From Magnolia sinica (taxonomy: Eukaryota > Streptophyta > Magnoliopsida > Magnoliales > Magnoliaceae): DNA of 64,000 bases. Within the stretch, counting starts at the first letter, position 1; the number at the start of each line of letters is the position of its first letter. The stretch is taken from positions 16,252,032-16,316,031 of the forward strand of contig NC_080582.1 of NCBI RefSeq assembly GCF_029962835.1. The letters are read 5' to 3'. Positions 1 to 64,000 of this stretch are shown here, in pieces. Both the position numbers and the translations under genes were made by a program. The notes beneath the pieces were generated by a model that was given only the letters and a program-made list of their open reading frames with translations, was not told the DNA's origin and made no database searches.

Positions 1-862
1 TATTATAATATTTTATTAATATTTATATATATGGTAGGCCATGATCATGTGGGACCTACCTTGATGAACATGGGCCACTCACGCGTGGGACCCACCATGA
101 GGCAGTGTATACCCAAACCGTCCAGCGTCCAGAGACGCTGGACGTAGGCGTATGGCATGGCTAGCAAAAAAAAAACAAAAAAAAAAAACAAAAAAAAAGC
201 AAAGGAAGAAAAGGTTACTTTTTAGTGGACTGCTCATGCAGGCCCCACCTTGATGTATGTATGTGATCCACACCGTCCAATCTATTCTCCAGTCTTCTTT
301 AGGCGTTGAACCAAAATTTTAATGCGATCTGATCATCAGGTGGGCCATAGCATCTAAAACTATGTAAAGACATGCCAGATCATAAAAAAGTACTCGGTGG
401 GACTCACTTGAAGTTCGGATGCAGGTGAAACTAGTTCTGGACGGGTAGAACAGTGGGATACACATGATGGGTGGGCTGGATTGTGAATCACATCTCGGTG
501 GGCCTCAAAAAAAAAATAAAATATAGTAATAAAATTTTTTTTCAAAGCAGCAGCGACGAGCGGGCGGACGCTGGGGCCTCACGGCTCCAGTTGTGGGCCC
601 CACGTGATGTGTTTCGAACATCAAGGCCATGCATTCGGTGGGTCCCCACGTACCACCCATCCATCTCAAAAATCAGCCGTAAAGAACTCGGGCGGGCCAT
701 ACCATCTAGAATCATGTGAAGACATGTCTAAACATATAAAATCGCTTGGTGGGGCCTACCTGAGTTTTGGATGTCGCTGAAACTTGGCATGGACCGTCAG
801 TTAGGTGGGACTCACATAATGGATGGGCTGGATTTGTGAACCACATTTCGGTGGGCCCCACA
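1..862. repeat. GTGGGCCC-rich non-coding repeat with an internal duplication
   Basis: No gene is seen. The sequence is full of GTGGGCCC/GGGACCCAC words and phrases such as 'gatgtatgtatgtgatcca' that recur across the window and belong to its abundant small-element family. A block at about 375-510 is repeated at about 725-862: both run from a 'ggtgggactcac'-like phrase through 'gggctggatt.gtgaa.cacat.tcggtgggcc'. A short perfect hairpin lies at 119-144, with 11-base arms reading cgtccagcgtc and a 4-base loop. An A-rich run (about 166-215) interrupts the block. Short frames on the minus strand share translated phrases only because of the duplication. Confidence 0.5.
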
Positions 863-869
863 TCTGCCC

Positions 870-1300
870 CAAGGTCCAATGACCTCTTCAACAGGTTGGA
901 CGTGAAATAATTATTGCAGTGGGCTTGCTGCCCACGTGAACCCCTCAACAGGTTGTATGGAAAATAAGTATTTCAGTGGGCCCTTGGCCCACACAACCCC
1001 TCAACAGGTTGTATGGAAAATAAATATTTCAGTGGGCCCTATCCAGGCCCATATCACCTCATGAATAGTTTGGATGTCAAATGATCCGGGCCCACGTGAC
1101 CTTATGAATAGATTGGGTGATAAATAAAAATTGTAGTGGGCCCTACCCGGGTCCACATGACCATATGAACAGTTGGTTGGAAAATAAACATTACGTTGGG
1201 CCCTAGGTTGCTTGGAAAAATAAACATTTCTGTGGGCCCCGGTCTGAATGACCTTAACAATGGGTTGGATGGGAAATAAACATTATGGTAGGCCCCTCAT
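870..1300. repeat. Tandem repeat, about 65-75 bp, roughly six diverged units
   Basis: Each unit contains a 'caacaggttg.atggaaaataa' phrase followed by 'a.ttncagtgggccc'. I count about six units that vary in length and lose parts toward the right end. The same phrase occurs singly inside the small GTGGGCCC elements elsewhere (near 8955), so the array may be a local expansion of part of such an element. Confidence 0.6.
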
Positions 1301-3063
1301 GGGACCCACTGATGTATGTGTTGTAAACCATACCCTCCATTAGAGGGACCCACTTATGTATGTAAACCATACCCTCCATTAGACTGGGCTCCATCATGAT
1401 GCATGTGTTTCATCCAACTGTCCATCCATTTTTGGAGATAATTTAAGGCCCATTTTATGAGGCCCATTGTGATGTATGCAGGCCCATGTGACTAGGCCCA
1501 CGTGGATGCATTTGTGGCCCGTCATTGAGGCCTACCTTGATATATGCATACGAGACCCATGCATGGGGCCCATTCGATGTATTAGAGGCCCAATGGGATG
1601 TACATGAGGCCCATTTCTTGATTTATGTGTTGACCCCTATAGCGATAGTGCCTTGGGAGCAATGTTGGTTTGATGTCCACATTGAACGGATAATGTTGGT
1701 TAAATGTCCGCATTATAACTCTCCCTAAGGCCCACTGATAGGCCCAAACTTGTGGTAAGTAGGCCGTCTAGGCCCATCTCCACTATATCTAGAGCCCATC
1801 TCTTTATACATGTTTAGTATAGATCCATGATTCATGATCATTCGCACCATATGTATGCCTGATGTGAGGGTGACTGATCATAGCATATATCTTTGGATAG
1901 ACTATTTATGGGCTCCCTGATAGGCGGAGTTGCCTCGTATAAGTGCATGGTATATACAGGACTGTTGCATGAATGATAGTGTGACTCATGCATTTGCATT
2001 TGTGTGATTGTGATCATTGTATGCCCTAGTGACACCAGGGACGTAGTCTCCACAGACACATCGTAGGTGGCTGGATTGGATACCGGAAATATTGTTACTA
2101 AGTATCGGGGCGCCATAGATGTCCCCAGGTGAAAATCCCTAAACCCGATGGTACCAGAGGATGACTCCAACGTCGAGACCGAGTGGATGTACGAGCGCAT
2201 GAGGGCCGAATACCAGGAGGCCGCGTCTCCCACTGTGTCGTGGTCGGTTGGAAAGGAGTGTGGCCTTACTCGCCCGAGGGTAGGGGGTAATACTAGGCTG
2301 AGTTTGACCAGCTCGCGAATGGGTTCGCTATCGACGTGCCGGATAGGTATTGGCAGACTATTGGCTAGGCGGATAGTGAGGTTTCTTACGCTCACTTGGA
2401 CTGTGCGGCTAGGAGAGCGACAGTGCCATTTGGAGTGTATTGAACCCCGGTGATTATCCAGAATGAGTACCGATACATGATGAGGATTGGCATGCTTGAG
2501 TTGCATCTTGCATCGCATGGCCGTGTTATGGCCGATAGCATTCATATCTTGCACCGCATAGCCTTGGTACGGCTGATTGCATTCATGTGCTCATTACCAT
2601 GTTTCCGCATCACTCTGACCTTGCATTTTGAGCACGTTTATATTGCGCACACACTTACACCACCCTCTAAGCTTTCCATAAGCTTATGCACGATTGATGC
2701 GTGTAGGTGACGCCAGGACGCAGCCGCAGCCATAGTCTCGCTGTAGTTGGAGCGTGCAGCTGAGCTTCTGGAGTTTTGCTTCTTTTGTTACATTGTATTT
2801 TCCCTTTCTGTCGCATTGTACTAAAAAGTTTTTGATCATAGTGGATTTTGTAGTGGTGTTCTTGTGCTTATTGTTTGTGGGTTATGCTTTTGTTATGCTC
2901 ATTATGAATCAGACTAATGATTTGAAACCCTCCTTATAGTATCCCAGGATCGGAACCTGGTAAATGGGTGTCGGGATCCGAGAATGGGGTTCTACGGAGG
3001 CTGTCGGCACCGGATTCGGCGATCGGGAATTTTGTGAGCCCGGTTTCCGAGTTCGGGGCGTGA
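1300..3063 (+). mobile_element. LTR-like block (probable gypsy-type solo LTR or LTR fragment)
   Basis: No coding domain is found; the open frames at 1838-2554 and 2148-2453 have no recognisable protein features. From about 1830 the composition is unlike the flanks, and the block ends in '...gttcggggcgtgaca' exactly where an interrupted gypsy integrase frame begins at 3064. A long GC-rich non-coding block ending in ..CA and abutting a broken retroelement frame is what a large gypsy LTR looks like. The left boundary is not visible; the GGCCCA-rich part at 1300-1830 may or may not belong. No partner LTR occurs in the window. Confidence 0.4.
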
Positions 3064-3447
3064 CAACATGCCTCGAACGAGAAGTACAAGGAACAAGCGG
3101 ACAAGCATCGGCGACAAAAAGTGTTCGAGGTAGGCGACCGCGTTATGGTCCATTTGTGCAAAGAGAGATTTCCGACCGGGATGTACAACAAGTTGAAAAA
3201 TAAGAAAATTGGACCGGTACCAATCATCCGAAAGATCAATGACAACGCTTATGTTGTTGATCTCCCAGATGACATGGCCATCTCACGGACTTTCAATGTC
3301 ACGGACCTAACCAAGTATCATGAACCAGAGCATGACAAGAACTCGAGGATGAGTTCTTTTGAAGTGGAGGAGACTGATGTAGAGCAGGTCGCGTACAGTT
3401 ACATGGCCAAGATGGATCAGAAAAGGCCCGGTCGACGACAGAAGTGA
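3064..3447 (+). pseudogene. Ty3/gypsy integrase C-terminal fragment
   Basis: An open frame runs from the TGA at 3061-3063 to the TGA at 3445-3447, about 127 residues. It reads as the end of a plant gypsy polyprotein: a basic linker (SNEKYKEQADKHRR), then VFEVGDRVMVHL, KERFPTGMYNKLK, KKIGP, INDNAYVVDLP and FNVTDL..YH. This is the GPY/F-type C-terminal module that follows the integrase catalytic core in Ty3/gypsy elements and helps bind DNA and choose targets. The catalytic core, RT and RNase H are absent upstream; the LTR-like block ending at 3063 replaces them. The frame is only a 5'-truncated remnant with no native start. The same tail recurs, more decayed, at 8118 and 41471. Identification is confident; it is not a functional gene. 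Confidence 0.88.
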
Positions 3448-4095
3448 TCCGGACCATCGAACCTTAAATCGGGCGTATCTTGCAATCCGGAATGAGTTAT
3501 CTGACGTAAAATATATGATTTTGGGGTAGAACGAGCTACTAAAGCCAACCAACCCCGCTACGCCAGGTTACGCAGCCCGGAATTGCGAAAAACCCCTGGA
3601 TCGATGGTCGTTTCCCTGTTTTAATTTCGCTTTTACTATAAATAGTAAGTTTTAGTTTAATTATAACTCTTCATCCGTCGGGCTTTAGGAGTTGCGCCCA
3701 ACGTGAAAAGAGCTTAGAATAATTAGGAGAACGGTTTGGTGAAGCCAAATAGGACACTTACTATTTTTGGCCGAAAACCTTGCGCACTAGTAGACATCAC
3801 GACCGTCTATAAATAGTAAGTTTACTATTTATAGTAAGTCGCGGATTCTAAGAGTTTGAGTTGTAGTTTGATTCTGATTTCTTTCTCATTGCTTGGTACC
3901 CCTATTTAAAGGGTTGTGAACTCGTTTTTATTCATCAATTAATCAATTTCGAATTTATTAGAATTTATTTCTATTTTCTGCTTTCTTTCCTCGTGGATTC
4001 GAGAAGTCTCTGTGAGGAGTCCAGAGAAGCTCCGTGAATTCGGAGTAGTTATCCTCATCACGTTCATCCCTGCGTCAGAGTCACTCTATGAATTA
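3448..4095 (+). mobile_element. 3' end and LTR of the gypsy element, copy 1
   Basis: Directly downstream of the integrase stop. The sequence aligns with 8118-8640 and 41471-42115: all three start in the 'gatgtagag..gg' integrase tail. The best two also share 'tatgattttggggtagnacgagcta', clustered actataaatagtaagt palindromes, 'ctatttaaaggg', and 'gaattcgagaagtctctgtgaggagtccagagaag'. TATAAATA sits inside the palindromes at about 3637 and 3811, so the LTR promoter may be there. Exact LTR ends are not resolved. Confidence 0.65.
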
Positions 4096-4469
4096 CATTA
4101 GGAAAAAAAAAAAAACAGAAGACAACAGAACATCTCCAGATAACATACAAATTCTGCTGGGAGTTAAGCTGTGCTCTTTTAAGACCTTCAGAGGTTCTTC
4201 TGTTGTCGTCCCCACCTGAATCGAGACTGCAAACTAATGTGGAGAAAGCTTACTTCACATAGAACCAGCTTCATTGATTAACAAGTAGCGGTTTAAAGAT
4301 GATATCATTCTTCATCTATTGACCTTCAAAAACTATCTAATCATTTTCGGCAATTTGTCAGTTCCGCAAGCTCCCAGGAGATTTTCAGCTCTTTTTTACT
4401 TGAATTCTCATGGGAAAATCTTGCTGAAAATTAAAATTTTAGAAAATAAACTAACAAATCATTTTAAAA
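4096..4469. other. Unassigned stretch between gypsy remnant and duplicated unit
   Basis: No coding frame or recognisable element is seen. It contains an A-run at about 4108 and AT-rich sequence. It does not obviously align with the start of copy B at 27047. Confidence 0.3.
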
Positions 4470-5499
4470 TTATTATATATATGTGTGTATTTAATGATTA
4501 TTTAAAATTTTAGATATGTTATGTGTTAATATAGCAATATAATTTCTTGATACAATTATGGAAAATTAAAATGCTGCCAGATTTTGAAAATCTCAAGATA
4601 TTAACATGTTGTTTGATTAATGTTCCACGAGATTTTCATGATCTTGGTGATATTTGTTGCAATGGTCATGTAACACTTCGTGTTATTAAATTCTGAATGG
4701 ATAGGATTTTTTATTTTTTATTTTCTACTAAATATAAAAGGACTTTTGAAATGCTAAGCTAACAAGGTGAAAATGCAAAAGTTTACAAAAATGTAAGTTG
4801 CAGTGCAATTACAAGAAGAGAAGGTCCAAGACCCACTGAAAAGGAGCAATGCCATCTCTTAGCATGTTCAGTGCAACCCTCAGACATCGTTATGGATCGA
4901 GTTTCAACTGCCAGCCTTAGCCACAAGATATCTAAAGGATATGTGACAAGTGGATTTCATCCCAGCTCAAGCCCCTACTTCCGGTTACCCAACAACAGAG
5001 AACTCCCCGTCTTTTTCCTCTGAAAATTTTCTATATCCCAAGATGGAAAAGATAGATCACATGTTTGGACATCACAAACTGAATACTTGTAAGATTCATA
5101 AGCAAACAGCTGCATGACACTATATGAAATTGTGTATCACCTGTGGTAGATTGACTTTCCAATAGACTTTACTGCCCTCCTTCCCAATCAACATAATGGC
5201 TTTGCAAAAATTGCAAGCAGAGGCACAGACAAAATTGCAGAGTCTTCAAGACAGCGGTAAGGCAAAACCAGGAGCAGCTACAGCGTCTGAAGCAAATATG
5301 CAGAGCAACAGGAACCACCCTCATAGCATAACAGGAGCAGAGTACAATGATCAAACAGAGAAATTTAGAGGATCAGACCTAGAAGCATCCAAAATTGCTA
5401 AGCCATGGATTCAGATGCAAGGTAGGAGAGATAATCGGAATCTGAGGGCATTGTCCACTTCCCAGACCTTACAGACATGCTTCCTGCCAATTGGATTAG

Positions 5500-5954
5500 C
5501 CTTTGCTTCTAATGCAGCACAGCCCCGCGCCATCCATTGGTAAGAGACCCCTAACTTCCATAGGGAGATCACTGATCCTTGTGTATGTTCAGTCGACCAC
5601 ACCACTGCTTCATAGATGAGCTAGTCTATCGGCCTCTACATTGCTCTCTCTATAAACATGTGAGGTGGAGAAGTTTAAGCTTTCAAGCTCCTTCTTGATA
5701 TCGCCTACAATATACCAGATCTTCCAGGGGATGCTATGATGGTTAAGAATGGCCTCTGTTGCCACTAGGGAATCTGATTCAATGTTTACATTTGATAGGT
5801 TAAACTGTTTACATATCTTGATACTATCCAAAATGGCCCTTGACTCTGTTTCTGTGTTAGATGAGATACCATAAGAGTGGTGAAAAGCGAATATCAAGCA
5901 TCCTAAGTAAAAAAAAACAGAGGGACTATTTAGATGACTCATTGAGGTCCACAC
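5500..5954 (-). pseudogene. LINE RNase H-like fragment (RVT_3 type), copy A
   Basis: The minus-strand frame 5954-5610 matches the RNase H-like domain at the C-terminus of plant L1-type non-LTR retrotransposons. Visible phrases are LGCLIFAFHHSYG, SSNTETESRAILD, IESDSLVATEAIL and HVYRESNVEADRLAHL, covering conserved acidic positions of the fold. After a frame change the C-terminal tail (SDLPMEVRGLLPMDGAGL) continues to about 5520. The N-terminal VNVDGS strand is missing: the first about 15 residues are unrelated, because about 0.5 kb present in copy B is deleted here. No poly(A) tail or target duplication is evident. It is a dead fragment carried inside the duplicated unit, not a host RNase H gene. 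Confidence 0.75.
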
Positions 5955-6095
5955 AAGAAGTTAGAAAACAAAATGATCTGTTATAGCATAATTCATTATG
6001 CTGAGAATACTAGGTCATTGGTTTGTAACCTTGCATTGTATTTGTCATAGAATTTCCAGCACACTCAAGATCTCCAAGCTCGGTGTAATAGTCCG

Positions 6096-6320
6096 CTTTG
6101 GTGGGGTGAGTATTTGGCTGGAGAGCCTACCAAAGCTCAATTCCATAGCTCACTGGTTAAGATTGAAAATCGGGCATGTGCTGGGACCCAATTTTCAGAC
6201 CTACCTCAACTCAGCAACCCAAACTTTTATCCAACAGTGCCTGTTTCTCTGGATTGGATAAACATGATTAAGAGTGTTGATAAAGAATTAAAGATCCCCA
6301 CCATGGAACAATTGAGTTAG
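6096..6320 (+). CDS. Conserved short frame of unknown function (copy A)
   Basis: A plus-strand frame reads through WWGEYLAGEPTKAQFHSSLV, ..ENRACAGTQF.DLPQL, NPNFYPT, LDWINMIKSVDKELKI and TMEQL before a stop. I do not recognise the protein. The same frame is present in copy B (29004-29297) and copy C (43925-44150), with substitutions scattered through it and one nonsense codon in C. The ATG at 6114 lies inside the conserved stretch, so the real start, or an upstream exon, is probably earlier. It lies on the opposite strand from the NB-ARC frame, about 550 bp beyond the latter's stop. It could be an exon of an unrecognised host gene caught in the duplicated unit, or chance conservation of duplicated DNA. 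Confidence 0.3.
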   Translation, partial: LWWGEYLAGEPTKAQFHSSLVKIENRACAGTQFSDLPQLSNPNFYPTVPVSLDWINMIKSVDKELKIPTMEQLS

Positions 6321-6869
6321 ACCAGTCGAGATTTGGATGAGCCTGGCCCAAGTTTCAGCCTAATCCATGGGTTGGGCTGAGCTCATTAGCTTATGCCTTT
6401 TTTAAATAAAAAAAATAAAAATTTGTGGGGATACTGTCATCTATAATTTCACCGATATAATAGAAAATTACATCTAGGGGATCATAAATGAAACCAGAAA
6501 AACCCGACAAATTCATACAAAATAGCAAGAACCCCTAACAAAAATCATCTAACATAAAAGACAGGTAAACCCAGTCTATCAGGAAAATGAAAGGAAAAAT
6601 TAAAAAAAATTGAGTCTTGCTTACTGCTGCGACCATGATTTGCCAAACAAATCTGGTACTTGTTACCTTTCTGAAATACATGCAAAAGAGCAACACATCC
6701 AATTTCTTCCTGAAATTCATAATTCAAGCCAGTAAGACTAAATCATTTAAGTCCAGTGGAACACCCTATTCTTTCTACCACATACATAACACAAATAAAA
6801 GAGTAACAATAGTTCAAGAAGAGAAGAATAAGATGGTAAGTAGAGGTAGTTTAAGCAGAGAAGAATCAC

Positions 6870-7586
6870 TTAGTTGAAGGACACCATTCTTTGAAAGGGA
6901 TGTTGCATGACTAGATGCTGCCTTCCCATTTCAGAACAAACATCATGGGATTGAGTCGTGATCATGACTTTGCTGCCACTGGTGGTGGCAGGGGCTGTGA
7001 CTGGAACTCTCATCTCTTGCAAGTCAAAGCTTTCCCAAACATCTTCCAAGATGAGAATGAACCTTTGGCCACTTAATTTATCCTTGATACGCTTAGCAGC
7101 TATGGAGATTTGTATGGACTCTGGGTTCTCAAATGCATTCTGTATTCCCATCTGCAACTCCATCAACCGATTCCTTCTCCCCTTTGCATCAAACATCTTT
7201 AAAACCTCTAACTGTCGTTCAGGCTCAATGAAATGCCAAGTACCTACATCAACCAATTTCCTTATTGTCAGCTTGTCCTGCACATGGACCAATTCCCCTT
7301 CAATTCTCGCCTGCATCTTCTTTGCAAGACTCTCCAACCCTGGTGCTCTTACTCGTGTGATTATTTCAAACAGAAGGCAAGATTCTCCAAATTCCTCCAT
7401 TTCCATAACCACCTGTCTCATGATCCGTGACTTCCCCACTCCCTGCTGTCCCCATACTGAGAACACTGAAATCTTGTCATCTCTCAAGCAATTCCATATC
7501 TGCTGCCTCATGCGTTGTGACAGAGTGCTCAAAACCTCTCCTCCTCCTTTGAGCCATCGATCATCATTGTCTTTAGAAGCTGCCAT
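6870..7586 (-). CDS. Truncated NB-ARC (NLR resistance-type) protein, N-only, 238 aa
   Basis: The frame starts at the ATG MAASK. It shows IWNCLRDDKISVFSVWGQQG followed by VGKS (P-loop, about residues 44-52), an RNBS-A-like LLFEIITRVRAPGLESLAKK, kinase-2 FILILEDVWESFD (about 182-195) and RNBS-B SKVMITTQSHDVCSEMG (about 206-222). NB-ARC domains bind and hydrolyse ATP/ADP as the switch of plant NLR immune receptors. A normal CNL adds a coiled coil before, and GLPL, MHD and an LRR region after. None is present: the frame stops after about 12 residues beyond RNBS-B. The P-loop to kinase-2 spacing is about 135 residues, longer than usual, and a second RNBS-A-like stretch (LQMGIQNAFENPESIQISIA) suggests an internal duplication. 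It is the only uninterrupted copy of three. It may be a truncated regulator or a pseudogene. Confidence 0.75.
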   Translation of the reverse strand: MAASKDNDDRWLKGGGEVLSTLSQRMRQQIWNCLRDDKISVFSVWGQQGVGKSRIMRQVVMEMEEFGESCLLFEIITRVRAPGLESLAKKMQARIEGELVHVQDKLTIRKLVDVGTWHFIEPERQLEVLKMFDAKGRRNRLMELQMGIQNAFENPESIQISIAAKRIKDKLSGQRFILILEDVWESFDLQEMRVPVTAPATTSGSKVMITTQSHDVCSEMGRQHLVMQHPFQRMVSFN

Positions 7587-7699
7587 TGCCTAACGCCAGA
7601 TTTCTCCTGCAAAATTCGAATTCCTTGTCTCATGAGTAAGGGTGGCAATGGGCCGGGCAATGCACCCGCATCAATTTTCCAAGCTGTGTTTGTGCTCAA

Positions 7700-8117
7700 A
7701 GTAATATGGAATTGGTTAGTGAAACAGTGGTTAGTGAACGCCCACCATTAAAAACTTGTTGCGGAAAGGGAGACAATTAGGTCCATCCCTGACTGCGGGG
7801 CCCACCTTTGATGTATATATTGAATATCAACATCATCCATCTGTCTCTACAGCCCATTTTAGAGCATGAGCCCAAAATTGAATTAAATCCAAATCTCAGA
7901 TCAAAAGATTATATGGCTAATAAACATTACGATGGGTATTACAGTAGGCCTATAAAGTTTTTAATGGTATGTATTCAGTCAGCACGGTTTCCTATAGTAT
8001 AGTCGAAGTGAGGTATGGATCTGCCTAATTTTTGGATTCTTGTACTAAAAGGAGCTAGGTAGGAAAATAGATGAACGGTATCCATGTACCATACATAAAT
8101 CAAAGTGAGCTCCACTG
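7700..8117. repeat. GTGGGCCC element fragment and hAT-like end
   Basis: At about 7640-7665 'gggtggcaatgggccgggc' resembles the terminal motif of plant hAT MITEs; no partner end is found close by. From about 7795 a piece of the GTGGGCCC family begins ('ggggcccacctttgatgtatat', 'cattttagagcatgagcccaaaa'). It is cut off by the gypsy fragment that starts at about 8118. No gene is seen. Confidence 0.4.
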
Positions 8118-8640
8118 TCAGGGCTACAGCTGATGTAGAGTGGGTTGCAAATGGTTTCATGGCAAAGATGGACCAGAAAAGGCCCAATTGGAGGTGGAAG
8201 TTATCCGGACCCTCAGGATGTTAAAACGTGCATATTGCCTATGCCGAATTTGCGAGAATCCATGGTATTGACTATCGAAAATCAGATTAAATTTTGTTTT
8301 TACTATTTATAGTAAGTTTTAATTTGATCATAACTTTTGATCTGTCGATGTTCTAATACGAAAGCTGCTTAGAAAAATTAGGAGAATAACATGGTCAGAA
8401 AACCATGAGTTCTAGTTGACATCATGACCATCTATAACTAGTAAGTTTACTATTTATGGTAAGTCACGGTTTTATGGAGTTTTTGTTGTAATTTGATTCT
8501 GGAACTTGATTTCATTTTTTATAATAATAGGCATATCTGTGTGGAGTCAAGATAAGTTACGTGGATTTAGAATATTTTTCTCCCCGTGGAATACGGTCGA
8601 GCATGTTCTCCCTGCGTCAATAGCCTATTGGGTGAGTCAG
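8118..8640 (+). mobile_element. Gypsy 3' end, copy 2 (decayed)
   Basis: It aligns with 3370-4075: an integrase-tail remnant ('gatggaccagaaaaggccca'), then 'tactatttatagtaagtttt', 'agtaagtttactatttatgg' and 'ctccctgcgtcaatag'. The internal 'ggaatgagttat...tttggggtag' section is missing. No coding capacity remains. Confidence 0.6.
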
Positions 8641-8711
8641 GCCATACGAAATTGGGAAAGCCTTTTAACCTGCTGCAAAGACATGACATTAGATATTGGA
8701 CGATCGTGTCT

Positions 8712-9175
8712 GGGTCTCGATGGAGCTGCCCTTGATGTATATTTTTATCCATGCCAGTCATCTATTTTAATAATTCATTTTAGAGCATGAACCCAAAAAG
8801 GAGGCTGATCGAAGGCCTGAGTAGACCACACAACGGGAAGAAGTGGAGATTGAAAGCCCATTGTTGAAAACTTCTTAGGGCCACAGAAATTTTGAATCAA
8901 GCTGATATTTGTTTTTTCCCTTCATCTAGGTCTATGTGCCCTTGTTAACAGGTTGGATGGAAAATAAAATTCACAGTGGGTACTATGAAGTTTTCAACCG
9001 TAAGAGTTCAATCTCCACTACTTTGCCTGGTGTGGTCTACTTGAGCCTCATAGCCGTCTCCTTTTTGGGCTCATTCCCTAAAATGATCTATCAAAATAGA
9101 TTGACAACATGGATAGAACATATATATCATGGTGGGTCCCACAAAGCCTCTGACAGTTGTCTCTACCTAGGTACA
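8712..9175. mobile_element. GTGGGCCC-family MITE, full-length member
   Basis: Terminal inverted sequence runs from 'cccttgatgtatattttta' on the left to 'acatatatatcatggtgggtc' on the right. Between lie the family landmarks in order: 'ttttagagcatgaaccc', 'gtagaccacaca', 'gatatttgttttttccctt', 'aacaggttggatggaaaata', 'gtggtctacttgag' and 'ccctaaaatgatctat'. It is non-coding and about 460 bp long. The superfamily is not decided. Confidence 0.55.
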
Positions 9176-9189
9176 GGTTCGGTAGTACT

Positions 9190-9440
9190 CAATCAGAGAT
9201 GGGCATCGAGTCGAGCCGGACCGGATTGGGTCTAAGTTGACTCGATCCGAATTTTTAAGTAATTGATCCGAACTCGATCCAATACGGGACCGGGTTCTGG
9301 TCAGCTGACTCGATTCGATCCGATGCATTACTGGCCTGACCTAAACCGAGTCCAACTCGGTCAAGGAAATCGAGTCGGATCAGGTTGGGCACGATTCGAA
9401 TCGAGTCTTCTGTTTTATTTTATTTTTTGAAAGATTAAAA
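9190..9440. mobile_element. Possible hAT-like element, left half ('gggcatcgagtcg' type)
   Basis: Dense GACTCGATCCGA / TCGAGTCGGATC words follow a 'gatgggcatcgagtcgagcc' start typical of plant hAT MITE ends. Similar sequence resumes at 12920-13110, so the element may have been split by the MITE and foldback insertions between. Boundaries and target duplication are not resolved. Confidence 0.35.
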
Positions 9441-9708
9441 AAAAATAAAAAATAAAAAATATGAACGTCATGGATGAAACACATACATCATGGTGGGGCC
9501 ACACCAACCATCCGCCATTGGCTGGTGGCAGGGGGAGTAGCCAATCTATTTCTAAATCAGAGTTGGGAGGGTAATAGGTGAGATAGAAGTTTTTAAATCG
9601 GACTTGGGAGGGGGAAAGGCGGGATAAAAGGCCTACTTGGTAGGGAATCTAGGGAGCGGCAGGATTTTGGCAGAAGAGAGGGAAGTGGCTTGCGTACTAT
9701 GCTAAGCG

Positions 9709-10167
9709 TACTGAGTAAACTATGTAAGGCCCAACATGATGTGTTTATTTTATCCACTTCATCCATACATTTTGTAATTTAATTTTAATAAATGAGATAA
9801 AAATAAAGCATATCCAAAGCTCAAGTGGACCACACCATAGGGAACAATGTGAATTGAAAATCTACCGTTGAAAAATTCTTTGGGTGGATAGACGCTTTGA
9901 ATCAAGCTGATATTTGTTTTTTCCCTTCATCCATGTTCTTATGATCTTATGAACAGGTAGGTAGGATGAAAAATAAACACTAATGTGGACCCTAGGAAGG
10001 TTTCAACGGTGGAAATCATTATTCCCACTGTTTTTTGTTGTATGGCCCACTTGAGCTTTGGATATGTTTCGATTTTTGGTCCAACAGCTAAAATAAGATA
10101 AAAAAACGGATGGGCGGCGTAGATAAATCACAAGAATTCAAGGTGGCCCATAAGAGTTTACTCAGTA
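9709..10167. mobile_element. GTGGGCCC-family MITE with tactgagtaaac termini
   Basis: Perfect 12-base terminal inverted repeats lie at 9709-9720 (tactgagtaaac) and 10156-10167 (gtttactcagta). The interior has all the family landmarks. The flanks 'tgctaagcg' and 'tgataaaagcg' resemble an imperfect 9-11-bp target duplication, which would suggest a Mutator-like origin. Length is 459 bp; it is non-coding. Confidence 0.55.
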
Positions 10168-10486
10168 TGATAAAAGCGTACTGAGTAAGAGAGAGAAGTG
10201 AAGTAATTACCGTTGACGACAGTTAGGTGCCTGCTGCCCAAGGGAGGCCTCATCAATGCGCCACCCACTTCCCCTACGAATCGGATTGTGTACTGAGTAA
10301 CCCAGTACCACAAGGGCTACTGAGTTGAGGTGGTAGCATTCTATTGGCCAAAGGCCGGCTTCACTCCTCCAAACGGCAGAGCAAACGGCGTTAGCCCATT
10401 TCTCTCTCCAGTTGAGTGGAGAGATTCTCTCCCACATCTCCCCACCGTGCAGGAAAAAAAAAATCTCTCCAGCCGTGCTGGGGAAA

Positions 10487-10515
10487 GAAGAAGAAGAAGA
10501 AGAAGAAGAAGCAGA
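10487..10515. repeat. (GAA)n microsatellite in left foldback arm
   Basis: About nine GAA/AAG triplets, mirrored by (CTT)n at about 12618-12640 in the right arm. Confidence 0.8.
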
Positions 10516-10955
10516 GAGAGAGCTTGCCAGTCTCTCCTGTCAACCTCTTCGTCTCCCTCTCGAGTTCAACCTCCCTCTCTTTTTCGGATCGACATCAACT
10601 TGTTTCCCTAGATGGTGATGTTGATTTAGGATTAGGAATTTTTCTCTTCTTTCTCTTCTCTCTTTACATGGTGATGTTGATTTAGGATTAGGGATTTTGC
10701 TCCCTTCGGTTGATAGTTTGATGAGAGATTAGAGATTAGGGTTTGAAATTGAAAATCCGCAGTAAGGAATTCTTCAAATCCCTAATCCATAACTTGAGAT
10801 TTTTCAAATTTATAATTCCTAATTAGCATTTTCATATTAGAAATTGAAATTTCATATTATGAGATTTTTCAAATCTCTAATCCATAACTTGAAATTCTTC
10901 AAATTTCTAATTAGCATTTTTCAATCCCTAATACATAGTAGGGAATTCCCTATTT

Positions 10956-10958
<3 letters not shown>

Positions 10959-11040
<82 letters not shown>
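10959..11040. repeat. (TA)n(GA)n compound microsatellite
   Basis: About 24 TA steps followed by about 17 GA steps. The opposite arm has only non-repetitive 'ttatctctaaaaacaaa' at this point (about 12150), so the expansion arose after the palindrome formed. Confidence 0.85.
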
Positions 11041-11044
<4 letters not shown>

Positions 11045-11837
11045 ACATTCCTAATCAAATGTGCGGTTTTTTTTTTTCAATCCCTAATTAGGATTTTGCA
11101 TTTGTAAATTTAATTGGGGACTTTTTTCAATCCAGTTACGGTTTTCAATTTTTAATCCCTAATTAGGGATTACAGATTAATTAGAGATTGTAGACTGAAA
11201 ATCTTAAATTAGGTTTTTTTTAACATTTGATTAGGGTTTTGATTAAAATCTTCATTATAATTTTGATTAAGATTTTTTTACTATTTTAATTAGGGTTCTT
11301 CATTTGATCAGCGATATGATTGTTTTAGTAAGTTACCTTCACCTTAAATGTTATCTCTAAAATAAAAAAATAAAAAATAAAAATTTTGGGAATGGACTAA
11401 CCCTTGCTTAATTGGTAATCTGGACCTAATTTGCTGAATGCTTGCTTGAATTACGGAATCATGTCGTAATTGAAAAGTTAACTTGATAAGCTAAAACTGT
11501 TTTTTTTTTTTTTTTCTAGCTTGAGTGTTGTCTAACCTTTGAACTATAGCCACGCTCTTTGTTGATAAAAAATGGATAACCACCTTGGGTTTTATCATTC
11601 TACAGATATTTGCCTCAAAAGGCTTGTTGCTAACAATAATCAAGGTGGTTATCCATTTTTTGTCAACAAAGAGCGTGGCTATAGTTCAAAGGTTAAACAT
11701 CACTCAAGCTAAAAAAAATAATTGGTTTTAGCTTATCAAGTTAACTTTCCAATGGCGACGTGATTCCGTAATTCAAGCAAGCATTCAACAAATTAGGTCT
11801 AGATTACCAATTAGGCAAGGGTTAGTCAATTCCCAGA

Positions 11838-11862
11838 TATATATATATATATATATATATAA
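11838..11862. repeat. (TA)n microsatellite in right foldback arm
   Basis: A run of AT dinucleotides, absent from the matching point of the left arm (about 11365). Confidence 0.8.
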
Positions 11863-12919
11863 CATTTAAGGCGAGGGTAACTTACTAAAACAATCATATC
11901 CCTGATCAAACGAAGAACCCTAATAAAAATCGTAAAAAATCTTAATCAAAACCCTAATCAAATGTTTAAAAAAACCTATTTTAAGATTTTCAGTCTACAA
12001 TCTCTAATTAATTTGTAATCCCTAATTAGGGATTAAAAATTGAAAATCGTAACTAGATTAAAAAAAAAAGTCCGCAATTAAATTTACAAATGCAAAATCC
12101 TAATTAGGGATTGAAAATAATAATAAATACTCACATTTGATTAGGAATGTTATCTCTAAAAACAAAAAACAAATAGGGAATCCCCTACTGTGGATTAGGG
12201 ATTGAAAAATGTTAATTAGAAATTTGAAGAATCTCGAGTTATGGATTAGGGATTTGAAAAATCCCCTAACATGAATTTTTAACTTCTAATATGAAAATGC
12301 TAATTAGGAATTATAAATTTGAAAAATCTCAAGTTATGGATTAGGGATTTGAAAATTTTCCTACTACGGATTTTCAATTTCAAACCATAATCTCTAATCT
12401 CTCATCAAACTGTCAATCGAAGGGAGCAAAATCCCTAATCCTAAATCAGCATCACCATGTAAAGAGAGAAGAGAAAGAAGAGCGAAATTCCTAATCCTAA
12501 ATCAACATCATCATGTAGAGGAAACGAGTTGATGCCGATCCGAAAAAGAGAGGAAGGTTGAAGTCGAGAGGGAGACGGAGAGGTCGACAAGAGAGACCGG
12601 CAAGCTCTCTCTCTACTACTTCTTCTTCTTCTTCTTCTTTTTTTTCCCTGCACGGCAGAGAGATTTTTTTTTTTTCTGCACGGCGGGGTGACGCGGGAGA
12701 GAATCTCTCTACGCAACTGGAGAGAGAAACGAGCTAACATCATTTGCTCTGCCGTTTGGAAGAGTGAAGCCGGCCCCACATATTAGGGCCAATAGAATGC
12801 TGCCACCTCAACTCAGTAGCCCTTACGGTACTGAGTTACTCAGTACACAATCCGATTCCCTTCCCTTAGGTCACCTTTTCTTGGGAAATGGTTTTACCCC
12901 TTCGCTTTACTTCTCATAT

Positions 12920-13115
12920 GACTAGATCGTATCGGAACAGATCGAATGGGATCCAATCGGATCGGTCCGGATTGACCACTGATCCGAACTCGATCCGATG
13001 TACGATCGGATTTGAGTAGGCCTACTCAATCCGCACCTATCCGGGTCTTCGGTTCGGTTTAGCTTGGGTCGGATTCTATCCAGCTTTATACCTAATCCGA
13101 GTCTTAATACACTGG
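12920..13115. mobile_element. Possible hAT-like element, right half
   Basis: GATCGGATC/GATCCGAAC words like those at 9190-9440, ending in 'cctaatccgagtctta'. It is read as the other half of the element split by the insertions at 9440-12920; this is low confidence. Confidence 0.3.
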
Positions 13116-13129
13116 GACGGAGCCTTTAA

Positions 13130-16100
13130 CCTCGATGCAGATTACAGACGGTGCTATGTGAGCCCATTAAGATGTATGTGTTTAATGTATGCCATGGGAA
13201 ATAGTGGTGATGAACACACACCTTTAAAAACTTCTCGTAAGGGCCGAACCTAATCTGGTGGAGAGCTTTAACCTACCGTAGGGTGGGCCCCACAGAATTT
13301 TGGACCTAAGGCCTAATGTTTTTCTGTGGCATGTAATGATTTGAGTGGATTTCAGATAATCATCAGGTGGGGCTCGGTGCATCTCCCAACTTTTTCGTTT
13401 AGTGTGGTCCATCTAAATAACAAGTCAGCCTAATTTTCCGGATGTAAGACTAACTATAATATACTTAACAATAGGAGTGGATATCACATACACATATGGT
13501 GGGCCCTGTAAAAGATTGGCAGGGGCGTCCCACTCCGGCTGTTAGATGAGATTTTCAAAAGCCTGACTCCAGGCAATGTGCACTAAGTTCAGAGCCACAC
13601 AATGAAGCATGTGTTTTATGCAGACTGATTTATCCATTTTTCAGTTCAATTTTAGGCATGGGCAAATAATGATGCAGATCCAAAGTTAAGTGGACGACCA
13701 CCAAAGAAAACAGTGGGAGTTAAAGCCCACAGTTGAAACCTTCTTATGTAGGCCACTGAAAAAAGTGAGATTCACTGTTGAAATAGTCTTAGGGCTCACC
13801 GTGATGTTCTATTTTCCAAGGTCCTGTACTTAGATGAACCGAAAAACACAAATATGAGCTCAATGACCGTTTTTTTTTTCCCCATGTTCCACCTAAAGCT
13901 TAGGATCTGCAAATGCCCTAAAATGAGTTAGAAAATGAATAGACAATATGGATAAAACACATGCAGTATAGTGGCCCCCAAAGAGCTTGGGCCACGCGGT
14001 GCCACACCGATATCTCTACAGCCGGTGCAATTAGATTCCTTCTATTATTATTATTATTATTATTTTTATTTTATGGGATGCCCACCGAGCCCCAACTACA
14101 ATGCGTACCTGAAATCTATTTGGACCATTAAATCTAAAATTCCATATAGAGCCTAAGTCCACAAAAATCAAGTTAGCCTATGATTCAAATGGGCCACAAT
14201 AAATGAAGTGGTTATAAGATAGATGTTGTTCATTGAGTTTTTTCAAGGCCCACCATGATTATCATGTGACATCCACTCAAACCTTTAGATGCCAAAAATT
14301 TATTTAAGATCCGGTCCAAAAAATAAGGACAATCTTTACTCAAGTGGGCCACGCCAAGGGAAACAATTTAGAGGATGCACGTGGCCCTATACACTATTTT
14401 CAATCAACCGTGTGGTCCATTTTAATCACAGATAGAATTGAGCTTTGAGCAATTCTCTTAAAAATGTTTCGTGTGCACCGGTTGGAGAGTGCATTTTGGA
14501 AATGTGTCCCTCCCAATGCAGCCCATGGCAAGATTGGGATGTAACTGGTGTCAGCCGGAGAGGACGAATGAAAATGGGTAGAAATGGCTTTTTATCTTCA
14601 CCTGTGTAGTAGGAAACATTATTTTAAAATATATAATTTAAAGGCTTTTTGCATAAATTAATTTTTATGAGGAATTTTTCAATAAAAATTCAATTCTTTT
14701 ATAACAACACCTTGTTAATGATATTTGCATTTCTACCTATTTAATTCATTTTTAAGTAACTTCATTAATTGGCGGGCAGTTTCATCATTTTAGGAAAAAT
14801 CATAGTTGGAGAAAATTAACCTAAGGTAACCATTGGACGATTAATATTTTGTAAAATTATCTTTATTTTACTAACTAACAATTACTGGAATATATAGGAA
14901 AGATTTGAGATTTCTAGAGATTTATAGGGATCTTAGCAGATACTCTTCTTAACAAATAAATTTATTTAAAAAAAAAATAAAAATAAAAATAAAAAAATAA
15001 AAAAATCCCACTTTAGTAGGATTACCCTAATACTGTAACAAACCTAAATTCTACCCATACTCAAACTTTTCACGGCCAGCTTATTTAGACTTCAATCCAT
15101 ACACTTATCAAAGGGAACTGGTCACCTGTAGGGGTCTACACCGCATGTTTTCAGCCATTGGATGCTTTGAATGGGTGTCAAGGAAAAATAAAATAAAAGA
15201 ATATTTAACTTATTAAATAGGTGCCTGCAGGTAATCACTTCTGATAATTGAACGAGTCAGATCAAGAACTCATCTCAACTATGCACAACTCATCCTACTT
15301 GCACACCTTCCAAGAACATTTGGCATCTATTCACACCAGCCATGATAGAATATCTCTTAATATGAGAAAAGAGGGAAATTTCAATAGATGTACATACCTG
15401 AAATTGATGGCTTTCCAGTAGCAACTCAAATAAAATTAACAAGACATATCAAGAACTGCAGCAAGCTTGCAAGCTTCATACTGCATATGTTTATTTATGC
15501 TACCCAAAAGTAGAGGTGAAGGCAAGTGTGATGAAGAAGTGGATGCTTCCTTGCATGTAAGGGAGAGGAAAAGAGAAAGGTAGGTGCTTCCTTCCAACAG
15601 AGGGAATGGGATGTCCTGTGGAAGAGAGGAATCCCTTTTGCAGTCAAAAGCAATCTTGGCACTCTTTACACTAAGAGGGGTAGGCCAGAGTGTGTTTCAT
15701 TCGAGGCAAAATTCCCTCTTCGAAATTTTTTGGAATTAGTCGTGTTGGGTTTATGATTGATGCATCCAAGCCATTGTTCTGTTTGCTCCCATCATGGATG
15801 GAAAATGTCTCCAAAATCTCCCAAATTGAAAGATTGTAGCCATCAAATCTTTGGCCTTTCCTTCCATGAATGTGGTCTGTTCATTCATTTCTTTTAACCA
15901 TGTATTTGCATGCCAAAAATGGGAAGGTTAGTGCTAACCAATTGAGAGGATATATTGGTATTGGTACATCCATATTTGGGGATGTTAGATCAATGGCTTG
16001 AATAGACTATCCACGAGCCCCACATCTACCAACTAAGTTGAGAAACTAACAGAGAACTCAGCAGTTTTCATTCACATAAAATGTAAACAACAATCATATG

Positions 16101-16135
16101 GAGATTACGTGATGCAGTGCAGATGCTAAGGCCCC
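13130..16135. repeat. Duplicated unit, copy A, right part
   Basis: It aligns with 31060-34125 (copy B). Shared phrases include 'agtggatttca.ataatca', 'gggcgtcccactcc', 'ttgcca.aaa.tcatttagg', 'gcagtttcatcatttta' and 'gtacatacctgaaattt', then 'catcatggatgga' and 'cccacatctaccaac', ending at 'gtgatgcagtgcagatgcta'. No gene is recognised. 15330-15720 is most like copies B, C and D. Confidence 0.7.
13605..13990. mobile_element. GTGGGCCC-family MITE inside copy A
   Basis: Left 'gaagcatgtgttttatgcag' and right 'ggataaaacacatgcagta' are inverted, with the family interior. The same insertion is present at 31530-31910 in copy B, so it predates the duplication. Confidence 0.5.
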
Positions 16136-16660
16136 CTTTGCGGGCTTGGATATTTGAAATGCATTGGGCTCAAATCATAATTACATTTGAGTCGAGGTGA
16201 TTCCGTTTGCAAGCTTGGATTTGCAGATCTAAATCAATTTTTATATCCTAAATATATGTATGTTATTCGATAGAATGACTGTAATAAGCCCATTAAAATA
16301 TTTACTTTGGCCAAGAAAGGGGAAATTTTGAGCCTGGGGTGGGTCACAGAATCACAAAGAAGTGACTCATGACATTTTTTAAATTTCCATTTAGATGTTC
16401 CGCATTTGAATAGTTTAGATCATTCAATTGATGTAATTTTAGTATTGCAGCTGATAATTAGATTATTTTGAGGCATCATCAATATTCAATGGATTAATAC
16501 ACTAGAGAGAGGCATTTCCTTTTAATAAAGATAGATTTGATATTACCTTCAAATCAAGGGTGCCAAACACAAACGGCAGCTATTTGAACTTGAAATGCAC
16601 TCATTTATCACCAAATCCAAGGTGTTAAATGGGATTTAAGATTCAAATCTGTACCTACTC
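16136..16660. mobile_element. Possible MITE at the right edge of copy A
   Basis: It starts 'ggccccctttgcgggcttgg' where copies B and C each have a different 'GTTTG'-type start. Phrases near the end ('gtgccaaacacaaacggcag', 'aaatccaaggtg') look like an inverted partner. Ends are not exact and there is no coding. Confidence 0.3.
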
Positions 16661-16717
16661 TTGTGGATGCATCTGATATTATAAGTCTGGTGCATTCAGA
16701 TTCTAGAGCAATGGTTC

Positions 16718-17146
16718 TAGGGTTGTCAATAGGCTGGGTAGTCCTGACGGGCCTTCGGGCTTCCCCCATGTTTGGCTTGGTTTGGTATGGTGTACACGCC
16801 TCACGGTCAGGCTTGGGCTTAAATCAAATCGGGCTCGACTTGGGCTTAGCTCCCCAAAACCCATAAATCCAGCCGAGCCCAATAGGTCTTTTCTAAACCT
16901 ACTTTTCTCCATTTCTTTCACTCTCCCTCTCTCTCTCTCTCACATAAGGCACGCCAAAATATCATTTATCCTTAGTGATATTGAGGGTTTGGTGAGACAC
17001 GGGTTAGGCTTTGTGTAAATTGCCCCGGCTGGACTCGGGCTGAACTATTTTAGCTCATCATCGGCCCGCATTGGATTTGGGCTAGTTCAGAATTACAGGC
17101 CGGGCTTGAACGGAGCTTGGCCTAACCCAGCCCATTAACAGCTCTA
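16718..17146. mobile_element. hAT-type MITE with 8-bp target duplication
   Basis: The left end tagggttgtcaataggctgg pairs with the right end, which reads tagagctgttaatgggctgg on the reverse strand. Flanking octamers are aatggttc (16710-16717) and catggttc (17147-17154), 7 of 8 identical. An 8-bp duplication and this kind of terminus fit hAT. The 429-bp interior is GGGCTCGG-rich with a CT run at about 16921 and no transposase. Confidence 0.75.
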
Positions 17147-17216
17147 CATGGTTCCTTCTGCATGATGAGGTGAGCGGATTCCCTTTGACACCAGGTTCAA
17201 AGATATCTCTGTACCT

Positions 17217-17645
17217 AGAGCTGTGTGGACATGTAGAGATGTTCATGACAAATCCACTCCGTCCATCTGTTTTTAAAAGCGTACAATAGGACAAAATTCT
17301 AAAAACCAATCGGATCCAAAACTCATGTGCTTTATACCACATGAAACAGGGGGGATTGAATGCCTGACGGTGACAAAAGTTTTATATTGGGGATGATATT
17401 TGTTGCAACAGTTTATCTGAGTGGTAATAATTATATGAATGGGTTGGATGGTATAGAAATATGTTGGACAGTTCCAAGAAGATTTTAATGATGGATGTTG
17501 TTGTTCCCACTGTTTTTTTGGTGTGGTCCACCTAAGTATTGGATCTACCTGAATTTTAAAATCCTGTCATATTTTCGTCTTGGAAAACAGATGGCCAAAA
17601 TGGATTTGTCACAGACATCTCTGTAGACCCACAGCCTCTGTGCCA
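17217..17645. mobile_element. Foldback-type MITE
   Basis: Left 'agagatgttcatgacaaatc' and right 'gatttgtcacagacatctct' are inverted complements with few mismatches, flanked by similar 'ctgt..ac.tagagctgtg' sequences. The interior has the 'gttcccactgtttttttggtgtggtccacc' landmark shared with GTGGGCCC elements. Non-coding. Confidence 0.55.
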
Positions 17646-17689
17646 TGGTAAAAGTCAATTCAATTAAAGTAGCAAATGCCCATTGACAC

Positions 17690-17990
17690 TAGAATGCTGG
17701 GACGGGAAGTTAGTGGGCCACCATTATATTGGTAGGAAATCCACCTATCTCGCAACATAGGATAAAAATTAATGTAAATCCAAAACTCAAGTGGGCCGTA
17801 CAATGAAAAATGCACCCACAATCAAAACCTTCCTAGGATCCACGGTGATGTTTATATGCCATCCATACCATATTATTCTTATTTGGATCAACTGTAAACA
17901 CAAAAATTAGCCTATTTGGATGAACTGAAAATACAAAAATTAGCCAATCCAAAACTTTTGTCACCTTAGGAATATTTTAACAGTGCAATC
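17690..17990. repeat. Dispersed repeat shared with 40080-40640 and 42180-42730
   Basis: The phrases 'gatgaactgaaaatacaaaa' and 'atccaaaacttttgtcacc' occur in all three places. Within this copy a 31-bp stretch is tandemly doubled at about 17883-17945. No coding. Confidence 0.5.
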
Positions 17991-19395
17991 CTCTGTCAAT
18001 GAAACCAAGCTGGATGCTTTTGATGACAGAATTCTTAGGTCCATCTGGGGGATAAAAAAATAAGGGTTTAGCTTGAATGTTGAAGGTGTGGCAGTGGGTG
18101 TAATGGTTGCTTGTAACAAATGCATTTGGTGTTCGAAGGGTACTCACATTGGTTCATTCTCATTGTTGATTGTATTCAGGGATATATCTTCTCAGTTTAG
18201 ATGGATGTTTTTGGCAGTGTATGGTCCGTGCAGTATGACTCAAAGAAATCTATTCTGGGGCAGAGTTGAATTAGGTCAGAGCTATTTTCAATCTTCCCTA
18301 GTACCTTGGGGGAGACTTCAATGTAATAAGGTTTGTTCATGAGTAGTGTAATGTGGGACAAGTTACTAGAACTATTGAAGGATTCAAGGAGTGGGTGTGA
18401 CAAAACAAATACATCTTTGCTCAAATGGGAGGGAGAATCCAATTTTGGTAAGATTAGATAGATTCATGATTTCTATGGATTGAGTTGATGAATTCTTGTT
18501 GGTAAAATCATGCAATCTACCCAGATCATCCTCAGATCATCGTCCTATTCTGCTTGAAGTTGAGGAGAGCTGGGGGCCCAAACCATTCCGATTTGAACTT
18601 GTTTGGCTGGAAGTGGACAACTTTGCTTATCTAGTTAAAAGTCGATGGCTATCTTTCTCGATTTCAAGTATGGTTGGATACCGATTGGCCCAAAAGATTA
18701 AATACCGAAAGTCAAAATTATCAGAATGAAAGGAGGAGTTCATTAGCAAAAGAGCTGAAAGCATAATCAATTAACTAAATGAGCCTGATGTAAAAGAATA
18801 GGGGGCTATCCCATCAACACAAGATCCGCATAGACGCTTATTACTTTTGAGCGGAGTGTTCAAAGTAACTTGAGGAAGAAGAAATCATGTGGAGGCGGAG
18901 GTTGAGGGTTGTCTGGCTTTCATGGTATCGAGAGTGCCTAGGCAAGAAATAATAAGATTAGCAGTATTTTGGTAGATAGAGAAAGACTATAAGAAAAGTA
19001 TAAAGTATGCTCTGCCATCCGCAATTACCATTCAAAGTTATTACGTAGCGAAGGTTGGAAGCAACATTTGCTAAACAACTTGTCTTTTCATGGTATCTCG
19101 GTAGCGGACATGGAATATCTTGAGAATTTGATTGTGGAAGAGGAAATCAAGTGCGTTATCGAGTCTTTGGGTAGAGACAAGGCTCCATATTTCGACGGTT
19201 TCCCTACTGTGTATTTCCTGGTCTTTTGGGACATAGTTAAGAAGGATGTAGTGGAGTTTGTGCAAGAGTTTTATGATGAGGGTCTTCTTGCAAAAGGGGA
19301 TAGGAGCATCATTCATACCCTTAATTCCAAAAAGAGGAGCAGAGTAACTATTAGATTTTTGGCCTACTAGTCTCATTGTGTGGACATTACTTCTG

Positions 19396-19396
<1 letters not shown>
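17991..19396 (+). pseudogene. L1-type LINE: endonuclease and start of reverse transcriptase, broken
   Basis: The frame at about 18001 opens with NETKLDAFDDRILRSIWG, which matches the catalytic ETK region of the apurinic-like endonuclease of plant L1 LINEs. It is followed by a stop and then NVEGVAVGVMVAC. RWMFLAVYGPCSMTQRNLFW (about 18195-18260) and SSSDHRPILLEVEESWGPKP (about 18523-18582) are the YGP and SDH motifs of the same nuclease. After several frame breaks, 19068-19370 gives the RT N-terminus (IVEEEIKCVIESLGRDKAP, DGFPTVYFLVFW, DVVEFVQEF). The YADD core, RT C-terminus and 3' end are missing; the element is cut at 19396 by an oppositely oriented LINE tail. Clearly dead. Confidence 0.85.
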
Positions 19397-19427
<31 letters not shown>

Positions 19428-20005
19428 TAGGAACTTTCCATTACATGAATAAAACATATACAGCAGGAAAAAAATTTTGGGCAGGCCTGCTGACAAAAGG
19501 AAGTAGGCCCACCTATCATAAAACTGGAAAGAAAGAAAAACTGAAAAAGATAAAAGAGATTAAGCTTCCCGAAGGTTGCCTAGGCCCACTCAGTCTAGAT
19601 CAGTGACCTGCGAATGGAAGAAGGGAGGTCACCAAAGGAGTCGAAGATCCGGTGATGTTGCTCATGGCTCCCTAAGCGAGCAAGGCCATTTTGTGACCGA
19701 GTTGGCTTGTCTTGAGGGTGTGGCTGAGGCGAATATCCATGTTGCATGTAGTATTCATGATTCGAACCATCCAATACCACATAGACCAAGAGGGACGGGA
19801 TTTCTTGGAGATGGCGGAGACGACACATTTTCAATCACTGTCCACCTCCGCCTTTGTGAAGCCATGCCGCGCACACTCTAGAAGCCCATCGAGGATTGCT
19901 CCGATCTCAACCCTGGTATTAGAACCGAGACCATAGGTTGCCAAGAAGGCGAAGAGGAAGTTTCCAGCCGAGTCCCTGCCAACTCCACCTCCTCCAAATG
20001 GGCCC
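19397..20005 (-). pseudogene. 5'-truncated LINE 3' end with RNase H-like domain and poly(A)
   Basis: The minus-strand frame 20016-19831 reads GPFGGGGVGRDSAGNFLFAF, YGLGSNTRVEIGAILDGLLE and EVDSD. These are the first strands and acidic residues of the RVT_3-type RNase H that ends many plant L1 LINEs. After a frameshift, LARLGSHEQ and FDSFGDLPSSIRRSLI (about 19690-19600) supply the usual tail. The element ends in a run of about 24 T on the plus strand (19397-19422), i.e. a poly(A) tail on its own strand. Length is about 610 bp, so it is a 5'-truncated insertion, typical of LINE retroposition. Its 5' boundary at about 20005 abuts a copia fragment; no target duplication was found. Confidence 0.75.
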
Positions 20006-21024
20006 GGGTTACTCAATATGATTTCGAGCTGGAACAGATGGATGTCAAGACTGCATTCCTACATTGGAAATTGGAAGAGCATATCTTCATGAAGTAACTA
20101 GAGGGCTATAAAGTTAAAGGGGCAAAAAACAAGGTTTGCAGGTTAATGAGGTCATTGTACAGCTTAAAACAAACACGTAGGCAGTGGTATAAAAAATTTG
20201 ATTCTTTTATATTGGGTCAAAAATTTACTCAGAGCGAATACGATCACTGTGTCTATTACAAGACACTGAGTGATAAAAAATTCATTATCGTAATATTATA
20301 TGTTAATGATATGTTGATCGCCTATCATGATATGTCTGAAATCAACGTATTGAAGACTCAGTTATCAAGGACATTTGAAATGAAAGATCTGGGGACTGCA
20401 AAAAGAATTCTCGGTATAGATATTCATAGATACAGGAAGAGGAGCATGCTTTGGTTATCACAGGCAGAATATCTTGAAAAGGTACTGATCAAGTATAGGA
20501 TGGACTAGGCAAAGCCAGTGAGCATTCCTCACGTGGCTCACCTCCTAAATCAAATGAGAAAAAGCAAGTTGTCTCATGTGCCTTATTCGAATGTACTTGA
20601 CAGTTTAATGTATGTCATGGTCTATACAAGACCAGATATTTCACAAGCAGTTGGTGTTGTGAACAGATACATGTCAAACTCTGGCAAGCAACATTAGGAA
20701 GCAGTGAAATGACTACTTCGACACATTTGAGGTACGAAAGACTACGTCTTAACTTTTAAGAAGATATGAGCAAAGTTGGTAGGGTATATGGTTTCAAACT
20801 ACGCATGCAGTGTGGATTATAGAAATTCAACTTCAAGATACTTGTTTGTACTAGCAGGTAAAGCAATCAATTGGTTATCGAAGCTTCAATCCGTGGTGGC
20901 TGTTTCCACGACCGAAGCAGAATATATGGTAGTGATAAAAGCATTTAAGGAATGTATTTGGTTAAGAGGCATGATAAATCAGTTGGGACTTCATTATTTC
21001 AGAAAAAATCATACTTTGAATTGA
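20006..21024 (+). pseudogene. Ty1/copia RT-RNase H fragment, degenerate
   Basis: The plus strand starts inside the copia RT: TQYDFELEQMDVKTAFLH, a stop, then MRSLYSLKQTRRQWYKKFD, EYDHCVYYK, VILYVNDMLIA (the YVDD box with D to N), EINVLKTQLSRTFEMKDLGT and GIDIHR. A stop at about 20508 is followed by the connection region (YTRPDISQAVGVVNRYM). RNase H follows at 20776-21024: NYACSVDYRNSTSRYLFVLA, NWLSKLQSVVAVSTTEAEYM. In copia elements the RT copies the element RNA into DNA; here gag, protease and integrase are absent, several stops occur and the catalytic box is altered, so it is inactive. The order RT then RNase H after integrase is the Ty1/copia order. Lineage resembles Tork. Confidence 0.85.
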
Positions 21025-21049
21025 TGGAAATTGGAGAAAAAAAACAAGG

Positions 21050-21836
21050 GAAACTAGTCATTTCACATATAACTTATTAATGATATAGCTTAATGAAAAC
21101 TTAATTTCAAAGGATATAAGTATTGTATTTGATGTCTTAAATCTAGTCAGATACAGGGTCTGTCGATGCCATCGACCGTCTGTTCGATGTCACCTTCGAT
21201 AACATCGAACAGTGCTCGATCCATCGAATTTATTTCGAATTTCCTCGGTTGGTTGTTGGACATATTGTTTCTATTTTCGATGACATAGAAGAGCTTTCAA
21301 TGACATCGAATACATGTTCAGTGCCATCGAAGATTGGTCGAGCAATCAAGAATTTCTGCAATATCCATGTTTTGTCGCTGGACTCTTTTGGTGTCTGTTC
21401 GATGTCATCAAAGGTAGTTCAATGACATCGAACGATTTACATAGATTTTTTTGCAAACCCACGGGATTTGCAAAATCTGTTTCCTGTTCGCTTTTGGTTT
21501 CTTTCTAAAGCTATATAAAGGGATGTATACGGGACTGGGAGGTATTCAAAGACATCCTAAGACTTCTAAAAAGGTTCTAGGGCTTTTAAAAGGGGTTCTA
21601 AGGTTTCAAGGGGTGAAAAAGGTGAGGTTTGAGGATTGCTCAAGCCAGGTAAGTTCTCTATCTTTGTAATCTCTTCTTTCATAGTAGAATTATGTCGTTT
21701 TGTGCCATGTTTTTTTCCCACAAGGGTTTTTTATGTTAAATCTCTGTGTTCTTCTTTGGTTTGTTTGGTGCTTTTAGATTATTATCCTAGATTTATCTCT
21801 CTGTGATTCCGCAGCACAAATCCTAACAATAGGGAT
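21050..21836 (+). mobile_element. Candidate 3' LTR of the plus-strand copia, with TTCGATG palindromes
   Basis: It follows the RNase H end and a purine-rich tract (aaaaaaaacaagggaaac, about 21036). It contains seven or more imperfect copies of a TTCGATGnCATCGAA palindrome at about 21165-21440, a TATA-like 'ctatataaaggg' at about 21511, and ends near 'atcctaaca'. No partner LTR is present, so limits are approximate. Confidence 0.45.
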
Positions 21837-21854
21837 GTAAATATCATATTAATG

Positions 21855-22750
21855 AGGTATATATTCTTTTGTAAAACTTTTTTTTTTATACAATTACCAA
21901 CATGTATAAAAGAGATTCGATATTTTTAGAGATTCAGAGAAATTTTACCATATACTCTTATTAACAAATAAGAAATTATCCCAATAAATAAGAAAATATC
22001 CTAACCTGTTAAGATTATCCTAACACTGACAAACTTAAATTCTACCAATACTCAAACTTCAAGCAGACCTAAATCCAACCCATGCACTGGTGGATTGGGT
22101 CAGGTTTGAAACTCAGATCCACTTATCAAGGGGAACAGCTCACCTATAAGGGCTGCACCACACCACGTCATATTTTCAATTGTTGAATGTGTTGAGTGGG
22201 TGCCATGGAAAAATAAACTAAAAGAACATTTAATGCATCCAATGACTAAAAATGTCCTATACCACAAGGAGTGGTGTGGGCGCCTGTAGATAATCAATTC
22301 TGATAATTAAATGGTTCAGCTCTGGAACTGGCCTCAACCCCAGGTGACCCATCCCACTTGCACACCTTACAAGAATGCTTTATGAAAATTCACACAAGTC
22401 ATGATAGAAAAATCTTAATATGAGAAAAAGAGGAAATTTTCAATAGACGTACATACATGAAATTTAACTCCTTGATGACTTTCCAGTATCAACTCAAATA
22501 AAATTAACAAGGAATCAATAGCTGCAGTAAGCTTGAAAGCTTCATACAGCATGTGTTTATATATGTTACCTAGGTGTAGATATGAAGGCAAGTGCGACAA
22601 AGTGGATGCTTCCTTCCATGAAGGGAAAAGGAAAAGAGAATGATCGATGCTTCCTTCCATGAAAAGGAAAGTAATGTCCTATCAAAGAGAGGAATCTCTT
22701 TCACAATCAAAAATAATTTTGGTGCTCTTTACAGTAGAAGAGGCCATAGT
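21855..22750. repeat. Duplicated unit, copy D (partial)
   Basis: It aligns with 14870-15700 and 32820-33720: 'gaaattttaccatatactctt', 'ttgagtgggtgccatgg', 'catgatagaaaaatcttaatatgag', 'tacatacatgaaattt', and 'ctctttacagtagaagagg'. Cut at 22753 by the copia 3' LTR. No gene. Confidence 0.65.
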
Positions 22751-22753
22751 GTG

Positions 22754-23038
22754 TTGATACTTCGAATGAGGAGATAAAAAAGAGAATTGAGTAATGCCCT
22801 TAATCTCTATATTATTTATAGTAAAATACAACCCTTATCCAAGAAGGAAATAAACTAAGATAAGAAATTCTAATAAAGGAGATGAGAGATAAGGAGATAA
22901 GGATGAGCTATGTGGAGAGATAAGGAGACAAGGACGAGCTATGTGGAGAGATAAGGAGATAAGGACGAGCTATGTGGAGAGATAAGGATGAGCTACATCC
23001 CCGATGGATGATGCCTCCCCTTCACTGCTTCTCCTTCA
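22754..23038 (-). repeat. 3' LTR of minus-strand copia
   Basis: About 285 bp, bounded by tgttgatact on the plus strand at the left and gcttctccttca at the right. It contains about four tandem 28-bp repeats ('gagctatgtggagagataagga') at 22885-22995. Confidence 0.75.
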
Positions 23039-24474
23039 ATACTCCCCCTTAAGCTTGGCCCAAAAATGTTGGATAGTCTAAGCTTGGAAGAAATAGTCAT
23101 ATGTCGATCTCTTGGTAAAGCTTTAGTAAACACATTGGCAAGTTGGTCCGCAATACAAATATGTGGAGTAACAATCTCCTGAGCCTTGATTTTTTCCCAA
23201 ATAAAATGGCAATCGACTTCGATATGCTTTGTGCGCTCATGGGATGCAAGATTGTTAGAGATATGAATAACAGCCTGGTTATCACACATCATCTACATTG
23301 TGTTAGAATGAGAGAAACCAATCTCAGTTAAAAATTACTTCTGCCAAAGTAATTCACAGGTGGTCTGTGCAATAGCTCTGTACTTAGCTTCGACACTAGA
23401 GCGTACCACAACTGTTTGCTTTTTGCTCTTCCAAGTCACCAAATTACCACCAACGAAAGAACAAATTAAAGCCGGTTGTAGAGTTCCGATCATCTTTGGA
23501 ACCGGCCCAATCATCATTAAAAAAAAAAAAAAGCAGAAATATTTAGGTGACCGAACTTGGAATAAAGGAGACCCTTGCCAGGAGAGCCTTTGATATAATG
23601 AAGCACACGGTATGCAACATCCATATGGGTAACTCGAGGGAAATGCATGAACTGACTGAGGACATTCACAACATGAGAAATATCCGGCCTGGTAATAGTG
23701 AGGTAAATAAGTCTCCCAATGAGGTGTTGATAAGGTCCAGGATTAGAGAGGGCCTCACCATCCAATGAAGTGAGTTGATGATTGACCTCAAGAGGAGTGT
23801 AAAGTGGCTTACAACCAATCATTTCAGTCTCAGTGAGTAAGTCCAGTGCATATTTATGCTGAGATAAGGAGATTTCATGCTGAGAAGGAGCTATCTCAAT
23901 GCTCAAGAAATAATGTAAAGAGCCCAAGTCTCTGACCTCAAAAATGCAAGAAATGTGAGACTTGATGCTAGAAATTGCAAGAGAATTGTCACCCATGATA
24001 ATAATATCTTCGACATAAACAGAAACAATTGTAATCCCGTTTGTTGAGCATTTCCAGAAGATAGAATGATCTGAGCTGCATTGGTGAAAAAATGCATCTC
24101 TCATTGCATGAGTAAATTTGTCAAACCATGCACGTGGCGACTGCTTGAGGCCATATATAAACTTTAGAAGGCGGAACACTTTCTTTTCCTCTCCCTTTAG
24201 GCGAAAACCGGGTGGATGGCTCATATATACTTCCTCAAGAAGATCACCATGTAAAAATGCATTTTTTTACATCAAGTTGATGAAGTGGCCAGCCTAAATT
24301 TGTTGTAAGAGATAAAAGGACATGAATGAAATTCATTTTGGCAACTGGGGCAAATGTCTCGGTGTAATCGATGCCATAGGTCTGGGTAAAGCCTTTTGTA
24401 ACAAAGCGAGCTTTATACCAATCAACAGTACCATTGGGCTTATGCTTGAGAGTGTACACCCATTTACAACCCAC
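22993..24474 (-). pseudogene. Copia reverse transcriptase and RNase H, frameshifted
   Basis: The RT starts at 24474: GCKWVYTLKHKPNGTVDWYK, ARFVTKGFTQTYGIDYTETF, APVAKM, HQLDVKKCIF. It continues after a frame break at 24224: RLLKFIYGLKQSPRAWFDKF, VSVYVEDIIIMGD (the YVDD box with D to E), RDLGSLHYFLSIEIA, TRPDISHVVNVLSQFMHFP. At 23520 an A-run shifts the frame. RNase H follows in 23517-23335 (FVGGNLVTWKSKKQTVVVRS) and 23292-22993 ([44 protein letters not shown]). The set is the complete RT-RNase H of a Ty1/copia element, which copies genomic RNA to DNA in the virus-like particle. At least two frameshifts and an altered YVDD make it inactive. Confidence 0.88.
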
Positions 24475-24558
24475 CGCCTATTTTCCCCCAGGTAAATCAA
24501 CAAGTTCCCATGTTTGATTTTTCTCCAAGGCAGTCGTCTCATCCATCATGGCATGCTT

Positions 24559-26276
24559 CTAGTTCGGGTGTGCTAAGGCAACATTCACCCGGGTAGGGAG
24601 AGATATGGAATCCACATCGGCAATAAGTGACTTGTAGGAAGGAGAAATCAAATTATATGAAACAAAATGGTGGATAGGATGAAAAGTAGAAGGATAAGTA
24701 CCTTTCCATAGAGAAGTGGGAAGGTCCGATGCAGAAATGGATCCCAGAGCCGCAGATGATGGTGATGGAAGTAATGGTGCATCAACGCTATTTCGTTTTT
24801 GTTGGTGATGAGAAGCATGTGGTGGTGCTAGTAACAATGCTTGAGAACAAATGTAATCCTGTAGGTGAGTTGGTCTGGTATTGGGACGGGTAGAATGGCA
24901 AGGTGGTGGTGGTGGGGGTGGTAAGAAAAGAGGAGGAGATGAAAGCGATGAGGGATCCATCGGTAACAGGGTATAGGATGGGGGATCTAAAAGGGATATA
25001 TGAGTGACATGAGGGGATGAGGAAAGAATTGAGGACTTTAGAGAGAAGAAATTTAGAGACTAAGAAAAAGAAGCATTAAGGGTGACATAACGTCGGCCAG
25101 TATCAGGATTAACAAATTTGTAACCCTTTTGGGTAGGATAATACCCAACAAGCATGCATGGAATGGAACGATGAGACAACTTTGTGTGGGAAGGAGAAAA
25201 GTCATACACATAAGCGGTGCACCCAAACACCCTAAGAGGGATATCAGTGACATGATGCACTTTCCTAAATAACGAAATAGAAGTTTGAAAATTGAGGGTA
25301 AAGTGAGGTAGTCGATTGACTAGGTAACATGCAGTGAGAACGACATCTCCCCAATATCGTTTGGGAACATGCATCTCAGTAAGGAGACACTGAGTAATAT
25401 TTAGCAATTGTTGATTTTTCCTCTCAGCTACCCCATTCTGCTGAGGAGTGGAAGTGCAGGTAGTTAGTGTTTGACTCAATGCCATGTTGGCAAAGATAGG
25501 TAAGAAAATCAATAGAGATATTCTCCGCCATTGTCACAATGGAGCATCTTGACGGTGGCGCTAAATTGATTTATCAACCAAATATGGAAGGACTTAAAAT
25601 TTTCAAAAACTTCGCTTTCATTTTTGAGGAGATAGATCCATATCATTTTGGTGGTGGCATCCATAAAAGAGACAAAGTAACGAAACTCCAAGGAAGAGGT
25701 AACAGGAGAGGGTCCCCACATATCGAATTGAATGAAAGAAAACATAGGAACATAATGTTTATTTAAAAGCAAAGGAAAATAAACCTGTCTTTGTTTTGAC
25801 AAAGCACAAGTACTACATTGAAATTTTTTAATGTTATGCTGAGAAAATAAAGAGGGAAATAAACTACCTAAAACTGAAAAAGAAGGAAAGCCATAATGAC
25901 GATGTCATTGATAAATATCCTCATGATTGACAGAAATGAGATAAGTAGTAGCACAGGGTTGAACACCCTCATCAAATCGGTATAGGCCAGCACTTTCACG
26001 TCCACCACCAATCATCTTTTGTGTTCCGAGATCCTGAAACATACAATGAGAAGGAAGAAATATGATAGCATAGTTAAGTTATTTAGTAAGGGTGCCCACA
26101 GAAAGTAAACTAAAAGCAAGACCTGAGACAAGAAGGGTCTTGTTAAGAGTCATAGTAGAAGTTAGAGGAACGGTACTTGACCCAGTAATAGGGGTAAGGT
26201 TCCCATCTGCTAACTTAACAGAACCTAAAGTAAAACTGGGAGTAAATAAGGAGAAAATGTGAGACAAACCAGTCAT
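24559..26276 (-). pseudogene. Copia protease end, integrase and linker
   Basis: The protease C-terminal part lies in 26276-26079 (MTGLSHIFSLFTPSFTLGSV, LTSTMTLNKTLLVSGLAFSL). The integrase core spans 25802-25509 (FDMWGPSPVTSSLEFRYFVS, DATTKMIWIY, HCDNGGEYL, giving the first two catalytic acids) and continues in another frame at 25512-25060 (TPQQNGVAERKNQQLLNITQ, the third acid, then RVFGCTAYVYD and YKFVNPDTGRRYVTLNASFS). 24960-24559 is the proline-rich linker to RT. The integrase joins element DNA to the host chromosome. A frame change between the two integrase parts and stops in the gag-pre-integrase zone (25800-26079) show decay. Confidence 0.82.
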
Positions 26277-26338
26277 ATGGTCAGTGGCCTTGTGTCAATG
26301 ACTTAGGGCTGGGAAGAGGGAGTAATAGTGGATGTACC

Positions 26339-27046
26339 TTACACAGCAGAACTGAAAATAGCTGAAGATTTTGAAACAGATAGACCAGCCTTTTGAGCGA
26401 CAAGACTGTCATATTCTTCTTGAGAAATTTGAACCATACTAGGAGAGGAATCAGATGGAGCCTCCTCAGATTCAGTAGTAGAAAAATATGCACCACGGCC
26501 ATCAGACGAGCGACCTCGTCCACGAGAAAAACCTCCACGCATTGGAGGTTTGCCATAAAGGATTTGGCAGGTATCAACCATATGACTGGTGTATTTGCAA
26601 TGGGTGCAAAAAAGAGAATTGCGACCACGACCATGGACTCCAGAACCACGTCCTCGATCAACAGAAGTATGAACTTCAGTCTGTAAGGTAGACTGAGTGA
26701 TCGAGAGGGATGGAGTCATAACCTACTTCCTCTTCTCTTCTCTGGCCAGAATAGCATACGCCTGATTCAATGTCATGGACTCAATATTATGGATAATTTA
26801 TTGCCTGAGTGTGTCATATTCATCATTCAGACCGTCTAAAAACTTGAAAATCCATCGTCGCTTCCGCCGTTTCTTGATAAGAACCACATCGCAAGTACAA
26901 TAAGTATCCTCCTCATCATGGTAGGCGAGTTCCTCCCATAAACTGTGAAGTTTGGTATAATACTCCGTGAGGCTCTTCTCATTTTGTTAGAGAGATGCCA
27001 TCTCCTTTTCCAACCGAAAGATGCAGGCCTTGTTGTGTGCATCGTT
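26339..27046 (-). pseudogene. Copia gag remnant with zinc knuckle
   Basis: 27042-26836 and the frame after it encode the middle of a copia capsid domain (KSLTEYY.KLHSLWEELAY, KFLDGLNDEYD). 26719-26339 carry an RG-rich stretch and a CTHCKYTSHMVDTC zinc knuckle (CX2CX4HX4C), which binds the element's RNA. The N-terminal half of the capsid, the start codon and the leader are absent; the truncation at about 27046 coincides with the start of unit B. Stops separate the capsid and nucleocapsid parts. Confidence 0.8.
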
Positions 27047-27096
27047 GTAGAGTAAAACTAAGAAAATTATAAAATTTAGAAATTAAACTAAGAAAT

Positions 27097-27133
<37 letters not shown>

Positions 27134-28086
27134 GAAAATTTTAGATATGTTATGTGTGAATATAGCAACATATTTCACGATACAATTATGGAAAATTAAA
27201 ATGTTGCACGAAGTGATATTTATTACAATGGTCATGTAAAACTTGCTGTTACGAAACCTGAATGCATAGGATTTTTTTTTTCCCTAGTAAATATAAAAGG
27301 ACTTCTGAAATGGTTAGCTCACAAGTCGAAAGTGCAAAAGTTCACAGCAATTTAAGGTGTGGTGCAATTACAAGAAGAGAAGGTCCAAGACTCACTGAAA
27401 AGGAAGCAATTCCATCTCTTAGCATGTTCAGTGCAACCTCAGACATGGTTTTGGATCCAGTTTCAACTCCTAGCCTAAGCCACAAGACATCTAAAGGATA
27501 TGTGATGAGTGGATTTCATCCCAGCTCAAGCCCCTGCTTCCAAGTCACCCAACAAAAGAGAGTTCCCATCATTTGCTCTGAAAATTTTCTATATCCCAAG
27601 ATGGAAAAGATAGATCACACGTTCGGACATCACAAACTGAATACTTGTAAGATTCATAAGCAAACAGTTGCTTATGAAATTCTGTGTATCACCTATGGTA
27701 GATTGCCTTTCCAGTAGCCTTTATTGCCCTCTTTCCCAATCAACATAATGGCCTTGCAAAAATCACAGGCGGAGGCACAAACAAAATTGTAGTCTGATCA
27801 AGACAGTGACAAAGAGGTTGAAGGATGAAGATATGTCCCGTAAAACCAGGAGCAGCTGCAGCGTCTGAAGCAAACAGGCATAGCAACAACAACTACCCTC
27901 ACAGCATAACGGGAGTAGAGGAAGATGATCAAACAGAGCAGTTTAGAGGATCAGACACAGAAGCATCCAGAATTACTAACAGGCTCACCACCATAACACA
28001 ACTCTGAGAATACCCACTACAGCCTTACTCTGATTTGGCAACACTGAACACATCCTAAATCCAATTCTCCATTAAGACTTCATCAT

Positions 28087-28464
28087 CTAGCTCCTGGATT
28101 TTAAAAACAAAAATGTCTCAGCTATAAACACGAATCCAGATTCATCCAAATCCAAATCCAGAATGGCCTCTGTTACCACTAGGGAATCTGATTCAATGTT
28201 TACATTTGATAGATTAAAATGTTTACATATCTTAATACTGTCCAAAATGGCCCTTAACTCTGCTTCTGTGTTAGATGAGATACCATAAGAGTAGTGAAAA
28301 GCAAAGATCAGGCATCCTAAGTGGTCTCTGCAGACTCCTCCACTTCCACTGTCACCCGGGTTCCTACAAGAAGAACCATCAACATTTAATTTAACCCAGC
28401 CTGGGGATGGTCTTTTCCATTTAACAACAGCCACTTTGTTTTGGTAAAAAACAACTGCTTTCAC
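28087..28464 (-). pseudogene. LINE RNase H-like fragment (RVT_3 type), copy B
   Basis: The frame runs from 28464: KWKRPSPGWVKLNVDGSSCR, GGVCRDHLGCLIFAFHYSYG, SSNTEAELRAILDSIKICK, NVNIESDSLVVTEAIL. This is the N-terminal two-thirds of the RNase H domain of an L1-type LINE, including the first D of VDGS, the E of AELRA and the D of SDS. The C-terminal part (from PWKIWYIV in copy A) is replaced by a different sequence (DLDLDESGFVFIAETF), so A and B are broken at opposite ends of the same ancestral fragment. It shares the same place in the duplicated unit and is not a host gene. Confidence 0.78.
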
Positions 28465-29003
28465 CCAAGCACGACCAGCCTGATATTTTCCAAAAAGGAG
28501 TTTGACATGTCCCCTGGCATCCAGCCCACTGATTAACTAAGTACAACACAATGTTAAAAGTATACCATTGGTTGTCATTTTCCAAGCCATCCATTTCTTT
28601 AGACTCCATTGCCACCTGATAAATGGACCAGCTTGATTCTTGGGGATGAAAGGGCGTTCGTCCATGGGGGCCACCTTATGAATGTCCAAGGTTGTACATA
28701 AATGTGTGATGGAGACACATCTAACTGATGAACTATGAACTTCATTTGAAATTTTGTCTAATTGGCTGATTAAATTGGGAGATCTCTACATCAAACGATT
28801 ACCAAAAATAGAAAAAAAAAATACGATGGGCCTATTTGGATGACTCATTGTGGTCCAGGCAAGAAGTTAGAAAACAAAATGATCTGTTATAACATAATTC
28901 ATTATACTCAGAATAGTAGATCATTGGTTTGTAACATCACAACGTATTTGTAGTAGAATTTTCCAGAACACTAGAGATCTCCAAGCTCAGTATAAGAGTC
29001 CTT

Positions 29004-29297
29004 TGGTGGGGTGAGTATTTGGCTAGTGAGCCTACCAAAGCTCTATTCCATAGCTCACTGGTTAGGATTGAAAATTCGGCATGTGCTGGGACCCAATTTC
29101 CAGACCTACCTCAACTCGGCAACCCAAACATTTATCCAACAGGGCCTGCTTATCTGGATCGGATAAACATGATTAAGAGTGTTGATAAACAATTAAAGAT
29201 CTCCACCATGGAACAATTGGGTTGGACCAGTTGGGATTGGGATGATCCTGGCCCAAGTTTCATCCTAATCCATGAGTTGGGTAGAGACCATCTATAA
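29004..29297 (+). CDS. Conserved short frame of unknown function (copy B)
   Basis: Homologue of the frame at 6096-6320. It reads WWGEYLASEPTKALFHSSLV, ENSACAGTQFPDLPQL, NPNIYPTGPAYLDRINMIKS, KISTMEQLGWTSWDWDDPGP and FILIHELGRDHL to a stop. The ATG at 29019 lies inside the conserved stretch, so a true start was not identified. It is the longest open version of the three. I do not recognise the family and no signal peptide or membrane segment is seen. It may be an exon of a decayed gene or non-coding DNA kept open by chance. Confidence 0.3.
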   Translation, partial: WWGEYLASEPTKALFHSSLVRIENSACAGTQFPDLPQLGNPNIYPTGPAYLDRINMIKSVDKQLKISTMEQLGWTSWDWDDPGPSFILIHELGRDHL

Positions 29298-29779
29298 TTT
29301 CATTGATATGATTGAAAATTACATATAGGGGACCACAAATGAAACCAGGAAAACCCAACAAATTCATACAAAATAGCAAGAACCATAACAAAAATCATCC
29401 AAGATGAAAGACAGGTGAACCCAGTCTAACAGGAAAATGAAAGATAAAATCAAAAAATAGAATCCTGCTTACTGTTGCAAACATGATTTGCCAAACAAAT
29501 ATAGTACTACGAAGTTTTCAACAAATATTTACTTCATGGTGCCCACTGTGAATTTTATTTTCTGAAATACATGCAAAAGAGCAACACATCCAATTTCTTA
29601 GTGAAATTCATAATTCGAAGCCAATAAGACTAAATCATTTAAGTCTAGTGGAACACCCAATTCTTTCTACCACATTGGAATAGAAATAAAAGAGAAATAC
29701 AATAGTTCAAGAGAACAATAACTTAGTAAGCAGAGGTAGGTTAAGCAGAGAAGAATCACTTAGTTGATGGGACACCATT

Positions 29780-30441
29780 CTTTGAAAGGGATGTTACATG
29801 ACTAGATGCTGCCCTCTCATTTCATAACAAACTTCATGGGATTGAGTCGTGATCATGACTTTGATGGCACTGGTGGTGGCAGGGGCTGTGACTGGAATTC
29901 CCATCTCTTGCAAGTCAAAGCTTTCCCAAACATCTTCCAAGATGAGGATGAACCTTTGGCCGTTTAAGTTATCCTTGATGCGCTTGGGAGCTGTGGAGAA
30001 TTGTATGGACTCTGGGATCTCCAATGCCTACTGAATTCCCATCTGCACCTCCAACCGATTCCTTCTCCCCTTTGCATCAAACATCTTTAAAACCTCTAAT
30101 TGCCATTCAGGCTCAATGAAATGCCAAGTACCTACATCAACCAGTTTTCTTCTTGTCAGCTTGTCCTGCAAATGGACCAATTCCGCTTGGAATCTCGCCT
30201 GCATCTTCTTTGTAAGACTCTCGATACCTGGTGCTCTTGCTCGTATGATTACTTCAAACAGATGGCTAGATTCTCTGAATTCCTCCATTTCCACTCCTTG
30301 CTGTCCCCATAATGAGAGCACTGAAATCTTGTCATCTCTCACGCAATTCCATATCTGATGCCTCATGCGTTGAGACAGAGCACTCAAAATCTGTTCTCCT
30401 CCTTTGAGCCATTGATCATCATCATCCCTAGAAGCTGCCAT
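29780..30441 (-). pseudogene. NB-ARC fragment, copy B (nonsense codon, P-loop lost)
   Basis: Homologue of 6870-7586. The frame 30441-30028 begins MAASRDDDDQWLKGGEQIL and reaches LSLWGQQGV, where GKSRIMRQVVM of copy A is deleted, removing the lysine and serine of the Walker A motif. A TAG at 30025-30027 follows MGIQ where copies A and C have a sense codon. The frame resumes to give RFILILEDVWESFDLQEMG (kinase-2) and VMITTQSHEVCYEM (RNBS-B). Without the P-loop the product could not bind nucleotide, and the nonsense codon cuts it before kinase-2. It is a pseudogene of the same truncated N-only type; no CC, LRR or later NB-ARC motifs flank it. Confidence 0.85.
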
Positions 30442-31529
30442 TTCCTAACGCTGGATTTCTCCTGCAAAATTCGAATTCCTTTCTCTTAGACGATGTTTGT
30501 GCAACGCACTCAGATCAATTTTAGGCCGAACCATCACTTGATTAGGCAACCCATGCATGTTGAATGTAGACCATCGATTTGCCTACTTCTTTGTCATGTG
30601 TGGCCCACTTGATCAATGGATACATTACGAAATTCGAGTGGGAAATGGGGATTTTATAAATTTTGGGCTGGGCCAGGATGGGCGTGGCCTCAACCAAAAT
30701 TTTGGGCTAAAGCTTTCGCCTGCTGTTCTAAGCCCATGACGTGCTCAAGCCTTCAACCTTACGATGGGGCCACGTTTTGAGAAAACGTGGGGCCACGTTA
30801 TGAGAAAAACAGTTAGTCCGGTCAACAATTCAGGTGAGCTACACCATAGCCCATAGGTAGCAAACCCCCTCTGTTCATCACTTTTACTAGACAACACTTG
30901 GACTACGTATAAAAGCAAGGAAGATCCAAAACTCATGTGAGCCACAGCTCACACAAAACAGCAGAGTTTATGGTCCCAACTTACCCTTATTTACCCTTGT
31001 AAGGTGGAAGGTAACTGGGATGAGGAAAACAGGACTGTATGGTCCCAACTTATTGTGTTTCTTAAATCTAAATTGATCACCACTAGTGTAACTAAATTTT
31101 AAGAATTCGTCTTAAAAACTAACCTCATCCATTATTCAAGTGGGACGACCGTCACCGTATGATTAGAAAAAGTGTACAGGGAAATGCCCACCCTTCAAAC
31201 TACATCCCTCAGTGTAGCTCACCTAAATCACCAATTTTCTAAAATTTTGGACTTTATGACATGTTATGATCCGAGAGGATTTCACATAATCACATGGGTG
31301 GTGCTATGTAGAAATTCAAGTGGATGTCTCTCCCAATTCTTTTCTTTGTTGTGGCCCATCTAAATTACAAGTTAGCCTGATTTAGACTAATGTGTGATAA
31401 AATATCTAATGGTCAGAATGGATTTCACATACACATACGGTGGCCTTGTAAATAATGGCTGGGCGTCCCACTCCAGTTATTTGATGAGATTTTCCAAAGC
31501 CGACTCTGCCACCATGTGAGCTAAGCCAT

Positions 31530-31910
31530 GATGCATGTGTTTTATCTATACCATTCATCAGTTTTGCTAACTCAATTTAAGGCATGACCTAAAAATGATG
31601 AAGATTCAAAATTCAAATGAAGGATGCCATAGAAAACAGTTGGAGTTGAATGCCCACTGTTGAAACCTTCCCAAGGCCACAGAAAATAGTGGGAGTACTT
31701 AAACACCCACAGTTGAAGTTTTATTAATTTGCCATCCAACACCTGTTCATAAGATCACATACACCTGGATGAAGGTAAAAACACAAATGTGAGCTCGATT
31801 CAACACCCTAGAGCTTTAGATCTGCCCTAAAATGAGTTAGAAAAATGAATAGACAACATGAATAAAATGCATAGAGCATAGTGGGCCCATAGAGCTTGGG
31901 CCACGTGGTG
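31530..31910. mobile_element. GTGGGCCC-family MITE inside copy B
   Basis: 'gatgcatgtgttttatcta' on the left and 'gaataaaatgcatagagcata' on the right are inverted. Orthologous to the element at 13605-13990 in copy A. Confidence 0.5.
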
Positions 31911-32583
31911 CCGTACCGATATCCCTACAGTCGGTGCTGCAAGCAATCGGTTGCTCTATGTTAAAAAATAAAAAAATTATGGGACACCTACCCAAGCAGA
32001 ACTACATTGTGTACCCGAAATCCATTCCGACCATTAGATGTATAATTCCACATTGGACATGAATCTTAAAAATCAAGCTGACTTGTCATTCAGATGGGAT
32101 ACAGGAAAGGAAACGGTTGGGAGATAGATGTCATTCATTGAGTTCTTACAAGGAACACCATAATTATCATGGGACATCCACCCGAACTATTAGTTGCCAA
32201 AAAGTCATTTAGGCCCAGATACAGAAAATCATAACAATCTATTACTCAGATGGACCACACCAAAAGAAAGAGTTTAGAGGATACACGTCACCCTATACAC
32301 TCTTTTCAATAGAGTGGGTCTGCTTAAATCACAGATTGAACTGAGCTTTGAGTACTGCCCTTAAAAATGGGTTACACACTAGATGGTTGGAGTGGATTTT
32401 GGCAACGGGTCCCACCCCATGCAGCCTACAAGTTTTGGCTGGCAAGATTCGGTTGTAACCGGTGTCACCGGGGGAGGATGAATGAGTATGGGTAGAAACG
32501 TTTTTTAATCTTCACTTTATAGTAGGAAACATTATTTGATAAATATAAATTTTAAAGGTATTTTACAGGATTTTTTATTTTTT

Positions 32584-32612
32584 ATATTATTATTATTATT
32601 ATTATTATTATT
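32584..32612. repeat. (TTA)n microsatellite
   Basis: About nine ATT triplets, not present at the matching point of copy A (about 14660). Confidence 0.75.
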
Positions 32613-33481
32613 TTTTGAGGAATTTTGAGATAAAAGTCACTTTCTTTTATAATAACACCTTATTAATAATATCTATATTTTGGTACTTATTTAATTCTTC
32701 TTTAAGTAACTGCAATAATTGATGGGCAGTTTCATCATTTTAGTAAAAAACATACTTTAAAGTGAGAAAAGTAATTTAAGGTAACAGTTAATATTTGGTA
32801 AAATTATCTTTATTTTACTAACAATTTATGAAATATATAGAAGAGATATGAGATTTGTAGGAATTTAGAGAGATCTCATCCCATACCCTTCTTAACATAT
32901 AAGAAAACATTCCATTTTAATAGAATTATCCTAATACTTTAACAAACCTAAATTCTACTTATATTCAAACTTTTCTTTCACACTTAAACTTATTGGACTT
33001 CGAACAGACCCAGATCCAACCCATACACTGGTGGATTGGATCCAGGGTTGAAACTCAGACATACTAATCAAAGGGGACTGATCACCTATAGGGGGCTGCA
33101 CCATACTTCGTTGTACAAGGTGTTTTCAACCATTGGATGCACTGAATGTGTGTGAAGGAAAAAGAATATTTAATGCATCCACTGACTTAAAATGTCCTAT
33201 ACATGAGGAGCAATGCAGGTGCCTACAGGTAATTAGTTTTGACAATTAAATGGGTCAGCTCACGATCTTGCCTCAACTCAGTACTACTCATCCTACTTGA
33301 ACACCTTCCAAAGAATGCTAGGCCTGAAATTCACATGCCTTGATAGAAAATATCTTGATATGAGAAAAGAGGAAAATTTCAATAGATATACATACCTGAA
33401 ATTTGGCTCCTCAGCGATTCTCCAGTAGCAACTCAAATAAACTATCAAGGCATCAAGTGGTGCGGTAAGCCCGAAAGGTTT

Positions 33482-33612
33482 ATACTGCTTGTGTTTATAT
33501 ATGTGTCCCAGAGGTAGATGTGAAGTCAAGTGTGATGAACAACTTTCATACTGCTTGTGTTTATATATGTGTCCCAGAGGTAGATGTGAAGTCGAGTGTG
33601 ATGAACAAGTGG
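33482..33612. repeat. 66-bp tandem duplication unique to copy B
   Basis: Two near-identical 66-bp units start at 33482 and 33548 ('atactgcttgtgtttatata'). Copies A, C and D have one unit, so the doubling followed the segmental duplication. The frame through it (33489-33737) repeats CLYMCPRGRCEV as a by-product. Confidence 0.85.
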
Positions 33613-34120
33613 GTGCTTGCGCGCATGAAAGGGAAATGAAAAGAGAAAGGGAAATGCTTGCTTCTATGAGAGGGAAAGGGATGTCCTATAAAAGAGAGGA
33701 GTCTCTTTCATGGTTAAAAGCAATTTGGGCACTCTGAGTTCCCTGTTTGGAAATAGTTGTGTGGGGTTCATAGCTGATGTATCCAAGCTATTGATCTGTT
33801 GGCCCCCATCATGGATGGACGATTCCCCCAATATTTCCCAAATTGAAAGATTGTAGCCATTAAATCTTTGGCCTTTCCTCCCATGAATGTGGTTTGTTCA
33901 TTCATTTCTTTTAACCTTATATTAACATGCTAAGAACAGGGAAGGCTAGAATTGACCAATTGAGAGGATATATCAGGAATGGTATATCCATGATCGGAGA
34001 TGACAGATTAATAGCTTGGATAGACTAACCATGGGCTCTACATCTACCAACTAAGTTGAGAAACCAATAGGAACTCAAGCAGTTTTCATTCACATCGAAT
34101 GTAAACAACAATCCTATGAG

Positions 34121-34125
34121 ATTAG
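34121..34125. other. Target-site duplication, left (attag)
   Basis: Identical to 39540-39544. Copies A and C show the uninterrupted site here ('gagattacgtgatg', 'atgattaggtgttg'). Confidence 0.9.
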
Positions 34126-34834
34126 TGTTGGGGGCCTTGCACAAAACCTTAGGATCCAGCCTCCGGAAACAAACCAGAATTACGGATAATAAAGTAATGA
34201 AATGAATCAAAGCAACAATCACACACCACACGAGATTTTTACGTGGAAAACCCTCAAAGAGGTAAAAACCACGGGACATTATCCAGATCAACAATCTACT
34301 ATCAAAGCAAAACGTTACAACATTCTTCACTCACGCAGGAGTGGATAAACAGTAAGAGAAACAAAGAAAATGGAGAGAACTCACCGATTGTGAGAACGTG
34401 AAAGCGCCGAGACGTAAACTCCCTTCCACAAGCTTCCTCTCTCTCTTTTTCTCTCTCTCTCACACATTTGATAGCCCTCTTGTATTGTTTTTCTATAAAA
34501 GAAAAAAAAAATCCTAAGAACCCCTATTTATAGTTTTAGGAAACTCCTTTCCGCATCTCAATTGCGAAAGGACTTGCGAAACGAAATCTGCGCAAAATCG
34601 TGGAACGAATCTACGTAACCTCGACTAGTCGAGACAAACCCACGACTGATCGAGCGCTACCCATGACCGGTCAAGTACATCTTTCAACCAGTCGAGCATC
34701 CTAGAAGAAAATATCCCAAAGTCGCTGGAGTTCGAGTCGTGTTAGGGCTCGACTTTCACGACTGGTCGTGCACAGCCCTCGACCGGTCGTGCAGGGCTCA
34801 CGACCGGTCGACGACGGGTCAAAAAAACCCATCA
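34126..34834 (-). repeat. 3' LTR of the Tork-like copia
   Basis: 709 bp. It includes a CT-rich tract (34435-34465), 'ctatttatagttttagga', and a cluster of CGACCGGTCG-type palindromes at 34620-34812. Confidence 0.92.
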
Positions 34835-34849
34835 AATCTCTCCCTTTTT
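34835..34849 (-). other. Polypurine tract
   Basis: On the element strand it reads aaaaagggagagatt, directly before the 3' LTR; primes plus-strand DNA synthesis. Confidence 0.75.
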
Positions 34850-35011
34850 GACCCAGGAGGGATCCACCTTCTTCAAGCCAGCCTAGTTTCTACAAACCTC
34901 AAAATTTTCCTTGAGCAAAGCCTTGGTCATCATGTCTGACCTATTATCATCCGTGTGGACCTTCTTAAGCTGTAACACCTTCTATTCTAAAGTATTCCTG
35001 ATCCATTGATA

Positions 35012-35340
35012 CTAAATCTCTATGTGCTTCGACTTAGAATGTTGACTTGGATTCTTACTCAAGTATATAGTACTCTGACTATCGCAAAAGCCCACGTGTT
35101 GTTCCTGCTTTAGGCTAAGTTCCTGTACGAACCCTTTCATCCAAAGCATCTCTTTATATGCTACTGTGACTGCAATGTACTCGGCCTCTATCGTTGACAA
35201 TGCTATGACCTTCTGTAGCTTGCTCTACCAAGAAACCGCTCCCCCTATAAACGTGAACATAAACCCCGATGTAGACTTCCTGGAGTCTAGATCACCTGTC
35301 ATATTTGCATCTATGTAGCCCTCTAACACAGGTTTTCCGT
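35012..35340 (-). pseudogene. Copia RNase H, fragment
   Basis: 35200-35012 reads MSTIEAEYIAVTVAYKEMLW, LKQEQHVGFCDSQSTIYLSK and HSKSKHIEI. These are the TEAEY and CDSQS motifs and the HIDIR-like end of the copia RNase H, which removes RNA from the RNA-DNA hybrid. The first strand upstream (35340-35205) carries a stop, and the C-terminal end is lost beyond 35012. It belongs to the element 34126-39539. Confidence 0.85.
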
Positions 35341-35497
35341 TACCATAAGCCCAACCTAGATGAGCTTCTTAGATGCCACAGTATCTATTTCACCACTGCC
35401 CAATGCTCTTTGCCAGGACTGGCAAGATACCGGCTGACAACACTAACCGCATATGCTATGTCTGGGCGTGTACATACCATAACATACATCAAACTTT

Positions 35498-36585
35498 TTA
35501 CAGCTGACCCGTAAGGTATCTTCTACATCTCTTCCACCATGCCTTCATCTTGGGACACCGCCTGTCGTTCAATCTGAAGTGACCATCTAGTGGAGTACTG
35601 AACGGTTTCGCTGCATTCATATTGAACCGCTCTAGGAATTTCTCAATGTACCGCTCTTGTGATAGCCAAAGCTTCCTGCTGCTTCTGTCACAGGTTATCT
35701 CCATTCCTAGGATCTGTTTAGCCGGGCCCAAGTCTTTCATTGCAAACGACTTGTCCAACTCCTGTTTCAGCTTGTCAATCTTCTTAATGTCTTTTTCCAT
35801 GATGAGCATGTCATCAACGTATAACAATAGAACTAAGAAATCACCATCTAAGAACTTGCGTGTGAACACACAGTGGTCTGACTCCATTCTGTCATACTCA
35901 TACTTCAACATAAACGAGTCGAACTTCTTATACTATTGTCGTGGAGCTTGTTTCAGCCCATACAAGCTCTTCCTCAACTTACACACCATATATGTTCTTT
36001 ACCCTTAACTTCAAAGCCTTCTGGTTGGTACATCTAAATCTCTTCTTCCGGGTCACCATGGAGGAAGGCAGTTTTAACACATAACTGCTCTTTCTCCATA
36101 TTCATGCTAGCTGCCAACCCAAGCAACACCCGTATGGATGTCATCTTCACCACTGGTGAGAATATCTCCTCGAAGTCTATGCCTTTCCTTTGACCAAATC
36201 CTTTCACCACAAGTCTAGCCTTGAACCTTATCTGTGAGTTCTTCTGCTCAACTTTCTTTCTGAACACCCACTTGTTGTTCAAAGCTTTCTTGCCCTTAGG
36301 CAGTTTCACCATGTCATGAGTGTGGTTCTTATGCAAGGATTTCATCTCCTCTTGCATAGCTTTCAACCACTCCTCCTTATGCTCTTCGACTAGGGCATCA
36401 GAATAATCTTCTGGCTCTCCCCCATCAGTCAACATAATGTACTCATGCGACGAGTACCTCTTGGACGGCTGTCTGTCCCTAGATGACCTCCTCACTTGTG
36501 GCTGGATAAAGTGGGAGCTGCTCCCCTGGTCTATCTTCTGAAGGAACTCCCTCATTCTCTGCACCTTCCTGTACTCCCCTGTCAT
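35498..36585 (-). pseudogene. Copia reverse transcriptase, broken once
   Basis: 36585-36034 holds the pre-RT linker and RT N-terminus: EWLKAMQEEMKSLHKNHTHD, NNKWVFRKK, RFKARLVVKGFGQRKGIDFE, IFSPVVKMTSIRVLLGLAAS, VKTAFLHGDPEEEI. A break at 36030-35911 removes the Y..KQS region frame. 35911-35498 then gives DHCVFTRK, LLLYVDDMLIM (an intact YVDD box), FAMKDLGPAKQILGMEI, WLSQERYIEKFLERFNM. The enzyme copies element RNA to DNA. The intact YVDD and good motif spacing show recent coding, but the internal break makes it inactive unless the element is complemented. Confidence 0.9.
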
Positions 36586-37617
36586 CAGGCACTACGGGAG
36601 GAATAACTGGATCCATGTCCTTTAACTCACCTGAACTAGGCTGGTTCTTCTTTGGCTTACCAATGTCTTCTATACACCGATCTTCAAAGAAAACCACATC
36701 TCTACTCCTAACGAGCTTCTTCTCAGTCGGATCGCATAATTTGTAACCGAATTTTTCATCACTGTACCCCAAGAACACACACTGTCTGATCTTCATATCG
36801 AGCTTAGACATCTCGTCCATTGGAACGTGAACGGATGTCCTGCATCCAAACATCCTGAGATGACTGTACGATGGATCCTATCTAGTTCACACCTTCTCGG
36901 GTACTTCTCCATTCAACAAGATTTATGGAGACTTGTTTATTAGATACACCGCCGTGTGCATTGCTTCTCCTCAGAACATCTTGGGCAATTTCGCATAGGA
37001 TAACATGCATCTGATTCTCTCAACAATGGTACGATTCATTCGCTCAACTACACCATTTTGCTGGGAGGTCTTGGGAACCGTCTGTTCATGCCGTATACCT
37101 AGGGACTTGCAGTATTAATGAAAGTCGCCAATGTATTTACCACCATTATCAGTGCGGATGCACTTCAATGATCTACCTGTCTCTCTCTCGACCATAGCAT
37201 GAAACAATTTAAACATACCAAAGACATCGTCCTTAGATTTCAAAGCATAAACCCAAACCCTTCTAGATGCATCATATATAAAAGTAACAAAATACAATGC
37301 CCCACTCAAGGTTTTTGTCCTCATAAGACCACAAACATCAGAATAAACCAAATCTAATGCATGCACTTTATTAACATGAGAAACAGTTTTAACAAATGAA
37401 ACTCTATATTGTTCCCTGATAAACAATCAAGACAGGTTTTGAGAGGCATACCTGTCACGTCTGGAAGGAGCCACTTCATCGCTAGTAGCTGAAGCCTTTT
37501 TTCACTTATGTAACCTAGATGCCTGTGCCACATGTCAATAGTTGAATCTTCTGCTGCGTTCAACCCACCCTTACACACACTAAGACATGCCTTGTAAAAG
37601 GTAAACACTTCTTTCAT
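36586..37617 (-). pseudogene. Copia integrase, frameshifted
   Basis: The gag-pre-integrase module (MWHRHLGYISEKRLQLLAMK, CLDCLSG) lies in 37617-37354. The catalytic core continues in another frame at 37426-37115: LDLVYSDVCG, LSGALYFVTFIYDASRRVWV, IRTDNGGKYIGDF, giving the first two acids of the D,D35E triad. The third (QQNG.VERMNRTI) lies in the broken stretch 37100-36900, and the C-terminal part (MFGCRTSVHVPMDEMSKLDM, FLGYSDEKFGYKLCDP, RSRDVVFFED) is 36853-36600. Integrase inserts the DNA copy into the chromosome. Two or more frame breaks. Confidence 0.88.
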
Positions 37618-37919
37618 CTAGCTGCGATCAACGAACCTTTAATAAGCTTCCAGCGCCCACTAGAAAACCGACTTTCATAGCCATCATCATCTAACCTTCC
37701 CATCGACATCAAGTTGAGGCGAAGGTCTGGGATATGCCTCACATCCCTGAGAACCAATGTGCAGCCCACATCGGTCTTCACACAAATATCACCGACCCCT
37801 ACGATCTTCGATACGTCAGAATTTTCCATCTTCACAGTCCCATAATCACCTGACTTGTAGCTTGTGAAGAAATCCTTGCGTGGAGTCGCATGAAAAGAGG
37901 CTCCCGAGTCTATCACGTA
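37614..37919 (-). pseudogene. Copia protease
   Basis: The frame from 37916 reads VIDSGASFHATPRKDFFTSY, then GDICVKTDVGCTLVLRDVRH and IPDLRLNLMSMGRLDDDGYE. DSGAS is the catalytic aspartate motif of the retroviral-type aspartic protease that cuts the copia polyprotein; the LRDVRHIPDLRLNLMS stretch is typical of Ty1/copia. It is separated from gag by a stop at about 37930 and from integrase by a stop at about 37617. Confidence 0.88.
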
Positions 37920-37949
37920 GTCGGTGTCCTAACTCGTAGCCGTGAGACA

Positions 37950-38761
37950 TATATCATAATCTGCAAAAAGAAAACTACAACGTTGCATCTGAAGCGATCG
38001 CAGTGGAATCTGATTCATCTTCCTTCTCCTTTCCTTTTCCTTTCTTGTCGTTCTTCTTACTACACCATTCCAGCAATCAACATCTTTTCTGTTACTCGAC
38101 TTGCCTCTTGATTTATCTTGGGCCTTCTCACCCTTCCTGTTATTTGCTCTCCCCCGTTCATGTGTTACAAGGGTCTCTTGCTGAGTAGACCCCTGAGACT
38201 CCTCCTTGTCTCTTCATTGAAGAGACAGCTAGTAACTTGTTCCATGGATATCTTTTTGTCTATCGCGGAGTTACTTAGAGACACCACCAATGTCTCCCAA
38301 CTGTCAGGCAATGAACTAAGCAAAAGTAAAGCATGCAATTCATCATTCAGGACCATCTTCATAGCGGAAAGTTGGTTCACTATATTGCTGACCTCATTCA
38401 TGTACTCGGCCACAGAACCACCATCCTTGAACTTGAGATTCACAAGTCGCCTTATCAAAAAAATCTTATTACCAGCTGTCTTCCTCTCATACAACCTTTC
38501 TAATTTCAGCCATAGGCTAGCGGCTGAGGTTTCCGTATACACATGGTGGAACACAGAATCATCCAGTCATTGTCTAATAAACCCCACCGCCTTCCGGTCC
38601 AACTTCTTCCAATCATCATCAGATATATCTTTGAATTTTGCTGATATGCCTAAAATTGGATAATATAGGCCCTTGCAATAAAGTAAGTCCTCCATCTTAG
38701 CCTTCCATATGGTCCAGTTAGAACTATTGAGGTTGATCATCCTTGATGAGCCACCTTCCAT
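37950..38761 (-). pseudogene. Copia gag (capsid), interrupted
   Basis: 38761-38567 begins MEGGSSRMINLNSSNWTIWK, KMEDLLYCKGLY, and 38554-38165 continues MFHHVYTETSAASLWLKLER, NKIFLIRRLVNLKFKDGGSV, AEYMNEVSNIVNQL, LSSLPDSWETLVVSLSNSA. This is the UBN2-type copia capsid that forms the virus-like particle. A stop at about 38564 separates the two parts. The zinc knuckle expected after it is degraded (CWNG.., 38075-38040), with the later cysteines and histidine lost. The ATG is about 36 bases inside the primer-binding site, a normal position. Confidence 0.88.
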
Positions 38762-38796
38762 AATTCTAAACCGATCCTACCCGTTCAATGAACTTG

Positions 38797-38808
38797 GCTC
38801 TGATACCA
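38797..38808 (-). other. Primer-binding site, initiator Met tRNA
   Basis: On the element strand it reads TGGTATCAGAGC, three bases after the 5' LTR. This is the standard plant copia site complementary to the 3' end of initiator methionine tRNA. Confidence 0.95.
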
Positions 38809-38811
38809 CAT

Positions 38812-39539
38812 TGTTGGGGGCCTTGCACAAAACCTTAGGATCTAGCCTCCTGAAACAAACCAGAATTATGGATAATAAATCAATGAAATGAATCAAAGCA
38901 ACAATCACACACCACACGAGATTTTTACACGGAAAACCTTTAAAGAGGTAAAAAACACGGGATCTCGTCTAGATCAACAATCTATTATCAAAGCAAAACG
39001 TTACAACCTTCTTCACTTACACAGGAGTAGATAAACAGTAAGAGAAACAAAGAAAATGGAGAGATCTCACCGATTATGAGGACGTGAAAGCGTTGAGACG
39101 TAAACTCCCTTCCACAAGCTTCCTCTCTCTCTTTTTTTTTTTCTCTCTCACACCTTTGATAGCTCTCTTGTATTGTTTTTCTATAAAAGAAAAAACCTTA
39201 GGAACCCCTATTTATAGTTTTAGGAAACTCCTTTCCGCATTCCAGTTACGAAGGACTTGCAAAACGAAATCCATACAAAATCGCGAAACGAATCTGCGTA
39301 ACTTTGACTGGTCGAGACAAACCCACAACCAGTCGAGCACCACCCATGACCGGTCGAGCACATCCTTCGACCGGTTGAGCACATCCTTCGACCGGTCGAG
39401 CACCCCGGGTGAAAATATCCCAAAGTCGCTGGAGTTCGAGTTGTGTCAGGGCTCGACTTCCACGACTGGTCGTGCACAGCCCTGGACCGGACATGCAGGG
39501 CTCATGACCGGTCGACGACAGGTCAAAAAAAACCCATCA
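38812..39539 (-). repeat. 5' LTR of the Tork-like copia
   Basis: 728 bp, matching 34126-34834. Palindrome cluster at 39305-39520 with several accggtcga cores; ends ...acccatca on the plus strand. Confidence 0.92.
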
Positions 39540-40079
39540 ATTAGGTGATGTAGTGCACATACTAACGGTTTGTTTAGTGTATGGTATTAGATGGGGTTAA
39601 TAGGGATGAAATTGCATTTGTTACATTGGGATGGAATTGCATTTGATCTCACGAGGGATTTTTGTGTTTTTAAAAAATGTACAGGATTTCCATGGTTTTA
39701 AAAAAACATGCAATACGAGATGTTCTAAATTCATAATGAATTCGAGATCTACCCAATCTGTCCCACCCATGAATCTGGTAAAAGGCATTGTTGATGTTAG
39801 CAAGTTCTGTGGGTCCCACTATGATGTCTGGGCTATATCCACACCATCCATCCATTTTTTATATCATTTTAGGACATGGTCACAAAAATTAGGTAGATCC
39901 AAAGCTGATCAAGTGGGCCACACCACATAAACTAATGAGGATTGAAGGCCAATCATTGAAAATTTCTTGACGGTTACACGAGTTTTTGGATCAAGCTGAT
40001 ATTTATGTTTTCTTTGATCACTTTTGTGGTCTACCTAGCCTTTTTTTTATCCATCTTGGCTATGAAACGGTCCGCAACC
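39540..40079. repeat. End of unit B and MITE-like sequence
   Basis: 39540-39565 completes copy B ('attaggtgatgtagtgcaca'). From 39566 'ggtttgtttagtgtatgg' starts different AT-rich sequence. 39805-40079 is a GTGGGCCC-family fragment ('gggtcccactatgatgtct', 'gatatttatgttttctttgat'). No gene. Confidence 0.45.
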
Positions 40080-40640
40080 CACTCTACATCAGAAATCCAC
40101 ACTTTTTGCTACCTAGGCCCAAACGCAATGCAAATCCAAATCTCAAGTGAGCCATATGACAAGAAAATGTAGGTAGGTAAATGCCTCTCATTGAAACCTT
40201 CCCAAGGCCTACCAGAATGTTTATACGCTATTCATATTGTTCACATGGTCATTCCTACTTGGAGGAACTGAAAATACAAAATTTAGCGTAATCCAAAACT
40301 TTTGTTCACCCCACAAATGTTTCAACAATGCAAGTTTAATCCCCTGTGGTACGGCTCACTTTAGTTATGGATTTGCATTATTTTTGGCCCATGTTCTAGC
40401 ATGTTCCATAAAAAACACATGGACAGGGGGATTTCTGACAAACATTATGGTGGCCCCATCTAGCTTCCCATTGGCTTTCGCAGACAATCTGTGTCCTTGG
40501 CATTGCAATCCTCATTTTGGATGGCATATGGTCACCACCATCTTTTTGGTGCATGTAAGATTTGTCGTTGACCATTTGTAAGTCTTTGTAGTGATAAATC
40601 TCGTTCTCTAGAATTTTTTTTGGCAAGCGAATTTCTAAGG
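40080..40640. repeat. Dispersed repeat, duplicated at 42180-42730
   Basis: It shares with 42180-42730 the phrases 'gctagcttcccat.ggt..gcag.caatc', 'gcatgtaagat' and 'gataaatctcgttctc'. It shares 'aggtagacc'-type and 'gaactgaaaatacaaa' parts with 17690-17990. Confidence 0.6.
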
Positions 40641-40869
40641 ATGTTGTTGGGGACATCTTTTTAAAAATAAAAAACTTTTGCTATAAATTAATAAATATTT
40701 AGAGTTTTTATCCATACAATCATTGAAAGCACATGATATTCCAAGATCATTCTTTTGACTGTTCATATTTACCCAAACACTCATCTGGTGTTACAGCTAG
40801 AGAGTGAAAATTTTAATTTACCCTTATATGCATTTACCACGATAGAACCGAAAGCTAGCCCCGTGAAAT

Positions 40870-41465
40870 CCTGCTTGGTTGAGGTAGTCAAATGTGATAT
40901 GTTTCTCAAATCCAATTTGATTACCAGTTTTGTGAACTAATTTTAGACGTAGGTCTCAAAGACCAGCTCCATACACCATTTAGGTAGACCATATGATTGA
41001 AAACAATGTACATATTAATGCCTACACTTCAAACTATTTCCCTCACTTTCACCCACCTTAATCACGGATTGTCCTAAATTTTAGGCCTAAAGCTTGAATT
41101 TTTTTTCCATGGCATCTAACGGTTTAAGTAGATTTCACGTAATCATCATGATGGTCCCTAAAAAGACTATAAAAAAATAAAAATAAAAATGGACGTCTCT
41201 CTTCAATTGTTTCTTCTAGTGTGGTCCATTTAAATCATAAGTCAGTCTGACTTTATGGGAGTATGCTTAATATGGGATTACACATCTGATGGTGGGAGTG
41301 GACTTCGAATACACATTAGGGTGGGCATCGGTCTCTAAGACAAGATTTTCCTTTCTATATATATTTGAGTTTTTTGGATACTATGTTAAGAAAGGAATTT
41401 TTATTTATGCATACTGGTGACACCCTAACCTGTATTTGAAATCCATTCCTTCTATTAGATGTGTA
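40870..41465. repeat. Duplicated unit, copy E (partial)
   Basis: It aligns with 31060-31480: 'ctaaattttagg', 'tgattgaaaacaatgtac', 'acttcaaactatttccctca', 'tttcacgtaatcatcat'. Truncated at both sides; the right side joins gypsy copy 3. Confidence 0.55.
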
Positions 41466-41470
41466 ATTCC

Positions 41471-42115
41471 ATGATGTAGAGTGGGCCGCAGACACTTTCA
41501 TGTCCAAGATGGATCAGAGAAGGCCCGATCAGAGGCAGAAATCATCAAGACCGTCGGAACTTTAAAGTAGACATATCTCGTAGACCAGAATGAGTTACTC
41601 GAATTACCATATATGATTTTGGGGTAGGACGAGCTACTTTAGCCAACCAACCCGGCTATGTCGGGTTACCTACACTGAATTTGCGAGATTCCATCCTATC
41701 ACGGTCAAATTTCATGTTTATTTACGTTTTTACTATTTTTAGTAAGTTTTAGTTTGATTATAACTCTTCATCCGTTAGGCTTTAGGAGTTGTATCCAACA
41801 CGAAAAGTGTTTAGAAAAAATTAAGAGAATAATGTGGTTAAGCTACATAGGACACTTACTATAAATAGTAAATTTACTATTTATAGTAAGTTATAAATTT
41901 TAGAGAGTTTTAGTTATAATTTAATTTTTAAACTTCTTCCTAGTCTTGGTATTTCTATTTAAAGGTTGTAAACTCGTTTATTTCATTTATCAATTAATCA
42001 ATTTACAATTTTTCATGAATACTATTTCTATTTTCTTACTTTTTCCTCGTGAATTCGAGAAGTCTCTATGAGGAGTCCAGAGAAGCTTCGTGGATTCGAA
42101 GTAGTTATCCTTGAG
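41471..42115 (+). mobile_element. Gypsy 3' end, copy 3
   Basis: It aligns with 3378-4055 nearly end to end: integrase tail ('aagatggatcagagaaggcc'), 'tatgattttggggtaggacg', palindromes near 41725 and 41860, and 'ctatgaggagtccagagaag'. It ends at 'gtagttatcctt'. No coding remains. Confidence 0.7.
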
Positions 42116-42179
42116 AAAGATGGTAATCGATCACGATTCATCCATACATCATTCCACCTTAGGTTCAAGCCCAAAAAAT

Positions 42180-42730
42180 CAAACTACATATGAGAAGGCA
42201 GGTGAGGCCCACTGAACCTGCCCATCCATTTTGCCATACCATGTTAGAATATGGGCCTGAAAATGATGCAAATTGAAAATTCTTAGTATGCCATACCACA
42301 AGAAAATGATGGTAAGTATATGCCTGCCATGAAACCTCCTTGGTCTACCATGATGTTTATATCTCATCCATACTTTTTGTAAGGTCATTCCTAATTAGAT
42401 GAACTGAAAACATAAAAAATTTGCTTGATCCAAAACTTCAGTGGCACTATGAATTTTGAACAGTGGACGTTCAATGCTCAGTCCGGACCCACTTGAGTTT
42501 TGGATTTGCCTCATTTTTTATCCCATGTCCTAGCATGATTTGTATAAAGGGTTGGATGGGGTGGATTTCTCAAAAATATCACACTTAGCTTCCCATCGGT
42601 CGCAGGCAATCCACGTCCTTACCACCGCAATCCCCATCTTTTAGTTTGGGTGCATTTAAGATCGGCCGTTGGCCATTTATAGTTATTCATAATGACAAAT
42701 CTCATTCTCCAAAAATTTTAGGGTAAGAGG
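42180..42730. repeat. Dispersed repeat, second copy of 40080-40640
   Basis: Offset about 2.1 kb from the first copy; the intervening sequence is unit E plus gypsy copy 3. Includes a palindromic pair ('ccatttatagttattcataatg'). Confidence 0.6.
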
Positions 42731-43914
42731 TTTTCGAATTTTGATGTTTTCTCACGATATTGTTGTGAAAATCTTACTAAAATTTTTTTAAAATATATTA
42801 TAAATTAATAAATAGTTTAAAATTTTAACAACGAGCTATTTATAATTTGGTATTTTTATGGGAAGGTTGTTCTTTTTAGAATGGAAATTACCCAACCACC
42901 CCCGTGTGTTGCTTTTCTTTAAAAGGTAATACAGTTAGTAAATTTTGTGCCCCGCATTGTATACATCTGACATCCAAGCCTATCAAACATCTACAACTAA
43001 TCAATGATTACACGGATCAAAAATATTTTTGATTGAATCACCAGATGGGTTATATATGTATTTTGATGTTTTCAAATAGTCTATATCATTTTTTATAGTG
43101 TTGTTCTTCTCAACATCATAGCGGATTACATCTATTGGACGGATTGGATATCAAAAAAGTATCACATGGGCCCCAGAAATTTTCACTTTACTACTATGTA
43201 AAGAAAGAGCACTGTATGTATCATGATGATTTCACCACTCAAAAAGCACTACTTTCTAAAGAAAAAGAGCAGTGTGGGTATTATGATAATTTCACCACTC
43301 AAAAAGCACTTCTCCACCCTCTCGTTCACGGGGACTTTATTTGGTAAAATTCCCTATTTGTCAAAATTCCTAACATCTGATAATTTTTACATTATTATCC
43401 CGAAAAATATGAGTGATTCAAAATTGCTGATATTTTGAAAATTCTCCAATAATATTGTTTATCTTATTTCCCACAATAGTATCCCGAGATTTTCAACATA
43501 ACAGACCTTCGTCGCACTGCTAATCCTCTGTTTGTTGAGCAAATCCAAATCTATGCCTTTTTGGAATCTCATTGACAAACTCACCGCAATTGTCCACCTT
43601 TTCCTATGATTTTGTTCTGCAAGGGTGCAGCTACACTATCAGAACCAGCACCTTGTACATGCTTCAGAATCTCACACTAAATGAATTCTGACCCTTCCAA
43701 CAATGGATTTGTCTAAACATAGTGTTGAAATTGCAGTCAATAAGGAAAAAATCACATCCTTGTGGATGCTTCTTTACGCATATCATCTAATATCTACAAA
43801 TTAGAGAAACCATTATACTGCCTCATGTGTCCTACTTCTTTTGGGTTGTCCTTCACTGTATGAGCCGTAACCAGGGTGACAAGCATCGATGATAACATCA
43901 CAAGGTATATAAGA
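42731..43914. other. Unassigned AT-rich stretch with a 58-bp tandem pair
   Basis: No gene recognised. Two related units of about 58 bp lie at about 43204-43318, each ending 'atttcaccactcaaaaagca'. The rest is low-similarity AT-rich DNA. Confidence 0.4.
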
Positions 43915-43919
43915 GTCCA

Positions 43920-44150
43920 GCTTTGGTGGGGTGAGTATTTGGCTGGTGACCCTACCAAAGCTCATTTCCATAGCTCACTGGTTAAGATTGAAAATCAGGC
44001 ATGTGCTGGGACCTAATTTCCAGGCCTACCTGAACTCAGTAACCCAAACTTGTATCCAACAATACCTGTTTCTCTGGATTGGATAAACATGATTAAGAGC
44101 GTTGATAAAGAATTAAAGATCCCCACCATGGAACAATTGGGTTGGACCAG
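43920..44150 (+). pseudogene. Conserved short frame of unknown function, copy C (nonsense codon)
   Basis: Reads WWGEYLAGDPTKAHFHSSLV, ENQACAGT, a TAA stop, then FPGLPELSNPNLYPT, LDWINMIKSVDKELKI, TMEQLGWT. Homologue of 6096-6320 and 29004-29297. Confidence 0.4.
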
Positions 44151-44684
44151 TCGGGATTGGGATAAGCCTAGCCCAAGTTTCATCCTAATCCATGGGTTGG
44201 GTTGAGCTCATTAGCTTATGGCATGTTTTTTTAATTGTTGGGACACTACCATCTATAATTTCATTGATATAATAGAAAATTACATCTAGGGGAACATAAA
44301 TGAAACCTGAAAAACCCAACAAATTCATACAAAATAGCAAGGCCCCACGACAACATCTAACAGGAAAGACAGGTGAGTCCAGACTATCAGGAAAATGAAA
44401 GGGAAACAAAAAAAAAAAAATTGAGTCCTGCTTACTGCTGCAAGCATGATTTGCCAAACAAATCCAGTACTTGTTTACCTTTCTTAAATACATGCAAAAG
44501 AGCAATACATCCAATTTCTTCATGAAATTCATAATTCGAATCCAGTAAGACTAAATCATTCAAGTCCAGTGGAACACCCTATACTTTCTACTACATCCTA
44601 ACACAAATAAAAGAGAAATACAATAGTTCAAGAAGACAGGAATAACATAAGCAAGCAGAGGTAAATTAAGCAGAGAAGAATCAC

Positions 44685-45071
44685 TTAGTTGAGGGACACC
44701 ATTCTTTGAAACGGATGTTGCATGACTAGATGCTGCCCTCCCATTTCAGAACAAACTTCATGGGACTCAGTCGTGATCATGACTTTTCTGCCACTGGTGG
44801 TGGCAAGGGCTGTGACTGGAACTCCCATCTCTTGCAAGTCAAAGCTTTCCCAAACATCTTCCAAGATGAGAATGAACCTTTGGCCACTTAAATTATCCTT
44901 GATACGCTTAGCAGCTATGGAGATTTGTATGGACTCTGGGTTCTCCAATGCCTTCTGAATTCCCATCTGCATCTCCATCAACTGATTCCTTATCTCCTTT
45001 GCATCAAACATATTTAAAACCTCCATTTCCACGACCATCTGTGACTTCCCCACTCCCTGCATCAAGATCAA
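44685..45071 (-). pseudogene. NB-ARC fragment, copy C (internal deletion)
   Basis: The 128-residue frame reads MILMQGVGKSQMVVEMEVLN, MFDAKEIRNQLMEMQMGIQK, RFILILEDVWESFDLQEMGV, VMITTESHEVCSEMGGQHLV and ends FQRMVSLN like copy A. Relative to copy A, about 85 residues between the P-loop helix and VLKMFDAK are deleted, which removes RNBS-A, and the residues before QGVGKS are missing. P-loop residues GVGKS, kinase-2 and RNBS-B survive. An NB-ARC domain of this size could not fold normally, so I call it a pseudogene although the frame is open. It occupies the same position in its unit as the copies in A and B. Confidence 0.82.
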
Positions 45072-46985
45072 TTTTCCAAGCTATGTTTGTGCTCAAAGTA
45101 ATTTTTGGCCGACCCATCACTAACCTGGTATATGCTGCTCTAACACTTGATTAGGCAACCCATGCATCTTGAATATAGACCATCAATTTGTCTACTTCTT
45201 TGTCATGTGTGGCCCACTTGATCAATGGATACATTATGAAATTCGAGTGGGAAATGGGGATTTTATCATTTTTGGGCTGGGCCAGGATATGCCTGGGCTC
45301 AACCAAATTTTTGGGCTAAAGCTTGGGCCTGCTGTTCTAGGGCCATGCCGTTCTCAAGCCTTCAATCATACGTGTCTGGCCGGGTTCACGACTAGCCTGG
45401 CCTGGCCCAAACGTGGCCCATTGCCTCCCCATTGAATAATGTCTTGGACGCATCGCTGTATCATCAGAGTAGTGCGTCTGGACTTTTTTCTTTTCTTTTC
45501 TTTTCTTTTCAATTTCTCGTTTATGGCTGGTTAGTTCTGCTTACAACCTCTGATTGAATGCCCATCAGTCAGTTGGCCCACATTAGGCGTTGGGACATCT
45601 TGGTACTGCCTACCATCTCAGTACTACCCACCAGATAGATGGTTTGGATCAAACTGGATCAAACAAGCACCTCAACGAGAATATTGTTGAATTGGAATTT
45701 CAGTTTTAGAATCCATGTTCACGACCCAATCGTAAGTTGTATGTGCGCCATTATAATATATGGATTAATTCTAATTTGCCAAATCATTTTAAAGTATGAG
45801 TCCAAAAATGAGGCAAATCCAAATCTCCAGTAGACCACACCACAGAAAACAGTGGCGATGAACGCCAACCATGACGGTACTAAATGGTTCCTAACGTCAT
45901 GTGTTTCTTACATCTAATTTGATCACCAGTGGTGTAACCAAATTTTAAGAATTGGTGTTAAAAACTAACCTCATCCATTATTCAAGTGGACTATATAGTT
46001 AGAAAAAGTGTACAGGGAAATGCCCACCCTCCAAACTACATCCCTCGATGTGTCCCACCTAAATCACTGATTATCCAAAATCTTGGACCTTGTATATAAT
46101 GATTCGAGTGGATTTCACATAATCACCAGGGTCGGGCTCGTAGAAATTCAAGTGGACGTCTCACAACTCTTTTCTTTGGCGTGGCCCATCTGAATAAAAG
46201 TCAGCCTGATTTTCTGGACATAGGACTAATGTGTGATAATGCATTCAATGGCTAAAAATGTCCTATGCATGAGGTGCCTTTATATGATCAGTTTTGGTAA
46301 TTAAACGGGTCAGCCCAGGAACTCGCCGCAACCCATGCAACTCATCCTGCTTGCACACCCTCCAAGAATGCTAGGCGGAAATTCACACCAGTAATGATAC
46401 AAAATATCTTGATACAAGAAAAGAGGGAAATTTCAATAGATGTACATACCTGAAATTTGGCTCTTCGGTGACTTTTCAGTGGCAAGTCAAATAAAATTAA
46501 TTAACGAGGCATCAAGTGGTGCAGTAAGTCCAAAAGCTTCATACTGCGTACGTTTATATATGCAACCCAGATATAGATGTGAAGGCAAGTGTGTGGAAGA
46601 AGTGGATGCTTTCATGAAAGGGAAAAGAAAAGGGAGAGGCGAATGCCTTGCTTCTATGGGAGGAAAAGGGATGTGCTGTAGCAGAGGAGTTTCTTTCATA
46701 GTCAAAAGCAATTTGGGCACTCCGAGTTCTCTGTTTGGAAATAGTTGTGTGGGGTTCATGGTTGATGTATCTAAGCCATTGATCTGTTGGCCCCCATCAT
46801 GGATGGACGATTCCCCCAAAATCTACTAAATTGAAAGATTTTAGTCATTAAATCTTTGGCTTTTTCTCAAGTGTATGGGGTTTGGTCATTCATTTATTTT
46901 AACCACAGGTTAACATGCTAACAACAAGAAGGCTAGAAGGCTAGAGTCGACCAATTGAGAGGATATACCAGAAATGGTACATCCA

Positions 46986-46996
46986 TGATCGAAGAC
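46986..46996. other. Flanking direct repeat, left (tgatcgaagac)
   Basis: Identical to 62526-62536; copy B has one equivalent site ('tgatcggagatgac', 33993). Confidence 0.85.
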
Positions 46997-47003
46997 AAAA
47001 CTG

Positions 47004-47520
47004 CAAAAAAAGGACGGTCCAAAACCGTCTCAAATGACGAAAAAGGACGGTCATGGACCGTCGCAAGGGCCGTCAAATTTTGACGTGTCGTATTACTTAA
47101 AGGACGGTTGAAAACAGTCATTTTTATTGACGAAAAAAGGACGGTCATGGACCGTCCTAAAAAAGGACGGTCTTGGACAGTCTCTTACGAGCCTTTACAA
47201 GACGGTCATGGACCGTCCTTAAAAAGACTGTTTACAGGACGGTCATGGACCGTCCTTAAAAAAGACTGTCGTAGACCGTCTGTAATGAGCCTTCAAAGGA
47301 CGGCCATAGACCGTCCTTTAAAAGGACAGTCATGGACCGTCCTTAAAAAGGACTGTCATGGTCCGTCTCTTATGGTCCTTCAAAGGACGGCCATAGACCG
47401 TCCTTTAAAAGGACGGTCATATACCGTCCTTAAAAAGGACTGTCATGGTCCGTCTCTTATGGGCCTTTAAAGGACGGCCACGGACCGTCCTTAAAAAGGA
47501 CTGTCATGGACCGTCCCTTA
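47004..47520. repeat. Left subterminal palindromic repeats of the CACTA element
   Basis: About a dozen units of the form ggacggtcatggaccgtcc joined by short AAAAA or CTTATGGGCCTT linkers. Each is an inverted repeat about a 3-4 base centre. The frame at 47108-47470 (repeating GHGPSL/DRPLKG) is a by-product. Confidence 0.9.
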
Positions 47521-47619
47521 TAAGAGGGTCAATATACACCTGTTACTTCATCATATTCTTCCTGATATACACCTGTTATATAATATATTTCATCATATTC
47601 ACATTCATATCCATCTAAA

Positions 47620-47800
47620 CCTAAACTATGTAAATCCAGCATAAACTACATTCATCCAAACAAATACTACATCCATCTAAACCCAAACTACGTAAATCCA
47701 ACATAAACTACATTCATCCAAACATAAACTACATCCATCCAAACACAAGCAATCTTATCCACATTGCATTCATCCACACATAAATACATATAAGTTTAAC
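47620..47800. repeat. Short tandem repeat, 'aaactacatccatccaaaca'
   Basis: About six imperfect units of 25-30 bp within the CACTA element. Confidence 0.6.
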
Positions 47801-47994
47801 ATCATAAATTAAAAAAGGAAAAAAATCAACAGCAATTTTCTTTTTGTCTTTCACCTGAAAAAAAAAAAAATCCAACACCATATATAAGTATTAGAAGGGT
47901 TGGATATCACATGCACATAATAAAATAGAAGTTATTTGCTAGCTAAACTATATATATAGCCCAATTCATCACATGTGATTGTCATCCCAAAATC

Positions 47995-48215
47995 TGAATG
48001 GTCCATGTAATTCAGCACCCTATGAAACCTCTTACGGCCTAACTTTTACCTTGATCCAAAACTTTGGTGGCCATGGCCAAAGAAAATAATTTCTTCCCTT
48101 AATTTGCATTTCTCTTTGCTATAGCCCACCAAAGTTTTGGATTAAGATGAAAATTGGTCCCTAAGAGTTATCATGGAGTGTTGCATCCCATCGACCATTT
48201 AGAGTTTAGGTCCAT
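47995..48215. mobile_element. Foldback MITE inside the CACTA element
   Basis: Arms of about 78 bp: left 'gatccaaaactttggtggcc' and right 'cccaccaaagttttggatta' are complementary with scattered mismatches, and outer parts such as 'gaatggtcc' and 'cgaccattta' also pair. Spacer about 50 bp. Non-coding. Confidence 0.6.
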
Positions 48216-48349
48216 AACACATGTGCAAAGGTGGACAGGTGGGCATGCTTCTCTGTCTCTCAACAGAAACGGACTTAGACTAAAATACTTGGTTTACCGG
48301 ACAAATATCTTCTATTCTATCACATGCATGGTACATTCAACCCTTCCAA

Positions 48350-51300
48350 TAGGTTCGGGATTGGGTTTAGGTTTAGGTTAGGGAGTTGAGATTAGGATTA
48401 TGTGTAGGTTTAGGTTTAGGAATTTGAGAATACATTTAGGTTTTAGGTTTATGTTTAGGTTATAGGTTATAGGTTTAGGTTAAGGTATAGGTTTAGGTTA
48501 TAAGTAATAGGTTTAGGGAATTGAGAATAGGTTAAGGTTTAAGTTTAGGAAATCGGGTTCGGGTTCAGGATAGGGTTTAGGTTTTGGTTTTCATGTTTAG
48601 GTTTAGATTTAAGTTAGTAAGTTGAGATTAGGATTAGGTGTAGGTTTAAGTTTAGAGATTTGAGAATACATTAATGTTTAGGTTTAGGAAATCGGTTTTG
48701 GGTTCGGGATCGGGTTTAAGTTTGAGTTTTCAAGTTTAGGTTTAGGTTTAGGTTAGGGAGTTGAGATTAGGATTAAGTGTAGGTTTGGGTTTAGGGATTT
48801 GAGAATACATTTAGATTTTAGGTTTAGGTTTAGGTTATAGGTTATAGGTATAGGTTTAAGTTTAGGTTTAGGTATAGGTTTAGGTTTCGGTTTAGGTTAT
48901 AAGCAATAGGTTTAGGGAATTGAGAAATAGGTTAAGGTTTAGGTTTAGAAAATCGGGTTCAGGTTCGGGATCGGGTTTAGGTTTGGGTTATCAAGTTTAG
49001 GTTTAGGTTTAGGTTAGGGAGTTTAGATTAGGATTAGGTGTAGGTTTAGGTTTAGGGATTTGAGAATACATTTTTAGGTTTTAGGTTTATGTTTAGGTTA
49101 TAGGTTATAGGTTTAGGTTTAGGTATAAGTTTAGGTTTCGGTTTAGGTTATAAGCAATAGGTTTAGGGAATTGAGAATAGTATAAGGTTTACGTTTAGGA
49201 AATCGGGTTCGGATTCAGGATCGGATTTACGTTTGAATTTTCAAGTTTAGGTTTAGGTTTAGGTTAAGGAGTTGAGATTAGGATTAGGTATAGGTTTAGG
49301 TTTAGGGATTTGAGAATACATTTAGGTTTTAGGTTTAGGTTTAGGTTATAGGTTATAGGTTTAGGTTAAGGCTATAGGTTATAGGTTTAGGTTAAGGTTT
49401 AGGTTTAGGTTTAAGGATTTGAGAATGCATTTAGGTTTTAGGTTTAGGTTATAGGTTATAGGTTTAGGTCTAGGTTTAGGTTTATGCTATAGGTTATAGG
49501 TTTAGGTTAAGGTTTAGGTTTAGGAAATCGGGTTCGGGTTCGGGATCGGGTTTAGGATTGATTTTTCAAGTTTAGGTTTAGGTTTAGGTTAGGGAGTTGA
49601 GATTAGGATTAGGTGTAGGTTTAAGTTTAAGGATTTGAGAATACATTTAGGTTTTAGGTTTATATTTAGGTTATAGGTTACAGGTTTAGGTTAAGGCTAT
49701 AGGTCATAGGTTTAGGTTAAGGTTTATGTTTAGGTTTAAGTTTAGGTTATAAGCTATAGGTTTAGGGAATTGAGAATAGGTTAAGGTTTAGGTTTAGTAA
49801 ATCTGGTTCGGGTTCGTGATCTGGTTTAGGTTTTGGTTTTCAAGTTTAGGTTTAGGTTTAGATTAGGGAATTGAGATTAGGATTAGGTGTAGGTTTAGGT
49901 TTAGGGATTTGAGAATACATTTAGGTTTTAGGTTTATATTTAGGTTATAGGTTACAAGTTTAGGTTAAGGCTATAGGTTATAAGTTTAGGTTAAGGTTTA
50001 GATTTAGGTTTAAGGATTTAAGAATACATTTAGGTTTTGGGTTTAGGTTTAGGTTATAGGTTACAGGTTTAGGTTTAGGTTTAGATTTATGCTATAGGTT
50101 ATAGGTTTAGGTTAAGGTTTAGGTTTTAAGCTATAGGTTCAAGTAATTGAGAATATGTTAAGGTTTAGGTTTAGGAAATCGGGTTCGGGTTCGGGATCGG
50201 GTTTAGGTTTGAGTTTCAAGTTTAGGTTTAGGTTTAGGTTAGGGAGTTGAGATTAGGATTAGGTGTAGGTTTAGGTTTAAGGATTCGAGAATACATTTAG
50301 GTTTTATGTTTAGGTTTAGGTTTAGGTTTAGGTTATAAGCTATAGGTTTAGGAAATTGAGAATAGGTTAAGGTTTAGGTTTAGGAAATCGGTTTCGGGTT
50401 CGGGATCACGTTTAGGTTTGAGTTTTTAAGTTTAGGTTTAGGTTTAGGTTAAGGAGTTGAGAATACATTTAGGTTTTAGGTTTATGTTTAGGTTATAGGT
50501 TATAAATTTAGGTTAAGGTATAGGTTTAGGTTTCGGTTTAGGTTATAAGCAATGGGTTTAGGGAATTGAGAATAGGTTAAGGTTTAGGTTTAGAAAATCG
50601 GATTCGGGTTCGGGATCGGGTTTAGGTTTGGGTTATCAAGTTTATGTTTAGGTTTAGGTTAGGGAGTTTAGATTAGGATTAGGTGTAGGTTTATGTTTAG
50701 GGATTTGAGAATACATTTTTAGGTTTTAGGTTTATGTTTAGGTTATAGGTTATAGGTTTAGGTTTAGGTATAGGTTTAGGTTTCGGTTTAGGTTATAAGC
50801 AATAGGTTTAGAGAATTGAGAATAGTATAAGGTTTACGTTTAGGAAATCGGGTTCGGGTTCGGGATCGGGTTTAGGTTTTAGTTTTCAAGTTTAGGTTTA
50901 GGTTTAGGTTAGGGAGTTGAGATTAGGATTAGGTGTAGGTTTAGGCTTAGGGATTTGAGAATACATTTACGTTTTAGGTTTATATTTAGGTTATAGGTTA
51001 CAGGTTTAGGTTAAGGCTATAGGTTATAGGTTTAGGTTAAGGTTTATGTTTAAGTTTAAGTTTAGGTTATAAGCTATAGGTTTAGGGAATTGAGAATAGG
51101 TTAAGGTTTAGGTTTAGGAAATCAGGTTCGGGTTCAGGATCAGGTTTATGTTTGGATTTTCAAGTTTAGGTTTAGGTTTAGATTAGGGAGTTGAGATTAG
51201 GATTAGGTGTAGGTTTAGGTTTAGGGATTTGAGAATACATTTAGGTTTTAGGTTTATATTTAGGTTATAGGTTACAGGTTTAGGTTAAGGCTATAGGTTA

Positions 51301-52975
51301 TAGGTTTAGGTTAAGGTTTAGATTTAGGTTTAAGGATTTGAGAATACATTTAAGTTTTGGGTTTAGGTTTTGGTTATAAGTTACAGTTTTAGGTTTAGGT
51401 TTAGGTTTATGGTATAGGTTATAGGTTTAGGTTAAGGTTTAGGTTAAGGTTTAGGTTTAAGTTTAGGTTTTAAGCTATAGGTTTAGAGAATTGAGAATAG
51501 GTTAAGGTTTAGGTTTAGGAAATTGAGTTTGGGTTCAGGATCACGTTTAGGTTTGAGTTTTTAAGTTTAGGTTTAGGTTTAGGTTAGGGAGTTGAGAATA
51601 CATTTAGGTTTTAGGTTTATGTTTAGGTTATAGGTTATAAATTTAGGTTAAGGTATAGGTTTAGGTTTCGGTTTAGGTTATAAGCAATGGGTTTAGGGAA
51701 TTGAGAATAGGTTAAGGTTTAGGTTTAGAAAATCGAATTCGGGTTCGGGATCGGGTTTAGGTTTGGGTTATCAAGTTTAGGTTTAGGTTTAGATTAGGGA
51801 TTTTAGATTAGGATTAGGTGTAGGTTTATGTTTAGGGATTTGAGAATACATTTTTAGGTTTTAGGTTTATGTTTAGGTTATAGGTTTAGGTTTAGGTATA
51901 GGTTTAGGTTTCGGTTTAGGTTATAAGCAATAGGTTTAGAGAATTGAGAATAGTATAAGGTTTACGTTTAGGAAATCGGGTTCGGGTTCGGGATCGGGTT
52001 TAGGTTTTAGTTTTCAAGTTTAGGTTTAGGTTTAGGTTAGGGAGTTGAGATTAGGATTAGGTGTAGGTTTAGGCTTAGGGATTTGAGAATACATTTACGT
52101 TTTAGGTTTATATTTAGGTTATAGGTTACAGGTTTAGGTTAAGGCTATAGGTTATAGGTTTAGGTTAAGGTTTATGTTTAAGTTTAAGTTTAGGTTATAA
52201 GCTATAGGTTTAGGGAATTGAGAATAGGTTAAGGTTTAGGTTTAGGAAATCTGGTTCGGGTTCGGGATCAGGTTTAGGTTTTGTTTTTTAAGTTTAGGTT
52301 TAGGTTTAGATTAGGGAGTTGAGATTAGGATTAGGTGTATGTTTAGGTTTAGGGATTTGAGAATACATATAGGTTTTGGGTTTAGGTTTTGGTTATAGGT
52401 TACAGTTTTAGGTTTAGGTTTAGGCTTATGGTATAGGTTATAGGTTTAGGTTAAGGTTTAGGTTAAGGTTTAGGTATAAGTTTAGGTTTTAAGCTATAGG
52501 TTTAGGGAATTGAGAATAGGTTAAGGTTTAGGTTTAGAAAATCGGATTCGTGTTCGGGATCGGGTTTAGGTTTGGGTTATCAAGTTTAGGTTTAGGTTTA
52601 GGTTTGGGAGTTTAGATTAGGATTAGGTGTAGGTTTAGGTTTAGGGATTTGAGAATACATTTAGGTTTTAGGTTTAGGTTTAGGTTATAGGTTACGGGTT
52701 TAGGTTAAGGCTATAGGTTAAGGTTTAGGTTAAGGTTTGGGTTAGGTTATAGGTTAAGGTTTAGGGATTTAAGTTTAGGCTATAGATTTAGGTTTAGGTC
52801 TAGGTTTAGGTTTAGGGAATTGAGAATAGGTTAAGGTGTAGGTTTAGGATATCGGGTTTGGGTTTGGGATGGGGTTTATGATTGGGTTTTCAAGTTTAGG
52901 TATAGGTTTAGGTTAGGGAGTTAAGATTAGGATTAGGTGTAGGTTCAAGTTTAGGTTTTGGTTTAGGTTAAGGGT
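48350..52975. repeat. Telomere-like satellite array, degenerate TTTAGG/TATAGGTT
   Basis: 4.6 kb made almost only of TTTAGG, TTATAGG and GTTAAGG words, with the G-rich strand on plus. A longer unit is superimposed: 'aatcgggttcgggttcggga', then 'ttagggagttgagattagga', then 'gggatttgagaatacattta', then 'aggttataagcaataggttt'. I located about 17 occurrences of the first phrase, spaced about 140-400 bp. A larger repeat of about 1,135 bp is seen: 'tcacgtttaggtttgag' at 50406 and 51541, and 'ggttataagcaatggg' at 50541 and 51676. Canonical plant telomere repeats are TTTAGGG; runs of perfect TTTAGGG do not occur. Confidence 0.92.
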
Positions 52976-52999
52976 ATGGTCCCTGCAAAGCAAATACAG

Positions 53000-53510
53000 A
53001 TATAAAGATGGCCATCCGACACAAATGCCAGGCCCCTCCAATGCTGTCCATAAAAAATGGACAGCTTCATCATGGTCATAATAGCGGTTCCCTCTTTCCA
53101 GGGAACCCCGCTCTTCCGAATAGCTCCGACGCACATCCGGGTCTGCTCCATTAATTTCGATCAAGTACATAAACACGGCATGTCCAAATGGCCAGGCCCC
53201 TCCAATGCTGTCCATAGGAAATGGACAGCTTCATCATGGTCATAACAGTGGTTCCCACCTTCCAGGGACCCCTGCTCAACATTCGGATATCTCCGACGCA
53301 CATTCGAGTCTGCTCCATCAATTCTGAGCTAATACATAAACACGGGCCTGTCCAAATGGCCAGGCCACTCCAATGTTATCTATAGAAAATGGACAGTTTC
53401 ATCATAGTCATAACAGCAGTTCCCACCTTCCGAAGACCCCTGTTCAACATCCAGATAGCTCCGACGCACATCCAGGTCTGCTCGATCAATTTCGATCTAA
53501 TACATTTAAA
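53000..53510 (-). repeat. Triplicated 164-168 bp exon-like block
   Basis: 'ccaggcccctccaatgctgt' (or variant) occurs at 53028, 53192 and 53360, each with 'atggacagcttcatcatggt' and 'agctccgacgcacatccggg'. On the minus strand the first unit is open for about 60 residues (DPDVRRSYSEERGSLERGNR, YYDHDEAVHFLWTALEG). I do not recognise the protein. It lies between the transposase exon and the satellite on the transposase strand, so it may be a triplicated exon of the element or a captured host exon. Confidence 0.55.
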
Positions 53511-53514
53511 AACA

Positions 53515-53690
53515 ACAAAATTATATCTAAATGCATTTAGATACCTGGGGAAGGCCTCCCATATTCGTATTGTTGGTTACTCATCCCTTTGTCCACAAGC
53601 CACAATCGACCAACACTTTCTATTGCTACCTGTACTCTGAAACCAACACAAATATAACTGGGAAACAATATAAGGAATAATAAAAAAATG
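53515..53690 (-). other. Possible exon on the transposase strand
   Basis: The minus strand has an open stretch (AIESVGRLWLVDKG, NQQYEYGRPSPG) ending in cccag followed by gtatct, a plausible splice donor. No homologue recognised; low confidence. Confidence 0.25.
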
Positions 53691-53888
53691 AATTTACCTG
53701 CGCACATCATTAAATGTTTCCCTATAAGAAGATGATATTATATCTTTGATAGCCACAACCTGAATGACAGAGAAAAATGCAACCGATACAGTCTGTTACA
53801 ATTCAAAGGAGGAAAAAGATTTGTGGCTGCACCGATATTCTAGTACATTATGAACGGCTGCCTACGTACCCAAAAAGTCAGATTGGGA

Positions 53889-54626
53889 TCAAGCCACTAC
53901 GTAGTTCTTTACATTATAGGTACTATCTGGCAAAGAGTTCTCGCTTGGAAAAATCTTCTTGTGCAATTGCAACAAACTCATAAAGCTATTATCTGACCAC
54001 TGAATTCTAGCCTTCATGCTCATCAACTCAACTATCACCGACAACTTTGTATACTCACGTTTACACGATGGATATAGGGGTTGTACCGCATCCTCCCTTA
54101 ATTTATTGTATTGAGTATCATTGTCTATGTCATCTTGAGGCTGACTACCATGTTCCTCATTGACCTCATTCATACATGCATCTAAGTCATCGGGTTGAAC
54201 ACGACCAAAAGTATCATTAACCAAATCAACCATTCTGGGCAATAGCTCTTCATTACAATCAGTGGCAGATGTACTAGGAGCCTTGGCATTGACACCCATA
54301 TTGGGAAGTTGTTCTCCATGAAAAAACCAAGTTGTGTATGTCTGATCTATACCATTCATAATCAAATGCTCAGAAACTGTACTTAGTATTTTCTTCCCAC
54401 GCACATTACGACATCTAGCACAAGGACAACTATACCAATCAACACCTCTCGAATTCCTTTTCGCAAAAATAATAAACGATTCAACGCCTTTAATGTACTC
54501 ATCACTCAATATATCTTTCGTCATCCAATTCTTGCTCAGGGGCATCAAATCCATTTCTGATATCACGTGCATGTAGCATATAAAAAGTGAGATACAATAA
54601 AAAAGAAACTTTTCATAAACTGTCAA
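53889..54626 (-). pseudogene. TNP2-type CACTA transposase, N-terminal portion
   Basis: The 245-residue frame from 54626 opens with a hydrophobic stretch and then the plant transposase-associated domain: KNWMTKDILSDEYIKGVESF, FAKRN, WYSCPCARCRNVRGKK, SEHLIMNGIDQTYTTWFFHG. CPCARC is its conserved cysteine cluster. After an acidic linker comes the start of the TNP2 body: LREDAVQPLYPSCKREYTKL, VELMSMKARIQWSDNSFMSL, KIFPSENSLPDSTYN. TNP2 transposases cut CACTA ends and bind the subterminal repeats. Full TNP2 proteins are several times longer; the catalytic body expected at lower coordinates is absent, replaced by the exon-like triplication and satellite. The start may lie at an internal Met such as MDLMPLSKNW. 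Non-functional as it stands. Confidence 0.85.
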
Positions 54627-54697
54627 AACATGTCACACATGAAAGTCACCAATCACAAAAAAATATAAATCTATATATATCCACAAATATATGCACA

Positions 54698-54822
54698 TGA
54701 TTAAGTGTAGGTTTTAGGTTATAGGTTATAAGTTATAGCTTTAGGGAACTGAGGATAAGTTAAGGTTTAGGTTTAGGAAATCGGGCTCGAGTTTGGGGTT
54801 GGGTTTAGGTTTGGGATCATGC
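54698..54822. repeat. Detached piece of the telomere-like satellite
   Basis: The same words as the main array ('aggttataggttataagtta', 'aaggtttaggtttaggaaat', 'cgggctcgagtttgggg') lie upstream of the transposase frame, so satellite DNA brackets the coding block on both sides. Confidence 0.8.
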
Positions 54823-54824
54823 AT

Positions 54825-55190
54825 ACATACATAAATGCATACAAACATACATGATGATACATCCATCCATCCATGCATGCATACATACATAAACACATGC
54901 ATGATGACCCATCCATCCATGATCTAACAATCCATCCATCTATCCATGCATGCATACACACATACACACACAGGCGTGATGATCCATCCATCCAGTCTTC
55001 CATCCATGCATGCATACATACATACATACATATACACACACATAAATCCATCCATGCATGTATGCATGCATACACACATGCATAATCTGTCCATCCATGC
55101 ATGCATGCATACGTTTCATCCATTCATGTGCACATGCATGCATATACACACATACATACATACGTTTTATCATAAAACCATACATGATGC
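54825..55190. repeat. Tetranucleotide microsatellite (CATA/CATC/CATG mixture)
   Basis: Interleaved catacata, catccatc and catgcatg runs over about 365 bp, starting at the end of the satellite piece. Open frames on both strands (MHAWMD.., HPSIHA..) are by-products. Confidence 0.9.
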
Positions 55191-55479
55191 ATCCATACAA
55201 AAAAAAATAAAAAATCAAATGAAATTATTTTTTTACAAACAGATTTTTTTAATATTATTATAAACAAAACTACTGAATATTCAAATTTTCATCAGGAACT
55301 TGGGCCAGACAACAATTAACCCCAACAAAGAGTTTGAATTTCATTTAATAATACAATTGATAGCAAAGATGTAAATGATTTATAAAATGATCTGTAAAAA
55401 TGTTTAGGATGCAATAAATTGCAGTCCAACTAGTTGGACTTGAGACTTCTTAATTCTAAATATTTAAGACCTCCCTACA
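55191..55479. other. AT-rich sequence without features
   Basis: Nothing recognisable; poly(A)-like run at 55199. Confidence 0.3.
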
Positions 55480-55770
55480 CCATTTGCTTTATCCAGATCT
55501 ATGAAAGTCATGTCTAGATATTTCTCTAATATCTACGCTTCACAATCAATTGTTTAAATAGAAAAATAGCTCCAATTGTTGATCTCCCTAAATTAATTTT
55601 ACAATATCCTTGTTTCTGGTTGTAATCTTTGTTCCACTACCCTCTCCCAAAGCTTCATAGTATGGCTCACAAGTTGGATCCCCTTACTGTTTGTGCATCT
55701 TTGTGCATCTCTTTTGTGCTTGTAAATAGATATTACGGTCCTCCATTCATCTAGCATGTTGTCTACAAAA
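55480..55770 (-). pseudogene. RTE-type LINE reverse transcriptase fragment
   Basis: The minus strand, from about 55740 down, reads KGIQLVSHTMKLWERVVEQR and LQPETRIL, then a stop and frame changes, then DMTFIDLDKAN. The phrase SHTMKLWERV.EQRLR followed by the FIDLEKAYD active-site approach is the hallmark of RTE/BovB-type LINE reverse transcriptases in plants. About 90 codons are covered, with at least three breaks and no endonuclease or 3' tail. It is a short decayed fragment carried inside the CACTA element. Confidence 0.65.
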
Positions 55771-56803
55771 AATTATAGAAAAGGCTAAATCACCAAACTA
55801 ATCCGATTTCAACCAATATCTTCCATACTTTTGTAGGTATATTATCTCCCCACTATAAGAGTTTTTTGAAACGATGCAAATTTTAGAATTTTTGAAAATT
55901 TCCTAGTTTATAATAAACCTAAATTTATGGATCCTCATCTAAATATCGGCAAGTTTCTAAGAATAGAACATAAGGGCTAGGATTTACTTGATCACTGGCA
56001 TTAAAAATGTTTGTAAAAAAGGCCATTTTTTCTCAATCCTTCTGTCATCCTCTGTCTCTACAACTTGAAAGTATTTGGCCTATTCATCAGGTGTAACCTG
56101 CTGAGAACATGCTTTGTAAAAAAAAAAATGAAGAACGATGGTCTACTATCAGGTGGGACCCACATGTATGAGAAAAATAGATGTGGTTATTCCTATTCGT
56201 CAGATTAATGGCCTTAAAACGAGCAGTTAAATAAAATGGCATTGGATCACATTCAGTGGGAAAATGTTAGGCAGCTAGGATTGTCCTATCAGTTTGATTT
56301 TTTTCAACCATCAGTTGTCATTTTGTCCCATGAGATGGACAATTTGCACACTGTTGGAACCTTCCTAAGGTCTAACATGAAGTATAGATGGCAGAACATG
56401 TCACACATGTGTTCAATTCCCACTGTTTCCCACTGTTTCCCAACTAAACTGTCAAAACAGACGGCCCACTTGAGCACTGGATATGCTTCCATTTAGGCTC
56501 ATGCCATAAAATGAGTTGAAAAATAGATGGCAGAGACCAGCAGAGACCAGCAATCCTCATTTTATCCAAAGCTCAGCTGGACCACACACAGGAAAGAGTG
56601 GGGATTATGACATCCACCGTTGAGACTTTCGTAGGGCCCACAAACGATGTTTATTTATCACCCAACTTGTTCATAAGAGACAGCAGGAAAACACAAATAT
56701 TAGCCCGATTCAAACCTTCCGCCCTAAGAAGTTTTCAACAAAGCACCCAATTCCACTGTTTTCTGTGGTGGGCCCACTTGAGCACCGGATATGCTTCCAT
56801 TTA
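55771..56803. repeat. Unassigned sequence, then GTGGGCCC-family fragments
   Basis: 55771-56130: nothing recognised. From about 56140 'ggtgggacccacatgtatga' and landmarks such as 'cactgttttctgtggtggg' and 'atgcttccatttagg' (twice, near 56486 and 56791) mark two partial, partly tandem family members. No gene. Confidence 0.45.
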
Positions 56804-57195
56804 GGGCCCGTTTGGCTCGGATTGGAAGGGATTGGATGGTATGGGAAGGGATTGGAAGTCAAATCTGGATTGGCCTGGCGTGCCAAACAGTCGGTGATCT
56901 GATCCCAATCCCAGGTATCTCAAGACAATCCGCTGACAACACCATCATTACATTTAAATCCCATCAAATCCACCCTAATCCTTCAAATTTGCCTGGGACG
57001 TGTTTGGTTTGAGGGATTAGAAGGGATGAGAAAGTTTAATACCGGGATTGGCCGGGCGCGCCAAACAGACTGGATATAGCAATCCAGGGATATATCAATC
57101 CCATGGATCTCCAGACAATCCACCGACAACACCATTATTACCTAGAAATCCATGCCATCCACCCTAATACCATTCAAACCCTTCCAATCCACCTT
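56804..57195. mobile_element. PIF/Harbinger-like MITE, doubled and 3'-truncated
   Basis: It starts gggcccgtttggctcggat after a TTA (56801-56803). A second start-like sequence ('gtgtttggtttgagggatt') at about 57000 shows two tandem units. The right terminal repeat is lost. It is related to 58704-59111. Confidence 0.55.
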
Positions 57196-57199
57196 CTCC

Positions 57200-57327
57200 C
57201 GCAAAGACATTTCATCAAACACATGTTGTGCATACCTTAAACATTAACAACAAATGAGTACCTGGCCGGGGAAGAGATGAAGGGCAGGGGCTGCTGGCCG
57301 CACGAGATCCGGAGATGATGCCAGTGA

Positions 57328-57372
<45 letters not shown>

Positions 57373-57667
57373 GGTGGGGAAAAGCTGGGACCGGGACGGA
57401 GAGAGAGAGTGGCGCGGGTCTGGGAGAGAGACCGGGACGGCGAGAGAGATAGAGAGAGACCGGGACGGCGAGAGAGAGAGAGAGAGGCCGTCCGGCGAGA
57501 GAGAGAAGCCGTCCGGCGAGAGAGAGAGAGACCGGGACGGCGAGAGAAACAGAGAGAGAGAGAGAGACAGAGAGGCGCTGGGACGCGCGCGCCTGGTAAA
57601 TGAAATGGGGAGGGGGTTGGGCGCGCTGACGGTTTTGAGCGCCCGCCCAAATTTGGGGATGGGACGG
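57200..57667. repeat. (GA)n tract and GA-rich minisatellite
   Basis: (GA)n at 57330-57368, then repeats of 'accgggacggcgagagagag' and 'ggccgtccggcgagag' to about 57570, and 'gcgcgcgcc' at 57587. It resembles the GA-rich leader of a plant gene, but no gene follows. Frames on both strands (RERERDRDGE / SLSLSRRPGL) are low-complexity by-products. Confidence 0.7.
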
Positions 57668-58132
57668 TGGCTGGTGGTCGATGCTTTGTGGGCCCCACCA
57701 TGATGTAAATGTTTCATCCATTCGGTTCATCCATTTTTATAGATCATTTTAGTGCTTGATGCAAAAAATGATAGGGATATAAATCCTAGGTGGGCCACAT
57801 CACAGGACAAAATTAATGAATGGATATTCACAATTAAAATCCTCCTAAGGCCCATTGTACTGTTTATTTGACATCCAATCTGTTTAGTTGGTCATAAAGA
57901 CCCAAATGAAGGGAAAAAAATATTAACTTGATCCAAAACTGTTATGGCCCTCAAAACATTTTTAATGGTCAAAATTCATTCAACACTATTTCCTGTAATG
58001 TGGTCCACTTGAGATTGAGATATAAGTCATTTTTTTATCATCTCATAAAATGATATATATAACAAATAGATGGACGGCATGGATGATACACATACATCAT
58101 GGTGGGCCCCATAGAGCACCGACTACCAGCCA
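57668..58132. mobile_element. GTGGGCCC-family MITE, best-preserved member
   Basis: Terminal inverted repeats of about 55 bp: left 'tggctggtggtcgatgcttt' then 'gtgggccccaccatgatgta'; right 'tacatcatggtgggcccca' then 'gagcaccgactaccagcca'. The interior follows the family order. 465 bp, non-coding. It is a good reference copy for the family. Confidence 0.7.
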
Positions 58133-58329
58133 TTGGCCGGTGTCAGGTGGAGTAGCCAATCTGTTCCCCACCATAGCAAATATATGTGATTTAATCTCCA
58201 TGTTTCCTACCGTATGGTCCACTTTAACCTTTAATCTAGATGATTTTTGGTTTCATGCCCTATAATAATATTTTAAAATATATGGACGGCTTAGATAAGA
58301 CATTTTTAGGCCCTATATGGCCCTCATAC

Positions 58330-59190
58330 CCTAAGCATCCTTGGGGCCCACTATGATTTATTCAATTTATCCACTCCATCTATCCATTTTAACATATAAT
58401 TTTATTACGTAAGGTCAAAATTGAACCCTATAAAAATTTTAAGTGGACCACATCATAGGAAACAGTATAAATTGGACGTCTACCATTGAAATTTTTGGGA
58501 GGCCACTGAAGTTTTAGATCAAGTTGATATTTTAGTTTTCCCTTCAACCATTTATTTGTGATCTATTGAACAAGTTGGATTACAAATCAAAATCACTGTC
58601 GGCGATAGGTAGGTGTCAACGGTGGAAATCATTATTCCCAGTGTTTATGTGGTATGGTCCACTTGAGCTTTAGATATACTTTGATTGTGGACTCAACCAC
58701 TAAGGGCCTGTTTGGATGGGTGGATTGGAAGGGATTGAATGGTTTTAGGGTGGATGGCATGGATTTCAAGGTAACGATGGCGTTGTCAATGGATTGTCTT
58801 AAGATCCATGGAATTGCTATATTCCCCCGGATTGCTATATATTAAGTCTGTTTGGCACACTCACCCAATCCCAGGATTAAACCTTCCCATCCCTTCCAAT
58901 TCCTCGAACCAAACATGTCCCAGGCAAATTTGACTGGATTAGGGTGGATTGGATGGGATTTAAAGGTAATGATGGTGTTGTCAATAGATTGTCTTAAGAT
59001 CCATGGGATTGTATATCCCAGGATCAGATCACCCAGTTTGTTTGGCATGCTCGGCCAATCTATAGGGATTTAACTTCCAATCCCTTCCAATCTACTTGTC
59101 CAAACGGGCCCTAAAATGATCTGGAAAAATGGATTGACGATGTGGATATCATAAACCGTGACTTTGGGCCACAAGCTTAAAAATAAAGTC
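58330..59190. mobile_element. GTGGGCCC-family MITE split by a PIF-like MITE
   Basis: The left part 58330-58703 ('ggggcccactatgatttatt' ... 'ggactcaaccactaa') continues at 59112 ('taaaatgatctggaaaaatg' ... 'tggatatcataaaccgtgac'). Removing 58704-59111 and one TAA restores the family phrase 'ctaaaatgatctg'. Confidence 0.7.
58704..59111. mobile_element. PIF/Harbinger (Tourist-like) MITE with TAA duplication
   Basis: The left end gggcctgtttggatgggtgg and the right end, read on the reverse strand as gggcccgtttggacaagtag, both continue into attggaaggg. TAA at 58701-58703 and 59112-59114 is the duplication typical of PIF/Harbinger. Length 408 bp; an internal repeat suggests two nested units. No transposase. 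Confidence 0.85.
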
Positions 59191-60640
59191 AATCCATGAC
59201 TTGGATGGGCCACACCCACATATTATAGTTGAGAGGGTTACCCTCCCATTAAAACATTCACAATCATTTATTGGGTCCACCTAGTTGTGGTTCATAGATC
59301 CAGCCCATTCACTACAGCCGAGAGGAGTCAAACCCAAGTTTCACAAACATCGAAAACTCATGTGGGCCCCACCAATTGAATACTTTTATATGTTTTAGTG
59401 ATGTCTTCACATGGTTTTAGATACTATGGCTCACCTGAGTTTTGTATACGACTGATTTTTGGACTTAAATGGGACACATCAAATGCATGGTGTTGATGTT
59501 CTACATACATCATGGTGGGGCACACACAAATTAACCTCATGGGAAGTTCCCAAGAGGTGACCTTATAGTACCATTTCACTATTCAGATAACTCCTTCATG
59601 AGTGTTACTCTAACCGTGTATGGCCCACCTTGATATATTTTATGTGTATTGACATCGTCCATATATTTTTCCATCATATATTTAGGATGTGATTTCGAAT
59701 CATAAGAACTCAATAATCTCAGGTGGGTCATGAAATCACTCTTATGATAATTTTTTCACCTTTGGATTTTGCTGTTTTGATGAGGCTGTATGTTGAATTT
59801 TAGGTGTTGTAGGGTTTGCTTTTGTTTTCTTGTCAAAGATTGTTTGATTCTACTAGTGGTGTTTGGAAACTAACCTCTGATATTAATTTAATTCCATTTG
59901 AGAAAAATTCTGTTTGTGTCATTGTCTTGTGTTTCTGCAAGTTCTAGAATTTTTAGTGAGACTTATGTATTGTGTTTTATTGTTTTGGAGTCCTTGAAGC
60001 TAATATGTAGGGGCCGATTGTGGATGGGTGGAGAGCAGGGAATGCCTTTCATGGAACAATCTCTGCTACCTGATTGGTGGACTTAGTACGATTAGATGGA
60101 TGTCGGTCGTCTTTTTTTTTTTTTTGAGATTCCATTTGGCTTAAACTATATTCTAGTTCTTTTTTAATTAACGAGCAGCTTAAACTATATCTAAGCTGTG
60201 CAAGTTTACATCTCGTTGCTTTTGAGACGAGTTAATAGACGAAAAATGATAACATGAGAATGACCCATATTAATGTATGCATTTGGTACCAATTCTTAAT
60301 GTTGCAACACCTGGCATACCTGTACGTACCTCTCCAAAGGTCACACTGATTGGATGATCTTAACTGTCTGAAATTGCTGTTGGATTAATTTGGACCATTT
60401 TCTTTTTGCCTATCCTGATGAATAATATTGACTTGTATTATTCTTTTTAAACATTTATATGCTTCAATCTCCTTTGGTCTGCACTTGTTGAAAGGCACAT
60501 CTATTCTGTTGGGTAGAACACTTATTTTAATATCACGAAGATTGGGTAATCTCAACCATCTGATATTACCGTTGAATTTAGACCATTTTCTTTTTTACCA
60601 AGGTATTGAGGAACTTTGATTTGCACTTCTGTTTCTTAAA
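59190..60640. other. CACTA interior without recognised genes
   Basis: GTGGGCCC-type words at 59350-59640 ('acatcatggtggggcacac'). The rest is single-copy-looking sequence with a T-run at about 60110. A small frame at 59898-60086 has no recognisable domain. Confidence 0.35.
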
Positions 60641-60769
60641 CATGTATATATATTTTTTTAACCTCGAGTTAACACTCTTCTTCTTCTTCTTTTTCTTTTT
60701 TCTTTTCACGTTTAGATGTTTTTAATCCCACTTTGTGTATTGTAGGCCACATCCATTCAATTTGGTATA

Positions 60770-61124
60770 GATCCTTTTTTTTTTTTCAATTTTTCTTGTC
60801 AAAATACAAAATATAGTTTTCTTTTTTAAAATATATATATTTTTACATTTTTTTAATTTTTTCATAATTTTGTTTAATTTAGTTTTTTTTTTCAAAATAT
60901 CAATTTTTAATCTCAGTTTTGTTATAAAACTTATTAATTTTTGTTGTCAAAATACAAAATCTAGTTTTCTTTTTTAAAAAATATATATATATTTTTACAA
61001 TTTGTCAATTTTTTCACAAATTCATTTAATTTTTTATATTTTCTTTTTTAAAATATCTTTTTTTTATCGTAATCTTGTTATTTAACTTTTTAATTTTTCT
61101 TATCAAAATAAAATATCTAATTTT

Positions 61125-61194
<70 letters not shown>

Positions 61195-61740
61195 TACAAT
61201 TTGTCAATTTTTTCACAATTTTGTTTAATTTTTAAAATTTTCTTTTTCAAAATATCATTTTTTAAATATCACTTTTGTTATATAATTTTTAATTTTTCTT
61301 ATCAAAATACAAAATCTACTTTTCTTTTTTTAAAATATATATTTTTTTACAATTTGTCAATTTTTTCACAATTTTGTTTAATTTTTTAAATTTTCTTTTT
61401 CAAAATATCATGTTTTAAATATTATTTTTGTTATATAACTTTTTAATTTTTCTTTTCAAAATACAAAATCTAGTTTTCTTTTTTATAAAATTATATTTTG
61501 TTACCATTTGTCAATTTTGTTCACGAGTTTGTTTAATTTTTTAAATTTTCCTTTTCAAAATATCATTTTTTAAATATCACTTTTGTTATACAACTTTTTA
61601 ATTTTTCTTTTCAAAATACAAAATCTAGTTTTCTTTTTTCAAATATATATATTTTTTGCAATATGACAATTTTGTTTAATTTTTAAAATTTTCTTTTTCA
61701 AAATATCATTTTCTTATCAAAATTTTTTTTTTTCAAAATT
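60770..61740. repeat. AT-rich tandem array, about 155 bp period
   Basis: 'caaaatacaaaatctagttt' recurs near 60795, 60950, 61300, 61455 and 61612, each followed by 'acaatttgtcaattttttca' and 'tttaattttttaaattttctt'. About six units; one carries the (TA)n run at 61129-61190. Confidence 0.85.
61129..61190. repeat. (TA)n microsatellite
   Basis: About 31 uninterrupted TA steps inside one AT-rich unit. Confidence 0.9.
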
Positions 61741-61904
61741 ATCAACATTATTAAAAGTTCTTAATTTTTATTTCAAATTCTAGATTTTTATAAAATTACG
61801 TTTTTTTTCAAAATCTAAATTTTTTTCTTAAACTTTGTTAGTTATTTTTCTGAGTTTTTAAACTTTTTTTTTTCGTAATCCATAAATTTTTTATGGGTAA
61901 AGGG

Positions 61905-62490
61905 TTACTGGAGCATTAGAGACGGTTTAGGACCGTCTCTATTAGACGCTGGCAATGGGTATTGTGATTGGGTGAGAAGGACGGCCATTGGCCGTCTATA
62001 ATTGAAACGGTCAATGACAGTCTCTGATTACCCATACGAGACGGTTAATGACCGTCCCTAATAGAGACGGTCCTTGACAGTCTCCAACAGAGACAGCTAA
62101 AAACCGTCCATAATACAGTCCACAGGGTGGCAGTCCCATGCACCAGGAAAAGACTGCCAACGACCGTCTGTAATTGAGACGGTCCTCGACAGTCTCAAAC
62201 CACCAGTAAGAGACGGCCAATAACCGTCTCTAATTGAGACGGTCCTCGACAGTCTCAAATTTTGGCATATAAGACGGTCAGGGACCGTCTCTTATTCCAG
62301 ACAGTCAATGGCCGTCTTTTATCTGCAGTTAACGACGGTTTTTGGCCGTCTTAAATGATTTGCGGACGTTTAAATTTTTAATACAATAATAAGGACGGTT
62401 AAGGGCCGTCTAAAAATTTAGAGACGGTTTAGGGCCGTCTCTAAAGTGTCTTTAAACCAAGCAATTTTAGAGACGGTCCAAAACCGTCTC
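61905..62490. repeat. Right subterminal palindromic repeats of the CACTA element
   Basis: More than a dozen GAGACGGTC...GACCGTCTC units, the outermost being gacggtccaaaaccgtctc at 62472-62490, the same sequence as the outermost left unit (47012-47030). Confidence 0.9.
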
Positions 62491-62520
62491 TAAATAAGTC
62501 ATTTTTTCCCATTTTTCACG

Positions 62521-62525
62521 TAGTG
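62521..62525 (-). other. CACTA terminus (TAGTG on plus)
   Basis: Ends the element; the reverse strand reads CACTACGTGAAAAATGGG. It is followed directly by the 11-bp flanking repeat at 62526-62536. Confidence 0.8.
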
Positions 62526-62690
62526 TGATCGAAGACAACGGATCAATGGCTTGGATACACTAACCATGGGCTCCACATCTACCAACTAAGTTGAGAAACC
62601 AATAGGGAACTCAGCCAATTTTCATTCACATCGAATGCAAATAACAAACTAGTATGATTAGGTGTTGTAGTACAGATACTAAGGGCTCGT
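62526..62690. repeat. Duplicated unit, copy C, right remainder
   Basis: Continues copy C: 'ggatcaatggcttggata', 'ctccacatctaccaacta', 'ttttcattcacatcgaatg', ending at 'gtacagatacta' as in copies A and B. Confidence 0.8.
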
Positions 62691-62881
62691 TTGGCATCTA
62701 TACTCTAATATAATAAGAGCTTTTTAAATAAGAGTTATTCTAATAAGTTCCTTTTATTTTAGCTCTTGTTTTAAATTAGCTTTTTTGGTAAAATAAGGTT
62801 TTCAAAATAAAATAATCTCTTATATGAAATAAGCACAGTTGGTAAAACATTTCACTAAGAGCTTTTTCTAAGGATTGTTGA
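62691..62881. mobile_element. Small AT-rich element at the edge of unit C
   Basis: Starts 'agggctcgtttggcatct'; A+T-rich with 'aagagcttttt' near both ends in inverted relation (62716 and 62857). No coding. Confidence 0.35.
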
Positions 62882-63590
62882 TGTCTGTTCACACCCCAAG
62901 TGCAGGGTTGTGATGTAGTAATAAACTCGGTAAGACCGAGGTCGAATCCACAGGGACTGATACCTGTACGTTATCTGAAACCAAGTAGAACTAGAACTAG
63001 ACTAAGATGCGATCTAAACCAAATAGAATTTAAGAAAAAATTGTGGAATAATTATCTAAAACTTTAAGGAATTCAACGGAAGGAAACTAGGGATTCAGAG
63101 GATCCACTTGTAGAGATCAGGGAGATCCTATGCTTGCATCAGGAATCATGGAAATCAAACTGAATTTACTTGATCTAGGTTTCAAGAGATGAAGGGTATA
63201 TAAATTAGAATGGATTCCATCATCTAACCATGCCCAGGAGACAAAGCAAACAACAGGATTAAACTAATTACCAACCAATCAACAATGTATGAAGATCAGG
63301 AAGGGTACTGTCATCCTATCATGCCCATGGAGCAATGATGAACAACAGGGCTTCCTGACTTCATAAACAAAAAAAAAGGGAAAGAAATACTCAAAACCAT
63401 CTCAGATCCATTGTAAATTCAGTCACAACAAACCCTTAAAGATAACTGAAAGTATTCCTTTTAATTTAAACAAAAATCAACATCAGTCCATCTGAACAAT
63501 AGGCACAAGCTAAGTTTCCCCCATCAGACTACAAGCTTCACCTCTTAGCCCTAGCTAAGAGGTTCAGCCTGACATGGATGGGCTGGAAAA
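62882..63590. mobile_element. Repeat with tRNA B-box-like motif (retroelement of uncertain type)
   Basis: Contains 'ctcggtaagaccgaggtcga' followed by 'atccacagggact' at about 62928-62960. GGTCGAATCC resembles a pol III B box but no tRNA fold is present. A pair of related blocks ('tcatctaaccatgcccagga' near 63220; 'tcatcctatcatgcccatgg' near 63312) suggests an internal duplication. I recall the first motif as common in plant genomes but cannot assign a superfamily. Confidence 0.35.
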
Positions 63591-64000
63591 AATAAATAAA
63601 TTAAAATAAGAATAAGAAGAAGAAAAAGAAGAAAAAGAAACCTCTGCCTGCCACGTTCAACAGCTTCAATCTCCCCAGCTCACCTCCGTTCCTCTTTCTC
63701 TCTCTCTCTCCCCGCTCAGCCCTCTTGCTAAAAAGACTACGGCCTCTGCTCCCTGACATGCAGCAACCAAGCCACGTCCGGTCCAGAAAAAAAATGTCTT
63801 CACGTTTTTTTCCTTTCTTCCTAGCAAAACCAAAATCAAAACCGAGCACCTCCCAGCCTCCTCCCACACGCTGATCTTCCTCCTCTTTTTAAAGATGAAC
63901 GGCCTCCTCCGAGAGCTGCTGTCGAGTCCCAAACGGAATAGGCTGCGGAACCCGTTTTTACGCAGCCAGCTTGCATAAGAACGCAAAACAGTTTGCGTTT
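63591..64000. other. Low-complexity purine/pyrimidine tracts, no gene recognised
   Basis: AAG/AGA run at 63605-63642 and a CT run at 63689-63708, then GC-richer sequence to the window edge. Minus-strand frames (63601-63867, 63666-63986) are rich in RER/KK and FFF from these tracts and show no domain. The region could be an untranslated leader of a gene beyond the window. Confidence 0.3.

Follow-up and report, generated by a model that had tools for sequence, protein, structure and literature searches.

Satellite arrays that reside in DNA transposons are already known from CACTA elements of quinoa and from oyster Helentrons. In Chenopodium quinoa, a 16.5-kb CACTA element containing a 5.55-kb array of 171-bp monomers has been described, such arrays being present in four elements (PMC8978399). 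In the Pacific oyster, the arrays of the Cg_HINE elements account for 0.85% of the assembly (PMC7492417). No counterpart from Magnolia and no telomere-like one was found among the matches listed in a literature search, as far as titles and the beginnings of abstracts tell. When the genome paper of Magnolia sinica (PMC10999834) was searched for words beginning with CACTA, satellite, tandem repeat or telomer, none was found in its main text.

The locus analysed here lies in a window of 64,000 nucleotides (C10:16,252,032-16,316,031) of the 1.84-Gb M. sinica genome. As suggested by our analysis, it very probably represents a CACTA (En/Spm-type) DNA transposon in which a satellite array is a resident internal part, placed 3' of the transposase gene, between the gene and the element end, and in which the array has been spread by transposition. 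The likeness to the described quinoa elements lies in the position of the satellite array, inside the element and 3' of the coding sequence (PMC8978399), and that to the Jozin CACTA element and the satellite CficCl-61-40 of Chenopodium in the tie between a TNP2-bearing CACTA element and a major satellite (PMC7320549). With the non-autonomous Cg_HINE Helentrons the magnolia elements share satellite-like arrays which occur genome-wide, lie centrally in DNA transposons and keep a constant orientation (PMC7492417).

Structure of the window element

The initial annotation of this DNA had delimited an element by the interruption of a host segment (its unit C), by palindromic subterminal repeats at both ends and by a TAGTG terminus, and our alignments and motif counts agree with it on all three points, the terminus being found on the right. 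The host segment is broken between 46,998 and 62,526, and since two paralogous segments run on uninterrupted at the matching point, the 15.5-kb interruption is an insertion. The features of the window are as follows.

33,991-34,000, plus strand: paralogous empty insertion site, with a second one at about 15,973-15,988 (alignment of host segments within the window)
46,986-46,998, plus strand: left copy of a 13-bp flanking duplication, TGATCGAAGACAA; no duplication at the paralogous sites near 33,991 and 15,973
46,999-62,525, no strand assigned: CACTA element of family i, internal-deletion derivative (ends, subterminal repeats, empty paralogous sites)
47,009-47,521, no strand assigned: left subterminal repeats, palindromic GGACGGTC...GACCGTCC units
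47,889-48,351, no strand assigned: imperfect inverted repeats (I3, I8) adjoining the left edge of the array, aligned with the C10 copy described below at 98%
48,350-52,976, plus strand: satellite array with higher-order repeats, built of degenerate TTTAGG/TATAGG units (TRF, self-alignment, anchors)
53,022-53,505, plus strand: 168-bp tandem repeat in about three copies, adjoining the array; repeats related to it flank the arrays of other CACTA types
53,898-54,554, minus strand: N-terminal part of a TNP2 transposase with the Transpos_assoc domain (PF13963, E 1.8e-20; tblastn)
53,906-53,910, no strand assigned: breakpoint at which about 5.06 kb of the C10 copy are missing by internal deletion, with a 5-bp overlap
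54,697-54,815, plus strand: isolated satellite piece upstream of the transposase start, matched at the corresponding position of the C10 copy
56,841-59,091, no strand assigned: segment enclosed by long inverted repeats, whose arms of 76-107 bp agree at 84-89%, also aligned in the C10 copy; probably an older nested element
60,783-61,712, plus strand: AT-rich tandem repeat with a period of about 155 bp
61,918-62,500, no strand assigned: right subterminal repeats, palindromic GAGACGGTC units
62,512-62,525, plus strand: right terminus TTTTTCACGTAGTG (reverse complement CACTACGTGAAAAA)
62,526-62,538, plus strand: right copy of the same 13-bp duplication, starting with TGA

Both ends of the element are marked by clusters of the motif GACGGT(C/T)/GACCGTC (core GACGGTC), with 18 matches on the left and 14 on the right. 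When one mismatch was allowed, the terminal 900 bp contained 33 and 30 matches, respectively, against 0.46 per 900 bp inside the element, and the subterminal repeats occur in both orientations at both ends, a feature by which CACTA elements are recognized. The right terminus reads CACGTAGTG and ends at 62,525, a CACTA-type terminus being present in the window copy at this end only. Elsewhere in the window, paralogous segments at 5,746-7,631, 28,160-30,485 and 43,908-45,080 are 82-93% alike, a domain scan of the first and the third giving NB-ARC (plant resistance-type) fragments, and the open frames at 23,000-26,700 and 35,500-38,600 give translations that resemble fragments of copia-type retrotransposons.

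The array was bounded by TRF at 48,350 or 48,364 and at 52,973; taken to 52,976, it measures 4,627 bp and occupies 30% of the element, in accordance with the earlier description of about 30% of its length as a degenerate TTTAGG array with higher-order structure. Matches at period 6 amount to 65% (TRF) and self-alignments to 74-82%, while the higher-order structure is manifested in 17 anchors spaced 139-401 bp apart and in two units (50,845-51,118 and 51,973-52,246) that are identical across 274 bp. The array is strongly G-rich on one strand. The isolated satellite piece, located about 125 bp upstream of the transposase start, may be a stray copy, or else the sequence from which the array was seeded.

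The N-terminal part of a TNP2-type transposase, which had also been recognized at the outset, was confirmed by the domain and tblastn matches given above. PF13963 is the only transposase domain kept in the window copy, and a Pfam scan of the six frames of 52,976-62,525 gave nothing further up to E 0.1. A protein search with this transposase gave 4 matches among 48 candidates, the best of them to a M. sinica protein. A splice donor at the end of the transposase frame was considered and rejected, because the alignment with the C10 copy puts the deletion breakpoint there.

An apparently complete relative on C10

A relative of the window element at C10:14.0 Mb (L029-L031) measures 20,783 bp, is flanked by AAT on both sides and contains an array of 5,423 bp. 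Its ends (CACTACGCCAAAA.../CACTACGTGAAAA...) bear CACTA on both sides, with 11/13 TIR matches. A frame of 774 codons contains Transposase_21 (PF02992, E 3.3e-91), DUF4218 (PF13960) and PF13963, and PF13952 lies in a frame downstream of it, so that the TNP2 transposase with Transposase_21 that characterizes CACTA elements is present here. Judged by its sequence, this relative appears to be a complete element, the one such element examined, and it both encodes TNP2 and carries the array.

Homology of the window element to the C10 copy starts at 46,996 and amounts to 95-98% identity outside the array. The two arrays are collinear with similar anchor spacing, 4,344 of the 4,531 ungapped positions being identical (95.9%), and the flanks of the array agree at 97-98%, which indicates that the array moved as one unit instead of being built up anew at every site. 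A stretch of about 0.55 kb in the window copy, near 55,470-56,026, is unmatched in the C10 copy. The alignment points to the derivation of the window copy from a C10-like element by the deletion of about 5.06 kb.

The left tip of the window copy is not a CACTA end, its first 8 bases being missing relative to the C10 copy, and its flanks have 13 bp in common, not 3 bp. The C10 copy starts with CACTACGC-CAAAACTG; in the window, TCGAAGA and then TGA precede CAAAACTG, and the right flank reads TGA-TCGAAGACAA-CGG. Most simply, the 13-bp duplication would combine a 3-bp TGA duplication with 10 bp of adjacent target sequence, which took the place of the initial 8 bp of the left tip and were joined at CAA; the first 3 bp (TGA) of the right copy would then be the true CACTA target duplication. 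An abandoned excision that was repaired from an empty-site template would leave this pattern of flanks, and the window copy has probably lost the ability to move.

The two junctions agree over exactly 13 bp, which are not duplicated at the paralogous sites, as would also be the case if the 13 bp were a true target duplication and the window copy had not been inserted as a CACTA element, or had been inserted in another way as a truncated copy. This appears rather improbable, given that the right end of the window copy is the family-i terminus, that the C10 relative has a 3-bp target duplication, and that the 13 bp are explained by 3 + 10 bp and the disappearance of the 8-bp tip. A 13-bp target duplication made by another transposon class was likewise disfavoured by the 3-bp duplication of the C10 copy and by the alignment of the tip with it.

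A common array module in CACTA elements with different ends

The first 100 (TTTAGG)3 matches listed, on C1 up to 7.59 Mb, form nine array clusters (a1-a9), and every one of these was examined. All nine adjoin CACTA ends or CACTA-related subterminal sequence, which falls into four types.

Type one (family i), GACGGTC: a5, a7, a9, the window element and the C10 copy
Type two (family ii), GGCTACGG: a1, a2, a6
Type three, TAGCGACGAA: a3, a4
Type four, TCGTCGGTAA: a8

Element a4 has motif matches common to types three and four. Paired ends together with a 3-bp duplication were found in four of the nine (a2, ACA; a4, ACA; a6, GGT; a8, TTC), which with the AAT of the C10 relative makes five relatives with a 3-bp target duplication. 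Both a7 and a9 possess two family-i ends with unequal flanking triplets (TGT/TCC and CCT/CCC, respectively), and a1, a3 and a5 show a single end or homologous subterminal sequence, their other end not having been found. CACTA stands at both ends of the C10 relative, a2, a6, a7, a8 and a9, and the left end of a4 begins with TACTAC.

Automatic pairing of CACTA-like ends produced spurious pairs at 9-11/13 matches, for example in a9, and therefore only pairs backed by subterminal repeats were kept. The end pair of a4 shows 10/13 TIR matches, which arise 0.4 times per locus in shuffled sequence, and a8 shows 11/13, as does the C10 copy (0.05 and 0.15 times in shuffled sequence, respectively); these three pairs were accepted because subterminal repeats flank both of their ends. 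The right end of a6 contains only 2 family-ii motif matches and aligns with the right end of a2 at 72%.

The right junction of the array is alike in types one, two and three, being present in 5 of the 10 array edges compared (a1, a2, a3, a4 and the window element). In each of the eight two-ended elements the G-rich strand runs inward from the array-proximal end, the array lying 0.7-1.6 kb from that end. At loci L012-L017, CACTA elements with other subterminal repeats carry a like satellite and a related 168-bp flank.

A module that is common to CACTA types with different termini is either ancestral to these types or has been passed between them by recombination. More tentatively, and with the balance of our judgement against it, the satellite module (array and 168-bp repeats with a fixed junction) might pass between CACTA families by recombination as an exchangeable cargo with a role in the element, e.g., as a tolerated or protective spacer 3' of the transposase gene.

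The presence of the satellite in four subterminal types could also mean that an independent dispersed satellite has been repeatedly captured by different CACTA elements or has received their insertions; the array edges of a5 to a9, which end differently from the common junction, would fit this reading, and capture is favoured by the quinoa authors in their own case (PMC8978399). Independent capture by each CACTA type is, however, disfavoured by the array/168-bp junction that types one to three have in common and that recurs over the genome (see below). The constant orientation and position of the array relative to the nearer end in the two-ended elements and the collinearity of the window and C10 arrays argue in the same direction. 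We therefore consider capture unlikely and favour an array that resides in the elements and spreads with them.

Dispersal over the genome

Genome-wide pattern counts, with reversed patterns as controls, revealed (TTTAGG)3 at 100,836 places (38 in the control) and a 22-mer of the satellite at 33,283 places with up to one mismatch (control 0). The array-flank junction was found at 1,865 places with up to three mismatches, against 0 in the control. Among the element ends, the family-i right-end 14-mer occurred at 915 places (control 12), the family-i left end at 1,165 places with up to two mismatches (control 0) and the family-ii left ends at 2,557 places (control 0).

The association of these patterns was counted on the exact matches listed for C1 and C2 below 98 Mb. 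In this set, 21 of 33 family-i left ends had a right end within 30 kb in the correct order and strand, and none of the 33 had one in the wrong arrangement. An exact junction was enclosed by 8 of the 21 paired elements; likewise, 8 of the 21 measured 15.2-16.1 kb, which suggests that the 15.5-kb derivative proliferated as such. Within 15 kb of exact junctions, 16 family-i right ends lay on the expected side and strand and none in the three other arrangements, and near the exact junctions 10 family-ii left ends were found in the expected arrangement versus 0. Altogether, a correctly placed exact end accompanies at least 26 of the 64 exact junctions, a lower bound because exact matches alone entered the count. 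On C1 below 22.64 Mb, with each array cluster represented by one or two points, all eight exactly matching family-i right ends were accompanied by a same-strand array 1.9-10.2 kb upstream, and no opposite-strand array was found within 15 kb of them.

A genome search with the transposase piece of the window, in which 150 of 1,627 candidates were scored, gave at least 150 matches. Eight of the 150 listed loci were sampled over 3 kb each, non-randomly from the top of the list and leaving out the window, the C10 copy, two loci with a known exact junction and two others near the top. An array on the expected strand was present in seven of these eight, in one case of only 189 bp, and the sample of the eighth (L039) lies beyond the left end of its element. 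At loci L034 and L036 the array extends across nearly all of the 3 kb sampled, without the junction. No array was found in 6 kb of sequence close to a more distant transposase (C1:8.91 Mb), and the array need not be present in every CACTA element of this genome.

Tandem arrays of one satellite family occur at many loci; those examined are short and dispersed, ranging from 83 bp to 5.7 kb. A rough extrapolation from the array density in 11 loci puts the satellite total at about 23-24 Mb (24.4 or 22.8 Mb), or some 1.3% of the genome, and the dispersed arrays number well over a thousand and probably thousands. The junction count, together with the adjacency of all nine first array clusters to CACTA ends or related subterminal sequence, supports the dispersal of this satellite across the genome by transposition. 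The initial annotation had proposed that a mobile element carrying satellite DNA could seed tracts at many loci and had asked whether other copies with the same ends contain the satellite. Such copies exist, as the paired family-i elements enclosing the junction demonstrate, and the recurrence of the junction lends weight to the proposal; of the outcomes that had been named as speaking against it, related copies that all lack the array, an array produced by an assembly join, and a satellite confined to a single locus, none agrees with what was observed.

Resemblance to telomere repeats and reliability of the assembly

The unit TTTAGG resembles the plant telomere unit TTTAGGG, and this likeness, along with the strong G-richness of one strand of the array, would fit degenerate interstitial telomere tracts that remained after chromosome fusion or after repair by telomerase. 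In the window array TTTAGGG occurs 20 times and two consecutive units (TTTAGGGTTTAGGG) 0 times; consecutive units were absent from all ten arrays searched, a set without the 83-bp array of a9 and without the second portion of a6, and a telomere origin of the array was rejected on this ground. Furthermore, true (TTTAGGG)3 was found at 1,196 places (control 7), versus the far larger count of (TTTAGG)3 given above, and the arrays examined, which include long stretches of non-telomeric sequence, are situated next to transposon ends or within them. Telomeric descent is accordingly very improbable. The expression "telomere-like" used in the initial annotation holds as a loose resemblance of the unit and fails as a statement on telomeric repeats, which these arrays are not. 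The true (TTTAGGG)3 matches listed include dense runs at C2:140.185 Mb, and an interstitial run of true TTTAGGG is located at C2:44,761,981-44,762,426, far from the contig ends.

Long tandem arrays are prone to misassembly, and an array or a whole element could have been stitched together artificially. An assembly join is the least credible of the explanations considered here, in view of the recurrence of the junction at so many places, the target duplications in five elements and the nanopore reads of M. sinica, which average 22 kb (PMC10999834) and exceed the 15.5-kb element in length.

Proposed mechanism of array dispersal

The movement of the array-bearing elements, as read from their ends, target duplications and collinear arrays, would proceed as follows. 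The array is retained in internal-deletion derivatives, of which the window copy is one, and such derivatives may move with transposase supplied in trans by complete copies. Cut-and-paste movement would carry the array as a block to new sites, and satellite arrays would in this manner become dispersed over the genome. Between copies, the arrays would lengthen and shrink, presumably by exchange between repeats, and the different CACTA types may have come to hold one module by either of the two routes named above, ancestry or recombination.

If so, the magnolia elements provide a clear large-scale case of a satellite dispersed by cut-and-paste transposition, and not by local amplification alone. 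Several carrier types and deletion derivatives occur in one genome together with empty sites and an element that appears complete, which makes it testable in magnolia how satellites scatter and whether arrays hitch-hike on their carrier or help it. It can likewise be tested whether telomere-like probes would light up the chromosome arms of magnolia.

Comparison with known satellite-carrying transposons

Contrary to the oyster elements, which are Helentrons that make no target duplication, have arrays mostly of up to 5 monomers and are reported with no related autonomous partner (PMC7492417), the magnolia carriers are CACTA elements. In the Jozin case of Chenopodium, a transposase-gene fragment of about 40 bp is described as the start of the satellite (PMC7320549), whereas the magnolia array lies inside the element, and a tblastn comparison of this array with the first 405 residues of a relative's transposase gave no match. 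In quinoa, the FISH signal of the satellite is reported as dispersed along the chromosomes (PMC8978399). The quinoa array is built of a 171-bp monomer and is read by its authors as captured (PMC8978399), while that of magnolia consists of degenerate 6-8 bp units with higher-order structure. Compared with the quinoa report, the magnolia genome contains the junction at 1,865 places, and one and the same array-flank junction occurs in three subterminal types. What is new in magnolia is therefore the scale, the presence of one array-flank module across several CACTA types, and an apparently complete carrier.
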